DNA from: Bacteroidaceae bacterium
GTDB taxonomy: Bacteria; Bacteroidota; Bacteroidia; Bacteroidales; Bacteroidaceae
DNA: 50,987 bases
Assembly: GCA_017546505.1 (NCBI GenBank)
Contig: JAFYWV010000016.1
Coordinates: 1 to 50,987, forward strand
Reading direction: 5' to 3'
Position numbers and translations under genes: made by a program. A model generated the notes under the pieces. It saw only the letters and a program-made list of their open reading frames with translations, had not been told where the DNA came from and searched no databases. Shown piece after piece: positions 1 to 50,987 of this stretch. The number at the start of each line of letters is the position of its first letter. The stretch's first letter is position 1.

Positions 1-1641
1 AGCGTAATATTTATTGGAAATAATGCATTCACCTACTGCTATGGTCTTAAAAGCATTATAATCGGTAACAGCGTTGAAAGTATTGGAGATGGAGTATTCG
101 AACAATGCTCCGGTCTTACAAGCATTGAAATCCCCAGCAGCGTAACAAGCATTGGAAATTCTGCGTTCCAATGTTGCGACATGCTTACAAGTATAACGGT
201 TGCAGCCGATAATACAAAATATGACAGTCGCGATAATTGCAATGCAATAATAGAGACGGCAACAAACACATTGGTTACTGGTTGCAAAAACACATCAATC
301 CCTAACAGTGTTACAAGCATTGGAAAAAATGCGTTCCGTGATTGCTACGGGCTTACAAGCATTACAATCCCTAACAGTGTTACAAGCATTGGAAAAAATG
401 TGTTCCGTGATTGCTACGGCCTTAAAAGCATTGTAATCGGCAACGGAGCTACAAGCATTGGTGAGTATGCTTTCAATGGTTGCGACAGGCTTAAAACTGT
501 TTACAATTTCTCTAAATTGGATATTATAAAAGGTTCAGAAAATTGGGGATGTGTTGCATTGTATGCGGATGCCGTTTATAAGCCAACAACTCAATTGAAC
601 AACAACAGGCTCTACTATATCTCTCAGCCTTGCCACTCAAGTGGCGCTACATCGTGGGCGGTGGAGCAGGGTGGCACAGCGCTTAAATCGAACAATGACC
701 TCGGCATTGACGCAACGGCAAGCGATAGTCGTCAGCAGTTCGCTATCTTGAGCAACGATGGCGGTGAAACATATTTCCTCTATCACGCAGGCGAGAAGAA
801 GTTTGTCAACAATGATGGCACGCTTGGCGATGAACCGATGTATGCTATAAATATGAAATCCGGAGCATACGAAAACACATTTATGTTCTATTTCGATGAC
901 AAACACAATATAAATGTTGGTGGTAGCAGTCAAATCATAATCAATGGCTGGAGCACCCTCGATGGCGGCAACTCTTGTGCTCTTGTTGAAGCTGTTGCTT
1001 TTGACCCTACAGAGGCGTTGAACAAGATTGCCGAATATACAGAGATTGTTGATGAAAATACAATAACCTCCCTCACTCAATTGAACAACGACAAGCTCTA
1101 CTATATCTCTCAGCCTTACCACTCACGTGGTGCTACATCGTGGGCGGTAGAGCAGGGTGGCACGGCGCTTAAATCGAATGTCGACCTCGGCATTGACGCA
1201 ACTGCAAGCGATAGCCGTCAGCATTTCGCTATCTTAAGCTGCGACGGTGGTGTGACATATTTCCTCTATCACGCAGGCGAGAAGAAGTTTGTCAATAAAG
1301 ATGGCACGCTTGGCGATGCACCGGTGGATGCAATAAATGTGACATTCGGAGCATACGAAAACACGTTTATGTTCTATTTCGATGGCAACCACAATATAAA
1401 CGTTGGTGGCAGCAGACAAATGACAATCGATGGCTGGAGCACCCCCGATGGCGGAAACTCTTGTGTAATTCTTGAGGCCGGTGATTTTGACCCCACAGAG
1501 GCGCTTGAAATAATAACCGGCATTGATGAGATTTTCGAAGATGGTAAAGAATATATTTACTATGACCTCCAGGGACGCGTTGTCGAGAACCCGACAAACG
1601 GAATTTACATTGTCAATGGCAAAAAGGTACTTGTAAAGTAA
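1..1641 (+). CDS. BspA-like leucine-rich-repeat surface protein, 3' part
   Basis: The reading frame is open from base 1, so the N-terminus lies outside the window. The first ~180 visible residues are LRR_5 (BspA/TpLRR) repeats of about 23 residues with the pattern GLTSITIPNSVTSIGKNAF. They are followed by two copies of an unrecognised ~162-residue module (about 589-1074 and 1075-1506), each starting TQLNN.(R/K)LYYISQP and ending DFDPTEAL. The protein ends in a short beta-rich tail, YYDLQGRVV...GIYIVNGKKVLVK, very like the tail of the 48663-50690 protein. Such tails resemble type IX-type C-terminal sorting regions. Family members are secreted or surface-exposed and mediate adhesion; that role here is inferred. 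A 13-bp hairpin follows the stop codon. Confidence 0.85.
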   Translation, partial: SVIFIGNNAFTYCYGLKSIIIGNSVESIGDGVFEQCSGLTSIEIPSSVTSIGNSAFQCCDMLTSITVAADNTKYDSRDNCNAIIETATNTLVTGCKNTSIPNSVTSIGKNAFRDCYGLTSITIPNSVTSIGKNVFRDCYGLKSIVIGNGATSIGEYAFNGCDRLKTVYNFSKLDIIKGSENWGCVALYADAVYKPTTQLNNNRLYYISQPCHSSGATSWAVEQGGTALKSNNDLGIDATASDSRQQFAILSNDGGETYFLYHAGEKKFVNNDGTLGDEPMYAINMKSGAYENTFMFYFDDKHNINVGGSSQIIINGWSTLDGGNSCALVEAVAFDPTEALNKIAEYTEIVDENTITSLTQLNNDKLYYISQPYHSRGATSWAVEQGGTALKSNVDLGIDATASDSRQHFAILSCDGGVTYFLYHAGEKKFVNKDGTLGDAPVDAINVTFGAYENTFMFYFDGNHNINVGGSRQMTIDGWSTPDGGNSCVILEAGDFDPTEALEIITGIDEIFEDGKEYIYYDLQGRVVENPTNGIYIVNGKKVLVK

Positions 1642-1679
1642 TATCCGACCCTTTGAATAGGGTAGAAATGATTTTTGTT

Positions 1680-1714
1680 CCCCTGTCAGCGCGTTCAGTG
1701 AGCGCTGACAGGGG
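1680..1714 (+). terminator. Hairpin downstream of the BspA-like gene
   Basis: Two perfect 13-bp arms (1680-1692 and 1702-1714) enclose a 9-nt loop, starting 38 nt after the stop codon. The bases after it (AATGTTTGTTGTTG) are only moderately T-rich, so this may stop transcription or protect an RNA 3' end. Confidence 0.6.
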
Positions 1715-1966
1715 AATGTTTGTTGTTGTGGCTACAGTTCTGCAATACAAAAATGTTGTTTCAAATTGTTGCTTATAGTACAGTTTTATGTAAGTTTGTC
1801 ACTTGTAACAGAATTGAAATTCAATGACATCGGAACTGTTGGCTACAAAATTGTGTTTTGCCGGGAACGATGTATCGTCAATGACACGCCGTCGCAGGCA
1901 ATGTCTTTCGCTTAACGGGATGGCAAAGGTCGTTTGTCAACCTGATGAATAGTCTATGATAATATG

Positions 1967-2006
1967 CCACACTCCCCATCACGGCACGCCGTGATGGGGA
2001 GTGTGG
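1967..2006 (-). terminator. 19-bp perfect hairpin after the GH84 gene
   Basis: Arms 1967-1985 and 1988-2006 are perfectly complementary around a 2-nt loop. The hairpin starts 20 nt past the minus-strand stop codon of the GH84 gene. No T-run follows on either strand, so it may be an RNA 3'-end stabiliser or a bidirectional terminator. The remaining intergenic stretch between 1715 and 1966 holds no gene I can support. Confidence 0.55.
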
Positions 2007-2026
2007 TTAAGCAGCAGTGCTGCTGT

Positions 2027-4258
2027 TTATCGTCTTATGAAGGTAAAGCTCTTGAAGTATACTTTCTGCTCCTCGCCGCTCTTGTTTGTGATGCGCAGTT
2101 TGGTAGCTGTCATACCGCCAAGCTCGTTGCCTGTGTGGATAACGGGGTCATCCTCGCGGTAGTGCAACAGGCTCACCTCGCGCCAAGCGCCATCGACAAA
2201 GAGTTCAAGGCTGAAGTGCTTTGCAACGCCGTTCACGCCAAAGTTGAAGTCCATACCCTGGAATGTGATAGGTGTCTCGCTCTCGAGCATAAGCTCACCG
2301 CCGGCCTGCCAGTTGATAACCTCGAGCGCCGATGCAATCTCCACTCTGTCGCCATTGAGCTTCACGGGCAGCAGTGCAAGCTGTGTAACTGTTGATGTGA
2401 GCTTGAATGGGTTGTACTCTGCTGTTGTGTTCAAATCGGTGCCGTGTACATTGTTGTACTCCTTTGTTGCCTGTGTAAACAACTTGTTCAATGCAGGCAG
2501 CATAACCTTGGTACCGACCTTAGTTCCAATCTGGTATGGATGGCGCATTGCCTTGTTGTTCTCGAGGTCGAACATCTGTTTCTGCAATGAACGTGCCTGC
2601 TTGTAGAGGTTCTCGAAGTTGATGAACTTGCTTGTAGATGCGCTGTTGTCCTTCATTGAGGCAAACATCTTCATTGTGCACACCGCTCTACCGTATGCTG
2701 CAAGGTTCTTGCCCTGGATAATCCAAGGACGCAGTTCGTGCAACAGCTGTGGGTTGCTGTTGTCGTTGAGCAGAATGTCGCAGGCGGTCTCCAGTTCGCA
2801 GCAAGCAACGTTGAGCATTGCAACTCCCATAAAGTCGCCCTTTTCAACAGCTGCGACTACGTCTTTGAGCTCCTCGCCCTCTTCGCGACGGAATCCGTGG
2901 CCGTTAGGGCCAAGGTCTTTGTTATAGAGCGCGAATGTGCGCAACGCCTCGTGGTTGCTTGGAAGGATGTTCTTGAGGCTCTTCTCCCAGTTGCTACGGT
3001 AGTCATACTCCTCCATATTCCAGCAGTAGTCGGCAATGCCATAGAGTGAAATCTTTGATGTCTCGGCATACTCCATCGGGTTGCTTACAAAGCCCGAAAC
3101 ATCGGTGGCAATGTCGAGGCCGTTGCCGTATGCCGGGCCCATAAGGATGTGGTCGCGAACAAAGTCGTTCACAGGGAAGTTCAACCAGATGTATCCCTTA
3201 CGCTGTATGCGCTCGTTAATCCACTCCATGGTGGGCTTGTCGATGCAGGCTACCACAGAGTTGCCTGTCCACATAACCTCGATGCCTTTGTTCAGGTTGT
3301 TGCCAAGTGTGCGAAGGTAGCCCTTCTCCTCGTTTGCCCAGCCTTTGTTGTACTCTGTTGGGCAAAGGATGAGTGGAGCAACGTCCTTCTTCACCTGTAC
3401 AAAGTTGTCGTCGATGTAGTTGAGCAGTGCAGCCTGCTTGTCGGCTTTTGCGCCCTCGCCCCAAATGTCGTCAAAGAACACTGCGAACGAGCGTACACCA
3501 AGCTGGTACATAATCTCGAGCTTCTTCATAAGGAAGTCGCGGTCCTGGTCGTTCCACTTGATGTCTACGCCCGGGTGAATAGCCCAGTAGAAGTTTACAC
3601 CGTTTGCCTTAGCCACGTTGACAAGCTCGGCAATGCGGTTGGCCTCTGCCTCGGGATATGCCTCGCGCCACTTGTCGCGGTGCCAGGGGTCATCCTTCGG
3701 GCCATAAATGTAGACGTTCATCTTGTTGCGGCCATAGAAAGCAAGCTGGCTCTTGCGTGCCTCGTGGCTCCAAGGTGTGCCATAGAAACCCTCCACTGTT
3801 CCACGGAAAGGCACATCGGGCCAGTCGGTGATGGTACAGGGCTCGAGCTTGCCCTCTTTCATCATTCCAAGCAGTGTCTGCACGCCATAGTAAAGACCTT
3901 TCTCGTCGTTACCGGCAATTACAACCTCCTTTTCGGTCACTTTCATAAAGTAACCCTCTGCTTTTGCCGGGATGTTCTTCTTGTATTTGTTCACTTTGCT
4001 TTCGCCACGCACACCAAGAGTCACTTTGAAGTTGGCCTTTGCGGCAATCTCGGGTGCTGCTGTTGCAAGGGCGTCGTAGATGTATCCGCTTTGGTGGGCT
4101 TTTGCCGCGTTGATGCTCCACGCTGTGGGTGCATTGAAAATTACCGTTCCGGGACTCTTTGTAACCTCCTGTGGAACGGGGTTCACAAGGTTCACTTGGG
4201 CTGTTGCACCCAAGCCGGCCATAAGCATAAGGCCTAATGTCAATACTTTCTTGTTCAT
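2027..4258 (-). CDS. GH84 beta-N-acetylglucosaminidase (O-GlcNAcase-like)
   Basis: A 743-residue exported glycosidase that removes beta-linked N-acetylglucosamine from glycans or glycoproteins by substrate-assisted catalysis. It has a signal peptide (residues 1-21, ending GATAQ), an N-terminal GH20b-like alpha/beta domain (about 22-145), a catalytic barrel starting near WPDVPFRGTVEGFYG (about 146-430), and a helical plus beta-sandwich C-terminal part. The catalytic Asp pair is visible in FFDDIWGEG (D263, D264), matching the two aspartates of characterised Bacteroides GH84 enzymes, which are of similar length. It is the last gene of a minus-strand operon, 25 nt after the outer-membrane barrel gene. 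Host or mucin glycans are the likely substrate. Confidence 0.92.
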   Translation of the reverse strand: MNKKVLTLGLMLMAGLGATAQVNLVNPVPQEVTKSPGTVIFNAPTAWSINAAKAHQSGYIYDALATAAPEIAAKANFKVTLGVRGESKVNKYKKNIPAKAEGYFMKVTEKEVVIAGNDEKGLYYGVQTLLGMMKEGKLEPCTITDWPDVPFRGTVEGFYGTPWSHEARKSQLAFYGRNKMNVYIYGPKDDPWHRDKWREAYPEAEANRIAELVNVAKANGVNFYWAIHPGVDIKWNDQDRDFLMKKLEIMYQLGVRSFAVFFDDIWGEGAKADKQAALLNYIDDNFVQVKKDVAPLILCPTEYNKGWANEEKGYLRTLGNNLNKGIEVMWTGNSVVACIDKPTMEWINERIQRKGYIWLNFPVNDFVRDHILMGPAYGNGLDIATDVSGFVSNPMEYAETSKISLYGIADYCWNMEEYDYRSNWEKSLKNILPSNHEALRTFALYNKDLGPNGHGFRREEGEELKDVVAAVEKGDFMGVAMLNVACCELETACDILLNDNSNPQLLHELRPWIIQGKNLAAYGRAVCTMKMFASMKDNSASTSKFINFENLYKQARSLQKQMFDLENNKAMRHPYQIGTKVGTKVMLPALNKLFTQATKEYNNVHGTDLNTTAEYNPFKLTSTVTQLALLPVKLNGDRVEIASALEVINWQAGGELMLESETPITFQGMDFNFGVNGVAKHFSLELFVDGAWREVSLLHYREDDPVIHTGNELGGMTATKLRITNKSGEEQKVYFKSFTFIRR

Positions 4259-4283
4259 ATTCTATTGGTTTAGTTATTTTTTA

Positions 4284-5627
4284 TCAGAAATTGTATTTCA
4301 CCATTGCGCAGATGCGGTGGTTTGTTACAGGGCGGGGATTTTTCATTGTGTAGTTCTTCTCCTTCTCGCCATAGCCCACAGTGGTGGGGTTATACTCAAC
4401 ACCAATCTGCAGTGCATTGTGTGTGTAGAGGATGCTGGGGGCAACGCGCCACATATAGTCCATATTCTTCTCGCCGCGCATATAAATGTCGCCCACGATC
4501 TCTTTCTCGCAGCCCAGGTTCTTTGTATAGCCGGCAAAGCAACAGAACTGCAGATAGCCTTTCTTCAAAGGCTGTTTGTATGTAGCGTCAATCCAACCGC
4601 CGATGCTGTTGATTGTGCCATACTCCCACTCGCCGTTCTCTTTGATGGCTGTTACTCCGTAGCCGCTTATCATACTAAGGTGAGCGGCGTTCTGCGCGTA
4701 TGTCACACGGCCTTTGATGCCCCAGCGGTCGGCCTTGTACGATGCAAAGAGTGTGGGGGTGAAGCTTATTACAGGCGCTTCGTTGCACTTGTAGTTTTTT
4801 GTACTAGTGGTGCTTTTCTCAATGGGTACAAAAGTCGGTGCACCGTTGCCGTCAAGAATGGGGGCTCCTGTCTCATCGTGTGCAGGCACATAGTAAGTCT
4901 CTTTTTTCGTTTCTGTTACGGCATAGCTCTGGCGCGGTTTGATTGTGAGAATGTCAACGCCTACACCTGCCTGGAAACCGCCCTTCTTGTACATTGCCTG
5001 GAAATAGAGCTCGGGCACAACCGCATTGCGTGCATAGTTGAACGATGCACCGTCAGGGCCGTATGATGTGTACTGGAACTGATAGAGTGCTGTGGCTGTC
5101 AATGTGACGCCCTTGTTCACATAGTCGTATCGCAACTGTGGCGTGCGGCTGAAGGGTGTGAACGGTGCACCGGTCTCGAGCGAGAATACATCGGGCATCA
5201 TATCGCCCATCATCGGGTGCCACGCCTGTCCTACAAGCAGTTTGTTGTGCTTCCAGTCCATCTTGGCGTACGCCTGGCGTATGCGCAACACTGTGTTGCT
5301 TGTTCCAAAGCCTGCAAAGTCTGCCTCAATCTTTGCCGATGTCTTTGCACCCAGGAACTCAGGGCCTGTGATGTTTAGTCCCAGGCGTGTGGTTATGCTC
5401 AACAGCATCATATTCGGCTGTGCATAGATGTCGTTGCCTTCTGCATCGGGCTTCACATCTTTGGGCATATAATAGAACTGCTCACTGTTTGATGTAAGGC
5501 TCTCGCGTGTGTCGTAGCAAGCATAATTGCGCACAAAGCCGTAGAACTTGAAACTGAATTCCTCTTGCGCTGTCACGTTGCCGACAAATATCGACATCAG
5601 CGCTGCAATGAATAGTGTCTTTTTCAT
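4284..5627 (-). CDS. Outer-membrane beta-barrel porin (DcaP-like)
   Basis: 447 residues with a signal peptide (MKKTLFIAALMSIFVGNVTAQ). After it come alternating polar/hydrophobic strands throughout and a C-terminal phenylalanine (MVKYNF) typical of BAM-assembled barrels. The opening strand FSFKFYGFVRNYACYDTRE and the segment VLRIRQAYAKMDW resemble DcaP/porin-type barrels that let small anionic solutes through the outer membrane. It lies 17 nt downstream of the DASS transporter and upstream of the GH84 gene. A joint role with the transporter in taking up an organic acid is a reasonable inference, but the substrate is unknown. The family call rests on pattern recognition only. Confidence 0.65.
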   Translation of the reverse strand: MKKTLFIAALMSIFVGNVTAQEEFSFKFYGFVRNYACYDTRESLTSNSEQFYYMPKDVKPDAEGNDIYAQPNMMLLSITTRLGLNITGPEFLGAKTSAKIEADFAGFGTSNTVLRIRQAYAKMDWKHNKLLVGQAWHPMMGDMMPDVFSLETGAPFTPFSRTPQLRYDYVNKGVTLTATALYQFQYTSYGPDGASFNYARNAVVPELYFQAMYKKGGFQAGVGVDILTIKPRQSYAVTETKKETYYVPAHDETGAPILDGNGAPTFVPIEKSTTSTKNYKCNEAPVISFTPTLFASYKADRWGIKGRVTYAQNAAHLSMISGYGVTAIKENGEWEYGTINSIGGWIDATYKQPLKKGYLQFCCFAGYTKNLGCEKEIVGDIYMRGEKNMDYMWRVAPSILYTHNALQIGVEYNPTTVGYGEKEKNYTMKNPRPVTNHRICAMVKYNF

Positions 5628-5644
5628 ATTTTTTTATGTTGAAT

Positions 5645-7117
5645 TTATCCGAAATATCCACTCTTGCCCACTGCTATGATGAGTGTGTATCCAATGACAA
5701 GTGATATTACACCGATGGTTATACCCACAGTAAACATCTGTTTTGTCTTTATGAGGCCGGTTGAGTAGGCTATTGCATTTGGTGGTGTGCTGATGGGCAA
5801 TGACATTGCGAACGATGCTGCCATAGCCACACCAATGAGCAGTGTGCCCACGCCGCCGAAATCGCCCAAAGCATCTTGCATACCACTGCCCACGGCAACC
5901 ATTATGGGTACCATAAGCGCCGTGGCCGCCGAGTTGGAGATGAACTGCGAGAGCAACCAGCATATTATTCCGCCGCCGAGCAGTACAAGCATTGCCGGCC
6001 AACTGTCGAAAGGAATTGATGCAACCAATGCTTTGGCAAGGCCGGTCTTTGACATTCCCTCGCCAAGAGCAAATCCGCCGGCAACCATCCACAGGCAGGC
6101 CCAGTCGATGTCCTTGAGGTCACTCGATTTAATGATGCGGGTTATTGCGAACACGCCGATAGGAATGAGAGCCACCACGTATGAGTTGATGCCTGTTACC
6201 CTCTCGAACATCCATAGCAGGATGGTTACCGCCAATGTGGCATAGATTACGTATGTTCTCCACCCTTTTTTTGCACCGCCAATGATTGTAAGGTTCACCT
6301 TTTTGGCTGTGAATGGGTACATCGCGCTGAGAAGTCCCCACGAGATAAACAGAATGACCAGCATCAGTGGTGTCATAAGCAGCGTCCATTCGCCAAAATC
6401 CACACCCAGATTAAGCCCGTCGACGTCGTTGATATACTGCAAGGCTATGCCGTTGGGGGGTGTGCCTATGGGGGTGGCAAGACCGCCTATGTTGGCACCG
6501 ATGGGTATTGCAAGTGCAAGTGCCGTTGTGCCCTTCTCCGTTGCCGGCAACTGTCTTATGACCGGTGCCATAAAAGTGAGCATCATTGCCGCTGTGGCGG
6601 TGTTGCTCACAAACATCGAGAATATGGCCGTTACAAGGATGAAACCAAGCAGCACAATGCGCGGCCTTGAACCGAAGGGCTTGAGCATAGCGCGTGCCAT
6701 ACTCACGTCAATGCCGCTTTTTGATGCCACAAGGGCAAGAATGAAACCGCCCATAAAGAGCATTACCGTGGGGTTGGCAAAGGTGTTCATTATGGCCTTG
6801 TAGCTCATAAGTTCCTTGGTGTCGTAGCCGCTGATGAGAGCCGATATTCCGCTGTCCGAGACGGTGAGCAGCATAATCACTATGATGAGCAGCGACGTGG
6901 TCCACGCCGGAACTGCCTCTACAATCCACATAAGTGCAGCCCAAACAAAGATTGCAATCACACGCTGCTGAATGGGGGTGAGCCCGTCAATGCCAAACAG
7001 TCCGGTAGGCAACATTGCTATTGTCAAAGCAATTATGGCTATCACAGCTACTTTTATGTATCTGTTGTAGCGGCGCAGGAAGCGCAGGCATTTTTCGATA
7101 GGTGTATATTGCTGCAT
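5645..7117 (-). CDS. DASS/SLC13-family divalent anion:Na+ symporter
   Basis: A 490-residue inner-membrane transporter with many hydrophobic segments. It carries the paired inverted-repeat signatures of the divalent anion:sodium symporter family: SNTATAAMM with IGTPPNGIAL in the first half, and SNSAATALMVPI with STPPNAIAYSTG in the second. The SNT-type motifs bind Na+ and the carboxylates of the substrate; family substrates are succinate, malate, fumarate, citrate or sulfate. It is the first gene of the operon with the outer-membrane barrel and GH84, transcribed divergently from thioredoxin across a 205-nt gap. Length is normal for the family. The exact substrate cannot be read from the sequence. 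Confidence 0.88.
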   Translation of the reverse strand: MQQYTPIEKCLRFLRRYNRYIKVAVIAIIALTIAMLPTGLFGIDGLTPIQQRVIAIFVWAALMWIVEAVPAWTTSLLIIVIMLLTVSDSGISALISGYDTKELMSYKAIMNTFANPTVMLFMGGFILALVASKSGIDVSMARAMLKPFGSRPRIVLLGFILVTAIFSMFVSNTATAAMMLTFMAPVIRQLPATEKGTTALALAIPIGANIGGLATPIGTPPNGIALQYINDVDGLNLGVDFGEWTLLMTPLMLVILFISWGLLSAMYPFTAKKVNLTIIGGAKKGWRTYVIYATLAVTILLWMFERVTGINSYVVALIPIGVFAITRIIKSSDLKDIDWACLWMVAGGFALGEGMSKTGLAKALVASIPFDSWPAMLVLLGGGIICWLLSQFISNSAATALMVPIMVAVGSGMQDALGDFGGVGTLLIGVAMAASFAMSLPISTPPNAIAYSTGLIKTKQMFTVGITIGVISLVIGYTLIIAVGKSGYFG

Positions 7118-7284
7118 AGTAGTAATTTTTATAATATTGTGCTAATTTAGTTTAAACTCTTCAAACAATCAATAAAGAGCCTTGGCTTTTTAGCAACAAT
7201 GCCTGTTTTTTTGTTTTTTGAATATGCAGCCACTGCTCAAATGCTAAAGAATGTTATATAATCACTATTTTAACTTTTATGTGT

Positions 7285-7292
7285 TATATTAG
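7285..7292 (+). promoter_or_regulatory. Possible promoter -7 element of trxA
   Basis: TATATTAG resembles the Bacteroidales TAnnTTTG element with one mismatch and lies about 30 nt before the trxA start codon. No clear -33 TTTG is present. Weak call. Confidence 0.3.
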
Positions 7293-7322
7293 CGGCAACA
7301 AACAACAACTAAAGAAAATATT

Positions 7323-7682
7323 ATGGCAACAATTCATTTGACAAGCGAACAGTTCGTAGCCCGTATCGGTGACTACAAATCCAATTCCGGCAGTTTTGAA
7401 TTTATTGGCGACAAGCCTGCGTTGATTGATTTTTATGCAGAGTGGTGCGGCCCTTGCAAGATGCTTGCGCCTGTGCTGGAGGAACTCTCCGATGAGTTTG
7501 CAGGCAAGGTGGATATTTATAAAATAAATGTCGACGAGGAAGAAGAACTGTCAATGCTCTTTGGCATACGTTCGATACCAACACTCATCTTCATTGAGCA
7601 AGACGGCACAATGCACCGCTCACAGGGCGCAATGGGCAAGCCGCAGCTCAAGGAGGCGATAGAAAGCATCCTGCTCAAGTAA
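7323..7682 (+). CDS. trxA: Thioredoxin
   Basis: A 119-residue cytoplasmic thiol-disulfide oxidoreductase. It has the canonical WCGPCK active site (residues 41-46), the cis-proline loop in RSIPTL (P86), and the usual DFYAEWCGPCK and KINVDEE strands. The N-terminal ~25 residues are slightly longer than in E. coli thioredoxin. There is no signal peptide, so it probably reduces cytoplasmic proteins such as ribonucleotide reductase and peroxiredoxins. It is monocistronic, divergent from the DASS operon and convergent with the lysO pair, with a strong terminator between. Confidence 0.95.
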   Translation: MATIHLTSEQFVARIGDYKSNSGSFEFIGDKPALIDFYAEWCGPCKMLAPVLEELSDEFAGKVDIYKINVDEEEELSMLFGIRSIPTLIFIEQDGTMHRSQGAMGKPQLKEAIESILLK

Positions 7683-7702
7683 CCGGCTGCATATATCCTG
7701 TA

Positions 7703-7737
7703 AAGCAGGCAGTGCTTTGCTTCTGCCTGCTTTTTTA
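7703..7737 (+). terminator. Intrinsic terminator of trxA
   Basis: The stem AAGCAGGCAG (7703-7712) pairs with CTGCCTGCTT (7723-7732), followed by further T residues. It lies 20 nt after the trxA stop. It abuts the end of the convergent lysO gene and may serve both. Confidence 0.85.
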
Positions 7738-8337
7738 TATCGTACAGAAGAACGTGACCATAAAAGGCACAGAGAAATCTACCACAAATCCTTGATAGAT
7801 TGAGAGTATTGCGTATTGCTTGCCCGAGTAGCGTATTACCGACGGCAGAACGGTGTCCATAGTGGTTGCGCCACCGGCCGAGATGAGCGACAACGGGCCA
7901 AAGTATTTTACCAATAGCGGTGCTGCAAGCAGGGTGAGCAGTTCGCGTGCAATGTTGGTGAGCAGGGCAAGCGTGCCAAGTTCTGCTCCCATATATTCGG
8001 TGATGAAGATGCTGGAGAGTGAGTAGTAGCCGAATCCCGAGCCCACTGCATAGCACTGTTGTGTGGTGCGGAAGTCGAGCAACAGGTTTACAACCACAAG
8101 TGCTGCCCAAGTGCCCAGGATTGTTGCAATGGGCAACAGTGTGAGCCTGCGGGGCAGTTGCCTGAAACTGCTGATGCTGTCCGGGTCGTTGCCGATGCTC
8201 ACACCGACGCAAAACATCAGAGCGCACAGTGTGTAGAGGCTGATGTTACCCTCCAGAACCTCTGCGGGGATAATGTCTGTCACACCGCAGATGATGCCAA
8301 GGATGAAAAATCCTATGATTACAAGACTACCTTTCAT
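7735..8337 (-). CDS. LysO-family lysine exporter, C-terminal part
   Basis: 200 residues with about six to seven hydrophobic segments. They match the C-terminal two thirds of the DUF340/LysO (YbjE) family, which exports L-lysine and toxic analogues such as thialysine. Recognisable family stretches are VGSGFGYYSLSSIFITEYMG and the later SAGGATTMDTVLPSVIR segment. The N-terminal part is a separate gene (8327-8617) overlapping this start by 11 bp, so the two polypeptides together equal one ~299-residue E. coli LysO. I read this as a natural split transporter rather than a pseudogene, because both parts have intact starts and complete membrane segments. Confidence 0.8.
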   Translation of the reverse strand: MKGSLVIIGFFILGIICGVTDIIPAEVLEGNISLYTLCALMFCVGVSIGNDPDSISSFRQLPRRLTLLPIATILGTWAALVVVNLLLDFRTTQQCYAVGSGFGYYSLSSIFITEYMGAELGTLALLTNIARELLTLLAAPLLVKYFGPLSLISAGGATTMDTVLPSVIRYSGKQYAILSIYQGFVVDFSVPFMVTFFCTI

Positions 8338-8617
8338 TGTCTTTGCTCTTTTCCTCGTTCTTCTTTACATTTTTCCAAAGCAACATTGCAGCAATGGCAC
8401 TGCCCAGGATGCTCATCCCGGCAATGAAAATAGCTTCAACGCCAAGCGTATGCAGTGATTTTATGATATTGGGGTTGCCGCCTACCTCCACACCCAGCAC
8501 AAACAGCAATATCCAGATGAAGAATATCGTTACACGTCCTATGTGGGTGAAGCGGTGACGGCGCATAAGGTAGCCAAAGGCTATGCCGCCGAACATCATT
8601 GCTATGACTATGAACAT
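8327..8617 (-). CDS. LysO-family lysine exporter, N-terminal part
   Basis: A 96-residue membrane protein with three hydrophobic segments (about 2-18, 28-45 and 58-80). They correspond to the N-terminal third of LysO, including the FVLGVEVGGNPNII segment. Its 3' end overlaps the start of the C-terminal-part gene (8327-8337), which suggests translational coupling and assembly as a heteromer. It is 34 nt downstream of the nuclease gene in the same minus-strand run. Confidence 0.75.
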   Translation of the reverse strand: MFIVIAMMFGGIAFGYLMRRHRFTHIGRVTIFFIWILLFVLGVEVGGNPNIIKSLHTLGVEAIFIAGMSILGSAIAAMLLWKNVKKNEEKSKDNER

Positions 8618-8651
8618 ATTATAAGAAGCTGTTTAAATTTCTAAAATTATC

Positions 8652-9479
8652 TCAGTTTGCGGTTTTCCATTTGTTCCAGTCGAATGTGCTTTCAACCTCT
8701 GCCTCAATATCATCGGGCAGGTTGTGAAAGAAGTCTATTCCTGTGATTTCCTCAATTTCATCAATGCTCCTTGCGTATGTGTCGAGCTTCTTTTTACCGG
8801 CGGCGTTCTCGCAGTAGAAACCTATCCCCGTGTAGCCATTGTCATAGGCAAGCAGCACCTTGTAAAAGCCGTTAGGGATGAGAACCCTGTTGTTGCCTAT
8901 GTATCCAAGTCCTTTCTTGCTTGTGAATACAGGGCCGGTGACTACAAGTATTTCACCATAATGGTGGGCATTGTCGCGTGTGAGCTCTTCAATGTTTTTC
9001 CACACTCCGCGGTTGAGGTTGCCGTTCTGTGGGGATATGTTCGACAGATAGAAACTCTCGTCCATAGCCTGTTCGCTCCACTTCATATCGGCGGCAGGCG
9101 CAAGATGCCCTCTGTCCCATCCGCTGTTCCTGTAGTCGTTGTCGACCGCCTGACGCCCGGCGACAGAGGGGTCGGGGACGAACTTGCTGCCACGTGGTTC
9201 TGTGCCGTCGACCTCTTCGGCTGTAAGCTCGTATGCCACCCAGTTCGGGTTGCGGCGCTGTTCGTTGTATGACACAGTGTAGCCTACGTGCTCAATCACC
9301 TGGCTCTTTGTCGACTTTGTGAACTGCGGTATTGCAAGTTCTATGCCGAGTTTGTCGTTACCGTCGTTGCTCTTTTGTCCACCCTTGCTCGGGTAAAGCA
9401 ACGCCAATAGTACAATGGCAATGAGTATTGCTGTTTTCAGCAGCAAATATTTGCTGTTGTGTGCTCTTTTCTTTGCCAT
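8652..9479 (-). CDS. Membrane-anchored DNA/RNA non-specific endonuclease
   Basis: 275 residues. An N-terminal membrane segment (about 11-29) without an obvious cleavage site is followed by a linker and a beta-beta-alpha-metal nuclease domain (about 65-260). The diagnostic DRGH motif sits at residues 122-125 in GWDRGHLAPAADM, and the metal-ligand Asn lies in the following NISPQNGNLNRGVWKNIEE region. Family members cut DNA and RNA without sequence preference using one Mg2+. The position outside the inner membrane suggests a role in nucleic-acid scavenging; this is inferred. It follows the GH95 gene by 7 nt in one operon. Confidence 0.92.
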   Translation of the reverse strand: MAKKRAHNSKYLLLKTAILIAIVLLALLYPSKGGQKSNDGNDKLGIELAIPQFTKSTKSQVIEHVGYTVSYNEQRRNPNWVAYELTAEEVDGTEPRGSKFVPDPSVAGRQAVDNDYRNSGWDRGHLAPAADMKWSEQAMDESFYLSNISPQNGNLNRGVWKNIEELTRDNAHHYGEILVVTGPVFTSKKGLGYIGNNRVLIPNGFYKVLLAYDNGYTGIGFYCENAAGKKKLDTYARSIDEIEEITGIDFFHNLPDDIEAEVESTFDWNKWKTAN

Positions 9480-9486
9480 TATTCAG

Positions 9487-11991
9487 TTATGCCTTCTTCA
9501 GTTTTCCGTTCTTGAACACGACTTTGTACTTTCCGCCTTTCTTTGTGTTGAACGACAATGTGCTGTCGCCGTAGCGCAAGTTGCAACGGCCGCCGTTGTT
9601 CGATGTTATGATGGCCTCGGTGAGTTTGCCCTCGCTCCAGTTGATTTCGACCTCGAAACCGCCGCGGGCGAGGATACCGTCAATCTTACCCTCTTCCCAA
9701 GCGTCGGGGAGTGCAGGTAACAGGTGTATGAAGCCCATATGGCTCTGCATAAGCATCTCGGTGATGCCTGCTGTGCCGCCAAAGTTTCCGTCAATCTGGA
9801 ACGGAGCGTGGGTGTCCCACAGGTTGTTGAGTGTGCCGTTCTTCAACAGGTTGCCAAAGAGGGTATATGCGTGGTTGCCGTCGTGCAGACGCGCCCATTG
9901 GTTGAGCTTCCAACCCATACTCCAACCTGTTGCGCCGTCGCCACGGTGAACAAGAACCACCTTTGACGCCTCGGCAAGTTCGGGGGTTGTCACCGGTGAA
10001 ATGGTGTGTCCCGGGTGCAGGCCGTAGAGGTGGTTTACGTGGCGGTGCTGGTCGTTGGGGTCGTCAATGTCCTTGCTCCACTCCATAAGCTGGCCGTAGC
10101 GGCCGATGGTGTAGGGTACAAGGTTGTCAAGGACACTCTGCCACTCCTTGCGCAGTTCGCTGTCAACCCCCAAAACCTCGGCTGCAGCAATGGCATCGAG
10201 CAAAATCTCGCGTACTACGCCGTGAACGAATGTCGCGCCCTGGTCGATGGGGCCGTGCTCGGGCGATGTGGATGGTGCTGCTGTGTATGTGCCGTCGTCT
10301 TTCTTCCACAAGTAGTCAACGGCAAAGATTGCACTGTTCTTTATAATGTCGTATCCGGTCTCCTTCAGGAACTTGCGGTCGCGTGTGTAATCATAGTAAT
10401 CCCAGATGTGTGTGGCAAGCCAGGGGCCTGCCATCGGATTGAAATTCCACGACATATCCTGGCTGATGAGTGGTGCTGTAAAGCCGAATATGTTGCTTGA
10501 TATGCTTGCTGTCCAACCGCGTGCGCCAAAGTATGACTTTGCAGTCACCTCGCCCGGCTTGGTGAGTGTGCGTATGAAATCGATGAGAGGCAATGTGCAC
10601 TCCGACAGGTTGGTGGCGCACGATGGCCAGTAGTTCATCTGCAGGTTGATGTTGTTGTGGTAGTCCACACGCCAAGGGCCGTCGACATTGTTGTGCCAGA
10701 TGCCTTGCAGGTTGGCAGGCATATTGCCGGGGCGCGAACTTGAGATGAGCAGGTAGCGGCCGAACTGGAAATAGAGCTGCTCCAGTGCATAGTCGGGCTT
10801 ACCGGTGCGGTAGCTTGCAAGGCGCTTGTCTGTGGGCAGGTTCTTCACTGCGGGGAATTCCTGTGTTGTGGGTGCGTTTGGATTGAGGTCCAGTTTCACG
10901 CGGTTGAAAAGGGCCGAGTAGTCGGCATAGTGCTCCTTGAAAAGCTCATCATATCCCTTTGCAACAGCATTTTTCATCCAAGCTGCAGTTGTCTCGTCGG
11001 GGTTGACGCCAACGTATGCCTTGGGGTCACTGAAATCCGGGTCAAAGTTAATCTTGTAGTCGGTGTCGGCGGTGACGTAGAAGCACACCTCGTCGGCTCC
11101 GTCTACAATGATTTTGCCGTTTTCAACGGATACATTTCCGTTCTTGGCAACAGCCTGTATGCGGATGGTGTACTGCATACCGTTGTTGTCAAGCTTTGCC
11201 TTCCACACAAGCCCGTTGTTGCCGTCGCTCTCCATTGTGCCCTCCGATACAGGGTTGGGAACGTAGCTGAATGTGAGGTTCTGCATTCCGCTCTTGCTTG
11301 CGCTGTACTTCATTGCCAGCACATTGGCCGGGTACGATACAAAATACTTGCGCTCGAAGTCTGTTCCGTCGCGTCTATACTGTACGGCAGCCACCGCCGA
11401 GTCGAGCGAGAGAATGCGCTTGTAATCGCCAAGGCCAATGAGGTTATGCCCGGTTTCGATGTAGAACTCGCCCATTGTGGTGAAGTTACCGAAACGGAAC
11501 GGTTTCTCGCCATAATATTCGTATGACGCGGTGCTGTTGAAATTCTCGCGTGTGAGCTTTGCCGCAAGTTCGTCATTGCCGTCAAGGAATGCCCGGCGTA
11601 TGTCGTCGAGCAAGTGTGCCGACTGTTTGTTCACGTTCCAGTAATACTCTGCACCCTTTTCGGTGTTGGGGCCGCCACGCCACAGTGTCTTCTCGTTCAA
11701 AGTGATGCGTTCGGCCTCAAGCGAACCCATAATGTTTGCGCCTATGCTGCCGTTGCCGATGGGCAGTGAGTAGGATTCCCACTCCTTGTCGGCATTGTAG
11801 TTGGCATCGCCGGCCCACTCGGGCTTGCCCTTGCCTTTCCACAAATCGGGGCGGCCGCCATACCATATTGCACGTCCGTTGAGAGTGGTGGGTTTGTCAA
11901 ACCAGATTGATTGACCGTTGATGTAGTTGTTCTGCGCATTGATTCCAATTGTGCACAGCAAAAGTGCAAAGAGTGCAAACGTCTTTTTCAT
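9487..11991 (-). CDS. GH95 glycoside hydrolase (alpha-L-fucosidase type)
   Basis: An 834-residue exported enzyme of the (alpha/alpha)6-barrel family GH95. Members cleave alpha-1,2-fucosyl (and in some cases alpha-L-galactosyl) residues with inversion of configuration. It has a signal peptide (residues 1-19, ending GINA) and the N-terminal beta-domain signature SLPIGNGSIGANIMG...ERITLNEKTLWRGGPN. The catalytic-barrel segment QGIWHNNVDGPW...HNNINLQMNYWP carries the paired asparagines that assist the water nucleophile in characterised members. PSTSPEHGP holds the likely general-acid Glu, and APFQIDGNFGGTAGI is also conserved. Length is normal. It is 2 nt downstream of the 82-residue small gene, inside a seven-gene minus-strand run. 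Confidence 0.92.
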   Translation of the reverse strand: MKKTFALFALLLCTIGINAQNNYINGQSIWFDKPTTLNGRAIWYGGRPDLWKGKGKPEWAGDANYNADKEWESYSLPIGNGSIGANIMGSLEAERITLNEKTLWRGGPNTEKGAEYYWNVNKQSAHLLDDIRRAFLDGNDELAAKLTRENFNSTASYEYYGEKPFRFGNFTTMGEFYIETGHNLIGLGDYKRILSLDSAVAAVQYRRDGTDFERKYFVSYPANVLAMKYSASKSGMQNLTFSYVPNPVSEGTMESDGNNGLVWKAKLDNNGMQYTIRIQAVAKNGNVSVENGKIIVDGADEVCFYVTADTDYKINFDPDFSDPKAYVGVNPDETTAAWMKNAVAKGYDELFKEHYADYSALFNRVKLDLNPNAPTTQEFPAVKNLPTDKRLASYRTGKPDYALEQLYFQFGRYLLISSSRPGNMPANLQGIWHNNVDGPWRVDYHNNINLQMNYWPSCATNLSECTLPLIDFIRTLTKPGEVTAKSYFGARGWTASISSNIFGFTAPLISQDMSWNFNPMAGPWLATHIWDYYDYTRDRKFLKETGYDIIKNSAIFAVDYLWKKDDGTYTAAPSTSPEHGPIDQGATFVHGVVREILLDAIAAAEVLGVDSELRKEWQSVLDNLVPYTIGRYGQLMEWSKDIDDPNDQHRHVNHLYGLHPGHTISPVTTPELAEASKVVLVHRGDGATGWSMGWKLNQWARLHDGNHAYTLFGNLLKNGTLNNLWDTHAPFQIDGNFGGTAGITEMLMQSHMGFIHLLPALPDAWEEGKIDGILARGGFEVEINWSEGKLTEAIITSNNGGRCNLRYGDSTLSFNTKKGGKYKVVFKNGKLKKA

Positions 11992-11993
11992 AA

Positions 11994-12242
11994 TTATCTG
12001 TTTTTGTTGTTTTCCAATCCGTTAATATGTTGTATGAGCCTTGCCACATATTGGCGGTAACTCAGGTTGTAGTCGCGCTCAAAACCTGTCTCCTCGGCTA
12101 TGCGGCGTATTGTCCCCTGTATGTCATCAATGCGTTTGAGCGCTCCGCTGCCGTCGTTGGCAATGCGGTATATCTCAATATTCTTGCTGTTGAATTCAAT
12201 GAACAGGTCGCCTGCTATTGCCGTTCTTTTTACAGTTGTCAT
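11994..12242 (-). CDS. Small conserved-looking cytoplasmic protein
   Basis: 82 residues, hydrophilic, with no signal peptide or membrane segment. I do not recognise a family. The N-terminal half has a predicted beta character (GDLFIEFNSKNIEIYRI) and the C-terminal half is helical and rich in Arg, Tyr and Gln (YNLSYRQYVARLIQHINGL). It is packed between the YidE-like transporter (6 nt upstream) and the GH95 gene (2 nt downstream), so it is very probably translated. It might be a small partner of one of them, but nothing in the sequence says which. Confidence 0.6.
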   Translation of the reverse strand: MTTVKRTAIAGDLFIEFNSKNIEIYRIANDGSGALKRIDDIQGTIRRIAEETGFERDYNLSYRQYVARLIQHINGLENNKNR

Positions 12243-12248
12243 ACTATT

Positions 12249-13907
12249 TCAGACCAAGAACATTACCACCAGCTGTATTATCACCACTCTGAGGAACATA
12301 CACACCGGGTAGACGGTTGCGTATGCTACAGAGGGGTTGTCGCCCTCGATAGTCTCGTTGACGTATGTCAGTGCCATTGGGTTTGCCATTGAGCCACAAA
12401 GCAGCCCGGCAATTGAGCCAAAATCGAGTTTCATCACACGCAGGGCAAAAATTCCTATGAGCACGACAGGGATAAATGTTATCAGCAGGCCCAGAATGAG
12501 CCACAATGCACCCTCGGGGCGCACGATGGTTTCAAAAAAGTGTGCGCCGGCATCGAGTCCCAGGCAAGCAAGGTACAGGTTGAGTCCTATTGCCCTTAGC
12601 ATCATATTGGCACTTTGCGTGGTGTAGGTTATCATATGCAGACGTGGACCGAATGTTCCTATGAGGATACCCACAATGATGGGGCCACCGGCGAGGCCCA
12701 GCTTCACAGGTACCGAGATGCCGGGTATTGACAATGGTATACAACCCACCATAAGGCCAAGAATCATACCTATGAACACCGAGACAAGGTTCGGCTCGTT
12801 GAGGCTCTTTACTGCGTTGCCCAGGATTTTCTCCACGCGCTTGATGTCGGCGGTCTCACCAACCACAGTTAGGCGGTCGCCAAGTTGCAACACAAGGTCG
12901 GGGGTGGCGAGCAGCTGCACCTCGGAACGGTAGACACGGCTGATGTTGATGCCGTAGTTGTTGCGCAGGCGCAGCGTAGAGAGTTTTTTGCCGTTGATTT
13001 CGGGGCGTGTCACGATGATGCGCTGCGATGTAAGCTCGCTGTCAATCTTGTTCCAGTCGATGTTCTCGGCGTTCCAATCCTTCTGCTCCTGTTCGCCGAA
13101 TATTTGTCGCAGGCTCTCTGTCTCTTCGGGCTTTGTAATCACAAGCAGAACGTCGTTCTTCTGCAGCACCCTGTCGGACATTGGGATGAGCACGTGCCCG
13201 TCGTGCCACATTCTCGAGATTACAAAATGGTTGTGCTTGTCGTGTATATCGGAAATTGTCTTGCCGAATATCTCGGGGTTAGTGACACAGTAGCTTGCAA
13301 TGAACACGTTCTTCTTGTGCTTGTTGTCGGGGCGTGGAAGGTCGGTTGGCTTCACAAAGAGCTTGCGCAGAAAAATGAGAGCAAAGATGACTCCTACAAC
13401 TCCCAGCGGATAGGTGAGCGCGCAGCTCAATGCCGCCCCGCTGCTCTCCATTCCCAATTGCTTGAGTGTCTGCTGGGCTGCAGCAAGAGCCGGTGTGTTT
13501 GTGGTTGCTCCGCACAGGATGCCCGACATATCGGCAATGGCTACGTTTGCCGCGTAGCTGAATGCTATGGCAAGCAATGTGCCGGTAAGTAGAATGCCAA
13601 TGGCAGGCAACAGCAGTTTCGCTCCCTCGCTGCGCATTGAACTGAAGAAACCGGGGCCCACCTGCAGTCCGAGTGCATAGACAAAGAGCACAAGGCCAAA
13701 GGTCTCGGCATAGAACAGCATCTGGCTGTCGATTGTAAGCCCGAAGTGTCCGGCAAGGATACCGGTGAAGAACACGAATGTTATGCCAAGCGATATGCCA
13801 AATACGCGTATGCGTCCCAGGATAATGCCTATGGCCGAAATGAGCGAAAGCACTACAATTGCTTGCAGTGCCGAGTGCTCGATGAAAAGTGTGTGAAGAT
13901 AGTCCAT
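12249..13907 (-). CDS. YidE/AspT-family transporter with two TrkA-C domains
   Basis: 552 residues with two membrane halves of about five segments each (about 10-165 and 370-550) flanking a soluble region with two TrkA-C (RCK_C) domains (about 200-360). This is the arrangement of the aspartate:alanine exchanger (AspT) and YidE family. The two inverted repeats are visible as GLQVGPGFFSS.R.EG and GLDAGAHFFETIVRPEG. I start at ATG 13907 (MDYLHTLF); a GTG two codons upstream is also possible. It is 12 nt downstream of the Asp/Glu-specific dipeptidyl-peptidase gene, so uptake or exchange of acidic amino acids or dipeptides is an attractive but unproven function. Confidence 0.88.
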   Translation of the reverse strand: MDYLHTLFIEHSALQAIVVLSLISAIGIILGRIRVFGISLGITFVFFTGILAGHFGLTIDSQMLFYAETFGLVLFVYALGLQVGPGFFSSMRSEGAKLLLPAIGILLTGTLLAIAFSYAANVAIADMSGILCGATTNTPALAAAQQTLKQLGMESSGAALSCALTYPLGVVGVIFALIFLRKLFVKPTDLPRPDNKHKKNVFIASYCVTNPEIFGKTISDIHDKHNHFVISRMWHDGHVLIPMSDRVLQKNDVLLVITKPEETESLRQIFGEQEQKDWNAENIDWNKIDSELTSQRIIVTRPEINGKKLSTLRLRNNYGINISRVYRSEVQLLATPDLVLQLGDRLTVVGETADIKRVEKILGNAVKSLNEPNLVSVFIGMILGLMVGCIPLSIPGISVPVKLGLAGGPIIVGILIGTFGPRLHMITYTTQSANMMLRAIGLNLYLACLGLDAGAHFFETIVRPEGALWLILGLLITFIPVVLIGIFALRVMKLDFGSIAGLLCGSMANPMALTYVNETIEGDNPSVAYATVYPVCMFLRVVIIQLVVMFLV

Positions 13908-13925
13908 ATACACCTGTCTGTTCTG

Positions 13926-15980
13926 TTATCTCAAGTCCATCTCCTCGAACAGGTAGCTTGCGCCACCAACGCGGTCGATGACAAACAGCACGTAGCGTAT
14001 GTCTACCGAGATATTGCGGCAGATGCCGGGGTCGAACTCTATGTCGCTCATTGTTGAACGCCAGGTGCGGTCGAAATTGATACCAATAAGTTCGCCCTTG
14101 CCGTTGATGACGGGTGAGCCCGAATTTCCGCCCGAGGTGTGGTTGTTGGCAAGGAAGCATACGGGGATTGTCCTTTTGCCGTTGTTGTCGATGGCCCAGC
14201 GTCCGTAGTCCTTTGCTGCATATATATCGCGCAACACCTGCGGGATGTTGTAATCATACACCTCGGGGTTGTCCTTTGCCATTATGCCGTCGAGTGTGGT
14301 CAGGTGTGTGTGGTACTCGCCGTCGGCGTTCTCATAGCCACAAACAGTGCCGTATGCCACACGCAGGGTGAAATTGGCATCGGGGTAGAAAGCGCGCTCC
14401 TTGTCCCACTCGCGCAGTGCCTGCATATACTCCCTGTACCATTTTTCAACTGTGGGTACGTTGCTGAGGTTACGGTAGGCATAGCTTCTGTTCTTCTCGG
14501 CCAGTGGCGCGAACCAAGCGGCAAGCTGTACCATAGGGTCGGCAAGGATTTCTTCGGTGGTGAGGGGGTGTTCTGTAATCAACTGTGTGTTGGTATACAA
14601 CTGTTCGACATAGTTGTCCACGCCGCCGCAGCTGTCAATGGCTGCTGTGAGTTGGTGTGGTATGTTCTCGGCCGGCATACGCTCAATGAATTCGGCTATC
14701 ATACGCTTGGCTATCGCCTTGTCAATCTCCACTCTGTAGTCGTTGAGGTAGTATTTGCGGCCTGTGGCCTGTACATCGGCTGTTAGTTTGTCACCTTTTG
14801 CGTGCTTTGAGTTGAGCCAAGCAGCAAAATTATACACCTCAATGCCGCCTATTGTCTCGTTGTAGAGTTCGCGTGCAAAATATCCGGGTATTGCTTTTTC
14901 GTATGCAGTGTGCATAGAGTCGAGCAAGGTTGCATATTGTGGTTTGCCGGCTGCCCAAGCGGAAAACTCCTTTTCGTATGCACGTTTCTTGTCGGCTGTT
15001 CCAAGGCGCTCAAGCCCCAGGCTCTCGCCTTGCCATTTTTTCCACGCATTTGCAATGTTTGCGTGCTTTGCGGCATAGGCAATGCGGGTGGCAACGTCCT
15101 TGCCCTGTGCCTCGCCGATGATGTCGAGGCGTATTGTGCGTAGTGCTATCTTCATCGGGTTCGACACCTCTGCCACATACTCAACAGCGTCGGCTGTCAC
15201 ATACTCCTGTGTGTTGCCGGGAAAACCGTAAATCATTGTAAAGTCGCCCTCGTCGACGCCCTTTGTCGAGATTGGGAAGTGACGCTTGGGGTGGTAGGGG
15301 ACATTGTCGGCCGAGTAGTCGGCAGGCTCGTTGTCGGCACCGGCATACACGCGGAACATTGAGAAATCACCGGTGTGGCGTGGCCATATCCAGTTGTCGG
15401 TGTCGCCACCGAACTTGCCTATTGATGATGGTGGAGCACCCACAAGGCGAACGTCACGGTATACACGGTACACAAAAAGATAGTGCCGGTTGCCATAGTA
15501 CATAGGCTCAATGCTTGCGCGGCAGCCATTGCCTTGCGCGGCCTGTGCAATAATGTCGGCCTTGCTTTCGCCGGCAGCAATCCTGTCGGTCACATCCTCC
15601 ATCTTCTCAAGTATGCTGATGGTGAGCCCCGGTACATACAACTCCTCGGCGCGTGATTTTGCCCAATAGCCATCGGTCAGGTAGTCATTTTCCACCGATG
15701 AGAGCTTCTGTATCGATGCATATCCGCAATGGTGGTTGGTGAGCAATAGACCATCGGCCGAGATGAACTCGCCTGTGCAACCGCCGCCAAACTGCATTAC
15801 AGCATCCTTCAATGAAGGTTTTGTTGTGGAATAAACATCATCGGCTTTCAGCCTGAAGCCCATTTTGCGCATATCTTTTACGCGTTCCTTGATGAGGCTT
15901 GGCAACCACATACCCTCGTCGGCAGTGGCTGTGGTGAATGTGATGCACGCGAGTGCGCAAAGAAGGATTCTCTTTATCAT
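13926..15980 (-). CDS. S46 dipeptidyl-peptidase, DPP11 type (Asp/Glu-specific)
   Basis: A 684-residue exported serine peptidase that removes dipeptides from the N-termini of oligopeptides in the periplasm. It has a signal peptide (about residues 1-20), a chymotrypsin-like fold with His in LLTNHHCGY (H84), Asp in RHTGDFS (D205), and nucleophile Ser in SGGNSGSP (S620). In this family the residue 18 positions after the serine sets specificity: Gly gives DPP7 (hydrophobic P1), Arg gives DPP11 (Asp/Glu P1). Here that residue is Arg (R638, in GINFDRTW), so DPP11 activity is predicted. It is first in a run with a YidE/AspT-like transporter. It probably supplies dipeptides for amino-acid fermentation. 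Confidence 0.92.
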   Translation of the reverse strand: MIKRILLCALACITFTTATADEGMWLPSLIKERVKDMRKMGFRLKADDVYSTTKPSLKDAVMQFGGGCTGEFISADGLLLTNHHCGYASIQKLSSVENDYLTDGYWAKSRAEELYVPGLTISILEKMEDVTDRIAAGESKADIIAQAAQGNGCRASIEPMYYGNRHYLFVYRVYRDVRLVGAPPSSIGKFGGDTDNWIWPRHTGDFSMFRVYAGADNEPADYSADNVPYHPKRHFPISTKGVDEGDFTMIYGFPGNTQEYVTADAVEYVAEVSNPMKIALRTIRLDIIGEAQGKDVATRIAYAAKHANIANAWKKWQGESLGLERLGTADKKRAYEKEFSAWAAGKPQYATLLDSMHTAYEKAIPGYFARELYNETIGGIEVYNFAAWLNSKHAKGDKLTADVQATGRKYYLNDYRVEIDKAIAKRMIAEFIERMPAENIPHQLTAAIDSCGGVDNYVEQLYTNTQLITEHPLTTEEILADPMVQLAAWFAPLAEKNRSYAYRNLSNVPTVEKWYREYMQALREWDKERAFYPDANFTLRVAYGTVCGYENADGEYHTHLTTLDGIMAKDNPEVYDYNIPQVLRDIYAAKDYGRWAIDNNGKRTIPVCFLANNHTSGGNSGSPVINGKGELIGINFDRTWRSTMSDIEFDPGICRNISVDIRYVLFVIDRVGGASYLFEEMDLR

Positions 15981-16005
15981 AATCTCTTGTCTGTTATATT
16001 TTCTG

Positions 16006-16013
16006 CGAAGATA
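16006..16013 (-). promoter_or_regulatory. Promoter -7 element of the S46-led operon
   Basis: On the minus strand this reads TATCTTCG, one base from the Bacteroidales TAnnTTTG element, 26 nt upstream of the peptidase start codon. A GTTG at 16033-16036 sits 19 nt further up as a possible -33 element. Confidence 0.5.
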
Positions 16014-16043
16014 ATACTTTTAACAATAATTGCAACTACAAAG

Positions 16044-16088
16044 AACGAACAATCCTTGATTGGGCTTCCCAATCAAGGATTGTTCGTT
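16044..16088 (-). terminator. 21-bp perfect hairpin after the BspA-like gene
   Basis: Arms 16044-16064 and 16068-16088 are perfectly complementary around the 3-nt loop. It begins 20 nt past the stop codon of the 1396-residue gene on the minus strand. No T-run follows, as in the hairpins at 1967-2006 and 40539-40588. Confidence 0.6.
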
Positions 16089-16108
16089 GTGGATTTTATA
16101 AAATATGC

Positions 16109-19100
16109 TTATAACCTGATTTTAACGGCGTTTTTATCTACTATTAAAATATAAATGCCCTTTTCAAGTGTAATCTCCTCGCCTTTGTATTTGTCAATGT
16201 TTGCGATGAGTGTACCGTTTGTCGTGTAGACGGCAATTTGTTTGCCGTCGGCATTTGTCAGGGAGATGCCGTTTGCAGTTGTTTCTATTGCAATGTCGCT
16301 TGCTTTGATGTCATCAATTCCGGTATCATCAAACTCTTGAATATTCCTGAAGTTCTTCCAGACATCTGCTGTCTGATATATTGCAAGAGTGCCTTGTGGT
16401 ACATAAAGGGTTGGTGAAAAGTTTCTAAAATTATTATTGGGTGCTACTTCTGCAGGTTCTTTAGACATTACATAAATTTCTGTCAAATTCAAGCAAGCAT
16501 CAAAAGCATATTCGCCGATAGTTTTCACACCGGCAGGGATAACTATAGAGGTGATACCGCCAACTCCATTGAATGCACCGTTGCCTATTGATGTGGCATC
16601 TTCGGGGATGACTGCATCCTTCCAACCAAATACAACCTTTTTACTGTTGTGCTCCATCAGCACGTTGCTGCCTTGTGGGATGCTGTATACAGGGTTGTTC
16701 TCATCTATGGTCACTCTTTGCAAGTTGTAGTTGTGTGTGAACGCGTAGTCACCAAAGTTTGTCAGGCTTGCAGGGAGGTGTACTTCTCTCAAGCTTTGGC
16801 AATATTGGAAAGCTCTCTTGCCAATGCTTGTTACATCGCCTTTGAATGTGATACTTGCAATAGATATGCAGCCGTTGAATGCGTCGTCTCCAATTGTCTT
16901 GATGTTTTTGCCAAAGATTACTTCTGCTATGTCATAATCCTGGAGGAATACTCTCTCTGCAATATCAGTTATCTTGTAGCTCTTTCCGTCTATCACAACA
17001 GTGTCGTATATTTTGATTAAAGGACTCTTGCGGTAGCCGGTAATCTGCACAGTCTGTTCCTCTTCCGACAGGATAGTGTAAGAAAAGTCATTGTTGTTGT
17101 CAACGCTGAACTCTTCATCTGTAATGTTTGCAAACTTCTTCCAGTTCTCGTCTGCTTCATAAGCTGCTTTTGTACCGGCAGGGACGTGCAGTACTGCTGT
17201 TGAGTACAAATCAACATCAGAGCACTCGAATGTGCTTTCGTTGATTGTTGGTGGTGTAACAGCTTCTACATAAATGTGTTGCAGGCTTTCGCACTCGGAA
17301 AAAGCATCTGCCCCTATTTTGGAAACATTCTTTCCGATTACAACTTCCGACAGGTCGCTGCAACAGAAGAATGCAGATTCATTGATAGAGGTAACATTCT
17401 CAGGAATTGACACAAAAACAAAATAGCAGTTATAGAATGCATATCTTTCAATAGTTACAACACTTGTAGGGATTGTAATATTATATATATCGTTTCTTCC
17501 TGAAAAAGCACTTTCGCCAATAGCTGTCACATCGTTAGGGATTACTGTGTTTGAGCATCCCAGAATGAGCCTGTTTGTGGCGCTTTCAATAATTGCATTG
17601 CAGCCGTTGCGGCTATCATAATACTCGTTGTTCTCGTTTACCGATATTTCGCGGATTCTACATCCCGGCCAAACTGCTTCTCCGATATACTCGACGCTTT
17701 GCGGAATATAGATGGTTTTCAACGCGTAGCAATAGGCGAATGCGTCTGCCTCTATTGACTTCAATCCCTCTTTGAGCTCGATAGACCTGAGGTTATAGCA
17801 ACACTCAAAGGCTGACGAACCGATGCTCTCCAAACCTTCGCCAAGTGTCACCGTTTCAAGTTCTTCGCAGTTGAAGAAAGCGCTGTTTCCAATGCTTGTT
17901 ACAGCGTCCGGAATAGTTACGCTTGTAATATTGGTGTTGTCCCTGAATGCATTGTTACCAATCACATAGCTGTTGCCATTGTAGTTGGCGGGCAGTGTCA
18001 GTTCTGTGCTTTCTCCAGTATATCCTGTCAAGGTATTTATACCATTAATGACGGCAAATGTGAAACCGTCTATCTCGGTGGGGCCGTCGTTTTCTTCACC
18101 TGTCGGCTTGTTTGTAACCTTGTCGGCATAATGGGCAATGTAACCATAGTCGGTAGAGCCGGCTGTGAAAATCAAGTCGGAGAGGTTGTTGACTGTTTTC
18201 AGGTTGTAACATTTGCAGAATGCCAATTCGTCAATGGTAGTCAAACTCTCGGGGATAGTTATGCTTGTGAGGCCTTCACACTCAAAGAAAGCTGCATTGC
18301 CGATTGTTGTTACACCATTGCCAATTGTCAGGCTTGTAATTCCGGTGCATCTTGTGAATGCGTTCCCTCCAATGGTTTTTACGCTACCGGGTATGGTTAC
18401 ACTTGTGAGGTCTTCGTACTCATAGAATGCATAGTTTCCAATATAAGTTACACCCTCGGGGATAACAAGGTCTGTAATCTTCTCTCCGTTGAGATATAGA
18501 CCTTCTGCCACGTACAAAGGATTGGAGGTATAGCTGTCGTTGAAATCGATGTTGCACCACGCAGCGATGTCGCTGATGTGCACCTCCTTTAAATTATCGT
18601 TATAATAGAAAGCCCATTCAGATATTGTTTTCAATGTGCTGGGGATTGTGATGCTTGTGAGGTTATTGCAGTCCCAGAATGTGTTGTTAGCAATGTTTGT
18701 TATACCTTCGCTCAATACGATGTCTGTAAGGTTATCGCAATATCCGAATACATAGCCGCCCATACTTTTTACACTGCCTGGAATAGTTATGCTTGTAATG
18801 GCGTCGCAACTGGCAAATGCACTGCCTCCAATGTGTGTTATACCCTCGTTCAGCGTAATGTCTCTAAGGCTATAGCACGATGAAAAGGCGCTCTCACCTA
18901 TAGATGTCACTCCCTTGCCCAGTGTTATACTTTCAAGGTTTCTGCAATATGAAAAGGCACTCTCTCCTATGGCTCCACTACTGATTGTTGCAGTCATAAG
19001 GCTACTGCAACTATTAAAAGCATCCTTTCCAATGTATTTTACGCTACTTGGTATTATAACACCAATGAAGTCGATATCATCATATGTACCAGCGTTTTTA

Positions 19101-20299
19101 AATACAGCGTCGGCAATACCTATTGTACCCTCATTGATAACAAACATTCCGTTGAGTTTCGTGTTTTTTGGACCCAACAACCAATTGTCCTTGTAAATAA
19201 GTCCATCGTTCTGTTTCTTATACCATCCGGTACCCTCGAATGGATTTTTGTACACACCGGTAACGTCTTCGGGTATAGTGAATTTCTCAATTTCACTGCA
19301 ATTGTAGAATGCTTTCTCGCCGATAGAGTAGCCTTGTCCGTTAAACTTCTCGGGTAAGGATATCTCGGAAAGGAGGTTTCCCGTGTACAATACAAGGGTG
19401 TTTTTGCCATCTACGCTCTTGAACAGGTAATTACCGTCGAAGTGGTACAGTTCCTCCTCATCGGGTGTAATTATGACTATGGCATTTTTTGCAACATTGC
19501 CATAAACGTCTGAGCCCTCCCAGATGATAAGTTCCGAGTAGTTGTAAATGAGTTTCAACCTGTTGCAGTTGCGGAAGGCGTAGTTGCCGATGCTTGTGAT
19601 GCCACTGCCCAATGTTACTATTGCAAGGTTGCTACAGTTATTAAAGGCATATTCTTCTATAGTGGTTATGTTAGTCGGGATGGTTATTTTTGCAAGACTC
19701 GAACAACCGCTGAAAGCATTTGTTGGAATAGTGGTTATTCCGCTGCCTATTCTTACTTCTGCGAGTTTGCTACACCCGGAGAAAATTGCTTTGCCGATTT
19801 CTGTTACATTATCGGGGATGTCAATGCTGATAAGATTGTTGCAAGACTGAAATGCTCCCTCATTTATTGTTGTTACACTGGCCGGTATTTCGATGCTTTT
19901 TATACCCGAACCGCAGAATGTATATTCTTCAATGGTAGTTACACCGTTGGGAATAACAATGCTTGAGAGTATATCGCAACCGTTGAATGCGGATCTTCCG
20001 ATGGTTGTTATGTTGTTCGGGATAACAACACTTGTGAGTTCTTCGCAAGCTGCGAATGCACGCTCTCCAATGGCTGTGACGCGATAGATTGTTCCGTAGT
20101 AGTCAACGCTTTCTGGTATAACGACCTCTCCTTTGTACGAATTTGGATTTCCGCTATTTGTGACCTCTACCGTTTTTTCCTTGAAGTCGATGATGTTGTA
20201 ATAAATGCCATCGGCCTCGAAATTGTAAGCGTTTACAGTAATGCTCGACAGTAGCATAACTGCTGTAACAAGCATAAATTTAAAGTAAAAATTTCGCAT
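16109..20299 (-). CDS. Large BspA-like leucine-rich-repeat surface protein
   Basis: 1396 residues with a signal peptide (MRNFYFKFMLVTAVMLLSSITVNA). Dozens of LRR_5/TpLRR repeats follow with the pattern L.SI.IP..VT.IG..AF..C, in several blocks separated by beta-rich spacers such as DGLIYKDNWLLGPKNTKLNGMFV. It ends in a ~65-residue beta-sandwich-like tail (about 1330-1396, GISLTNADGKQIAVYTTNGTLIANI...GIYILIVDKNAVKIRL) of the kind that often serves as a secretion or anchoring signal in Bacteroidetes. BspA proteins bind fibronectin/fibrinogen or other bacteria; here adhesion is inferred. The gene is monocistronic and preceded by a ~290-nt structured leader with its own promoter. Confidence 0.93.
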   Translation of the reverse strand: MRNFYFKFMLVTAVMLLSSITVNAYNFEADGIYYNIIDFKEKTVEVTNSGNPNSYKGEVVIPESVDYYGTIYRVTAIGERAFAACEELTSVVIPNNITTIGRSAFNGCDILSSIVIPNGVTTIEEYTFCGSGIKSIEIPASVTTINEGAFQSCNNLISIDIPDNVTEIGKAIFSGCSKLAEVRIGSGITTIPTNAFSGCSSLAKITIPTNITTIEEYAFNNCSNLAIVTLGSGITSIGNYAFRNCNRLKLIYNYSELIIWEGSDVYGNVAKNAIVIITPDEEELYHFDGNYLFKSVDGKNTLVLYTGNLLSEISLPEKFNGQGYSIGEKAFYNCSEIEKFTIPEDVTGVYKNPFEGTGWYKKQNDGLIYKDNWLLGPKNTKLNGMFVINEGTIGIADAVFKNAGTYDDIDFIGVIIPSSVKYIGKDAFNSCSSLMTATISSGAIGESAFSYCRNLESITLGKGVTSIGESAFSSCYSLRDITLNEGITHIGGSAFASCDAITSITIPGSVKSMGGYVFGYCDNLTDIVLSEGITNIANNTFWDCNNLTSITIPSTLKTISEWAFYYNDNLKEVHISDIAAWCNIDFNDSYTSNPLYVAEGLYLNGEKITDLVIPEGVTYIGNYAFYEYEDLTSVTIPGSVKTIGGNAFTRCTGITSLTIGNGVTTIGNAAFFECEGLTSITIPESLTTIDELAFCKCYNLKTVNNLSDLIFTAGSTDYGYIAHYADKVTNKPTGEENDGPTEIDGFTFAVINGINTLTGYTGESTELTLPANYNGNSYVIGNNAFRDNTNITSVTIPDAVTSIGNSAFFNCEELETVTLGEGLESIGSSAFECCYNLRSIELKEGLKSIEADAFAYCYALKTIYIPQSVEYIGEAVWPGCRIREISVNENNEYYDSRNGCNAIIESATNRLILGCSNTVIPNDVTAIGESAFSGRNDIYNITIPTSVVTIERYAFYNCYFVFVSIPENVTSINESAFFCCSDLSEVVIGKNVSKIGADAFSECESLQHIYVEAVTPPTINESTFECSDVDLYSTAVLHVPAGTKAAYEADENWKKFANITDEEFSVDNNNDFSYTILSEEEQTVQITGYRKSPLIKIYDTVVIDGKSYKITDIAERVFLQDYDIAEVIFGKNIKTIGDDAFNGCISIASITFKGDVTSIGKRAFQYCQSLREVHLPASLTNFGDYAFTHNYNLQRVTIDENNPVYSIPQGSNVLMEHNSKKVVFGWKDAVIPEDATSIGNGAFNGVGGITSIVIPAGVKTIGEYAFDACLNLTEIYVMSKEPAEVAPNNNFRNFSPTLYVPQGTLAIYQTADVWKNFRNIQEFDDTGIDDIKASDIAIETTANGISLTNADGKQIAVYTTNGTLIANIDKYKGEEITLEKGIYILIVDKNAVKIRL

Positions 20300-20314
20300 A
20301 TCTATTTCTCTTTT

Positions 20315-20602
20315 GCCTTCCCAATTCCCCGATGGAAGCGGATAAAAAACAAGGTGTGGGAACTATATTTGCTTTATCCTAAAATCAGGCTTCTCGCATT
20401 GCCTACGGTATGGATAAAGCAATAGCCCACACCACAGGATATGCAAAAAGAAGCCAATGATGGCTGTACATATCAATGATGTGGTGCTATTGCGACCATC
20501 TTCATACCGTTTCAAATTTTGCGAGAATTTGATTTTAGAAGATAATTTCAATAACACCTTTTAATAATAAAATAACCCTTTTGCTACCGCTGCAGCCAAG
20601 AA
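20315..20602 (-). ncRNA. Structured leader RNA, copy 1 (pseudoknotted; novel family candidate)
   Basis: The transcript would run from about 20602 to the BspA-like start codon at 20299. Helices seen, as plus-strand coordinates: P1 20379-20387/20530-20538, P2 20391-20398/20520-20527, P3 20405-20412/20503-20510, P4 20353-20360/20426-20433, P5 20369-20379/20412-20422, P6 20387-20390/20401-20404, P7 20315-20321/20334-20339. P1-P3 cross P4-P5, so they form a pseudoknot, and the P2 strand sits in the loop of P6. The same layout with different base pairs occurs at 26257-26531. P7 closes a conserved loop ATCGGGGAATTG and ends about 15 nt before the ATG. An alternative helix (20351-20357 with 20554-20560) would disrupt P4. 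Confidence 0.8.
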
Positions 20603-20608
20603 TTATCG

Positions 20609-20640
20609 CAAATGTAATAAAGGTATTTTGTTTTATCAAG
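20609..20640 (-). promoter_or_regulatory. Promoter of leader RNA copy 1 / BspA-like gene
   Basis: The minus strand reads TACATTTG at 20616-20609, an exact TAnnTTTG match. CTTG at 20640-20637 lies 20 nt upstream, the expected spacing for Bacteroidales promoters. It places the transcript start at about 20602, just before the conserved leader. Confidence 0.75.
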
Positions 20641-20754
20641 TTATTTGCAGAAAAAATAACTGTTATTGTGGTTGTCTGTAATGTAGATTGTAAGTAAAAG
20701 CAGTTGAGTGGCGACAAATTTTGGACAGTGACTATAAAACGCAATTCGCGATTT

Positions 20755-21351
20755 CTATTCTATATATAACCAATTGGTCTGTTTGTCTCTTGTGAAGTAT
20801 CCCCAAATGTATAGTGGACGTGTAAACAAACCGTTTTTGATATATCCGTAACCAAATTCTCCCATATCAAGGTAGGTTGCATTGGTACAGCGTTTGCCAC
20901 ATTCCAGAGCAAAATCGGACAAAGTCATCGGGTAATTGGATTGCAATATGAATGCGCCGTTCTTGTCTTTACACAAAGCCCTGCGTATGGATTTCCGCTT
21001 ATCGTGGAACTTCATTGCTTTTGAATTGTTAACCAATGTCAGTTGTTGAAAACCGTTGTCGCCCATCCATTGCCTACTGATAAAGAACATATCCCCTTTT
21101 AAGGAGACTCTCATTCTCATTGTTTTGTTTGCTTCATAGCTCTTTCCATTTATCATGTAAGCCCCAAGGATTTGTCCTTGCTCATCGGTGAAAGCGGCAG
21201 GGATGCACATTCTTACATTTTGAGGTCTCTTGTTCGACCATTTTAGTTCCCCCTTTGGCAAGTCAAATCGGGTTACCTTTTTCTCAAAATGTAGATAGAC
21301 TATTCCCAAGCATAAAGAGCCTAGACAAAGGAATAATAGAAAACGTTTCAT
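20755..21351 (-). CDS. Exported protein, possibly phosphodiester-glycosidase-like (NAGPA/DUF2233)
   Basis: 198 residues with an N-terminal hydrophobic segment (about 3-21), then a soluble domain. The order of elements NVRMCIPAAFTDEQG..., RRALCKDKNGAFIL and LSDFALECGKRCTNATYLDMGEFGYGY resembles the NAGPA/DUF2233 fold. That fold ends in an A.NLDGGGS-type motif near the active site; here it would be TYLDMGEFG, so the normal GGGS residues are changed. I am not sure of this call and any catalytic activity is doubtful. It is the last gene of the AT-rich TerB-bounded run; its start overlaps the preceding 86-residue frame by 68 bp. Confidence 0.5.
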   Translation of the reverse strand: MKRFLLFLCLGSLCLGIVYLHFEKKVTRFDLPKGELKWSNKRPQNVRMCIPAAFTDEQGQILGAYMINGKSYEANKTMRMRVSLKGDMFFISRQWMGDNGFQQLTLVNNSKAMKFHDKRKSIRRALCKDKNGAFILQSNYPMTLSDFALECGKRCTNATYLDMGEFGYGYIKNGLFTRPLYIWGYFTRDKQTNWLYIE

Positions 21352-21544
21352 TTAATTTTTGTGCTATGTGTGTTTTTTTGATAATCCTTTTTATCCACCA
21401 ATTAGCAAACAGAGCCAACAGGTAAAGCACCACAAAAATAATAAGATTTACAATATAGTACTCAGTCCAACCTTTTTTATAATATGGCATATTTGTTGGA
21501 ATGTCAAGATGTGTGCCTAAAGCAAAAAGGTCGTTTTTGGCCAT
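21284..21544 (-). CDS. Small membrane protein of the TerB-bounded run
   Basis: 86 residues. A central hydrophobic segment (about 29-50, YYIVNLIIFVVLYLLALFANWW) is followed by a basic stretch KRIIKK, giving one predicted transmembrane helix with the basic end in the cytoplasm. I do not recognise a family. The ATG directly follows the stop codon of the TPR lipoprotein gene with no spacer, which implies coupled translation. The reading frame runs 68 bp into the next gene. A run of seven A residues on the coding strand (plus 21373-21379) precedes that overlap; one base more or less there would end the protein at or just before the next start codon. Confidence 0.55.
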   Translation of the reverse strand: MAKNDLFALGTHLDIPTNMPYYKKGWTEYYIVNLIIFVVLYLLALFANWWIKRIIKKTHIAQKLNETFSIIPLSRLFMLGNSLSTF

Positions 21545-22168
21545 CTAATATTCATTCTCTGCTGAATGGTAAAGCATAAGATAATTTCCTAGTTCTATAT
21601 TTGTGGAGTCTAACAGTAATGCCCTGTTTGCGTAATAGCCCATTTCTTCATAAAAACCGTTTTCGTAAAACAAACGCACCGCATTCAAATAATGGCTTAC
21701 TGCCAATTCGTTTTTGCTTTGTTTCTCGAAAATCTCGGCAAGGCAAATGTAAGGACGTGCATAATAAGGATTGCATTTGAGGGCTTCGTTGTACGCATTG
21801 ATGGCCTCTACAATATCTCCTTTAAGTAAAAACAAACTTCCAATTTCTTGGTATAGTAATTGTGGCTGTTCTGATGATGAAATGCTGTTTTTCAGCAACT
21901 GAATGGCATAGTCATATTCACCTTTAAAACCGTATGCTGTAGCATAAAGTAATGCCATATTGTTCACATCGACTCCTAATGATTTCAGTGAATCCAAACT
22001 AGTAAGCATTGCATCTCCATCGTATCTTTCTTGATGAAAAAGCAATGTGTCAATCATTTCTTGAATGAGTACATCTTTTTCTGTACTTGTTTTTTCTTTG
22101 TTACACGATATAAAAAGCGTACACGCAAGTAACGCGATTATTAGTGATTTAAGTGTGTTTGTTCTCAT
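21545..22168 (-). CDS. TPR-repeat lipoprotein
   Basis: 207 residues. The N-terminus MRTNTLKSLIIALLACTLFISC has a lipobox-like LFIS-C, so the mature protein is probably a lipoprotein starting at Cys22. The rest is helical with tetratricopeptide-like repeats, clearest in GDIVEAINAYNEALKCNPYYARPYICLAEIFEK and the following NELAVSHYLNAVRLF. TPR domains bind partner proteins, so it may scaffold other products of this run at the cell envelope. It lies upstream of, and abuts, the 86-residue membrane protein gene. Confidence 0.75.
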   Translation of the reverse strand: MRTNTLKSLIIALLACTLFISCNKEKTSTEKDVLIQEMIDTLLFHQERYDGDAMLTSLDSLKSLGVDVNNMALLYATAYGFKGEYDYAIQLLKNSISSSEQPQLLYQEIGSLFLLKGDIVEAINAYNEALKCNPYYARPYICLAEIFEKQSKNELAVSHYLNAVRLFYENGFYEEMGYYANRALLLDSTNIELGNYLMLYHSAENEY

Positions 22169-22188
22169 ATTTGTTTATTTTAAGCAAT

Positions 22189-22293
22189 CTATTGGTGTTG
22201 AATAGAATATATTAAAAAAAAACGTGGTATAAGAAATCCTACCAAAATAATTGATAGGATTCCTATAATGGTTCTTTTAATCCACTTTTTCAT
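22189..22293 (-). CDS. Tiny predicted membrane protein (34 residues)
   Basis: ATG at 22293 opens a 34-codon frame: MKKWIKRTIIGILSIILVGF then LIPRFFLIYSIQHQ. A basic start is followed by one hydrophobic helix. It fills the otherwise empty 223-nt gap between the TPR lipoprotein gene and the 204-residue gene, on the same strand. No family is recognised; translation is plausible but unproven. Confidence 0.4.
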   Translation of the reverse strand: MKKWIKRTIIGILSIILVGFLIPRFFLIYSIQHQ

Positions 22294-22391
22294 AGTGTTA
22301 CATTTTTGCAAATGTAATCTTTTTTATTATTTGTTCATTTGTTTACTTCCCTCAATGCGTTTCTTGAATCTGTCATTATAGAAATATCTCA

Positions 22392-23006
22392 TTACAATTT
22401 TATAAATGTGCGTACGACATTCAAAATAGCTTCATGTGCAAGTTCTCCTTCTGCTATAATTTGCTGTTTGTTGAACATGGGATAGTTTGAAGCAACTATA
22501 GGAACTTGTTTTTTTAAGTTGTTCAATAGAGCGTCATTGTTGTCTCTATCCCAAGCCTTGTACACATCACTTATTAGTGCGAAATCAAAAAATTGCTGAT
22601 TCTTGAGTTTACCTCTATATCCAGCAAATGGTGCATTGCAAGCAAGGTTGAAAACTGTATTAAGTTTATCCATAGCCTTGAAGACGATGAATGCTCGAAA
22701 CATATTTCCCAATGTTTGAACATTCGCAGGGAATGATTTGTCGTTTGCAACTCTACTGCTATAGTAATAGCATAGCATAATAGGAACATCTCCACCAATC
22801 TTGTGTGCAAACATTTCAAAGAATGCACTCATTGCTATAGCATCGGTTGGAACTTCCGATGGAGGGCATTTCCATTCATTTTGGGACAATTCTTCTACAA
22901 GCTGATTTAAAATTCTTTTACTCTCCACAGCTGGATCTTTCCCTACAACTGCATATGAAATATGAACTTGAGAGTATTCTCTTAAAAGTTGTGATATTTT
23001 GCTCAT
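22392..23006 (-). CDS. Uncharacterised cytoplasmic protein of the TerB-bounded run
   Basis: 204 residues, mainly helical, with no signal peptide or transmembrane helix. I start at ATG 23006 (MSKISQLLREYSQ); an upstream in-frame TTG at 23015 is less likely. The segments ESKRILNQLVEELSQNEW and QIIAEGELAHEAILNVVRTFIKL look amphipathic. No motif is recognised. It is 26 nt downstream of the TerB-like gene 23033-23386. The higher AT content and the lack of recognisable relatives fit an accessory island. Confidence 0.6.
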   Translation of the reverse strand: MSKISQLLREYSQVHISYAVVGKDPAVESKRILNQLVEELSQNEWKCPPSEVPTDAIAMSAFFEMFAHKIGGDVPIMLCYYYSSRVANDKSFPANVQTLGNMFRAFIVFKAMDKLNTVFNLACNAPFAGYRGKLKNQQFFDFALISDVYKAWDRDNNDALLNNLKKQVPIVASNYPMFNKQQIIAEGELAHEAILNVVRTFIKL

Positions 23007-23032
23007 AGTGTACAATTTTATTTATATGTCCT

Positions 23033-23386
23033 TTAATCTACATCAGGCAACTCTAATTTTTGCTTCATATAATAGAAGAACCGTTCTTCCATAGACGTAA
23101 TTTTACCGTCAGCCAGAATGACTTGAGCTACGAACTTTCCAAGATATGCTTTTTTGGCAATATCCATATTACGAAGGCATCTTGTCATTTCTTGCTCTGT
23201 TAAACGACGAGAAGCCTCAATGTCTGCTGCTGTAATTCCAAGAATTCTATTAAATTTGCTGATGAGTGCAAGCTCACGAGGGTCGCGTTCTCCATCAATT
23301 ATCATTGCCGCACAAAGAATTTGGTATAATGATTGTCTCTCCAAAGATGTATAAGGGGAGTTCTGGTCATAATAGTTTGAATTCAT
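23033..23386 (-). CDS. TerB-like protein (second copy)
   Basis: 117 residues, all-helical, with the TerB fold signatures: two acidic metal-binding-like turns, CAAMIIDGERDPREL (about 25-39) and VAQVILADGKITSMEE (about 87-102), each a D-G-x-x box followed by Glu. TerB proteins take part in tellurite and phage resistance and in membrane-linked stress complexes, usually with TerC or TerD partners, none of which is visible here. Only the domain, not a tellurite function, is supported. It lies mid-run, with the other TerB-like gene at the promoter-proximal end. Confidence 0.8.
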   Translation of the reverse strand: MNSNYYDQNSPYTSLERQSLYQILCAAMIIDGERDPRELALISKFNRILGITAADIEASRRLTEQEMTRCLRNMDIAKKAYLGKFVAQVILADGKITSMEERFFYYMKQKLELPDVD

Positions 23387-23403
23387 CGTATTTTTAATTT
23401 TTA

Positions 23404-24132
23404 TTATTCACCGTTATTATCAATGTATTGTATATTTTCATATGTAATGTGTAAACTAGGTACAAAAGGTCCTATATAACTGCATTTAAGTGAATAATTC
23501 AGATATATCCAAGGGCAATGCTTCTTTGTGTTGTTTTTGGATAACTCTTGAAGCATTCTAGATACATCTTCTTGAGACGGTTGTGTTGTGGTTGATATTT
23601 TATTCTTTAGCAAACTCAGAGCGATTGAATATTCAACACGGGGTGTTTCACGCTCACTTGACGTTATGAAACGTATTTGGGATTCCGAAAAATCTGTATA
23701 GGGAATGTCAAGATGCATATCAATCATATAATAATCCGTTTCGGCAGTTGCGTCAAACGAGAATGAATTTACTCCTAAATAATTACGGAGATTTAAAATA
23801 TTATTGAATAACACACACTCCACCCCTGTCTCAATTTTCATATATAGTAGATCTTGCAGGGTCTTATATAAAGTGTAGCTATCAGCTTGAGCCGCGTATC
23901 TCCATGAATTCAAAATCTTACAAATGATATCTCTTTTAACTGCATACGGAAGAGTTTTTAGAGTATAAACATAATTAGAGTAATCAAGTCCTGTCTGACT
24001 CGGTAACGAGTATCTGCCAAAAGCGTTGAACAACTTTTCTCTATCCCATTTCATCATTGTTAAAGGTTTTGAAAGATGATTTAGGAACTGCAATATTGCA
24101 GCCTTTTGCTGAAAATTAAGATTTATATCCAT
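23404..24132 (-). CDS. Uncharacterised protein of the TerB-bounded run
   Basis: 242 residues, soluble, with no signal peptide. The N-terminal half is helical (NFQQKAAILQFLNHLSKPL). The C-terminal half contains beta-like stretches (FDATAETDYYMIDMHLDIPY and HCPWIYLNYSLKCSYIGPF). I recognise no domain or catalytic motif. It is 17 nt upstream of the mid-run TerB-like gene on the same strand, so it is probably co-translated with it. Confidence 0.6.
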   Translation of the reverse strand: MDINLNFQQKAAILQFLNHLSKPLTMMKWDREKLFNAFGRYSLPSQTGLDYSNYVYTLKTLPYAVKRDIICKILNSWRYAAQADSYTLYKTLQDLLYMKIETGVECVLFNNILNLRNYLGVNSFSFDATAETDYYMIDMHLDIPYTDFSESQIRFITSSERETPRVEYSIALSLLKNKISTTTQPSQEDVSRMLQELSKNNTKKHCPWIYLNYSLKCSYIGPFVPSLHITYENIQYIDNNGE

Positions 24133-24155
24133 TTTGATAATGTGTTTATTATTTG

Positions 24156-24563
24156 TTATTTAATAAGTTCATCATATACAATGTCTACTCCTCTGTCGTA
24201 CATATGCAACTCACATTTTACAACATTTCTGTTCTTGAGATGAAGAGTAATGCCATAATTTTTATTGTCATACGCTACAACTCCCATAGCTTTAAGAGTA
24301 ACTCCACGCAGCAATATTTTATCGCCTGTATCAGCTACCATTTCCATAAGTTTGGGTTGCATTTGGGGTGTTGGCGTAGGAGTATCCATATTCCACATCG
24401 TTACAAGGAAACCTTCTTTAGGGGTTACATCTAAACCGTTAAACATCTCCTTGAAAACTTTATTTTCAATTTTAATTGTTCGGTTGCAGTATTGTGAGCC
24501 CATCACCGGTACACCATTCTGATAGCGTTGATGGTGTGTTGATTTCAAAACTAAGTCTTGCAT
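24156..24563 (-). CDS. Uncharacterised small protein of the TerB-bounded run
   Basis: 135 residues, beta-rich and soluble, with no signal peptide. A PTPTPQMQP linker lies near residue 65, and the C-terminus is a run of strands (ILLRGVTLKAMGVVAYDNKN, then GITLHLKNRNVVKCELHMY). The strand pattern could be a small beta-barrel, but no family is recognised. Spacing to neighbours is 23 nt downstream and 18 nt upstream, typical of one operon. Confidence 0.55.
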   Translation of the reverse strand: MQDLVLKSTHHQRYQNGVPVMGSQYCNRTIKIENKVFKEMFNGLDVTPKEGFLVTMWNMDTPTPTPQMQPKLMEMVADTGDKILLRGVTLKAMGVVAYDNKNYGITLHLKNRNVVKCELHMYDRGVDIVYDELIK

Positions 24564-24581
24564 ATAATTAACATCGTTATA

Positions 24582-25055
24582 TTAAAAACCAAAAAATTCT
24601 TTTTCCATTCTTCCTTGTGGAGTGTCGAATTTTAAATACGATTCTCTATCAATAAAATGAATGAATATAGCATTCATCTCATCGAACCATTGCATTGTGA
24701 AAATTGGCAACCCAAATAAACATTTATTATGAAAGCCTTCATTAACCAATTTTACGGAATAGGCGTCAATTGTAGAAAATGTAATTGTTTTAACAGATTT
24801 TGTTCCATTCTTCTCTATAAGAATTGATATTTTTTGCTCGTCATTCTTATATATTATCTCATCGAAATAGGGTATTCTATTGCTTTCTGAACACGAATAT
24901 TTTCTCCCTTTATTTTTGAAAAATAGCTCAATTTGTTCTAAAAACAATTTGTTGGCTTCTTCCTGAGAGTTGATATTTTTATATATTTTAGCAGCGACAT
25001 CAATAGAATAACTAAATGCACTATTTACATCAAAATCAAACACTTCATCATTCAT
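24582..25055 (-). CDS. Uncharacterised protein of the TerB-bounded run
   Basis: 157 residues from ATG 25055 (MNDEVFDFDVNSAF); a longer frame from TTG 25085 adds ten residues. Soluble, mixed alpha/beta. KISILIEKNGTKSVKTITFS and LPIFTMQWFDEMNAIFIHFI look like sheet edges. No known motif. The sequence is strikingly AT-rich compared with the flanking housekeeping genes. Confidence 0.55.
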   Translation of the reverse strand: MNDEVFDFDVNSAFSYSIDVAAKIYKNINSQEEANKLFLEQIELFFKNKGRKYSCSESNRIPYFDEIIYKNDEQKISILIEKNGTKSVKTITFSTIDAYSVKLVNEGFHNKCLFGLPIFTMQWFDEMNAIFIHFIDRESYLKFDTPQGRMEKEFFGF

Positions 25056-25105
25056 AATATTCGTAACATAATTAATATCGTTCAATTCTTTAGGAACATT
25101 GCATT

Positions 25106-25462
25106 CTATGCAATGTTATTAACCAATTCGTAAAGTCCATCTCCCGACAGATAATAACTTCCCCATTCATATTCTTTGATAATTGTGGCTATAGATATTG
25201 CAATCATATAAGCTTTCTCATCTGATGGGTTCTGAATGTAAAGTGCTTTACCTATAGCAATAAGTTTTTCTATTACAGTATCATTCTTCTTAGAAAGTGC
25301 AATATCATACAGCTCTTTTTGAGATAATTTGTCAGTGATTTGAGTCTGGATAATTACTTTTATATTTCTCAATTCATTAAACTGAGAAGAAAAACCTGTA
25401 CTAGTAAGTGCATTACCCATTATGGATTTACCAATATGTGCTATTCTATCCTTGTCTATCAT
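25106..25462 (-). CDS. Uncharacterised helical protein of the TerB-bounded run
   Basis: 118 residues from ATG 25462 (MIDKDRIAHIG); an upstream ATG at 25510 would add 16 residues and overlap the preceding gene. Helical, with no signal peptide. The stretch IGKALYIQNPSDEKAYMIAISIATII resembles a short helical repeat, perhaps TerB-like or TPR-like, but not clearly enough to name. It sits 37 nt downstream of the 25500-25859 gene. Confidence 0.55.
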   Translation of the reverse strand: MIDKDRIAHIGKSIMGNALTSTGFSSQFNELRNIKVIIQTQITDKLSQKELYDIALSKKNDTVIEKLIAIGKALYIQNPSDEKAYMIAISIATIIKEYEWGSYYLSGDGLYELVNNIA

Positions 25463-25499
25463 TTCCTTATTATTAAAGGTTAATATTGTATGTAATAAT

Positions 25500-25859
25500 C
25501 TAATAATCAAGTGTTATATTCAAAAAAGTCTCAATCCCTGAATCAAATTCAATATTAGAGATAGGCATTCCAAATGCCATCATAGATGCCCGCATTGCAT
25601 TATAATGTCCCTGTAGATTCGCTCCGTATAAAGCAATAGAACCAATCTTGCCACTTCCGCTTACATCCGGATAAAACAAGAATAGATTTATTGGCTGTCC
25701 GTTGCGAGTGATTTCCAAAGCGTGGCATCCTGCTCTCATATCATATAAATAAGACTTGATTTGATAGGTGGAGTAGGCCGGATGATTTCTGAATCCATTA
25801 ACAATATTTTGAATGCGCATTAAGCTGTCTTGGTTTAGATGACTAGCAAATCCAAACAT
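25500..25859 (-). CDS. Small, possibly exported protein of the TerB-bounded run
   Basis: 119 residues from ATG 25859 (MFGFASHLNQDSLMRIQ), 10 nt after the stop codon of the first TerB-like gene. A longer frame from 25901 would add LKLCLIFNSIIMFGFASH, which could be a weak signal peptide but overlaps the terB-like gene by 32 bp. Contains LFLFYPDVSGSGKIGSIALY. No family is recognised. The choice of start decides whether the product is cytoplasmic or exported, and the sequence does not settle it. Confidence 0.55.
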   Translation of the reverse strand: MFGFASHLNQDSLMRIQNIVNGFRNHPAYSTYQIKSYLYDMRAGCHALEITRNGQPINLFLFYPDVSGSGKIGSIALYGANLQGHYNAMRASMMAFGMPISNIEFDSGIETFLNITLDY

Positions 25860-25869
25860 AATAATTGAA

Positions 25870-26241
25870 TTAAAGATTAGACATAATTTTAATGGCCTCA
25901 AAAATGTTCATTGTTGGCAAATCGCACATTGCAGAGATTAAAGACCACAATTTCATTTCGGAGTCATCTATATTCCCGTCTGCGCAAATTAAAGTTCCCA
26001 AGAAGGCTGTTACATATTTCTTTTCTTCGGCAGTCATATTAGACACAATTTGACAGCATTCACTATATGGCATTTTTGCTCCAATATCAGCAATTACTCT
26101 TCCTTTGTTCTGGTCAACGCCAAATCGAGTCATTTCAAGGACAATCATCTGTGTCTCTTCATTAGTTACTTTACCATCGGCATTGGCAATTGCGTGTGCT
26201 AATCTTAGAATTGCTGCGAGTTCTTGATTTGTGAATATCAT
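25870..26241 (-). CDS. TerB-like protein, first gene of the run
   Basis: 123 residues, all-helical TerB fold. Two matching acidic boxes are visible: HAIANADGKVTNEE (about 16-29) and GTLICADGNIDDSEMK (about 82-97), separated by ~65 residues as in the family. It is the promoter-proximal gene of a minus-strand run of about twelve genes ending at 20755. A ~280-nt structured leader RNA ends about 15 nt before its ATG. Role unknown; TerB domains commonly appear in envelope-stress or phage-defence modules. Confidence 0.85.
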   Translation of the reverse strand: MIFTNQELAAILRLAHAIANADGKVTNEETQMIVLEMTRFGVDQNKGRVIADIGAKMPYSECCQIVSNMTAEEKKYVTAFLGTLICADGNIDDSEMKLWSLISAMCDLPTMNIFEAIKIMSNL

Positions 26242-26256
26242 AGTATTAAATGTTAT

Positions 26257-26531
26257 GCCCTCACAATTCCCAGATGAAAGCGGATAATAAAATAAGGCGT
26301 GGGAACTTTAACTTATTATTCTATTGAGGCTCTGGACTGCCTGACACTGATAATAAGCAAAGCCCACGCCTAATGATATAATATGCCCTGTTAAGGGTAT
26401 ATAGATACCATAGACGTGGACGTTTCTTGCTCATTACCCCAGTGTCGAAATTGTCCAGATTTCAATAGAGGATAATTTTGCTAAACGCCCTAAAACTAAT
26501 ATGTCTGCTCCTGCAAAAACTTATTACAAGA
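26257..26531 (-). ncRNA. Structured leader RNA, copy 2 (pseudoknotted; novel family candidate)
   Basis: Same architecture as copy 1. As plus-strand coordinates: P1 26320-26327/26462-26469, P2 26331-26337/26453-26459, P3 26343-26349/26440-26446, P4 26296-26303/26363-26370, P5 26312-26319/26350-26357, P6 26327-26330/26339-26342, P7 26257-26262/26276-26281. Almost every helix has a different sequence from copy 1 yet still pairs, and the conserved bases (GGGAATT loop, AGGC/GCCT, GTTCCCAC) are the same. P7 contains two G.U pairs that exist only if the minus strand is transcribed. A 7-bp alternative helix, 26294-26300 with 26485-26491, competes with P4. It ends 15 nt before the terB-like ATG. Confidence 0.8.
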
Positions 26532-26537
26532 ACAACG

Positions 26538-26571
26538 CAAATGTAATGCAAACGAGCAAAATAACATCAAA
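26538..26571 (-). promoter_or_regulatory. Promoter of leader RNA copy 2 / TerB operon
   Basis: The minus strand reads TTTG (26571-26568), a 22-nt gap, then TACATTTG (26545-26538), matching the Bacteroidales consensus and placing the start at about 26531. A second CTTG-20-TACATTTG pair lies upstream at 26650-26619. The rest of 26572-26755 shows no gene. Confidence 0.75.
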
Positions 26572-26618
26572 CTTGATTGAATATTTTACTGCGAGTGCAG
26601 TGCACATTCACACTTGTG

Positions 26619-26650
26619 CAAATGTAGTTAAAAGGTATAAACAATGCAAG
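26619..26650 (-). promoter_or_regulatory. Second upstream promoter candidate
   Basis: CTTG (26650-26647), 20 nt, then TACATTTG (26626-26619) on the minus strand. This is the same -33 and -7 sequence and spacing as the promoter of leader copy 1. A transcript from here would carry ~80 extra nt before the leader. Confidence 0.5.
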
Positions 26651-26755
26651 AAACACTTTGCAAATTATAGTCTCTGAAAATTGTCCTTTACATTAACGGT
26701 GTTGTAATTGGCGTTGATGAGAAGGCTAGAAAACTATTCTAAGTAGATGTTTATA

Positions 26756-27145
26756 TTACAACCCGAAGATTTTGTCAAACTCCGCTTTTGTGTAGTTTTC
26801 GACTACCAGAGTGTGGCCCCTATAGCTGAATTCAAGGTTGATACCGGTAGCGGTTTTGGTTGGAGTGATTGTTACACCCTCGTAGACAAAGCGCTTTCCA
26901 ACTGATTTTTCAATTCGTGGAGCTATTGACTTGTAGCTGCTCACACAGAGTCTCTTTACCTTCTGCGGCATAAGGTTGTAGATTGCAACCAATGTTTTGG
27001 TGTCAAAGTCAAAGTTCTCTTCTCCTCCCGAAATTCTTGCATTGACAGAGGACTTTTCTGTAGATGTTGTTACATTTGTAGCACGCGCAGCTACGCTGAA
27101 CATTGAAACGAGCGAAAGAATCGCAATAAAAAAGATTTTCTTCAT
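26756..27145 (-). CDS. Small secreted protein
   Basis: 129 residues with a signal peptide (MKKIFFIAILSLVSMFSVAARA) and a ~105-residue mature domain. The mature part has a helix (FDTKTLVAIYNLMPQKVKRL) and a beta-hairpin-rich end (VTITPTKTATGINLEFSYRG then HTLVVENYT). No family is recognised. It lies 78 nt downstream of the HELTH membrane protein gene on the same strand and could be part of that sigma-factor operon. It is separated from the TerB run by the 514-nt region holding leader copy 2. Confidence 0.6.
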   Translation of the reverse strand: MKKIFFIAILSLVSMFSVAARATNVTTSTEKSSVNARISGGEENFDFDTKTLVAIYNLMPQKVKRLCVSSYKSIAPRIEKSVGKRFVYEGVTITPTKTATGINLEFSYRGHTLVVENYTKAEFDKIFGL

Positions 27146-27223
27146 AGTGTTGAAATTTTAGAGTGTTATTATAATTGTTTTCACTCTATAATGTCGCAAT
27201 GAAGAAAAGGTAACCGGCAAAAT

Positions 27224-27958
27224 TTAAAAATATTTTATTATTTCGCTCGCCCAACCGACCGGGTCAGTGATAATATGCCAGGGATATTCCCAAAACACCC
27301 TACCTAATGCCTTCAGAACACCGCCTTTTGGGGTGGCAAGAATGAGGGAAGCCACAGTAAGGTGAGTGAATGTCAGGAACGTAACAGACCTGGCAATGCC
27401 GCAGTTCTCAATGTCCGGCTGTGTGAAGCGGGTCTGTTTAATGAATGCGTGAATGTGGAATGCATAGGTAAATGCAATGAGCGCATCAAAGAATATCATA
27501 TAGTTGTTGTCGCCTGCAAACCGGAAAGGGAATATCATAAATGTATATATAGGTATACAATATGGCGATAGGGTGATAGGGACATAACCAATTCCATATT
27601 TACCGACCTTGTAGTTTACATAGCACTCTCTGCCTCTGACCACAAACTCATTGATTTTCTTAAAGAACAGCAGAGCTACAAGCGTGTGGGTCAATTCGTG
27701 GGTAAACTTCATGAACCAGTTCTGGTTATGGCTGATTCTGAATATTGAACGTGTGGTTGCCAGGAGTATATATGTTGCAAATCCGGCAATTAACCCCACG
27801 TAATTACCGGCGTGCTTCCAAGACCACCCAATTCTTACCCACATGTCAATGGTATTCTTCGCAAGCGAAGTGATGAGTACGGCCAAGAAAAGGAGTGCCA
27901 ATAAACCGAACAAAGCGGTTGAGGAAAAATAGATAAGTCTGTTAACTCTATTCTTCAT
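27224..27958 (-). CDS. Polytopic membrane protein with HELTH zinc motif (M50-like)
   Basis: 244 residues with about five to six hydrophobic segments. The HExxH zinc-binding motif HELTH (residues 87-91) lies next to a hydrophobic stretch (THTLVALLFF), as in intramembrane site-2-type proteases and related M50-like membrane proteins. A candidate third ligand region is less clear, since the classic LDG motif is absent. Its start overlaps the stop codon of the sigma-factor gene by 4 bp (ATGA), so the two are translationally coupled. Proteolytic control of the sigma factor, or of a partner, is a fair inference. It may equally be a non-catalytic membrane protein. Confidence 0.6.
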   Translation of the reverse strand: MKNRVNRLIYFSSTALFGLLALLFLAVLITSLAKNTIDMWVRIGWSWKHAGNYVGLIAGFATYILLATTRSIFRISHNQNWFMKFTHELTHTLVALLFFKKINEFVVRGRECYVNYKVGKYGIGYVPITLSPYCIPIYTFMIFPFRFAGDNNYMIFFDALIAFTYAFHIHAFIKQTRFTQPDIENCGIARSVTFLTFTHLTVASLILATPKGGVLKALGRVFWEYPWHIITDPVGWASEIIKYF

Positions 27959-28674
27959 TGCTCTTCGTCATTATTGTCAACATTCAATGCTGCAATGCAG
28001 TGACCGCTGTCGGTATGGATTCTCTCCTCCTCAATCAGCTCTCTCAGTGCGGCTCTCTCAATGGCGTTACGAATAGCCTCCTCTGCGAACTCATCATCTT
28101 TAATTATTCTGGCTGCAATTTCCTTAATTCTATTCATACACTTGCTCTTTTTGCTTTTGACCGAATCGGCATTACGCATACCCAAAATGCTTGCAATCTC
28201 ATCCATTGGCTTGTGATCCCAATAGAAATGTTTAAGGAGGGTGCTGCATTCCGATGGAATACGGCTGAACAACTTGTCCAGAAAATCGTTTTGCATCTGC
28301 TGTTTCTCATCAACGCCCATCTCATTCCCTTCCTCTTCACTATTATGTAGAAAAGGAGAGAAGGTAACCGCGTCGTCCAAACTCTGCGTTCTCTTTTTCC
28401 TTATGAGGTTACATGCCGTCAGTTTGCCTATCTGAACAAGATAACTGAACAGGGCACCATCGTGGGAACAGACTATACCGTCACTTTTCACTTTCTGCAT
28501 AAGTACAATCAAAGACTCTTGAAAGATGTCATCAATGTCTTCGCCGGAAATACTATCAACAGAGAATGTCTGCCCCAAAATAGACGCAACCCCCGGTTTC
28601 ATATTCCTGCAGATGTGCTTCCAGGCGCGTTCGTCATTTTGCATTATTCCGAATATAAGTTGTGAGTCTGTCAT
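27955..28674 (-). CDS. ECF-type RNA polymerase sigma factor
   Basis: 239 residues. Region 2 (about 18-92) includes DDIFQESLIVLMQKV and the core-binding/-10 helix FSYLVQIGKLTACNLIRKKR. A linker with LHNSEEEGNEMG follows, then region 4 (about 130-190) with helix-turn-helix SRIPSECSTLLKHFYWDHKP and MDEIASILGM...VKSKKSKCMNRI. A ~50-residue acidic C-terminal tail (DDEFAEEAIRNAIERAALREL and onward) follows region 4, longer than in most ECF factors. It is coupled to the HELTH membrane-protein gene. No classical anti-sigma factor is adjacent, which makes the membrane protein and the tail candidates for control. Confidence 0.87.
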   Translation of the reverse strand: MTDSQLIFGIMQNDERAWKHICRNMKPGVASILGQTFSVDSISGEDIDDIFQESLIVLMQKVKSDGIVCSHDGALFSYLVQIGKLTACNLIRKKRTQSLDDAVTFSPFLHNSEEEGNEMGVDEKQQMQNDFLDKLFSRIPSECSTLLKHFYWDHKPMDEIASILGMRNADSVKSKKSKCMNRIKEIAARIIKDDEFAEEAIRNAIERAALRELIEEERIHTDSGHCIAALNVDNNDEEQ

Positions 28675-28881
28675 ATCTTGTTTTATCTTTTCTACAAAAA
28701 TAATAAAAATCTTTTAAAGATGCTATTGGTGCGAACTGATTAAACGAAATCGATAACCGCAGGTGAAAGCAGAGCTTAATGGCGAAGTTTCGACAATACT
28801 GACAGCCGTTGGTCACAGGCAGTGTGGAGCAGTCACGCCCTGCGGGATGCGATAAGGCAGTGTTGTCAAAACCCTACAAAC

Positions 28882-28910
28882 AAAAAAGAGAACCGCGTTA
28901 GCGATTCTCT
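28882..28910 (-). terminator. Intrinsic terminator of the tRNA gene
   Basis: On the minus strand a 10-bp stem (arms 28901-28910 and 28887-28896, one G.U pair) with loop TAAC is followed by a T6 run, directly after the tRNA 3' end. The rest of 28675-28881 holds no gene I can support. Confidence 0.88.
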
Positions 28911-28913
28911 TCG

Positions 28914-28987
28914 TGGGCCATCTAGGACTTGAACCTAGGACCTCCAGATTATGAGTCTGTTGCTCTAACCGACTGAGCTAAAAGCCC
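28914..28987 (-). tRNA. tRNA with CAU anticodon (Met, elongator type)
   Basis: 74 nt on the minus strand beginning GGGCTTTTAGCTCAGTCGG. The D-loop, anticodon stem-loop with ACTCATAATCT (anticodon CAT) and T-arm GGTTCAAGTCC are all present. Acceptor pairing is GGGC/GCCC plus weaker pairs. CCA is not encoded, as usual in Bacteroidetes. The sequence could also be a tRNA-Ile whose CAU is modified to lysidine; elongator Met is favoured but not certain. A terminator follows directly. Confidence 0.9.
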
Positions 28988-29170
28988 GTGTATCCCTTTT
29001 TGAAATACTTTGCAAAGGTAGAGCAAAAACTTTTAGATTGCAAATTTTTTTGTATTAAAAATTGTTATACTTCTCAATATGTAGCTTTGCTGCATATTAC
29101 CGGCATATATTTTGTCGGTTATCAGTGCTGCAAAATCCCTGCGTGGTATTGTGCTACAGGCGTTTTGGGG

Positions 29171-30484
29171 TTATTTGTATCGCATCCAGCGTAACAGTTC
29201 CTTGATGTTTGGCTTTTTGCCGTGCATAAGTATACCTACGCGGTATATTTTGCCTGCACCCCAAACAACTGCAATGAATGTGGCATAGAGCAGTGTTGCC
29301 GATAGGCAAACTTCCCAAAGTGGTATCTCGTATGGTATACGTGCCATCATAACAATGGGTGAGGTGAACGGTATCATAGAGAACCAGAATGCTACGTTTG
29401 ATGTGGGGTCATTGATTACGGTGAGCATCACGAACAGTGCCAACATAATGGGCAGCATTATTGGTGTTTGCAGTTGCTGGGCATCCTGTGGGCTGTCGAC
29501 TGCCGAGCCTACAGCTGCGAACATCGCGGCATAGAGCAAGAAGCCGCCAAAGACGAACACTAACAGCCAAACGATTATGCCGCCTATATATTTTACGTTG
29601 CTCAGCATCATTATTGCTTGTAGCATTCCCATCTGTTCGCCTCCTTCTATTGCTGCTGCCGGAACGCCCTGTTTCATCATTTCAAGTGCGGCAAGAAGCT
29701 CGGCCGGGAGCACTTGTGGCAGTACAAAATATGCAATGCTGCCAATGAATATAATCCATATTACTATCTGCAGCAGTGCAACGCTTGCCACACCAAGTAT
29801 CTTGCCCATCATCATATCAAACGGGCGCACTGTGGAAACCAGTACTTCGAGCACACGGTTGTTCTTCTCTTCAATAACCGACTGCATAACCATTACGCCA
29901 TACAGCAGCAGGAACATATAGAGTATGAAGCTGAGCACATACGCCAATACCGATGCAACCACTGTCGATGAGCTTTCTGCAGTCTCTGTTTCCTGTACGT
30001 TCTTTGCCGACTGCAATGCAATGCGGGTGTTCAGTTGCTGCATAACTTGCCAGTCAATGTCGTGCTGTTTCATCTTCTCCTTCTGTACTGCCAGTGTAAG
30101 TTGTGCAGCAATGTTCTGTTCTGTGCCCATTGCGGCCACTCCGTTTGTGTACAGGCAGGCATCGCCGGGGTTGTTTACAATGTCGCGGCCAATGTGCAGT
30201 ATCGCATAGTAATCGTTGTATTCAGTGCGTGCAATCTCCAACGGTAGCGGTGTCTGCTCAAAGCTAATCTCGTCGGTGTTCGTGAGTTGCTGTGCAATGA
30301 TGTTGCTGTCGTCGACCACCACAATGCTCTTTGTGCTCTCCTCGGAGTAGCCGGCAATGAGCATCGGGGCAAAAATGAGTGCCAGCATCAGCAACGGGGT
30401 CAGCAGCGTGGTGATGATGAATGATTTTTTCTTTACGCGTTCGTTGAATTCACGGCCAATTATAATTCCTATCTTGCTTTCCAT
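29171..30484 (-). CDS. ABC-2 type transporter permease (NatB-like)
   Basis: 437 residues. The N-terminus KIGIIIGREFNERVKKKSFIITTLLTPLLM enters a first transmembrane helix. A large extracytoplasmic domain (about 48-185) follows, then five or six C-terminal helices (about 195-420). This is the arrangement of NatB-type exporters of sodium or small toxic compounds. It is 17 nt downstream of its ATPase gene; together they form a two-gene operon. The substrate is not predictable from the sequence. Confidence 0.87.
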   Translation of the reverse strand: MESKIGIIIGREFNERVKKKSFIITTLLTPLLMLALIFAPMLIAGYSEESTKSIVVVDDSNIIAQQLTNTDEISFEQTPLPLEIARTEYNDYYAILHIGRDIVNNPGDACLYTNGVAAMGTEQNIAAQLTLAVQKEKMKQHDIDWQVMQQLNTRIALQSAKNVQETETAESSSTVVASVLAYVLSFILYMFLLLYGVMVMQSVIEEKNNRVLEVLVSTVRPFDMMMGKILGVASVALLQIVIWIIFIGSIAYFVLPQVLPAELLAALEMMKQGVPAAAIEGGEQMGMLQAIMMLSNVKYIGGIIVWLLVFVFGGFLLYAAMFAAVGSAVDSPQDAQQLQTPIMLPIMLALFVMLTVINDPTSNVAFWFSMIPFTSPIVMMARIPYEIPLWEVCLSATLLYATFIAVVWGAGKIYRVGILMHGKKPNIKELLRWMRYK

Positions 30485-30501
30485 CTTTTCGCTTTTTGGG
30501 G

Positions 30502-31422
30502 TTATAAATTATGGTTCACGGCGCGGATGAAAATATCGTTCATTGTGGGTATCACCTCGCTGAACGAGCGTAACTCCACGCTCTCATTTGCTGCGGCAAT
30601 GACACTGCGCACCTTGCTGTCGGTTGCAATGTGTATCTTTGCCTTGTTGATGCCTATTGGCGAATCCTCGGTGTCAATCACCGTGCACAGGCCTGTGAGT
30701 GCTTCTGTAAGTTTCTGCTGCTCGCCACGATAGTTTATTTCAAAGATGTTCGTTCCGTGGCTGTGGCGGATTTCGTCGACATTTCCCGATAGGATGTTGT
30801 GTGATTTGTCTATTAGTGTGATGTGGTCACACAATTCCTCTACCGATGACATATTGTGTGTCGAGAATATGATTGTCGCTCCTTTGTCGCGCAATGCAAG
30901 GATCTCCTCTTTCAGCAGGTTGGCATTAATGGGGTCGAAGCCCGAGAATGGCTCGTCAAAGATGAGCAGCTTGGGCTCGTGAAGCACTGTGACAATGAAT
31001 TGTACCTTCTGTGCCATACCTTTTGACAGGTCGCCCACTTTCTTGTCCCACCAGTCTTCTATGCCGAACTTTCCGAACCACATCTTCGCCCTCTGTGTTG
31101 CCTCTTTGTTTGACAATCCCTTGATGCGCGCAAAGAACACTGCCTGTTCGCCAAGCTTCATCTTCTTGTAGAGGCCGCGTTCCTCGGGCATATATCCAAT
31201 GTGGCTTATGTCGTTGGCTGTGATTTCCTTGTTGCCGAGAAGCACGCGTCCGGTGTCGGGTGTTATAATGCGGTTGATGATGCGCAAAAGTGTTGTTTTT
31301 CCGGCACCATTGGGGCCAAGCAGTCCGTATATGGAGCCTTCGGGTATTGAGAGCGACACGTCATCAAGGGCGGTGTGTCCCGAATACCTTTTTGTGATGT
31401 TTTCAATCTTTAATAAATCCAT
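30502..31422 (-). CDS. ABC transporter ATP-binding protein (NatA-like)
   Basis: 306 residues. Walker A GPNGAGKT at 36-43, Q/E-loop region near YMPEERGLYKKM, signature DLSKGMAQK (a variant of LSGGQ), Walker B KLLIFDEPFSGFD and switch His in FSTHNMS. A ~90-residue C-terminal DUF4162-type extension follows (HSHGTNIFEINYRGEQQK onward). It energises the adjacent NatB-like permease. Upstream lies TACATTTG (31459-31452, minus strand) as its probable -7 element, then a C8 homopolymer. Confidence 0.92.
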   Translation of the reverse strand: MDLLKIENITKRYSGHTALDDVSLSIPEGSIYGLLGPNGAGKTTLLRIINRIITPDTGRVLLGNKEITANDISHIGYMPEERGLYKKMKLGEQAVFFARIKGLSNKEATQRAKMWFGKFGIEDWWDKKVGDLSKGMAQKVQFIVTVLHEPKLLIFDEPFSGFDPINANLLKEEILALRDKGATIIFSTHNMSSVEELCDHITLIDKSHNILSGNVDEIRHSHGTNIFEINYRGEQQKLTEALTGLCTVIDTEDSPIGINKAKIHIATDSKVRSVIAAANESVELRSFSEVIPTMNDIFIRAVNHNL

Positions 31423-31451
31423 AAATCTATCTTTTTTGTTTCTCTCAGTGG

Positions 31452-31459
31452 CAAATGTA
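31452..31459 (-). promoter_or_regulatory. Promoter -7 element of the NatAB-like operon
   Basis: The minus strand reads TACATTTG, an exact TAnnTTTG match, 29 nt upstream of the ATPase start codon. No good TTTG is found at the -33 position, which is next to the C8 tract at 31478-31485. Confidence 0.6.
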
Positions 31460-31557
31460 GTATAATTCTCAAAATTACCCCCCCCGTTAGTTAAATTATG
31501 TTAAATTTGCTAAACAGTCTAATCCATTGGGAGTTGCAATGGCAAATTTATATAAAA

Positions 31558-31590
31558 TTTGCGGTATAAGGTATTTTTTTAGTAAATTTG
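31558..31590 (+). promoter_or_regulatory. Promoter of the HAD-ribF-CPBP operon
   Basis: TTTG (31558-31561), 21 nt, then TAAATTTG (31583-31590): a good match to the Bacteroidales consensus. The predicted transcript start near 31597 lies just before the HAD gene. Confidence 0.7.
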
Positions 31591-31620
31591 CAATATTACT
31601 GAAGATTAATGATAATTATT

Positions 31621-32259
31621 ATGTTATCCGGTAAAAAAGTTCTGATATTTGATTTGGGCGGTGTTATCATCGACCTGTTTGTTGACCGCTCTTTTGCGGC
31701 TATGTTGGCATTGGGCGTACCCGAGGCTATGCTCACCGAGCAAGGCTGTCTGATGAACTCGACAATGCAAAAATATGACCGTGGCGATATAACAACAGAC
31801 GAGATGTTCGGTTATATAAAATCATTTATTCCCTATGCCGTGAGAGACGGTTTGGGTGGACGGCTCAATGATGAGATTTCGCATTTGTGGAACTTGATGC
31901 TCGGTAATATACCGGCCGAAAAATTGCAGCGTCTCAATGCGTTGCGTTCTGCCGGATACCGCGTTGTGATGCTCAGCAATACAAACAGCGGGCATTGGCC
32001 ACGCATTGAGCAGTTGTTCCTTGAGGCGTGTGGAAAGCTCCCGTCGGAGTGTTTTGATGCACTGTATCTCTCATATCTTATGCGTTATCGCAAGCCCGAG
32101 CCCGAGATTTTCCTCTCGCTGCTTGAAAGCGAGGGTGTCGGGGCCGGTGATTGTCTTTTCTTCGACGATTCGGCCGAGAATTGTGCCGCTGCGCGTGCTT
32201 TGGGAATTGATGCTGTGTGTGTTGAGCGTAACTCACCGTGGAAAGGATTGTTCGAATAA
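31621..32259 (+). CDS. HAD-superfamily (subfamily IA) phosphatase
   Basis: 212 residues from ATG 31621; an in-frame ATG at 31609 would add MIII and cannot be excluded. Motif I is DLGGVIIDL near the N-terminus, in which the second catalytic Asp is replaced by Gly, as in the YihX-type branch. Motif II is VVMLSNTNSG, motif III lysine lies in RYRKPEPEIF, and motif IV acidic pair is in CLFFDDSAENC. YihX relatives dephosphorylate sugar phosphates such as alpha-glucose-1-phosphate. It is 6 nt upstream of ribF, so a role on a flavin-pathway phosphate is possible. Confidence 0.87.
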   Translation: MLSGKKVLIFDLGGVIIDLFVDRSFAAMLALGVPEAMLTEQGCLMNSTMQKYDRGDITTDEMFGYIKSFIPYAVRDGLGGRLNDEISHLWNLMLGNIPAEKLQRLNALRSAGYRVVMLSNTNSGHWPRIEQLFLEACGKLPSECFDALYLSYLMRYRKPEPEIFLSLLESEGVGAGDCLFFDDSAENCAAARALGIDAVCVERNSPWKGLFE

Positions 32260-32265
32260 CCTGAT

Positions 32266-33186
32266 ATGCAGATAGTAACAGATATAACAAAATACGACAA
32301 AAGGGCTTGTGCTGCAACAATAGGCTCGTTCGACGGTGTGCACAGGGGGCACCTGGCAATGCTTGGCGAGTTGCGTCTTGCTGCTGCCGAAAAGGGGTTG
32401 CCGCTTATGGTTGTGACTTTTGCCACCCACCCGCGAAGGGTATTCAATAGAGCGTGTGAACCTTTTCTGCTCACCTCGTCCGGTGACAAGATGAGGCTTC
32501 TTGAACTTGCAGGCGTAGATGTTTGTGTCTTGCTTGATTTTGACTGCGCGATGGCATCACTGTCGGCCGGGCAGTTTATGCGCGAAATACTTGTGGAACG
32601 TCTTGGTGTGCAGCTGCTGGCTGTGGGGTACGACCATCATTTTGGCAGGCCTGTACCCGGCGAGGGGCTCGAGCAGTACGTCGCGTTTGGCAATAGCTTG
32701 GGCGTTGATGTCTTTGGAACGCAACCATTTGTTGTGGATGGTGTCGCTGTCAGTTCATCGGCTATACGCCGTGCCTTGTCGGCCGGGGATGTTGCACTGG
32801 CCGCCTCGTTGCTGGGTCGTTGTTATTCGTTGGCAGGCACTGTCGTTCACGGTGCAGGCATAGGGCGCGTGCTTGGTTTTCCCACTGCAAACATTGCTTT
32901 GTATTGTGAGGAGCAGATGTTGCCGTCGGATGGTGTCTACGAAACCGTTGTGACGGTTGATGGCGATGTGTTTAAGGGGGTGATGAACATTGGCGTGAAG
33001 CCCACTGTCAGCGGCAAGGAACGCACCAACGAGGTGCATATTCTTGATTTTGGGGGTGATATTTACGGTAAGGAGCTTGTTGTGGAGTTTGTGCGTCGTC
33101 TGCGCGGCGAGCAGAGTTTTGATAATGTAGATGCCTTGCGTCTTCAGATTGATGCAGACATTGCAAGGGTGAAACGTGGAATTTGA
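32266..33186 (+). CDS. ribF: Bifunctional riboflavin kinase/FAD synthetase
   Basis: 306 residues. It turns riboflavin into FMN and then FAD. The N-terminal FAD synthetase (nucleotidyltransferase) domain has IGSFDGVHRGH (about 19-29) and, later, AVGYDHHFG and SSSAIRRALSAGD. The C-terminal riboflavin kinase domain (about 185-306) has the G.GR.LGFPTANI signature and GVMNIGVKPT. Full normal length. Lies between the HAD phosphatase (6 nt) and the CPBP protease (6 nt) in one plus-strand operon. Confidence 0.95.
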   Translation: MQIVTDITKYDKRACAATIGSFDGVHRGHLAMLGELRLAAAEKGLPLMVVTFATHPRRVFNRACEPFLLTSSGDKMRLLELAGVDVCVLLDFDCAMASLSAGQFMREILVERLGVQLLAVGYDHHFGRPVPGEGLEQYVAFGNSLGVDVFGTQPFVVDGVAVSSSAIRRALSAGDVALAASLLGRCYSLAGTVVHGAGIGRVLGFPTANIALYCEEQMLPSDGVYETVVTVDGDVFKGVMNIGVKPTVSGKERTNEVHILDFGGDIYGKELVVEFVRRLRGEQSFDNVDALRLQIDADIARVKRGI

Positions 33187-33192
33187 ACAGAT

Positions 33193-34026
33193 ATGAAGAA
33201 AGTATTACATCTTGTAGGGACCATAGCTATGTTGGTGGCAATATACTACCTTCTGCAAGCGGTGTTTGTTATAGTATCCGAGTTTGTTGCGCTGGGCATT
33301 GCTGTTTGTGCAGGTGATGTGTCAAAAGAGGTGCTGGAGTTTGTTGACAATAAAGTGTTGTTCCTGAAAGATAATCCTTTCACAACCTCATATATTGTCT
33401 ATGCCCAGGCGTGGGGGTTGCTCCTTTCATCGCTCGCAATGTTGCTTTTCATTCATTCTACGGGGCTGTATAAACTGCGCAAGGAACTTTTGTTCTCAAT
33501 AGCACCGCGCAGGCTCATCATATCAACCCTGCTTGTGTTCTCTTCAATGTTTGCGCTCAATATATTTGTGCAGTGGTTTGCGCTCGAGGATAATCTGAGT
33601 GACACCTTCTTGGGGCTTTCGCGCAACGTTGTGGGTGTCATTGGACTGGCATTCTTTGGCCCGTTGCTCGAGGAGGTTCTTTTCCGTGGTGCCATACAAG
33701 GTCTTCTGATGCGCTATTTCGGCCATCCCTGGCCGGCAATTATTGTGGCGGCATTGGTGTTCGGCATTTTCCATTTGAACCCTGTGCAGATTGTCTATGC
33801 CACACTCCTGGGCATTGTACTGGGCTGGATATATTACCGCACCGGCAGTCTGCTGTCGGTTATTGTCGGGCACGTACTCAACAATTCGCTTGCCGTTGCA
33901 ACCACAGCGCTTTGGGGTGCAGCCGAGGAAGAGGCTGTTGCCAACAGTCCGGTTGGTGTTGCCGGTTTTGTGATGTTTGCGGCATTGTCGGTGTTTCTTG
34001 CCGTGAAACTGAACAAAGAAATCTGA
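33193..34026 (+). CDS. CPBP-family intramembrane metalloprotease
   Basis: 277 residues with about seven to eight transmembrane segments. The CPBP (Abi/Rce1-like) motifs are complete: motif 1 LLEEVLFRGAIQG (EExxxR), motif 2 VFGIFHLN (FxxxH) and motif 3 VGHVLNNSLA (HxxxN). Such glutamate proteases cut prenylated or other membrane substrates; bacterial members act in bacteriocin immunity or protein maturation. Third gene of the ribF operon. Substrate unknown. Confidence 0.88.
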   Translation: MKKVLHLVGTIAMLVAIYYLLQAVFVIVSEFVALGIAVCAGDVSKEVLEFVDNKVLFLKDNPFTTSYIVYAQAWGLLLSSLAMLLFIHSTGLYKLRKELLFSIAPRRLIISTLLVFSSMFALNIFVQWFALEDNLSDTFLGLSRNVVGVIGLAFFGPLLEEVLFRGAIQGLLMRYFGHPWPAIIVAALVFGIFHLNPVQIVYATLLGIVLGWIYYRTGSLLSVIVGHVLNNSLAVATTALWGAAEEEAVANSPVGVAGFVMFAALSVFLAVKLNKEI

Positions 34027-34073
34027 AATCTGAAAGGTGAAATCTGAAAAGTTTTCCTCTTTCCTCTTTCCAC

Positions 34074-34784
34074 TTAAAAACTCGTCCTGTGCCCTTTCAA
34101 TTTATTGCGTAAATCCTTTGCTTTTGCCGGCGCTGTGACTTTGTCCATCAGTGCCCAGAACCTCTCGCTGTGGCTCATCTCCACGGTGTGGCACAGTTCG
34201 TGCAGCAGCACATAATCAATGAGTTCATTGGGGAGCAGTGCAAGGTATATGCTAAGGCTTATGTTGCCCCTTGTGCTGCAGCTGCCCCATCGGCTGTGTA
34301 CATTGCGCACAGTGCAGTTGCTGTATGTAAATCCTTTTTCTGTGGCAAGTTCTCTTAAACGGGTCGGCAGCATCTGCTTGGCGCGGCGTGTGAGGGCTGT
34401 TGTCACAGCATTGTGTAGCCATTTCTGCATCTTTTCATCGTTGTAGACTATGCCGGCAGGGCACAGCAGCACTGCCTCGTTGCCGCTGTATCTTATTTGA
34501 AAAATCTCCTTCCTGTGCTCTTCAATGCGGAACTTGAAATTATCGCACTCAATGGTGTAGCTGCTGTCGATGAGTGTCGCTTTTGTCTGTGGCATTTTTT
34601 GCAACAACTTTGGAACACAATCGGCAATTATTCTTTCAATTTCGCTCTTGGTGGCGCACAAGGGTACGGTGATGTGTATGCCGTCGGGGCGTGAGCGCAA
34701 AATAATGCGGTGCGCTCTTGCATTGTGTGTTACTATGATGGTGCCCCACTCGGGGTGTTCCATTATGTTCTTGGTGAGCCCCAT
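34074..34784 (-). CDS. YgjP/DUF45-family zinc metallopeptidase-like protein
   Basis: 236 residues, cytoplasmic. An N-terminal beta-rich part (about 8-100) is followed by a helical part with the zinc site HELCHTVEMSHSERFWALMD (HExxH...H). NCTVRNVHSRWGSCSTRGNISLS is the conserved WGSC segment of the SprT/YgjP (M48-related) family. Function in the family is poorly known; DNA-protein crosslink or stress processing has been suggested for relatives. It is 3 nt after argB, the last gene of the topA-led run. Confidence 0.88.
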   Translation of the reverse strand: MGLTKNIMEHPEWGTIIVTHNARAHRIILRSRPDGIHITVPLCATKSEIERIIADCVPKLLQKMPQTKATLIDSSYTIECDNFKFRIEEHRKEIFQIRYSGNEAVLLCPAGIVYNDEKMQKWLHNAVTTALTRRAKQMLPTRLRELATEKGFTYSNCTVRNVHSRWGSCSTRGNISLSIYLALLPNELIDYVLLHELCHTVEMSHSERFWALMDKVTAPAKAKDLRNKLKGHRTSF

Positions 34785-34787
34785 ACT

Positions 34788-35561
34788 CTATGCTATGATG
34801 TGAGTGCCATTTGTGCCCTCTATAGCATCGGCCTTTGTGATGATGACCTTTGACACTCCATTGTTTATGGCATTGAAAGCGTTTTCCATCTTTGGAATCA
34901 TACCGCCGCTTATCGTGCCGTCGGCAAGCAGTTGCTTGTAGCTTTCGCACGTGATGGTGGTGATGAGGCTGTCTGCATCCTCCTGGTTGCGCATCACTCC
35001 GGGGAGCTCAAAGCAGTAAATCAGTGTGGTGTCATAAATGGGGGCAAGCGCTTTGGCTGTCTCTGCAGCCATCGTATCGGCATTGGTATTGAGGATATTG
35101 CCCTTTCCATCGTGTGTCAAAGGGGCTACGATGGGTGTAATTCCCTGTTCAATGAGTCTTGAGAGCATATCTCCGTCGGCACACTCCACGTCGCCAACAA
35201 AGCCATAGTCAATGCTTTTTACCGGGCGTTTGTGTGCCTTGATGATGTTGCAGTCGGCCCCTGTAAGGCCAAGCGCATTCACGCCGCGTGCCTGCAGACC
35301 GGCAACGATATTCTTGTTCACAAGACCGCCATATACCATTGTAACCACTTTCAGTGTTTCCCCGTCGGTTATGCGGCGTCCGTCGACCATCTTGCTCTCG
35401 ATGCCAAGCTGCTCGGCAATGCGTGTAGCCGAGCGCCCTCCGCCGTGAATGAGCACCTTGCGGCCCTCTATTGCTGCAAAACGGTCAAGGAGGGCAGCAA
35501 GTGAAGCGCCCTCCTCGACAATTTTTCCTCCTACCTTTATAACGGTAATCTTCTCTTTCAT
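34788..35561 (-). CDS. argB: Acetylglutamate kinase
   Basis: 257 residues. It phosphorylates N-acetyl-L-glutamate in arginine synthesis. The glycine-rich N-terminus is VIKVGGKIV, with HGGGRSATRIAEQLGI, GLTGADCN and the C-terminal NADTMAAETAKALAP plus SGGMIPKMENA segments of the amino-acid kinase family. I start at ATG 35561, which shares one base with the speA stop (TGATG); a preceding TTG is not needed. It is co-transcribed with speA, so an arginine-making and an arginine-using gene sit together. Confidence 0.95.
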   Translation of the reverse strand: MKEKITVIKVGGKIVEEGASLAALLDRFAAIEGRKVLIHGGGRSATRIAEQLGIESKMVDGRRITDGETLKVVTMVYGGLVNKNIVAGLQARGVNALGLTGADCNIIKAHKRPVKSIDYGFVGDVECADGDMLSRLIEQGITPIVAPLTHDGKGNILNTNADTMAAETAKALAPIYDTTLIYCFELPGVMRNQEDADSLITTITCESYKQLLADGTISGGMIPKMENAFNAINNGVSKVIITKADAIEGTNGTHIIA

Positions 35562-37456
35562 CAATAGTCAAGGTATGTGTATCCGTACAATCCCGAGCGG
35601 TAGTTCGACAAGAACTCCTTGCCCTCCTCGAGCGTGATGCGGCCGTCCTTCACGGCGCTTGTCACCCAGCGCTCCAGTGTACGCACCAGTTTGCGTGCAT
35701 CGTACTGCACATAGTCAAGCACATCGGCAATGGTCTCGCCGTCGATAATCTTGTCAATGTGGTAACTTTCGTCATCCACGCTCACGTGTACGGCATTGGT
35801 ATCGCCAAAGAGGTTGTGCATATCGCCCAAAATCTCCTGGTAAGCGCCTACAAGGAACACTCCCAGATAGTAAGGCTCATTCGACTTCACACGGTGTACC
35901 TTCAACGAGTCGGCCTTGCTGTTGTAGTTTATGAAATCCGTAATCTTGCCGTCGCTGTCGCAGGTCATATCCTGGATGGTACAGCTGCGGTCGGGGCGTT
36001 CGTCAAGACGGTGTATGGGCATAATGGGGAAGAACTGGTCTATACCCCAACTGTCGGGCAGGCTCTGGAACAGAGAGAAGTTGCAGAAATATTTGTCGGC
36101 AAGCAACTTTGGCAGTTTGCGGAAGTCGTCGGGCACGTGCTTCATAGTCTTTGCAATGGCAAGAATCTCACGTGTCACGCTCCAGAACATACTCTCAATC
36201 TGTGCGCGTGTCTTCAGGTCCACGATACCGTGGCTGAATAGTTCAAGTGCCTCCTCGCGTATCTGCTGTGCATCGTGCAACGCCTCGAGCATTGTGCGCT
36301 GGTCGAGTTCGCACCAAATCTTGTACAGTTCCTTTGCAAGGTCGTGGTCACCTGCAGCAACCTCCCAATCCTCGTCCATTTGTGGCAATGCTGCTGTTTC
36401 AAGCACCTCGAAGATGAGCACAGCGTGGTGTGCCGATACCGAACGGCCGCTCTCCGTGATGATGTTGGGGTGGGGGATACCGTTCTTGTCGGCTGCGTCC
36501 ACCATTGTGTAGATGGCGTCGTTCACATACTCCTGGATAGAGTAGTTGACACTGCTCTCGCTGCTCGATGAACGTGTGCCGTCGTAGTCAACACCCAGGC
36601 CACCGCCAATGTCGGTGAACTCGATGTTGTATCCAAGTTTTCGCAACTGCACGTAGAACTGTGATGCCTCGCGCAGTGCGGTCTTTATGTGACGTATGCG
36701 TGTCACCTGGCTTCCAATGTGGAAGTGTATCAGGCGCAGGCAATCCTTTATGTCATATTTCTCAAGAATTTCAAGAGCCTCAAGCAACTCGCTGGATGTC
36801 AGGCCGAACTTGCTTGCATCGCCACCGCTCTCTTCCCATTTGCCGCTGCCTTCAGATGCAAGCTTGATGCGTATGCCTATGTTGGGGCGCACGCCAAGTC
36901 GCTTGCCAATCTTGGCAATGCGCTTCAGTTCGTTCAGCTTTTCCACCACAAGGAAAATGCGGCGTCCCATCTTCTGCGCCAACAGCGCAAGTTCAATGTA
37001 GCTGTCGTCCTTGTAACCGTTGCAGATGATGAGTGAGTCGCTGTCGGTGTTCATTGCGATTACCGCGTGCAGCTCGGGCTTCGAGCCTGCCTCCAGTCCA
37101 ATGTTATAACGCTTGCCGTGGCTTGTGATTTCCTCAACCACAGGACGCATCTGGTTCACCTTGATGGGGTAGACGATGAAATTCTCGCCCTTGTAGTTGT
37201 ACTCCTCGGAGGCAATCTTGAAACAGCCTGCAATCTTCTCGATGCGGTTGTCCAGAATGTCCGGGAAACGTATGAGCACAGGTGCAGCCACATCGCGTAG
37301 CTGCAATTCGTCCATTAACTCCTTGAGGTCAACCTTAACGCTGTCCTTTTTTGGTGTCACAGCAACGTTTCCTTTTTCGTTGATGCTGAAATAGGATGCT
37401 CCCCAACCGTTGATGTTGTAGAGATCCTCCGAGTCCTCAATGCGCCATTTTTTCAT
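35561..37456 (-). CDS. speA: Biosynthetic arginine decarboxylase
   Basis: 631 residues. It makes agmatine from arginine for polyamine synthesis. Fold type III PLP enzyme: PLP-lysine in FIVYPIKVNQ, FHIGSQVTRIRHIK, the glycine-rich phosphate site DIGGGLGVDYDGT, and DDESYHI near the C-terminus. Length is normal for speA. It overlaps argB by one base and is 65 nt downstream of aroK. Confidence 0.95.
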   Translation of the reverse strand: MKKWRIEDSEDLYNINGWGASYFSINEKGNVAVTPKKDSVKVDLKELMDELQLRDVAAPVLIRFPDILDNRIEKIAGCFKIASEEYNYKGENFIVYPIKVNQMRPVVEEITSHGKRYNIGLEAGSKPELHAVIAMNTDSDSLIICNGYKDDSYIELALLAQKMGRRIFLVVEKLNELKRIAKIGKRLGVRPNIGIRIKLASEGSGKWEESGGDASKFGLTSSELLEALEILEKYDIKDCLRLIHFHIGSQVTRIRHIKTALREASQFYVQLRKLGYNIEFTDIGGGLGVDYDGTRSSSSESSVNYSIQEYVNDAIYTMVDAADKNGIPHPNIITESGRSVSAHHAVLIFEVLETAALPQMDEDWEVAAGDHDLAKELYKIWCELDQRTMLEALHDAQQIREEALELFSHGIVDLKTRAQIESMFWSVTREILAIAKTMKHVPDDFRKLPKLLADKYFCNFSLFQSLPDSWGIDQFFPIMPIHRLDERPDRSCTIQDMTCDSDGKITDFINYNSKADSLKVHRVKSNEPYYLGVFLVGAYQEILGDMHNLFGDTNAVHVSVDDESYHIDKIIDGETIADVLDYVQYDARKLVRTLERWVTSAVKDGRITLEEGKEFLSNYRSGLYGYTYLDY

Positions 37457-37521
37457 TTTCGTGGTGTTTGATGTCGGGTTATCAATGGTTTTTTATCTTG
37501 TGTCTTTACTTTTATCTTCTC

Positions 37522-38049
37522 TCATACTCCGAACTCGCGGCGGAACGCTTCAACCGATGCCTTTATCTGCGGAGCATCCTCAAGCTTGTCGGCCTTGAAT
37601 GAATACTGCGCCTTGCTGTAGTGTGGCGTGCGTTTCTCCAGTTGTTCGGTAATGAATACCACCAGTTCCTCGTCGTTCTTGTCCTTTATCAAGGGGCGTT
37701 TGCTACGGGCGATGCTCAATCTGATGAAAAGCCTCTCCACCGGCACGTCAAGGTAGACGGTTGTACCTTGCGCGTTCATATACTCAATGTTGTCGAAGAA
37801 GCAGGGTGTGCCGCCTCCTGTGGATATTATCACATCCTCGAACTCGCCCACCTCGTGCAGTATACGGCGCTCTATCTCGCGGAAACCCTCCTCGCCCTTC
37901 TCGGCGAACAGTTGCGCGATGGTCTTGCAGTAACGTTTCTCGATATAGTGGTCGAGGTCGATGAACGGTATCCCAATCTCGGCTGCAAGCGCCCGTCCAA
38001 GCGTCGTCTTGCCCGAACCCATATATCCTGTCAGGAATATGCGTGTCAT
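37522..38049 (-). CDS. aroK: Shikimate kinase
   Basis: 175 residues from ATG 38049, which overlaps the topA stop as ATGA; a longer frame exists upstream but runs into topA. It phosphorylates shikimate in aromatic amino-acid synthesis. P-loop GYMGSGKTT at 8-16, shikimate-binding FIDLDHYIEKR and STGGGTPCF, and lid region ARSKRPLI. No signal peptide. Translationally coupled to topA. Confidence 0.95.
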   Translation of the reverse strand: MTRIFLTGYMGSGKTTLGRALAAEIGIPFIDLDHYIEKRYCKTIAQLFAEKGEEGFREIERRILHEVGEFEDVIISTGGGTPCFFDNIEYMNAQGTTVYLDVPVERLFIRLSIARSKRPLIKDKNDEELVVFITEQLEKRTPHYSKAQYSFKADKLEDAPQIKASVEAFRREFGV

Positions 38050-40382
38050 TTGCTCTTCTTTGTATAGCGTTTCTTGGCAGGGGCTTTGCCGCTCTCCTGC
38101 TGTTTTTGTATAATCTCCAAACACTCCTGCAATGTCAATTCTGCCGGGGTGACACTCTTTGGTAACTTGTAGTTACTTCCCTTGTAGGCGATATATGGGC
38201 CAAAGCGGCCGTTGAGCACCTGTAGCTCGCTCTCCTCCTCAAAGGTCTTTATGACTCTCTCGGCCTCGCTCTTTTTCTTTGCCTCAATGAGCTCAGTAGC
38301 CTCTTCAAGAGTGATGGTGAGCGGGTCGTGTGTCTTTGGCAGTGACACGTATGCGTCACCCACCTTTATGTATGCTCCAAAGCGTCCTGCTCCAATTGTT
38401 ATCGGTTGTCCGCCGAACTCGCCCAATGTGCGTGGCAGGCTGAACAGGCCAAGAGCCTCCTCAAGCGTTATGGTCTCCAGTGTCTGTCCTGGCTTCATCT
38501 GTGCAAAGCGTGGCTTCTCCTCGTCGCTTGCCGAACCAATCTGCACGATTGGACCGAAACGGCCGATTTTTACCGATACGGGCTTGCCGCTGGCAGGGTC
38601 GTTGCCCAGAACGCGCTCGCCCACCTTGTGCTCTTTCTTGGTCTGTATAATGCTGTCGACCTTTGGCTCGAACTCCTTGTAGAATAGCGAGATGTGGTCG
38701 GCCCAATGTCTCTTTCCATCGGCAATCTCATCAAACTCCTTCTCCACCGTTGCAGTAAAGTTGTAGTCCATAATCTCGGGGAAATACTCGAAGAGGAAGT
38801 CGTTTACAACGATACCAATGTCTGTCGGCAGGAGTTTTGCCTTCTCGGCACCCACGGTCTCCTTGCCCTCCTTTGTGGTTACTTTGCCGTTCTTCAGTGT
38901 GATGATATTGTATGTGCGTGTCTCGCCGGTTTTGTTGCCCTTTTCTACATATCCGCGTTGCTGTATTGTGCTGATGGTGGGGGCGTATGTTGACGGGCGG
39001 CCGATACCAAGCTCCTCGAGCTTGCGCACAAGGCTTGCCTCGGTGTATCGTGGCTGGTGCTGTGTGAAGCGCTCTGTTGCCACAATCTCCTTTGTGGTGA
39101 GAATGTCGCCCTTGCGCACTGCCGGTATTGCGGGCAGGTCGCCGGAGTTCTCGTCGTCAGTGCTCTCGCGATACACCTTTATGAAACCGTCGAACACAGT
39201 CACTTCGCCTGTTGCCACAAATGTCTCGCTGTGTCCGCTGATTGAGATGCTCACAGTTGTCTTTTCAACCTGTGCGTCGGCCATCTGTGATGCGCAGGTT
39301 CGTTTCCAGATGAGCTCGTACAGCCTTTTCTCGGGCACTGTGCCTTCGATGGTTGTGTTGCTCATATATGTGGGGCGGATTGCCTCGTGGGCCTCCTGTG
39401 CACCCTTTGTGCGTGTGGCATAGTTGCGGCTCTTGTGGTACTGGCTGCCATACATCTCTGCAATAACCTCCTTGCACGAACCGATGCACAGCGATGAAAG
39501 GTTCACCGAGTCGGTACGCATGTATGTGATGTATCCCGACTCATACAATCTCTGTGCCACCATCATTGTCTGTGATACAGTGAAGCCCAGCTTGCGTGCA
39601 GCCTCCTGTTGCAATGTCGATGTTGTGAATGGTGCGGCAGGGCTTTTCTTCAGTGGCTTGGTGGTAACGTCCTCAATGGTGAATGTCGTCTCCTTGCACG
39701 ATGCGAGGAATGCCTCGGCCTCTTCTTTGGTCTTGAAACGTTTTGACAGTTCTGTGCTCAGTGTGTTGTTCTCACCATCCTCGCCCGGCAATTCAAACAG
39801 TGCCGTTACACGGTAGCCGCTTTCGCTGACGAACTTGTTGATTTCGCGCTCGCGCTCAACAATCAGGCGCACCGTAACGCTCTGCACACGTCCGGCCGAG
39901 AGTGCGGGTTTCACCTTGCGCCACAGCACGGGCGATAGCTTGAAACCTACTATGCGGTCCAGTACACGACGTGCCTGCTGTGCATATACAAGGTTTATGT
40001 CAATCTCTCTTGGGTTCTCGATGGCTGCCTGAATGGCATTCTTGGTAATCTCGTGGAATACTATGCGCTTTGTCTTTTCGGGTGTGAGTCCAAGTTCTGT
40101 GAACAGATGCCAGCTGATGGCCTCTCCCTCGCGGTCCTCATCGGATGCCAACCAAACCATTTCGGCCTTCTTTACCTCACAGCGTAGGCTGTTGACAAGT
40201 TTTTCCTTCTCTGCAGGAATTTCGTATAGCGGTTCAAAGGTCTCGGTGTTTATACTGAATTCTTTCTTCTTTAAATCGCAGATGTGTCCGTAGCTGGACA
40301 ATACCTTGTACTCCTTGCCAAGGAATTTTTCAATTGTCTTTGCTTTGGCCGGTGACTCAACTATTACTAAATTTTTATGCAT
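38046..40382 (-). CDS. topA: DNA topoisomerase I
   Basis: 778 residues from ATG 40382 (MHKNLVIVESPAKAKTI). The longer upstream frame has an AT-rich, unlikely leader, and the -7 element lies between the two starts. It relaxes negative supercoils. Toprim domain (about 3-120) with E in VIVESPAKAK and DEDREGEA, and active-site Tyr in YITYMRTDSVNLS. The C-terminal ~170 residues hold three or more toprim C-terminal repeats of the GRFGP(Y/I)V type (KIGRFGPIVQIG, GAGRFGAYIKVG, LNGRFGPYIAYKG) in place of zinc fingers, common in Bacteroidetes. Confidence 0.96.
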   Translation of the reverse strand: MHKNLVIVESPAKAKTIEKFLGKEYKVLSSYGHICDLKKKEFSINTETFEPLYEIPAEKEKLVNSLRCEVKKAEMVWLASDEDREGEAISWHLFTELGLTPEKTKRIVFHEITKNAIQAAIENPREIDINLVYAQQARRVLDRIVGFKLSPVLWRKVKPALSAGRVQSVTVRLIVEREREINKFVSESGYRVTALFELPGEDGENNTLSTELSKRFKTKEEAEAFLASCKETTFTIEDVTTKPLKKSPAAPFTTSTLQQEAARKLGFTVSQTMMVAQRLYESGYITYMRTDSVNLSSLCIGSCKEVIAEMYGSQYHKSRNYATRTKGAQEAHEAIRPTYMSNTTIEGTVPEKRLYELIWKRTCASQMADAQVEKTTVSISISGHSETFVATGEVTVFDGFIKVYRESTDDENSGDLPAIPAVRKGDILTTKEIVATERFTQHQPRYTEASLVRKLEELGIGRPSTYAPTISTIQQRGYVEKGNKTGETRTYNIITLKNGKVTTKEGKETVGAEKAKLLPTDIGIVVNDFLFEYFPEIMDYNFTATVEKEFDEIADGKRHWADHISLFYKEFEPKVDSIIQTKKEHKVGERVLGNDPASGKPVSVKIGRFGPIVQIGSASDEEKPRFAQMKPGQTLETITLEEALGLFSLPRTLGEFGGQPITIGAGRFGAYIKVGDAYVSLPKTHDPLTITLEEATELIEAKKKSEAERVIKTFEEESELQVLNGRFGPYIAYKGSNYKLPKSVTPAELTLQECLEIIQKQQESGKAPAKKRYTKKSK

Positions 40383-40410
40383 AGCGCAGAAATACGTTTC
40401 AATTTTGCCG

Positions 40411-40418
40411 CAAAAGTA
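40411..40418 (-). promoter_or_regulatory. Promoter -7 element of topA
   Basis: TACTTTTG on the minus strand, an exact TAnnTTTG match 28 nt upstream of the chosen topA ATG. A TTTG at 40446-40443 is 24 nt further, slightly long. This supports the downstream start. Confidence 0.55.
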
Positions 40419-40538
40419 GAAAAGTTTCCCGTATATTAAAATCAAAAAAACGAAAAAAAATAAAAAGAAAATCGACATCTTTCCCCTAAAATAATATATT
40501 ATTTTAAATAGGAGAAAAAAGTTGTACCATCAAAGGTT

Positions 40539-40588
40539 AAAACTGAAAGGTGAAAACTCATTGGCACGAGTTTTCACCTTTCAGTTTT
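40539..40588 (-). terminator. 21-bp hairpin after the outer-membrane barrel gene
   Basis: Arms 40539-40559 and 40568-40588 pair perfectly around an 8-nt loop, starting 7 nt past the stop codon of the barrel gene on the minus strand. No T-run follows, like the other long hairpins in this window. The same AAAGGTGAAA-type word recurs at 34035. Confidence 0.6.
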
Positions 40589-40595
40589 TAGTCTG

Positions 40596-42263
40596 TTAGA
40601 AGTTCACCGTTGCTCCCAGCGAGCCTCTGATGCCTCTTGTCGCATATCCTGCATACTCAAAGTATTTGCAGTTCAGCAGGTTGTTTCCTTGTATATATGC
40701 TCCGATGCGTTTGTTTATCTGGTAACTGATGCGTGCATAAAGGTCGTTCTTGTTGCTCAGGCGACCTTGTGTCGAACTCTTTGTATAACGTGTGAAGTTG
40801 TATCCTGCGCGCAGTGTGAGATGTCTTAAAACTCTTATCTCGGCATTTGCGTCAACAGTAAACTGTGGCTTCATAACCAACAGATTCTTCTCTTTGCAAC
40901 TCCAGAAATCATATCTGGCATCGGCCGATAATTTCAACCAACTGCGGAGGTCGTATCCCAGGCGCAGGTCGACGAATGCGTGGTGTGTATTCTCTTGCCT
41001 GAAATTGACATACATAAGAGTGAATTGGTCGTTGGTCTGTCGTTGCAGCGTCTCCAACAAATCATCCTTGGTAAAAGTGTATCCTGCGTTGAGGCCAATT
41101 GACAGAGCGTCGAAAGAGATGCGGCTGCCAATGCCGGCGTCAACAATCCTGTATGTGGGCTTGAACCTGAAATCTCCGTTCTCGACAAATCCCCAATAGG
41201 GTGTAATGCTGTTCAGTTTTGCAAAGCTGTTGTTTGTGCGTCCACCGGTGATGTAGCCAAAGAGCGTAATGTTCTTGTTCAAATGGCTCTCGACCTTGAT
41301 GTTGGGGGCAATGGCAAAAAATCCATTTCCACGGGTGATTATGTTCATCTTTGTGCCAATGCCTACAGCCCATTTGCCAAAAGTGAAGTCGAGATATGGA
41401 TTTGTATCTATCGAGAACAGGTTGCCGTAACCGCTGTTCGCTTTTTTCAAAGTGCCGTTGTAGCTGAACGCGTCAAGATGCAAGCCAATGCCGAATGATT
41501 TCAGATAATCGGACACAACCTCGTAGCCAATGTTGCCGCCAACACCATAGCGCATTTCGCCGATGGGAGCCTTTTCTCCCGAGGAGTAGCTGCGTGCGAT
41601 GTATTCAATATCACCGTTGAAGCTGTATGACAATGCTCCTATGGGGTTTGATGTTCCGCTGATGGCCAGCCGATAGCTCTGTCCGTCCTGCTTGTCGGTG
41701 AGGGGTGTTATTACATTGTCGGTACACTGGTAGTTGAATGTGCTGTTCTTGAATGCTCCGTCAATGCCAAGCGTCAATGCCTTGAAACGGTAGCTGTATC
41801 CAATGCCGGCGATGGTGTTGAACATTCGTGAATTCCAGGGTTTTTCGGTCGCAAAAAGGTGGTCGACATCGGTCTTGTAACCGTTGAAGCCGGCATAGGC
41901 TTTCAATGCTCCGTTCTTGCCTGTGCTTAGACGGTAGGCCGCTTTTGCATCAATGTCGTTTGTGAGGCCGTATCCAAGACGTACGTATCCGGGGAACACG
42001 CTCTCCTTCTTTGGCAGAATGTCGCTGATGTCTGTCTCGCTGGTGAAACCGTTGTAGGCCTTGCCGCTCTTTGAGAACATCAGTGTCATTGGTGTGTTGT
42101 CGGTATTTGTCTCGTCGGATGGGGTGAGGTTCTTCTTCCTCACCTCAATGACTTCGGGGTTGTAGTCGTTCTCTACATTCACCACGGCATTTTTACTGCC
42201 TGTCTGTGCCTGAACGGCTCCCGACAGAACCAATGCCGAAATAAGTAAAATGGTTCTTTTCAT
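40596..42263 (-). CDS. Outer-membrane beta-barrel protein (TonB-receptor-like)
   Basis: 555 residues from ATG 42263; the frame extends further upstream but the signal peptide MKRTILLISALVLSGAVQAQ fixes the start. After a short periplasmic part (VENDYNPEVIEVRKKNLTPS) nearly all the remainder is alternating beta strands, with aromatic-rich turns and a C-terminal GSLGATVNF. The strand ending ...KRIGAYIQGNNLLNCKYFEYAGY is typical of TonB-dependent-receptor barrels, but no plug domain is seen, so transport is uncertain. It is 4 nt downstream of the large TPR gene and very likely forms an envelope complex with it. Confidence 0.72.
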   Translation of the reverse strand: MKRTILLISALVLSGAVQAQTGSKNAVVNVENDYNPEVIEVRKKNLTPSDETNTDNTPMTLMFSKSGKAYNGFTSETDISDILPKKESVFPGYVRLGYGLTNDIDAKAAYRLSTGKNGALKAYAGFNGYKTDVDHLFATEKPWNSRMFNTIAGIGYSYRFKALTLGIDGAFKNSTFNYQCTDNVITPLTDKQDGQSYRLAISGTSNPIGALSYSFNGDIEYIARSYSSGEKAPIGEMRYGVGGNIGYEVVSDYLKSFGIGLHLDAFSYNGTLKKANSGYGNLFSIDTNPYLDFTFGKWAVGIGTKMNIITRGNGFFAIAPNIKVESHLNKNITLFGYITGGRTNNSFAKLNSITPYWGFVENGDFRFKPTYRIVDAGIGSRISFDALSIGLNAGYTFTKDDLLETLQRQTNDQFTLMYVNFRQENTHHAFVDLRLGYDLRSWLKLSADARYDFWSCKEKNLLVMKPQFTVDANAEIRVLRHLTLRAGYNFTRYTKSSTQGRLSNKNDLYARISYQINKRIGAYIQGNNLLNCKYFEYAGYATRGIRGSLGATVNF

Positions 42264-42267
42264 ATTC

Positions 42268-45264
42268 TTATTGTTGTTTATTCTCGGTAGCGGACAATTT
42301 TTCAAGTCGCTTGGCGATGATTTCTGCAATGTCGTCGTCGCCCTCGTAATTATTTTGCAGTGATAGCAGATACTGCTTCGCCTCCAATGTCTTGCCCTGG
42401 ATGGTATAAAGGTCGGCAAGCAGGATGAAGCTGCGTGCCATCCAATATGTGTGCGGGGTGCTCTTCTCTATGAATTCGTTGATTTCGTCCTCGCAGAAGT
42501 CATAGCTCTCATCCTCGAACAACATCTGTGCAACAAGGTATTTGGCCTCTGCTCCCTCTTTTGTGCGTGTGTCCTGTGCAAGCAGGTCAAGGTCTTCAAG
42601 CGCCTTGTCGCGCTCGTCTGTCTCAATATAGGCCTTTGCTCTGCTGAATATTGCCTCGCGCTTTTGCTCTGGCGACACATTGGGGTGGTTCTCAATCGTT
42701 GTGGCGTATTCTATTACGTCGTCGTGTTTTTTCTGCTCTATGGATATGTGCAACACTCTGGAAAGCGCGGTCTTGCAACGTTCTTCGTTGCTGCTCACGG
42801 TAGCTAACTCTTTGTATAACTCGCCGGCTTTGTTGTACTCCTTGTTGTCGTAGTATATGCCTGCCGCAACCACCATAGCCTCCTCGCGATACTGGTTGCC
42901 GGGGTATTCAAGAACCTTGGCAAAGTTTTCTACAGCCTCGTCCTTTTTGCCACGGTTGTAGCAGATGACACCCTTGTAGTAGTAGCTGTTAAGCCTGAAC
43001 GCGCCCGCCGGGTAGTTGCGCAGATAGTTGTCGAATGCTTTTTCTGCTTCGTCCAGGTTGCCGCGTCCGTAAGCCTTTTCGGCGGCAATGTATGTCAGCG
43101 TGTCAATCTCGCTGCTCTCGATCGGTTGCATTCCGGCCGTGTTTGCAGCATATTGGGCATATTGGTCAACGCTGCCCATATCTACGTAAATGCTCTTGAG
43201 GTCCTGCATTGCAATCTTTGCCTCTTCGCTTTGTGGGTATTTTGAGATGATTTCCTTGTAGGCGTCGATAGCATTCTCTCTGTCGCCTATAGTGTTGTAA
43301 ATCATAGCTCTCTCGGCCAGTGCACGGCGCGATGTGGCACTGTTTGGGAAACCGGCTATCAGTTTGTTGTATGTCTTGATAGCATCGTTGTACTTCTCCT
43401 GCTTTATGTAGTTGCGCCCCATCTCATACAGTGCCTGTTCGGTATAAGGGCTACCTGGGAATTTGCTTGTCAGCGTCTTTAGTGTGTTCAGGCTCTCGGC
43501 CTGATTGTTCTTGAGGCTCTGTATCTGTGCAAAGCGGTACAATGAGTAATCGGCGTTCTTGTTGTATGTATTCGCAGCCTTTGAGTAGTAGCTGCCGGCT
43601 GTGTCGAACTTCCTTTGGTAGAAGTGGCAGTCGGCAATGCGGTTGTATGCATCGGAGATTATCTCGGCATCCTTTTTGTCGGCGGCTTTCACATAGCGCT
43701 CGAACTCGTTGCGCGCCTCGTTGTAGCGTCTTTCATTGAAGTAGGTGTATCCAAGACCGTACAATGCCAAACTGTTGCCGGCAGCGCCTGTCTTCATTGA
43801 CTGTATATAGCTGTTGCGCGCTCCCTTGATGTCGTTTTTGCGCATCAGCGCCTCGCCTTTCCAAAATAGAGCATTGCTTTGTGTGTTGGCGTTATATTTT
43901 GCCAGTTTGAGTGAACTGTTCATATACTCTATTGCGCCCTCCATATTGCCGTTCACAAACTCTTGAATTCCCAAACGGTAGAGAATATTCTGTTTTGCCT
44001 CGAGGATTTTGTCCGATGGCTTTTTTATCTTGTTGATTGATTGTAGTGCAATGTCGTAGTTGCGTGTGTTGTTGTACACCTCGACGAGGTATTCGCCCAC
44101 CTTGTCGGCGTGTCTTGAATTCGGATAGTCGTTGAGGAACAGCTCAAAGGCCTTTACGCTCTCGGCGAATGGCGAGTAACGTGTCTGGTGTATGCACAGC
44201 GCATAGTTGTATAGCGCTTCCTCACGCACATCCTTGTCGTATGTCATCGTTGAGGCCTGTTCGAGTGTTAGACGTGCACTGTTGTCGTTGCCGTTCTCAA
44301 GGTGTATGAGGCCAATGTATAAAAGTGAGCTTTGTGCTGTTGCATCTTCTTCTTCGGTGCAGAGCAAAAGTTTTTCCATTGCAGCATCATATTCGCCGGT
44401 CTCATACAGGCTAACTCCAAGCTGGTAGATGGCAACGCGCTGTGGGTTGGGGTAGTTCTCAATGTATGTCGTGAGAGCCTTTGCTGCCTCTTCATAATTT
44501 CCTTGTATAAACTCGGACGCTCCAAGCATCTGGTACATACGATAATACTCTGCAGCGGTTGGCTTGTTGCCGTCGAGATACATTCTGGCTCCATCGGCGG
44601 CGCGTGTTGCCTCTCCCCTTTTCAGCCATATACCGGTGATGTAGTATTGCGATTCACCACAATACTTTTCATCGAGCTCAAACTTTTTGAAACCCTTGTA
44701 TGCCTCGTCAAGGTTACCACGGTTGTAGTTTATGACGGCAAGGTAGAACTCGGCGTCCTTTCCGCATCTTTTGCTTGCTGTTGACAAGCCGGTGAGCAGG
44801 CTTTCGGCTGCACCGTTATTGCCACAGTTCAGCAGTGACAGGGCGTAGAGCAGTGTGCCCTTGTCGCGCTGTGCGGGAGTGAGCCTTTTCAAATCGCTCT
44901 GCTCGAACCATTTGCACGCCTGGTCATAGTTGCCCGTGTAGTAGTACGATTGTGCTATGTAACAGTTGAGTAGTTCGCGCTTTGCGCTCTCGGGGTAGTC
45001 GGTAAGGTACTGGAATATCATAGCTCGTCCATCGAGTACATCATTCTCATAAGTCGTCAGTGCCTTCAATAGCTCGAACTCCTGTTTGTCCCTGTTGCTG
45101 AGGTTTTCTTGGTCAATCTTCTCAAGCAGTGACATAGCCGTGGTGTACTCGCCGTCGGAGTAGAGGCGCTGGCACTCGTCCAAGAGACCCTGCTTGTTGT
45201 CGGTTTGTGCTGTTGCTGCAAAGCCGGTCAAGGCACACAGCAATAAAACAATGCTTTTTTTCAT
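42268..45264 (-). CDS. Large exported TPR-repeat protein
   Basis: 998 residues with a signal peptide (MKKSIVLLLCALTGFAATAQ) and about two dozen tetratricopeptide-like helical pairs filling the rest, e.g. YNDAIKTYNKLIAGFPNSA and ENAIDAYKEIISKYPQSEEA. Some repeats resemble the BamD/YbgF-type TPRs. No catalytic motif. It would form a long periplasmic superhelix binding envelope proteins; the outer-membrane barrel gene 4 nt downstream is the obvious candidate partner. One base separates it from the NUDIX gene upstream. Confidence 0.87.
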   Translation of the reverse strand: MKKSIVLLLCALTGFAATAQTDNKQGLLDECQRLYSDGEYTTAMSLLEKIDQENLSNRDKQEFELLKALTTYENDVLDGRAMIFQYLTDYPESAKRELLNCYIAQSYYYTGNYDQACKWFEQSDLKRLTPAQRDKGTLLYALSLLNCGNNGAAESLLTGLSTASKRCGKDAEFYLAVINYNRGNLDEAYKGFKKFELDEKYCGESQYYITGIWLKRGEATRAADGARMYLDGNKPTAAEYYRMYQMLGASEFIQGNYEEAAKALTTYIENYPNPQRVAIYQLGVSLYETGEYDAAMEKLLLCTEEEDATAQSSLLYIGLIHLENGNDNSARLTLEQASTMTYDKDVREEALYNYALCIHQTRYSPFAESVKAFELFLNDYPNSRHADKVGEYLVEVYNNTRNYDIALQSINKIKKPSDKILEAKQNILYRLGIQEFVNGNMEGAIEYMNSSLKLAKYNANTQSNALFWKGEALMRKNDIKGARNSYIQSMKTGAAGNSLALYGLGYTYFNERRYNEARNEFERYVKAADKKDAEIISDAYNRIADCHFYQRKFDTAGSYYSKAANTYNKNADYSLYRFAQIQSLKNNQAESLNTLKTLTSKFPGSPYTEQALYEMGRNYIKQEKYNDAIKTYNKLIAGFPNSATSRRALAERAMIYNTIGDRENAIDAYKEIISKYPQSEEAKIAMQDLKSIYVDMGSVDQYAQYAANTAGMQPIESSEIDTLTYIAAEKAYGRGNLDEAEKAFDNYLRNYPAGAFRLNSYYYKGVICYNRGKKDEAVENFAKVLEYPGNQYREEAMVVAAGIYYDNKEYNKAGELYKELATVSSNEERCKTALSRVLHISIEQKKHDDVIEYATTIENHPNVSPEQKREAIFSRAKAYIETDERDKALEDLDLLAQDTRTKEGAEAKYLVAQMLFEDESYDFCEDEINEFIEKSTPHTYWMARSFILLADLYTIQGKTLEAKQYLLSLQNNYEGDDDIAEIIAKRLEKLSATENKQQ

Positions 45265-45265
45265 C

Positions 45266-45796
45266 TTATAATGTGTTTTTTATCTCTTTTAATTTTTCAA
45301 TGGCTTTTCTTATGGATGCCAATCCGAACTCCTCGCTCCTCAAATCGTCAATGGCAATCCATTGCAGTTCGGCAACGTCGTCGTCGGCTATGAGTGTGCC
45401 GCAATTCTCAACGGTGCAGTGGAAAAACAGGTCCATTGTATGTAGCTCCATCCCCGAGTAGATGTATGTGTTCGGGATGCTGAACAGATAGCGTGTGCTG
45501 CTCACCCTCAGGCCGGTCTCCTCCTCAATCTCGCGCCTTATGCCCTCTTCGGCAGTCTCATAGCTGTCACAGAAACCACCCGGCAGGTCGAGCGTGCCCT
45601 TTGCCGGCTCTTTGGCACGGCGTGCCACCAGAACCTCGCCTTTGTCGTTGGTGATTATTCCCACTGTGGCTGCAAGCGGGTTGAAGTAGTATATGAACCC
45701 ACAGTCGTTGCAACGCTTCGACTTGAAATCGTTCTCGGTAAACTTGTCGCTGCCGCACTTCGGGCAGTAGCTGAAAAGGTGTAGGGGGTGCTGCAT
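45266..45796 (-). CDS. NUDIX hydrolase with N-terminal zinc ribbon
   Basis: 176 residues from ATG 45796 (MQHPLHLFSYCPKCGS). Longer frames start upstream of the promoter -7 element and are unlikely. Two CxxC pairs (CPKCG...CNDCG) form a zinc ribbon, followed by the NUDIX box in GGFCDSYETAEEG and then REIEEETGL. Such proteins cleave nucleoside-diphosphate-linked compounds, in zinc-ribbon relatives often NADH or capped nucleotides; the substrate here is unknown. First gene of a three-gene run with the TPR protein and the barrel. Confidence 0.88.
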   Translation of the reverse strand: MQHPLHLFSYCPKCGSDKFTENDFKSKRCNDCGFIYYFNPLAATVGIITNDKGEVLVARRAKEPAKGTLDLPGGFCDSYETAEEGIRREIEEETGLRVSSTRYLFSIPNTYIYSGMELHTMDLFFHCTVENCGTLIADDDVAELQWIAIDDLRSEEFGLASIRKAIEKLKEIKNTL

Positions 45797-45842
45797 CAGT
45801 CTTCTAAATTGCGCCTTTTTAGGCAAAAAAACAAATTTGTCG

Positions 45843-45850
45843 CGAAGATA
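45843..45850 (-). promoter_or_regulatory. Promoter -7 element of the NUDIX gene
   Basis: TATCTTCG on the minus strand, identical to the element before the S46 operon, about 47 nt before the start codon at 45796. It argues against the longer NUDIX frame. Confidence 0.5.
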
Positions 45851-45986
45851 CCTAATTTTCGGCATCTTTTCCTTCGTGATGCTGCTTTTTATGTTTTTAT
45901 TTATATAATTTAAATAATATTCATACTTTCGGCCGCATTTTGTGTATTTTTCACTGTTTTGTGCGAGAATACAGAATAAAATATAG

Positions 45987-45994
45987 TATCTTTG
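45987..45994 (+). promoter_or_regulatory. Promoter -7 element of gpmI
   Basis: TATCTTTG, an exact TAnnTTTG match; TTTG at 45958-45961 is 25 nt upstream, slightly long. About 79 nt precede the start codon. Confidence 0.55.
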
Positions 45995-46073
45995 CAAGGC
46001 ATTTTTGTATAATGCCGTTGTCGCGGCCATTTGGGCGGCGATGGAACTTTTAAAATTTAAACATTAGAATATT

Positions 46074-47573
46074 ATGGCAAACAAAGCTTTATTGGTAATT
46101 CTCGATGGTTGGGGTGTGGGTAATCACGGCAAGGGTGATGTTATCTTCAATACACCTACACCTTACTGGGATCATTTGACATCTGTTTACCCCACATCAC
46201 AGCTCCAGGCGAGTGGTGAGAACGTAGGCCTTCCCGCAGGGCAGATGGGTAACAGCGAGGTAGGTCACCTTAATATCGGTGGCGGTCGCGTAGTATATCA
46301 GGATTTGCTCAAGATAAACCGTGCCATTGCCGATGGCTCAATTGCGCAGAACCCTCAGCTGGTTGCTGCCGTTGAGTATGCAAAGGCTAACGGCAAGAAG
46401 CTCCACTTTATGGGCTTGACATCTGACGGTGGTGTACACAGTTCACTCGAGCACCTCGAGGCAATGTACAAGTTCGCTGCAGAGCAGGGTGTCGAGAACG
46501 CTTATGTACACTGCTTTATGGATGGTCGTGACACCGACCCCAAGAGCGGCGCGGGCTTCATCGAGGACTTGACATCAAAGGGCCTCAAGTTGGCTACCAT
46601 CGTCGGTCGTTACTATGCTATGGACCGCGACAAGCGTTGGGAGCGCGTGAAGATTGCCTACGACCTCATTGTAGGTGGCGAGGGCAAGCCTGCTGCCGAT
46701 ATGGTCGCAGCCGTTAAGGAGTCATACGAGGAGGGCGTTACCGACGAGTTCATCAAGCCAATCGTGAATACAAACTTCGACGGCCGCATTGGCGAGGGTG
46801 ATGCAGTAATCTTCTTCAACTATCGTAACGACCGTGCAAAAGAGCTTACAGTTGTTCTCACACAGGAGGATATGCCTGCCGAGGGTATGCACACAATCCC
46901 CGGCTTGCAGTACTACTGTATGACTCCTTACGATGCCAAGTTCACTGGCGTTCACATCCTCTTCGACAAGGAGAATGTTGAGAACACTCTTGGCGAGTTC
47001 ATTGCAAAGCAGGGTATGAAGCAGTTGCACATTGCCGAGACCGAGAAATATGCTCACGTTACATTCTTCTTCAACGGTGGTCGTGAGACTCCATACGATG
47101 GCGAGGAGCGCATCCTTGTTCCATCGCCAAAGGTTGCGACATACGACCTGCAGCCCGAGATGAGCGCTTACGAGGTTAAGGAGAAACTTGTCAACGAGAT
47201 TAATAGCGAAAAGTTCGATTTCATCGTTGTGAACTTTGCCAACGGTGATATGGTTGGCCACACAGGTGTGTACAGCGCTATCGAGAAGGCTGTGCTTGCT
47301 GTCGATGCTTGCCTGAAGGATGTCATTGAGGCTGCACGTAACCACGGCTATGAGTCAATCATCATTGCCGACCACGGTAATGCCGACAATGCAGTGAATG
47401 CCGATGGTTCACCAAACACAGCACACTCTTTGAACCCTGTTCCTTGCGTGTATGTGACAAACCAGGAGAATGCGACAATAGAGGATGGTATCCTTGCCGA
47501 CGTTGCTCCCACAATCCTCAAGATTATGGGCTTGGAGGCACCTGCAGAAATGACAGGTAAGGCGCTTATCTGA
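46074..47573 (+). CDS. gpmI: 2,3-bisphosphoglycerate-independent phosphoglycerate mutase
   Basis: 499 residues. It interconverts 3- and 2-phosphoglycerate in glycolysis using two metal ions (Mn2+). Metal-binding and catalytic residues are visible: DGWG (D11), [12 protein letters not shown] with the phosphorylated Ser (S61), [36 protein letters not shown] and [10 protein letters not shown]. Length is normal. It has its own promoter and an intrinsic terminator at 47590-47649. The strongly biased codon use fits high expression. Confidence 0.97.
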
Positions 47574-47589
47574 TTTAGCTAACAATAAG

Positions 47590-47649
47590 GTCTCTAAAGT
47601 CTTTAAGGTCTCTAAGGATCTTAAGGTCTTTGGAGACTTTTGTTTTTTT
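47590..47649 (+). terminator. Terminator after gpmI
   Basis: GTCTCTAAAG (47590-47599) pairs with CTTTGGAGAC (47628-47637, one mismatch-like G.U), inner TTAAG/CTTAA pairs, then TTTTGTTTTTTT. The AAGGTCTCTAA word repeats inside the arms. The next gene starts just 6 nt later. Confidence 0.8.
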
Positions 47650-47655
47650 ATTTTT

Positions 47656-48243
47656 ATGGTACAAATAGGAGATACAATAGTTTCGTTCGACCTTTTTCAG
47701 GAGTATTTCTTCTGCAATTTCACGCACTGCAAGGGTGCTTGCTGTGTTGAGGGTGATGCCGGTGCGCCGGTGCTGATGGATGAGGTTGAAAAACTTGAGG
47801 AAGCTCTCGAGGTGGTAGAGGATGAAATGACGCCCGAGGCGCGCGCCGTTGTCGAGGAGCAGGGTGTGGTATATAACGACCGCGATGGCGACCTTGTCAC
47901 ATCCATTGTCAATGGCAAGGATTGTGTCTTTGCTTCGCGCGACGACAAAGGAAACTGCATCTGTTTGATAGATAAAGCATACCGCGAAGGACGTACACAG
48001 TGGCGAAAACCCATATCCTGTTATCTCTACCCTGTGCGTTTGCGCAAGGTGGGTGATATGGTAGGTGTCAACCTGCATAAGTGGGATGTCTGCAGCAGTG
48101 CTTTCATCAAAGGACGTCGCAAGGGAGTGAAGGCATACGAGTTCTTGAAAGAGCCGCTCATTGAGCGCTTCGGCGAGGAGTGGTATAAGGAACTTTTGGT
48201 TGTTGCAGATGAATTGGAGAAGCAAGGCTTCTTCAATCGATAA
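47656..48243 (+). CDS. DUF3109-family cysteine-rich protein
   Basis: 195 residues, cytoplasmic. About ten cysteines in several clusters (FFCNFTHCKGACC, DCVFAS, NCICLI, SCYLYPV, VCSSAF) of the kind that bind iron-sulfur clusters or zinc; the YkgJ-type families share this look. The family is common in Bacteroidetes and its function is unknown. It starts 6 nt after the gpmI terminator. A 24-bp piece of its 3' end, including the last codons and the stop, is repeated at 48327-48350. Confidence 0.87.
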   Translation: MVQIGDTIVSFDLFQEYFFCNFTHCKGACCVEGDAGAPVLMDEVEKLEEALEVVEDEMTPEARAVVEEQGVVYNDRDGDLVTSIVNGKDCVFASRDDKGNCICLIDKAYREGRTQWRKPISCYLYPVRLRKVGDMVGVNLHKWDVCSSAFIKGRRKGVKAYEFLKEPLIERFGEEWYKELLVVADELEKQGFFNR

Positions 48244-48244
48244 A
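48221..48244 (+). repeat. 24-bp direct repeat, left copy (gene end)
   Basis: The bases 48221-48244 cover the last codons and stop of the DUF3109 gene. The same 24 bases occur exactly at 48327-48350, in a different reading frame. Between them lies a long hairpin (48242-48312). This looks like a local duplication linked to insertion of the hairpin. Confidence 0.9.
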
Positions 48245-48312
48245 GCACACAGCAATGGTCACGCGCAGGATGGATGCAATTCATCCCGCGTGGGTTGCGG
48301 ACAGTGTGCTTT
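48242..48312. repeat. Long imperfect hairpin between two 24-bp repeats
   Basis: AAAGCACAC (48242-48250) pairs with GTGTGCTTT (48304-48312); GCAA pairs TTGC, CACGCG pairs CGCGTG and GGATG pairs CATCC, with loop of 9 nt. About 71 nt; REP- or MITE-like, with no coding capacity. Confidence 0.85.
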
Positions 48313-48326
48313 GTCAATTTCAAAAG

Positions 48327-48350
48327 AGCAAGGCTTCTTCAATCGATAAA
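48327..48350 (+). repeat. 24-bp direct repeat, right copy
   Basis: Exact copy of 48221-48244, 106 bp downstream of it. See the left copy and the enclosed hairpin. Confidence 0.9.
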
Positions 48351-48357
48351 CAAGTAG

Positions 48358-48393
48358 GGGCGAACCGGTGTGTTCGTCCTTTATTTCTTTTTA
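48358..48393 (+). terminator. Probable terminator after the DUF3109 gene
   Basis: An 8-bp stem GGGCGAAC/GTTCGTCC (48358-48365 with 48372-48379, one G.U pair) is followed by a T-rich stretch. The word GGGGCGAACCGGTGTGTTCG also looks like an intergenic repeat of its own. Confidence 0.6.
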
Positions 48394-48448
48394 TCCTGAT
48401 TTTTAGGTGTTTTGTTGAATTTATAGTGTGCGGAAATTCTGCTAATAG

Positions 48449-48480
48449 TTTGGTTAATAAATATTAAAACTGTATCTTTG
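48449..48480 (+). promoter_or_regulatory. Promoter of the 48663 gene
   Basis: TTTG (48449-48452), 20 nt, then TATCTTTG (48473-48480): a full-consensus Bacteroidales promoter. It predicts a leader of about 175 nt before the start codon at 48663. Confidence 0.8.
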
Positions 48481-48486
48481 CGCCGC

Positions 48487-48662
48487 CTTATGGAGTTTGC
48501 GCTCGCAGGCCTGTGTGAAAACCCTGCTCGCAAACGCTCAAAAGACCGTTTTTTTAACTCCTCAACTCGTCACCGAGTAGAGGTGACATCAAAAACCGTT
48601 CTTGAAACCGGAGGATAGTCAACGGATGACAAATTACAAATAACAAAATAAAACAAATTATT
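48487..48662 (+). promoter_or_regulatory. Structured 5' leader of the secreted protein gene
   Basis: The leader contains a strong stem 48493-48539 (GTTTGCG/CGCAAAC plus GCAGG/CCTGC). A T7 run (48549-48555) follows. Two overlapping hairpins come next: ACTCG/CGAGT (48565-48569/48574-48578), and GTCACC/GGTGAC (48569-48574/48582-48587), which can pair as an H-type pseudoknot. GGAGTT (48492-48497) can also pair AACTCC (48556-48561), competing with the first stem. Alternative folds suggest attenuation or an RNA switch. There is only one copy here, so covariation cannot be judged. Confidence 0.5.
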
Positions 48663-50690
48663 ATGAAAAAATTTTTACTTTCAATTTTTGCCGTAATGCT
48701 GGCAGTGTTCAGCGTACAGGCGCAAGTTTGGACCAAGGTTACCGATGCCTCTACATTGCAGGCTGGTGACAAGGTTGTTATCGTTGCTAAAGATTATAAT
48801 TATGCAATGTCAAAGACACAGAATAGCAACAACCGTGGTCATCAGGCTGTTACAAAGAGTGGTAATGAGGTTTCTTGGACATCTGGCGTTCAGGATTTTG
48901 AACTTAAAACTGGTACAAAAAGCAATACTTTTGCATTCTATACCGGTAGCGGTTATTTGTATGCGGCTTCTTCTTCTTCAAACTATTTGAGAACACAGAA
49001 TACACTTAACGACAATGCAAGTTGGGCAATTTCAATAGCAGCAGATGGTACAGCAACTGTTAAGGCTCAGGGTACTTATACACGTAATGTAATGCAGTAC
49101 AACCAGTCAAGCAGTTTGTTTGCTTGCTATTCTTCAGCTTCGCAGAAGGCTATTTGCATCTACAAGTACACTGAGAAAGCAGATGATTATGTAGAGGCTC
49201 CAAGATTCTCGGGTAATGCAACATTCGTTGGCTCATACAATGTTGAGATAACAGCAACTGCCGGTAAGGTTTATTATTCTTACAGCGAGGGTGGTGAGTT
49301 TGTAGAATATGCCGGTGCAATCACAATCACAGATGACACAACAATCTATGCAAAGGCTGTTAACGGCGAGAACGAGAGTGCTATTGTTTCAAAGACTTAT
49401 ACTCGCGTAGCTGCTACACCTGTTGTTACTTTTGATGGTGATGGTAAGTTCGAGAATGAGGTTGTTGTAACTATTTCTGCCGAGGATGCAACTATTTACT
49501 ACACATTGGATGGCAAGACTCCTTCTGCAAAAAGCACTGAGTATACCAAGGCTTTGACAATCAAGGCCGATGCTACTCTCAAGGTTATTGCAATTGAGGA
49601 GGGTGGCTATGAAAGCTCTGTTGTAGAGAACAAGTTCCAGTTGCAGGCAACTGCTTCTGCAGGCAATGCTAACGCAGCTACTTTGGTTACTAATGTTGCA
49701 GAGTTGGCAGTCGGTGACCAGATTGTAATTGTTGCTACAAACTATGACTACGCTCTTTCAACTACACAGAATGGTAATAACCGTGGCTCTGTTGAAGTTG
49801 AGAAGATTGATGATGTTGTTTCTTGGTCATCAGATGTTCAGGTTATTACTTTGGAGAATGGTGCAACCGATGGAACTTATGCTTTCAATGTTGGTGATGG
49901 TTATCTGTATGCAGCATCTTCTAGTAGTAACCATTTGAAAACACAATCTGCTGTGGATGCGAAAGCAAGCTGGACTGTTGAGATTACAGATGCAGGGGTG
50001 GCAACAATAAAAGCAGGTGAAGTAACTCGTAACTGGTTGAGATTTAACAATTCTAACAGCCCTAAGATTTTCTCTTGCTATGGCAGTGGTCAGACAGATG
50101 TAAGTATCTATAAGGTGGATGTTTCAACTGTTGCTGATTACGTTCTTAATGTAACAGAGGCTGGTTGGGCTACAATGTACTTGGGTTACAATGTTATTAT
50201 CCCAGAGGATGTTAACTGCTATGTGATTGGTGAGATTGACGGTGCTGTTGTTAATTTGAATCAGGTTGAAGATGTTCTCCCTGCAAACACAGCTGTTATT
50301 GTAGAGGCTGCAAAGGGTGAGTATACCTTTGAGGTTACAGAAGAAACATCAACAGTTGAGAATGTAATGGAAGGTACACTCAAGAATGAGTATATAACAA
50401 AGGATGCTTATGTTCTTGGTGTTGTAGATGGCGAGGTTGGTCTTTACAAGGCTGATATGGCTGGTGGTGTTTGGTTGAACAACGCTAACAAGGCATACTT
50501 GCCAGCAAGTGTTGCTAATGGTGCTGCTTCATACAGCTTCCGTTTCGGCGAGGGAACTACAGGCATTGACGAGATGAAAGAGCAAAGAGCAGAGAGCAAA
50601 GAGATTTACGACCTCACAGGTCGCAAAGTAGAGTCTATCACAGAGCGTGGTATCTACATTGTAGGTGGCAAAAAAGTGCTGGTAAAGTAA
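48663..50690 (+). CDS. Secreted multi-domain protein with chitobiase-C-terminal-like modules
   Basis: 675 residues, signal peptide MKKFLLSIFAVMLAVFSVQAQ. It has a ~150-residue beta domain (VWTKVTDASTLQAGDKVVIVA... to about 175). Two immunoglobulin-like modules of the chitobiase/beta-hexosaminidase C-terminal type follow (about 180-245 and 250-325; signature IYYTLDGKTPSAKSTEYT). A second copy of the first beta domain comes next (about 335-490; SLQ/AVGDQIVIVATNYDYALSTTQNGNNRG), then a ~100-residue region and the tail YDLTGRKVESITERGIYIVGGKKVLVK. The tail matches that of the 1-1641 protein. The function is unknown; binding of polysaccharide or cell surface is plausible. A full promoter and structured leader precede it. 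Confidence 0.8.
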   Translation: MKKFLLSIFAVMLAVFSVQAQVWTKVTDASTLQAGDKVVIVAKDYNYAMSKTQNSNNRGHQAVTKSGNEVSWTSGVQDFELKTGTKSNTFAFYTGSGYLYAASSSSNYLRTQNTLNDNASWAISIAADGTATVKAQGTYTRNVMQYNQSSSLFACYSSASQKAICIYKYTEKADDYVEAPRFSGNATFVGSYNVEITATAGKVYYSYSEGGEFVEYAGAITITDDTTIYAKAVNGENESAIVSKTYTRVAATPVVTFDGDGKFENEVVVTISAEDATIYYTLDGKTPSAKSTEYTKALTIKADATLKVIAIEEGGYESSVVENKFQLQATASAGNANAATLVTNVAELAVGDQIVIVATNYDYALSTTQNGNNRGSVEVEKIDDVVSWSSDVQVITLENGATDGTYAFNVGDGYLYAASSSSNHLKTQSAVDAKASWTVEITDAGVATIKAGEVTRNWLRFNNSNSPKIFSCYGSGQTDVSIYKVDVSTVADYVLNVTEAGWATMYLGYNVIIPEDVNCYVIGEIDGAVVNLNQVEDVLPANTAVIVEAAKGEYTFEVTEETSTVENVMEGTLKNEYITKDAYVLGVVDGEVGLYKADMAGGVWLNNANKAYLPASVANGAASYSFRFGEGTTGIDEMKEQRAESKEIYDLTGRKVESITERGIYIVGGKKVLVK

Positions 50691-50987
50691 TAAGTGATTA
50701 AAAAGGCCAACTACTGCGTTACGCTTGCCGTCTAAGCCTGCGGCACTCCTTTGGGGAACTAAAGTTCCCGTTGTCGCAAACATTGCTCGTACGCAATGGC
50801 ATTTACGCAAAAGTAAACTGCGGTTTATCCGGCGTCGCAAGCCGGTTGCCTTTGGCGAGCCTTGGCTGCACTCGTTGCAAAACGCTAAAGCGAGCTTTGC
50901 GTTTCACTCGTTTGCCTAAGCCTTGTATTTGAACCTTTTTATCTCACTTATTAGAAAATAGGAAAGCGAGGGCGGGCTCGCCCGCCC
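50691..50987. other. Intergenic stretch without a supported gene
   Basis: No convincing ORF. The stretch has several short inverted repeats (GGAACT/AGTTCC at about 50756-50769; AAACGC...GCGTTT near 50880-50906) and higher GC than the nearby genes. It ends in the perfect palindrome GGGCGGGC-TC-GCCCGCCC (50970-50987) at the window edge, probably the start of an intergenic repeat or a terminator. Confidence 0.6.

Follow-up and report, generated by a model that had tools for sequence, protein, structure and literature searches.

The window, the whole 50,987-nt stretch of Bacteroidaceae DNA analysed here, contains two structured leaders on its minus strand, at 20315-20602 (leader A) and 26257-26531 (leader B). 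Reading the sequence directly, we found both as an earlier note on this DNA had described them: all seven helices (P1-P7) are present in each copy, P2 lies inside the loop of the AGGC/GCCT hairpin (P6), the promoter element TACATTTG stands upstream of each leader (20616-20609 and 26545-26538), and ATG codons at 20299 and 26241 follow 15 nt past the ends that the note had assigned. The two leaders are 60% identical across 265 aligned positions. Leader A precedes the gene for a large BspA-type leucine-rich-repeat protein, and leader B heads an operon-like run of short genes with 28-40% GC each, as against 49% for the window outside 16109-28990. Here P1, P2 and P3 are named H5, H4 and H3, P4 and P5 are named c.d and H6, and P7 is the 3′ hairpin. 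Beyond P1-P7, we recognized a 5′ hairpin (P0), the pairings a.b, H2, Hk and b.c/H8, a pseudoknot between strand d and the loop of the 3′ hairpin (PK), and a U-rich tract. The features are as follows.

20609-20616, minus: leader A promoter element TACATTTG (sequence; TAnnTT[TC]G motif test)
20315-20602, minus: leader A, whole structured RNA (covariance model R1, 105.7 bits for the 3′ half)
20549-20558, minus: leader A strand a (partner b 20483-20492, or d through the 5′ end of a)
20541-20546, minus: leader A H2, 5′ strand (partner 20495-20500; alignment pairing and shuffles)
20530-20540, minus: leader A H5 (P1), 5′ strand (partner 20377-20387; z 18.5)
20512-20532, minus: leader A hairpin Hk (within-type z 7.3, 0/1000)
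20520-20527, minus: leader A kissing helix H4 (P2), 5′ strand, the Hk loop region
20503-20510, minus: leader A H3 (P3), 5′ strand (partner 20405-20412; z 19.4)
20419-20493, minus: leader A hairpin b.c with distal stem H8 (z 7.1)
20426-20433, minus: leader A strand c of c.d (P4) (partner d 20353-20360; 99.6% of cells paired)
20412-20422, minus: leader A H6 (P5), 5′ strand (partner 20369-20379; alignment pairing and shuffles)
20387-20404, minus: leader A hairpin P6 (within-type shuffles)
20391-20398, minus: leader A H4, 3′ strand, the P6 loop region
20358-20364, minus: leader A PK, 5′ strand AGTTCCC (96.3% of cells paired)
20323-20329, minus: leader A PK partner GGGAATT, in the 3′ hairpin loop
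20343-20352, minus: leader A U-rich tract, immediately 3′ of strand d (T-run count)
20315-20339, minus: leader A 3′ hairpin (P7), 15 nt upstream of the ATG
16109-20299, minus: gene after leader A, 1396-aa BspA-type LRR_5 protein
26538-26545, minus: leader B promoter element TACATTTG (sequence)
26257-26531, minus: leader B, whole structured RNA (R1, 109.5 bits for the 3′ half)
26483-26490, minus: leader B strand a (partner b 26418-26425)
26462-26469, minus: leader B H5, 5′ strand (partner 26320-26327)
26453-26459, minus: leader B kissing helix H4, 5′ strand (partner 26331-26337)
26439-26446, minus: leader B H3, 5′ strand (partner 26343-26350)
26363-26371, minus: leader B strand c of c.d (partner d 26295-26303)
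26350-26358, minus: leader B H6, 5′ strand (partner 26311-26319)
26301-26307, minus: leader B PK, 5′ strand (partner 26265-26271)
26257-26281, minus: leader B 3′ hairpin, 15 nt upstream of the ATG
20755-26241, minus: operon-like run after leader B, 11 co-directional short genes of 86-242 aa

The leader represents an RNA family that matches nothing in Rfam 15. Further homologues, on which the earlier note had made its proposal depend, were found by covariance search widely beyond the two window copies. An exact core pattern matched in 12 of 61 genomes, and the reversed pattern in none. From 24 first loci, two duplicates and one poorly aligned locus (L008) were left out; 17 of the remaining 21 were used to build R1, a model of the 3′ half, and a second model (R2) was built from 18 hand-chosen sequences. 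In the genus, R1 detected the RNA in 40 of 44 genomes at E 0.01 and in 36 at E 1e-4. The stricter cutoff gave 152 of 399 genomes for the family and 64 of 393 for the order; R2 detected the RNA in 60 of 395 genomes of the class. Among the genus matches listed, 62 with at least 44.6 bits were carried forward. In total, 82 copies were examined, of which 71 entered the shuffle tests after removal of two duplicates or near-duplicates and the nine lowest scores; the alignment A6 holds 65 rows, six more copies having been dropped. At curated thresholds, Rfam 15 gave no leader match in the window or in the 139,681 bases of 20 further loci, which represent the genus, the family and the order, and no credible match was obtained at a relaxed E-value for the leaders scanned. 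The Bacteroidetes structured RNA candidates Bacteroidales-1 (RF01693), Bacteroides-1 (RF01694) and Bacteroid-trp (RF01692), as presented in the consulted portion of their report (PMC2864571), likewise had no match in the window and these 20 loci. A survey of human-microbiome RNAs comprises, in the sections at hand, thousands of predictions, some in Bacteroidetes (PMC8040213); the few candidates named in those sections differ from the leader in size and gene context, and a fragment of the leader may be among the predictions.

The fold is built from two hairpin arms, a.b-H2-Hk (arm 1) and c.d-H6-P6 (arm 2), which are joined by a kiss of their apical loops (H4) and by pairing between their internal loops (H3 and H5). 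At their base, four strands can pair as a.b plus c.d or, alternatively, as b.c, and all three pairings covary; in PK, strand d can pair instead with the loop of the final hairpin upstream of the AUG. As a.b and c.d overlap b.c, not all of these helices can be full length simultaneously. The covariation that the earlier note had read from two sequences persists with 65-71, upholding a conserved pseudoknotted fold. With types pooled over the 71 copies, the observed pairing of the seven helices P1-P7 was reached in 0 of 1000 within-type partner shuffles, and 14 of the 15 pairings tested by within-type shuffling were supported, including a.b (z 4.5), c.d (z 6.6), b.c (z 7.1), PK (z 4.0), H3 (z 19.4), H5 (z 18.5) and Hk (z 7.3; 0/1000 for each). 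Both sides had changed in 35 of 55 pairs of the pseudoknotted core in the 65-row alignment (shuffled mean 27.7; 0/500). Strands c and d pair in 99.6% of cells, and PK, at 96.3%, is among the best-paired elements, held by paired changes such as GUACCC/GGGUAU, GUUUCC/GGAAAC and AACCC/GGGUU. Similarly, b.c is held by paired changes in copies in which c.d drops to wobble (L113 and L119). Within type II alone (15 copies), a.b, H2, H8, H6 and P6 were unsupported, with 184-921 of 1000 shuffles equally good; the H6 and H8 segments nonetheless vary there. A helix a.d was rejected as an independently conserved element, having no within-type support (z -1.3); 96.7% of its cells pair, better than plain shuffles on most measures, and we regard it as a possible closing helix only. 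For homologues outside the order, a first test separated own from swapped pairings poorly; when the test was split by helix after that result, H3 was matched by 17 and H4 by 25 of 5000 shuffles, and H5 was not separated (390/5000).

The position of the RNA in a 5′ untranslated region, as the earlier note had placed it, also holds, and no outcome that the note had named as counting against its proposal, an Rfam match included, was observed. The motif TAnnTT[TC]G occurs in the expected 140-nt stretch upstream of 62 of 63 leaders (the copies among the 82 with at least 60 bits and sufficient upstream sequence), as against 9 of 63 for an equally long control stretch placed further upstream. The chosen start codon lies 6-22 nt past the RNA end in 73 of 82 copies, with start codons assigned by a longest-ORF rule that can err. 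Outside the order, the chosen ATG follows 13-18 nt after the RNA in four of six homologues; in L194 the rule skipped an ATG at 15 nt, and in L198 it picked an ORF of only four codons, 88 nt away. Immediately after strand d, 65% of 65 leaders have a run of at least six T residues (other leader windows, 0%), and the first nine positions all have a T fraction of 0.77-0.94 except the third (0.46); homologues outside the order have a weaker tract. The b.c rod is the lowest-energy nested fold in 62 of 65 leaders, with a mean advantage of 12 kcal/mol over a.b plus c.d, so c.d would need folding kinetics, pseudoknots or a ligand to win.

Genes behind the leaders are diverse. BspA-type LRR (LRR_5) proteins account for 21 of 75 first downstream genes; leucine-rich-repeat-like families aside, the others among the first 25 of 31 families have at most three members each, and the first downstream gene is short in 50 of 76 cases. 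The 75 genes share no common pathway and form no coherent set that hints at a ligand, which is unusual for a metabolite riboswitch. No PADLOC defence-gene match was found among them at E 1e-5. Some copies head the cargo of tyrosine-recombinase islands, standing just after the recombinase gene and just before AT-rich genes; islands such as L183 and L190 appear to fit the rAID-island pattern of a tyrosine recombinase upstream of co-oriented genes with less than 41% GC. All 11 genes of the window operon are also below 41% GC, and the 30 window ORFs scanned include no recombinase. The excerpted account of rAID islands gives them a tyrosine recombinase, co-oriented short genes and conserved intergenic motifs (PMC12247911). 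Several leader copies likewise head AT-rich, co-oriented short genes by a tyrosine recombinase; unlike in those islands, most leader copies found are single, and many precede other genes, such as those for LRR proteins.

These comparisons show a promoter match just upstream, a single conserved architecture and an RNA end about 15 nt before the AUG; regulation by the leader is inferred. We consider it probable that this cis-acting RNA is a 5′-UTR expression switch of many unrelated, mostly accessory or surface genes, and that switches of this kind are both new and common. On our best reading, the switch would act either where transcription terminates or where translation starts. Whether c.d forms would be decided by a signal, be it a ligand, a protein or folding kinetics. 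With c.d formed, its GC-rich stem and the U-tract would act as a terminator, or PK beside the AUG would be blocked, or both; with b.c formed, strand d would be free, PK could form, and the message would be made and translated. The leaders have two features expected of a transcription attenuator: conserved, mutually exclusive pairings (a.b, c.d and b.c, types pooled) and a GC-rich stem followed directly by a U-tract. For Bacteroidales our preference is termination of transcription, perhaps layered onto an older control of translation start, because most outside-order homologues examined keep the AUG spacing and the U-tract is weaker there.

Known systems share parts of this design. Attenuators of the trp type use four strands that pair 1:2 plus 3:4 or 2:3, with a U-tract after strand 4. 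The leader has the same four-strand alternative and U-tract, but adds kissing loops, internal-loop pairing and a pseudoknot to the AUG-adjacent hairpin, and it serves many unrelated genes. Cyclic di-GMP riboswitches form a large multi-gene class in which one fold stands before many different, often surface, genes per genome, as the leader does; the leader is larger, has no Rfam match, and its gene set gives no clue to a ligand. In the purine riboswitch, too, two arms are linked by apical loop-loop pairing, whereas the leader arms also pair through internal loops and stand on a mobile four-strand base.

A static, fully interleaved fold, a four-way crossover ladder with a kissing loop that serves as a translation-start element, seems to us rather unlikely. 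Its 3′ hairpin and PK would anchor the 30S subunit on the AUG in these bacteria, which rely little on Shine-Dalgarno pairing, and the overlap of a, b, c and d would reflect junction movement with no switch. As expected for coexisting helices, H2, H5, H4, H3, H6 and P6 occupy abutting columns in A6, with overlaps of one column only (Hk shares a few bases with neighbouring helices), and the narrow AUG spacing, found also in four of six homologues outside the order, and the frequency of PK pairing agree with such an element. However, a static fold leaves the U-tract after d in Bacteroidales unexplained, and the full a.b, c.d and b.c helices are mutually incompatible. A more speculative reading, quite unlikely in our view, is a natural multi-crossover RNA that acts across Bacteroidia as a gene-independent start module for foreign AT-rich genes. 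Two hairpins would be zipped by internal-loop and apical kissing pairs over stacked four-way junctions with a branch-migrating base, and the module would load ribosomes or polymerase; if true, the RNA would in effect be a bacterial counterpart of a structured ribosome-entry element, again in bacteria with little reliance on Shine-Dalgarno pairing.

The occurrence of one leader before many unrelated genes, including runs of accessory genes, would also suit a site bound by a regulatory protein or an antiterminator, such as a NusG paralogue, with the RNA as a scaffold that senses no ligand. We rate this as improbable, as no regulator gene shared by the copies emerged from the one linked candidate tested, DUF3871. 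It was rejected as a general partner protein, being present in 6 of 44 genus genomes against 40 of 44 for the RNA, and is a neighbour of the leader in some islands. On shared contigs, DUF3871 is found on the same strand about 1.1 kb upstream (G023 and G014) or on the opposite strand about 3 kb away (G025). Copies between a tyrosine recombinase gene and AT-rich cargo recall rAID arrays, as far as these are covered in the excerpts of PMC12247911, and could suggest that the element acts as DNA, in attC/attI-like single-strand hairpins of recombinase cargo islands. The upstream promoter match, the narrowly spaced AUG, the mostly single copies and the lack of a recombinase in the scanned window ORFs make this very improbable. 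Each of ten 20-kb regions holds one strong copy; of 77 sources searched, only the window and L058 have same-strand pairs (two copies each), and in L103 a weak match lies on the opposite strand at a distance of 5.3 kb. A cassette array or integron attC was rejected on account of these mostly single copies and the lack of a repeated site between cassettes. The size and multiple pseudoknots of the RNA would befit a catalytic RNA, self-cleaving or otherwise, or a free non-coding RNA whose place upstream of genes is incidental, but its narrow spacing to the start codons of unrelated genes favours an mRNA leader and no Rfam ribozyme matched the leaders scanned, so we give this almost no weight.

A leader RNA of about 290 nt, present in most sampled genomes of the genus and in about one-sixth of those sampled across the class, and absent from Rfam, would rank among the commoner unexplained regulatory RNAs of gut bacteria. 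Its fold is open to direct probing in cultured species. The leader fronts surface proteins and possible immunity-gene operons, and its signal, once found, would reveal how cell-surface and acquired genes are controlled. Viral spread was rejected: the core pattern occurs in two viral contigs in which R1 finds no copy, and a phage record that matched 22% of leader B has no R1 match. A plasmid record of Phocaeicola massiliensis carries a copy (45.4 bits).

Every helix that the earlier note had assigned to two minus-strand leader RNAs was present in both of them:

20315..20602 (-), leader A, preceding a 1396-aa BspA-type LRR_5 gene
26257..26531 (-), leader B, preceding a run of short genes

The two leaders are 60% identical (265 aligned positions), and helices H5, H4, H3 and H6 are unlike in sequence between them with pairing kept in each, as the note had described. 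Its promoter, TACATTTG, was recovered at both leaders, and an ATG lies 15 nt past the reported leader end in both copies.

Read from the order of the segments along the strand, the RNA would comprise two arms, a.b-H2-Hk (arm 1) and c.d-H6-P6 (arm 2), in which a, b, c and d are the base strands and P6 is the AGGC/GCCT hairpin. H4 pairs the apical loops of the two arms, with the Hk loop as its 5′ strand, and occurs in variants such as CUGGAC/GUCCAG, CUCGCA/UGCGAG, AUCGCC/GGCGAU, CUGGUAA/UUACCAG and CGUGAGAA/UUCUCACG. H5 and H3 pair the internal loops of the arms crosswise. These three helices and the arm segments adjoin with almost no overlap and therefore could coexist; from the pairing pattern, the arms could form stacked four-way crossovers. 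Overlap is confined to a, b, c and d, such that full a.b and c.d together exclude the full b.c hairpin, of which H8 is the distal stem. The longer-scoring helix is b.c, and in a nested-fold calculation without pseudoknots the b.c rod lay on average 12 kcal/mol below a.b plus c.d; outside the order, b.c looks by eye like a short closed hairpin. Strand d has one more potential partner, the loop of the hairpin whose 3′ end lies just upstream of the AUG (pseudoknot PK), where paired changes were seen by eye in distant members (GUACCC/GGGUAU, GUUUCC/GGAAAC, AACCC/GGGUU and GGUUCC/GGAACC).

Pairing was assessed in 71 copies, divided into three types by strand a, by comparing each copy's own partners with partners exchanged at random within its type. 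With all types pooled, none of 1000 shuffles reached the own pairing of a.b, b.c, c.d, H2, H5, H4, H3, H8, H6, P6, PK, the 3′ hairpin or the 5′ hairpin P0; for Hk, z was 7.3 and 0 of 1000 shuffles were as good. An a.d helix had no within-type support (z -1.3). In type II taken alone (15 copies), a.b, H2, H8, H6 and P6 were unsupported, with 184–921 shuffles in every 1000 doing as well, and H4 was only weakly supported (66/1000); the H6 and H8 segments vary in this type (10–13 distinct among 15), so for these two the lack of support is genuine. Consistent with the pooled result, counts on a plain MAFFT alignment of 65 copies gave 84.8% of cells paired versus 79.3% when shuffled for the T set (a.b, H2, H8, c.d, H6, P6 and 3′ hairpin), 81.9% versus 74.7% for the R set (H5, H4, H3, b.c, H8, 3′ hairpin and PK) and, again over 65 copies, 80.5% versus 71.2% for the interleaved core, although shuffling on a plain alignment leaves relatedness in and within-type shuffling removes only part of it. 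Sliding the partners along reduced pairing in all three to 36–58%.

The search for further homologues proposed in the earlier note was productive, both by exact pattern and by two covariance models, R1 (3′ half of the leader only, with the 5′ half outside the model) and R2 (built from distant members). The exact pattern of the 3′ part occurred in 12 of 61 related genomes and the reversed pattern in none. A similar pattern yielded 35 stretches in named genomes, 34 labelled Bacteroidales or taxa that we placed there and 1 labelled Clostridia; 24 of the 35 titles give ruminant cecum, colon or rectum as the sample source. Within the genus, R1 matched 40 of 44 genomes at E 0.01, and 36 of them also passed E 1e-4; at this stricter value it matched 152/399 of the family, 64/393 of the order and 8/395 of a phylum sample, all 8 within the same class. 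Of 395 genomes from the class, R2 matched 60, and the genome that contains the window gave six R2 matches, of which three are weak. Calibration of the models was rough, which leaves weak, near-threshold matches uncertain. For six R1 matches from beyond the order, pairing between the 5′ and 3′ halves is kept at H3 (17/5000 shuffles as good) and H4 (25/5000); H5 fell short of significance (390/5000), and an earlier, cruder test of these helices did not separate own from swapped pairing. Because the leader fold is nearly palindromic, R1 also matched leaders weakly on their opposite strand, at window 26296-26411 (+) and at 964-1075 (-) of locus L161, and weak matches need screening for this. The closest same-strand pair of matches seen lies ~0.65 kb apart on one contig (L058, 4694-4813 and 5454-5524, both +). 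Loci L161 and L162 (G704:C1 near 626284 and 2972775) carry leader plus gene twice, ~2.3 Mb apart on one contig, identical across the stretch printed and equal in gene length.

For 62 of 63 leaders, the expected 140-nt stretch contained a promoter match, the middle half of these matches lying within 12 nt of each other; a control stretch contained one for 9 of 63. Start codons were assigned from the longest ORF that begins no more than ~120 nt away (150 nt in 20 copies), and in 73 of 82 copies they lie 6–22 nt past the RNA end; under this rule the choice may be mistaken for some of the nine exceptions. In L161 and L162, where the chosen start is at -2 nt, another in-frame ATG lies 13 nt past the RNA end. 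Of six homologues from beyond the order, four share the narrow spacing. T-runs of six or more follow d in 65% of 65 leaders and in 0% of windows elsewhere in leaders, with T fractions after d of 0.83, 0.92, 0.46, 0.91, 0.94, 0.94, 0.86, 0.77, 0.83 and 0.65; outside the order, the U-tract is by eye less pure.

Overall, it is quite probable that the leader controls the downstream gene in cis, through termination or translation start: the former would explain the U-tract, the latter the narrow AUG spacing. A specific switch between c.d and b.c/PK is the reading that we favour by a modest degree. Strand d would be the decision point, pairing either with c, giving a GC stem followed by the U-tract, or with the AUG-side hairpin loop, and b.c would be the competitor that holds c off d. 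The kissing arms would offer a natural binding place for a putative ligand or protein.

Structured leader RNAs are a known kind. The earlier note had found no family to name, and the leaders matched none of the families of Rfam 15: no leader match appeared at gathering thresholds in the window or in 20 loci, nor a credible one at relaxed thresholds. In the literature searched, the titles and beginnings of abstracts listed named no such RNA, and the comparison extended to parts of PMC2864571, PMC8040213 and PMC12247911. The leader family, its architecture and its missing common gene theme were not found in the Rfam scans or literature searched. At L171, the Rfam sRNA BTnc060 (6466-6680, -) precedes a leader copy of the same orientation by ~180 nt; this copy lacks an ORF at the distance usual for the leaders.

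Of the proteins encoded first after a leader, 21 of 75 match LRR_5. Among the other families shown, none except leucine-rich-repeat-like ones has more than three members, and PADLOC matched none of the proteins. First genes are under 41% GC in 59 of 76 cases; 50 of the 76 encode fewer than 340 aa, and GC is below 41% in 45 of the 50. Downstream of leader B lie 11 short genes, all in one direction (20755-26241; 34% GC overall, each 28–40%) that look like an acquired operon within a 49% GC region, the value for the window outside 16109-28990. Most of the 11 lack a Pfam match; two are TerB-like and one is TPR. A tRNA gene (28914-28987) lies ~2.4 kb upstream.

In genomes G704, G711 and G302, leader copies stand at the front of island cargo, and the islands carry Phage_integrase, DUF3871 and, for part of them, RadC genes, the genes being assigned to islands partly from protein starts and the domain scan giving tallies only. 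These islands resemble the rAID tyrosine-recombinase islands as described in the part of PMC12247911 compared. In the window, by contrast, no recombinase was seen among 30 ORFs scanned, and in G671 (L188) the leader copy stands among ordinary-looking genes. At L183, L185, L186, L187 and L190, DUF3871-like genes, in several with tyrosine recombinase and RadC, are followed by the leader and then AT-rich cargo; that of L185 includes a run of co-oriented short genes and a weak, sub-threshold match to Imm71. A lipoprotein that begins almost invariantly (like MKTFRFIGMALLAIVMCVNFTSCS) and varies thereafter is repeatedly encoded first or last behind leaders (L095, L108, L113, L119, L183, L185, L188, L190 and L209), and the starts of the LRR proteins after leaders are also alike.
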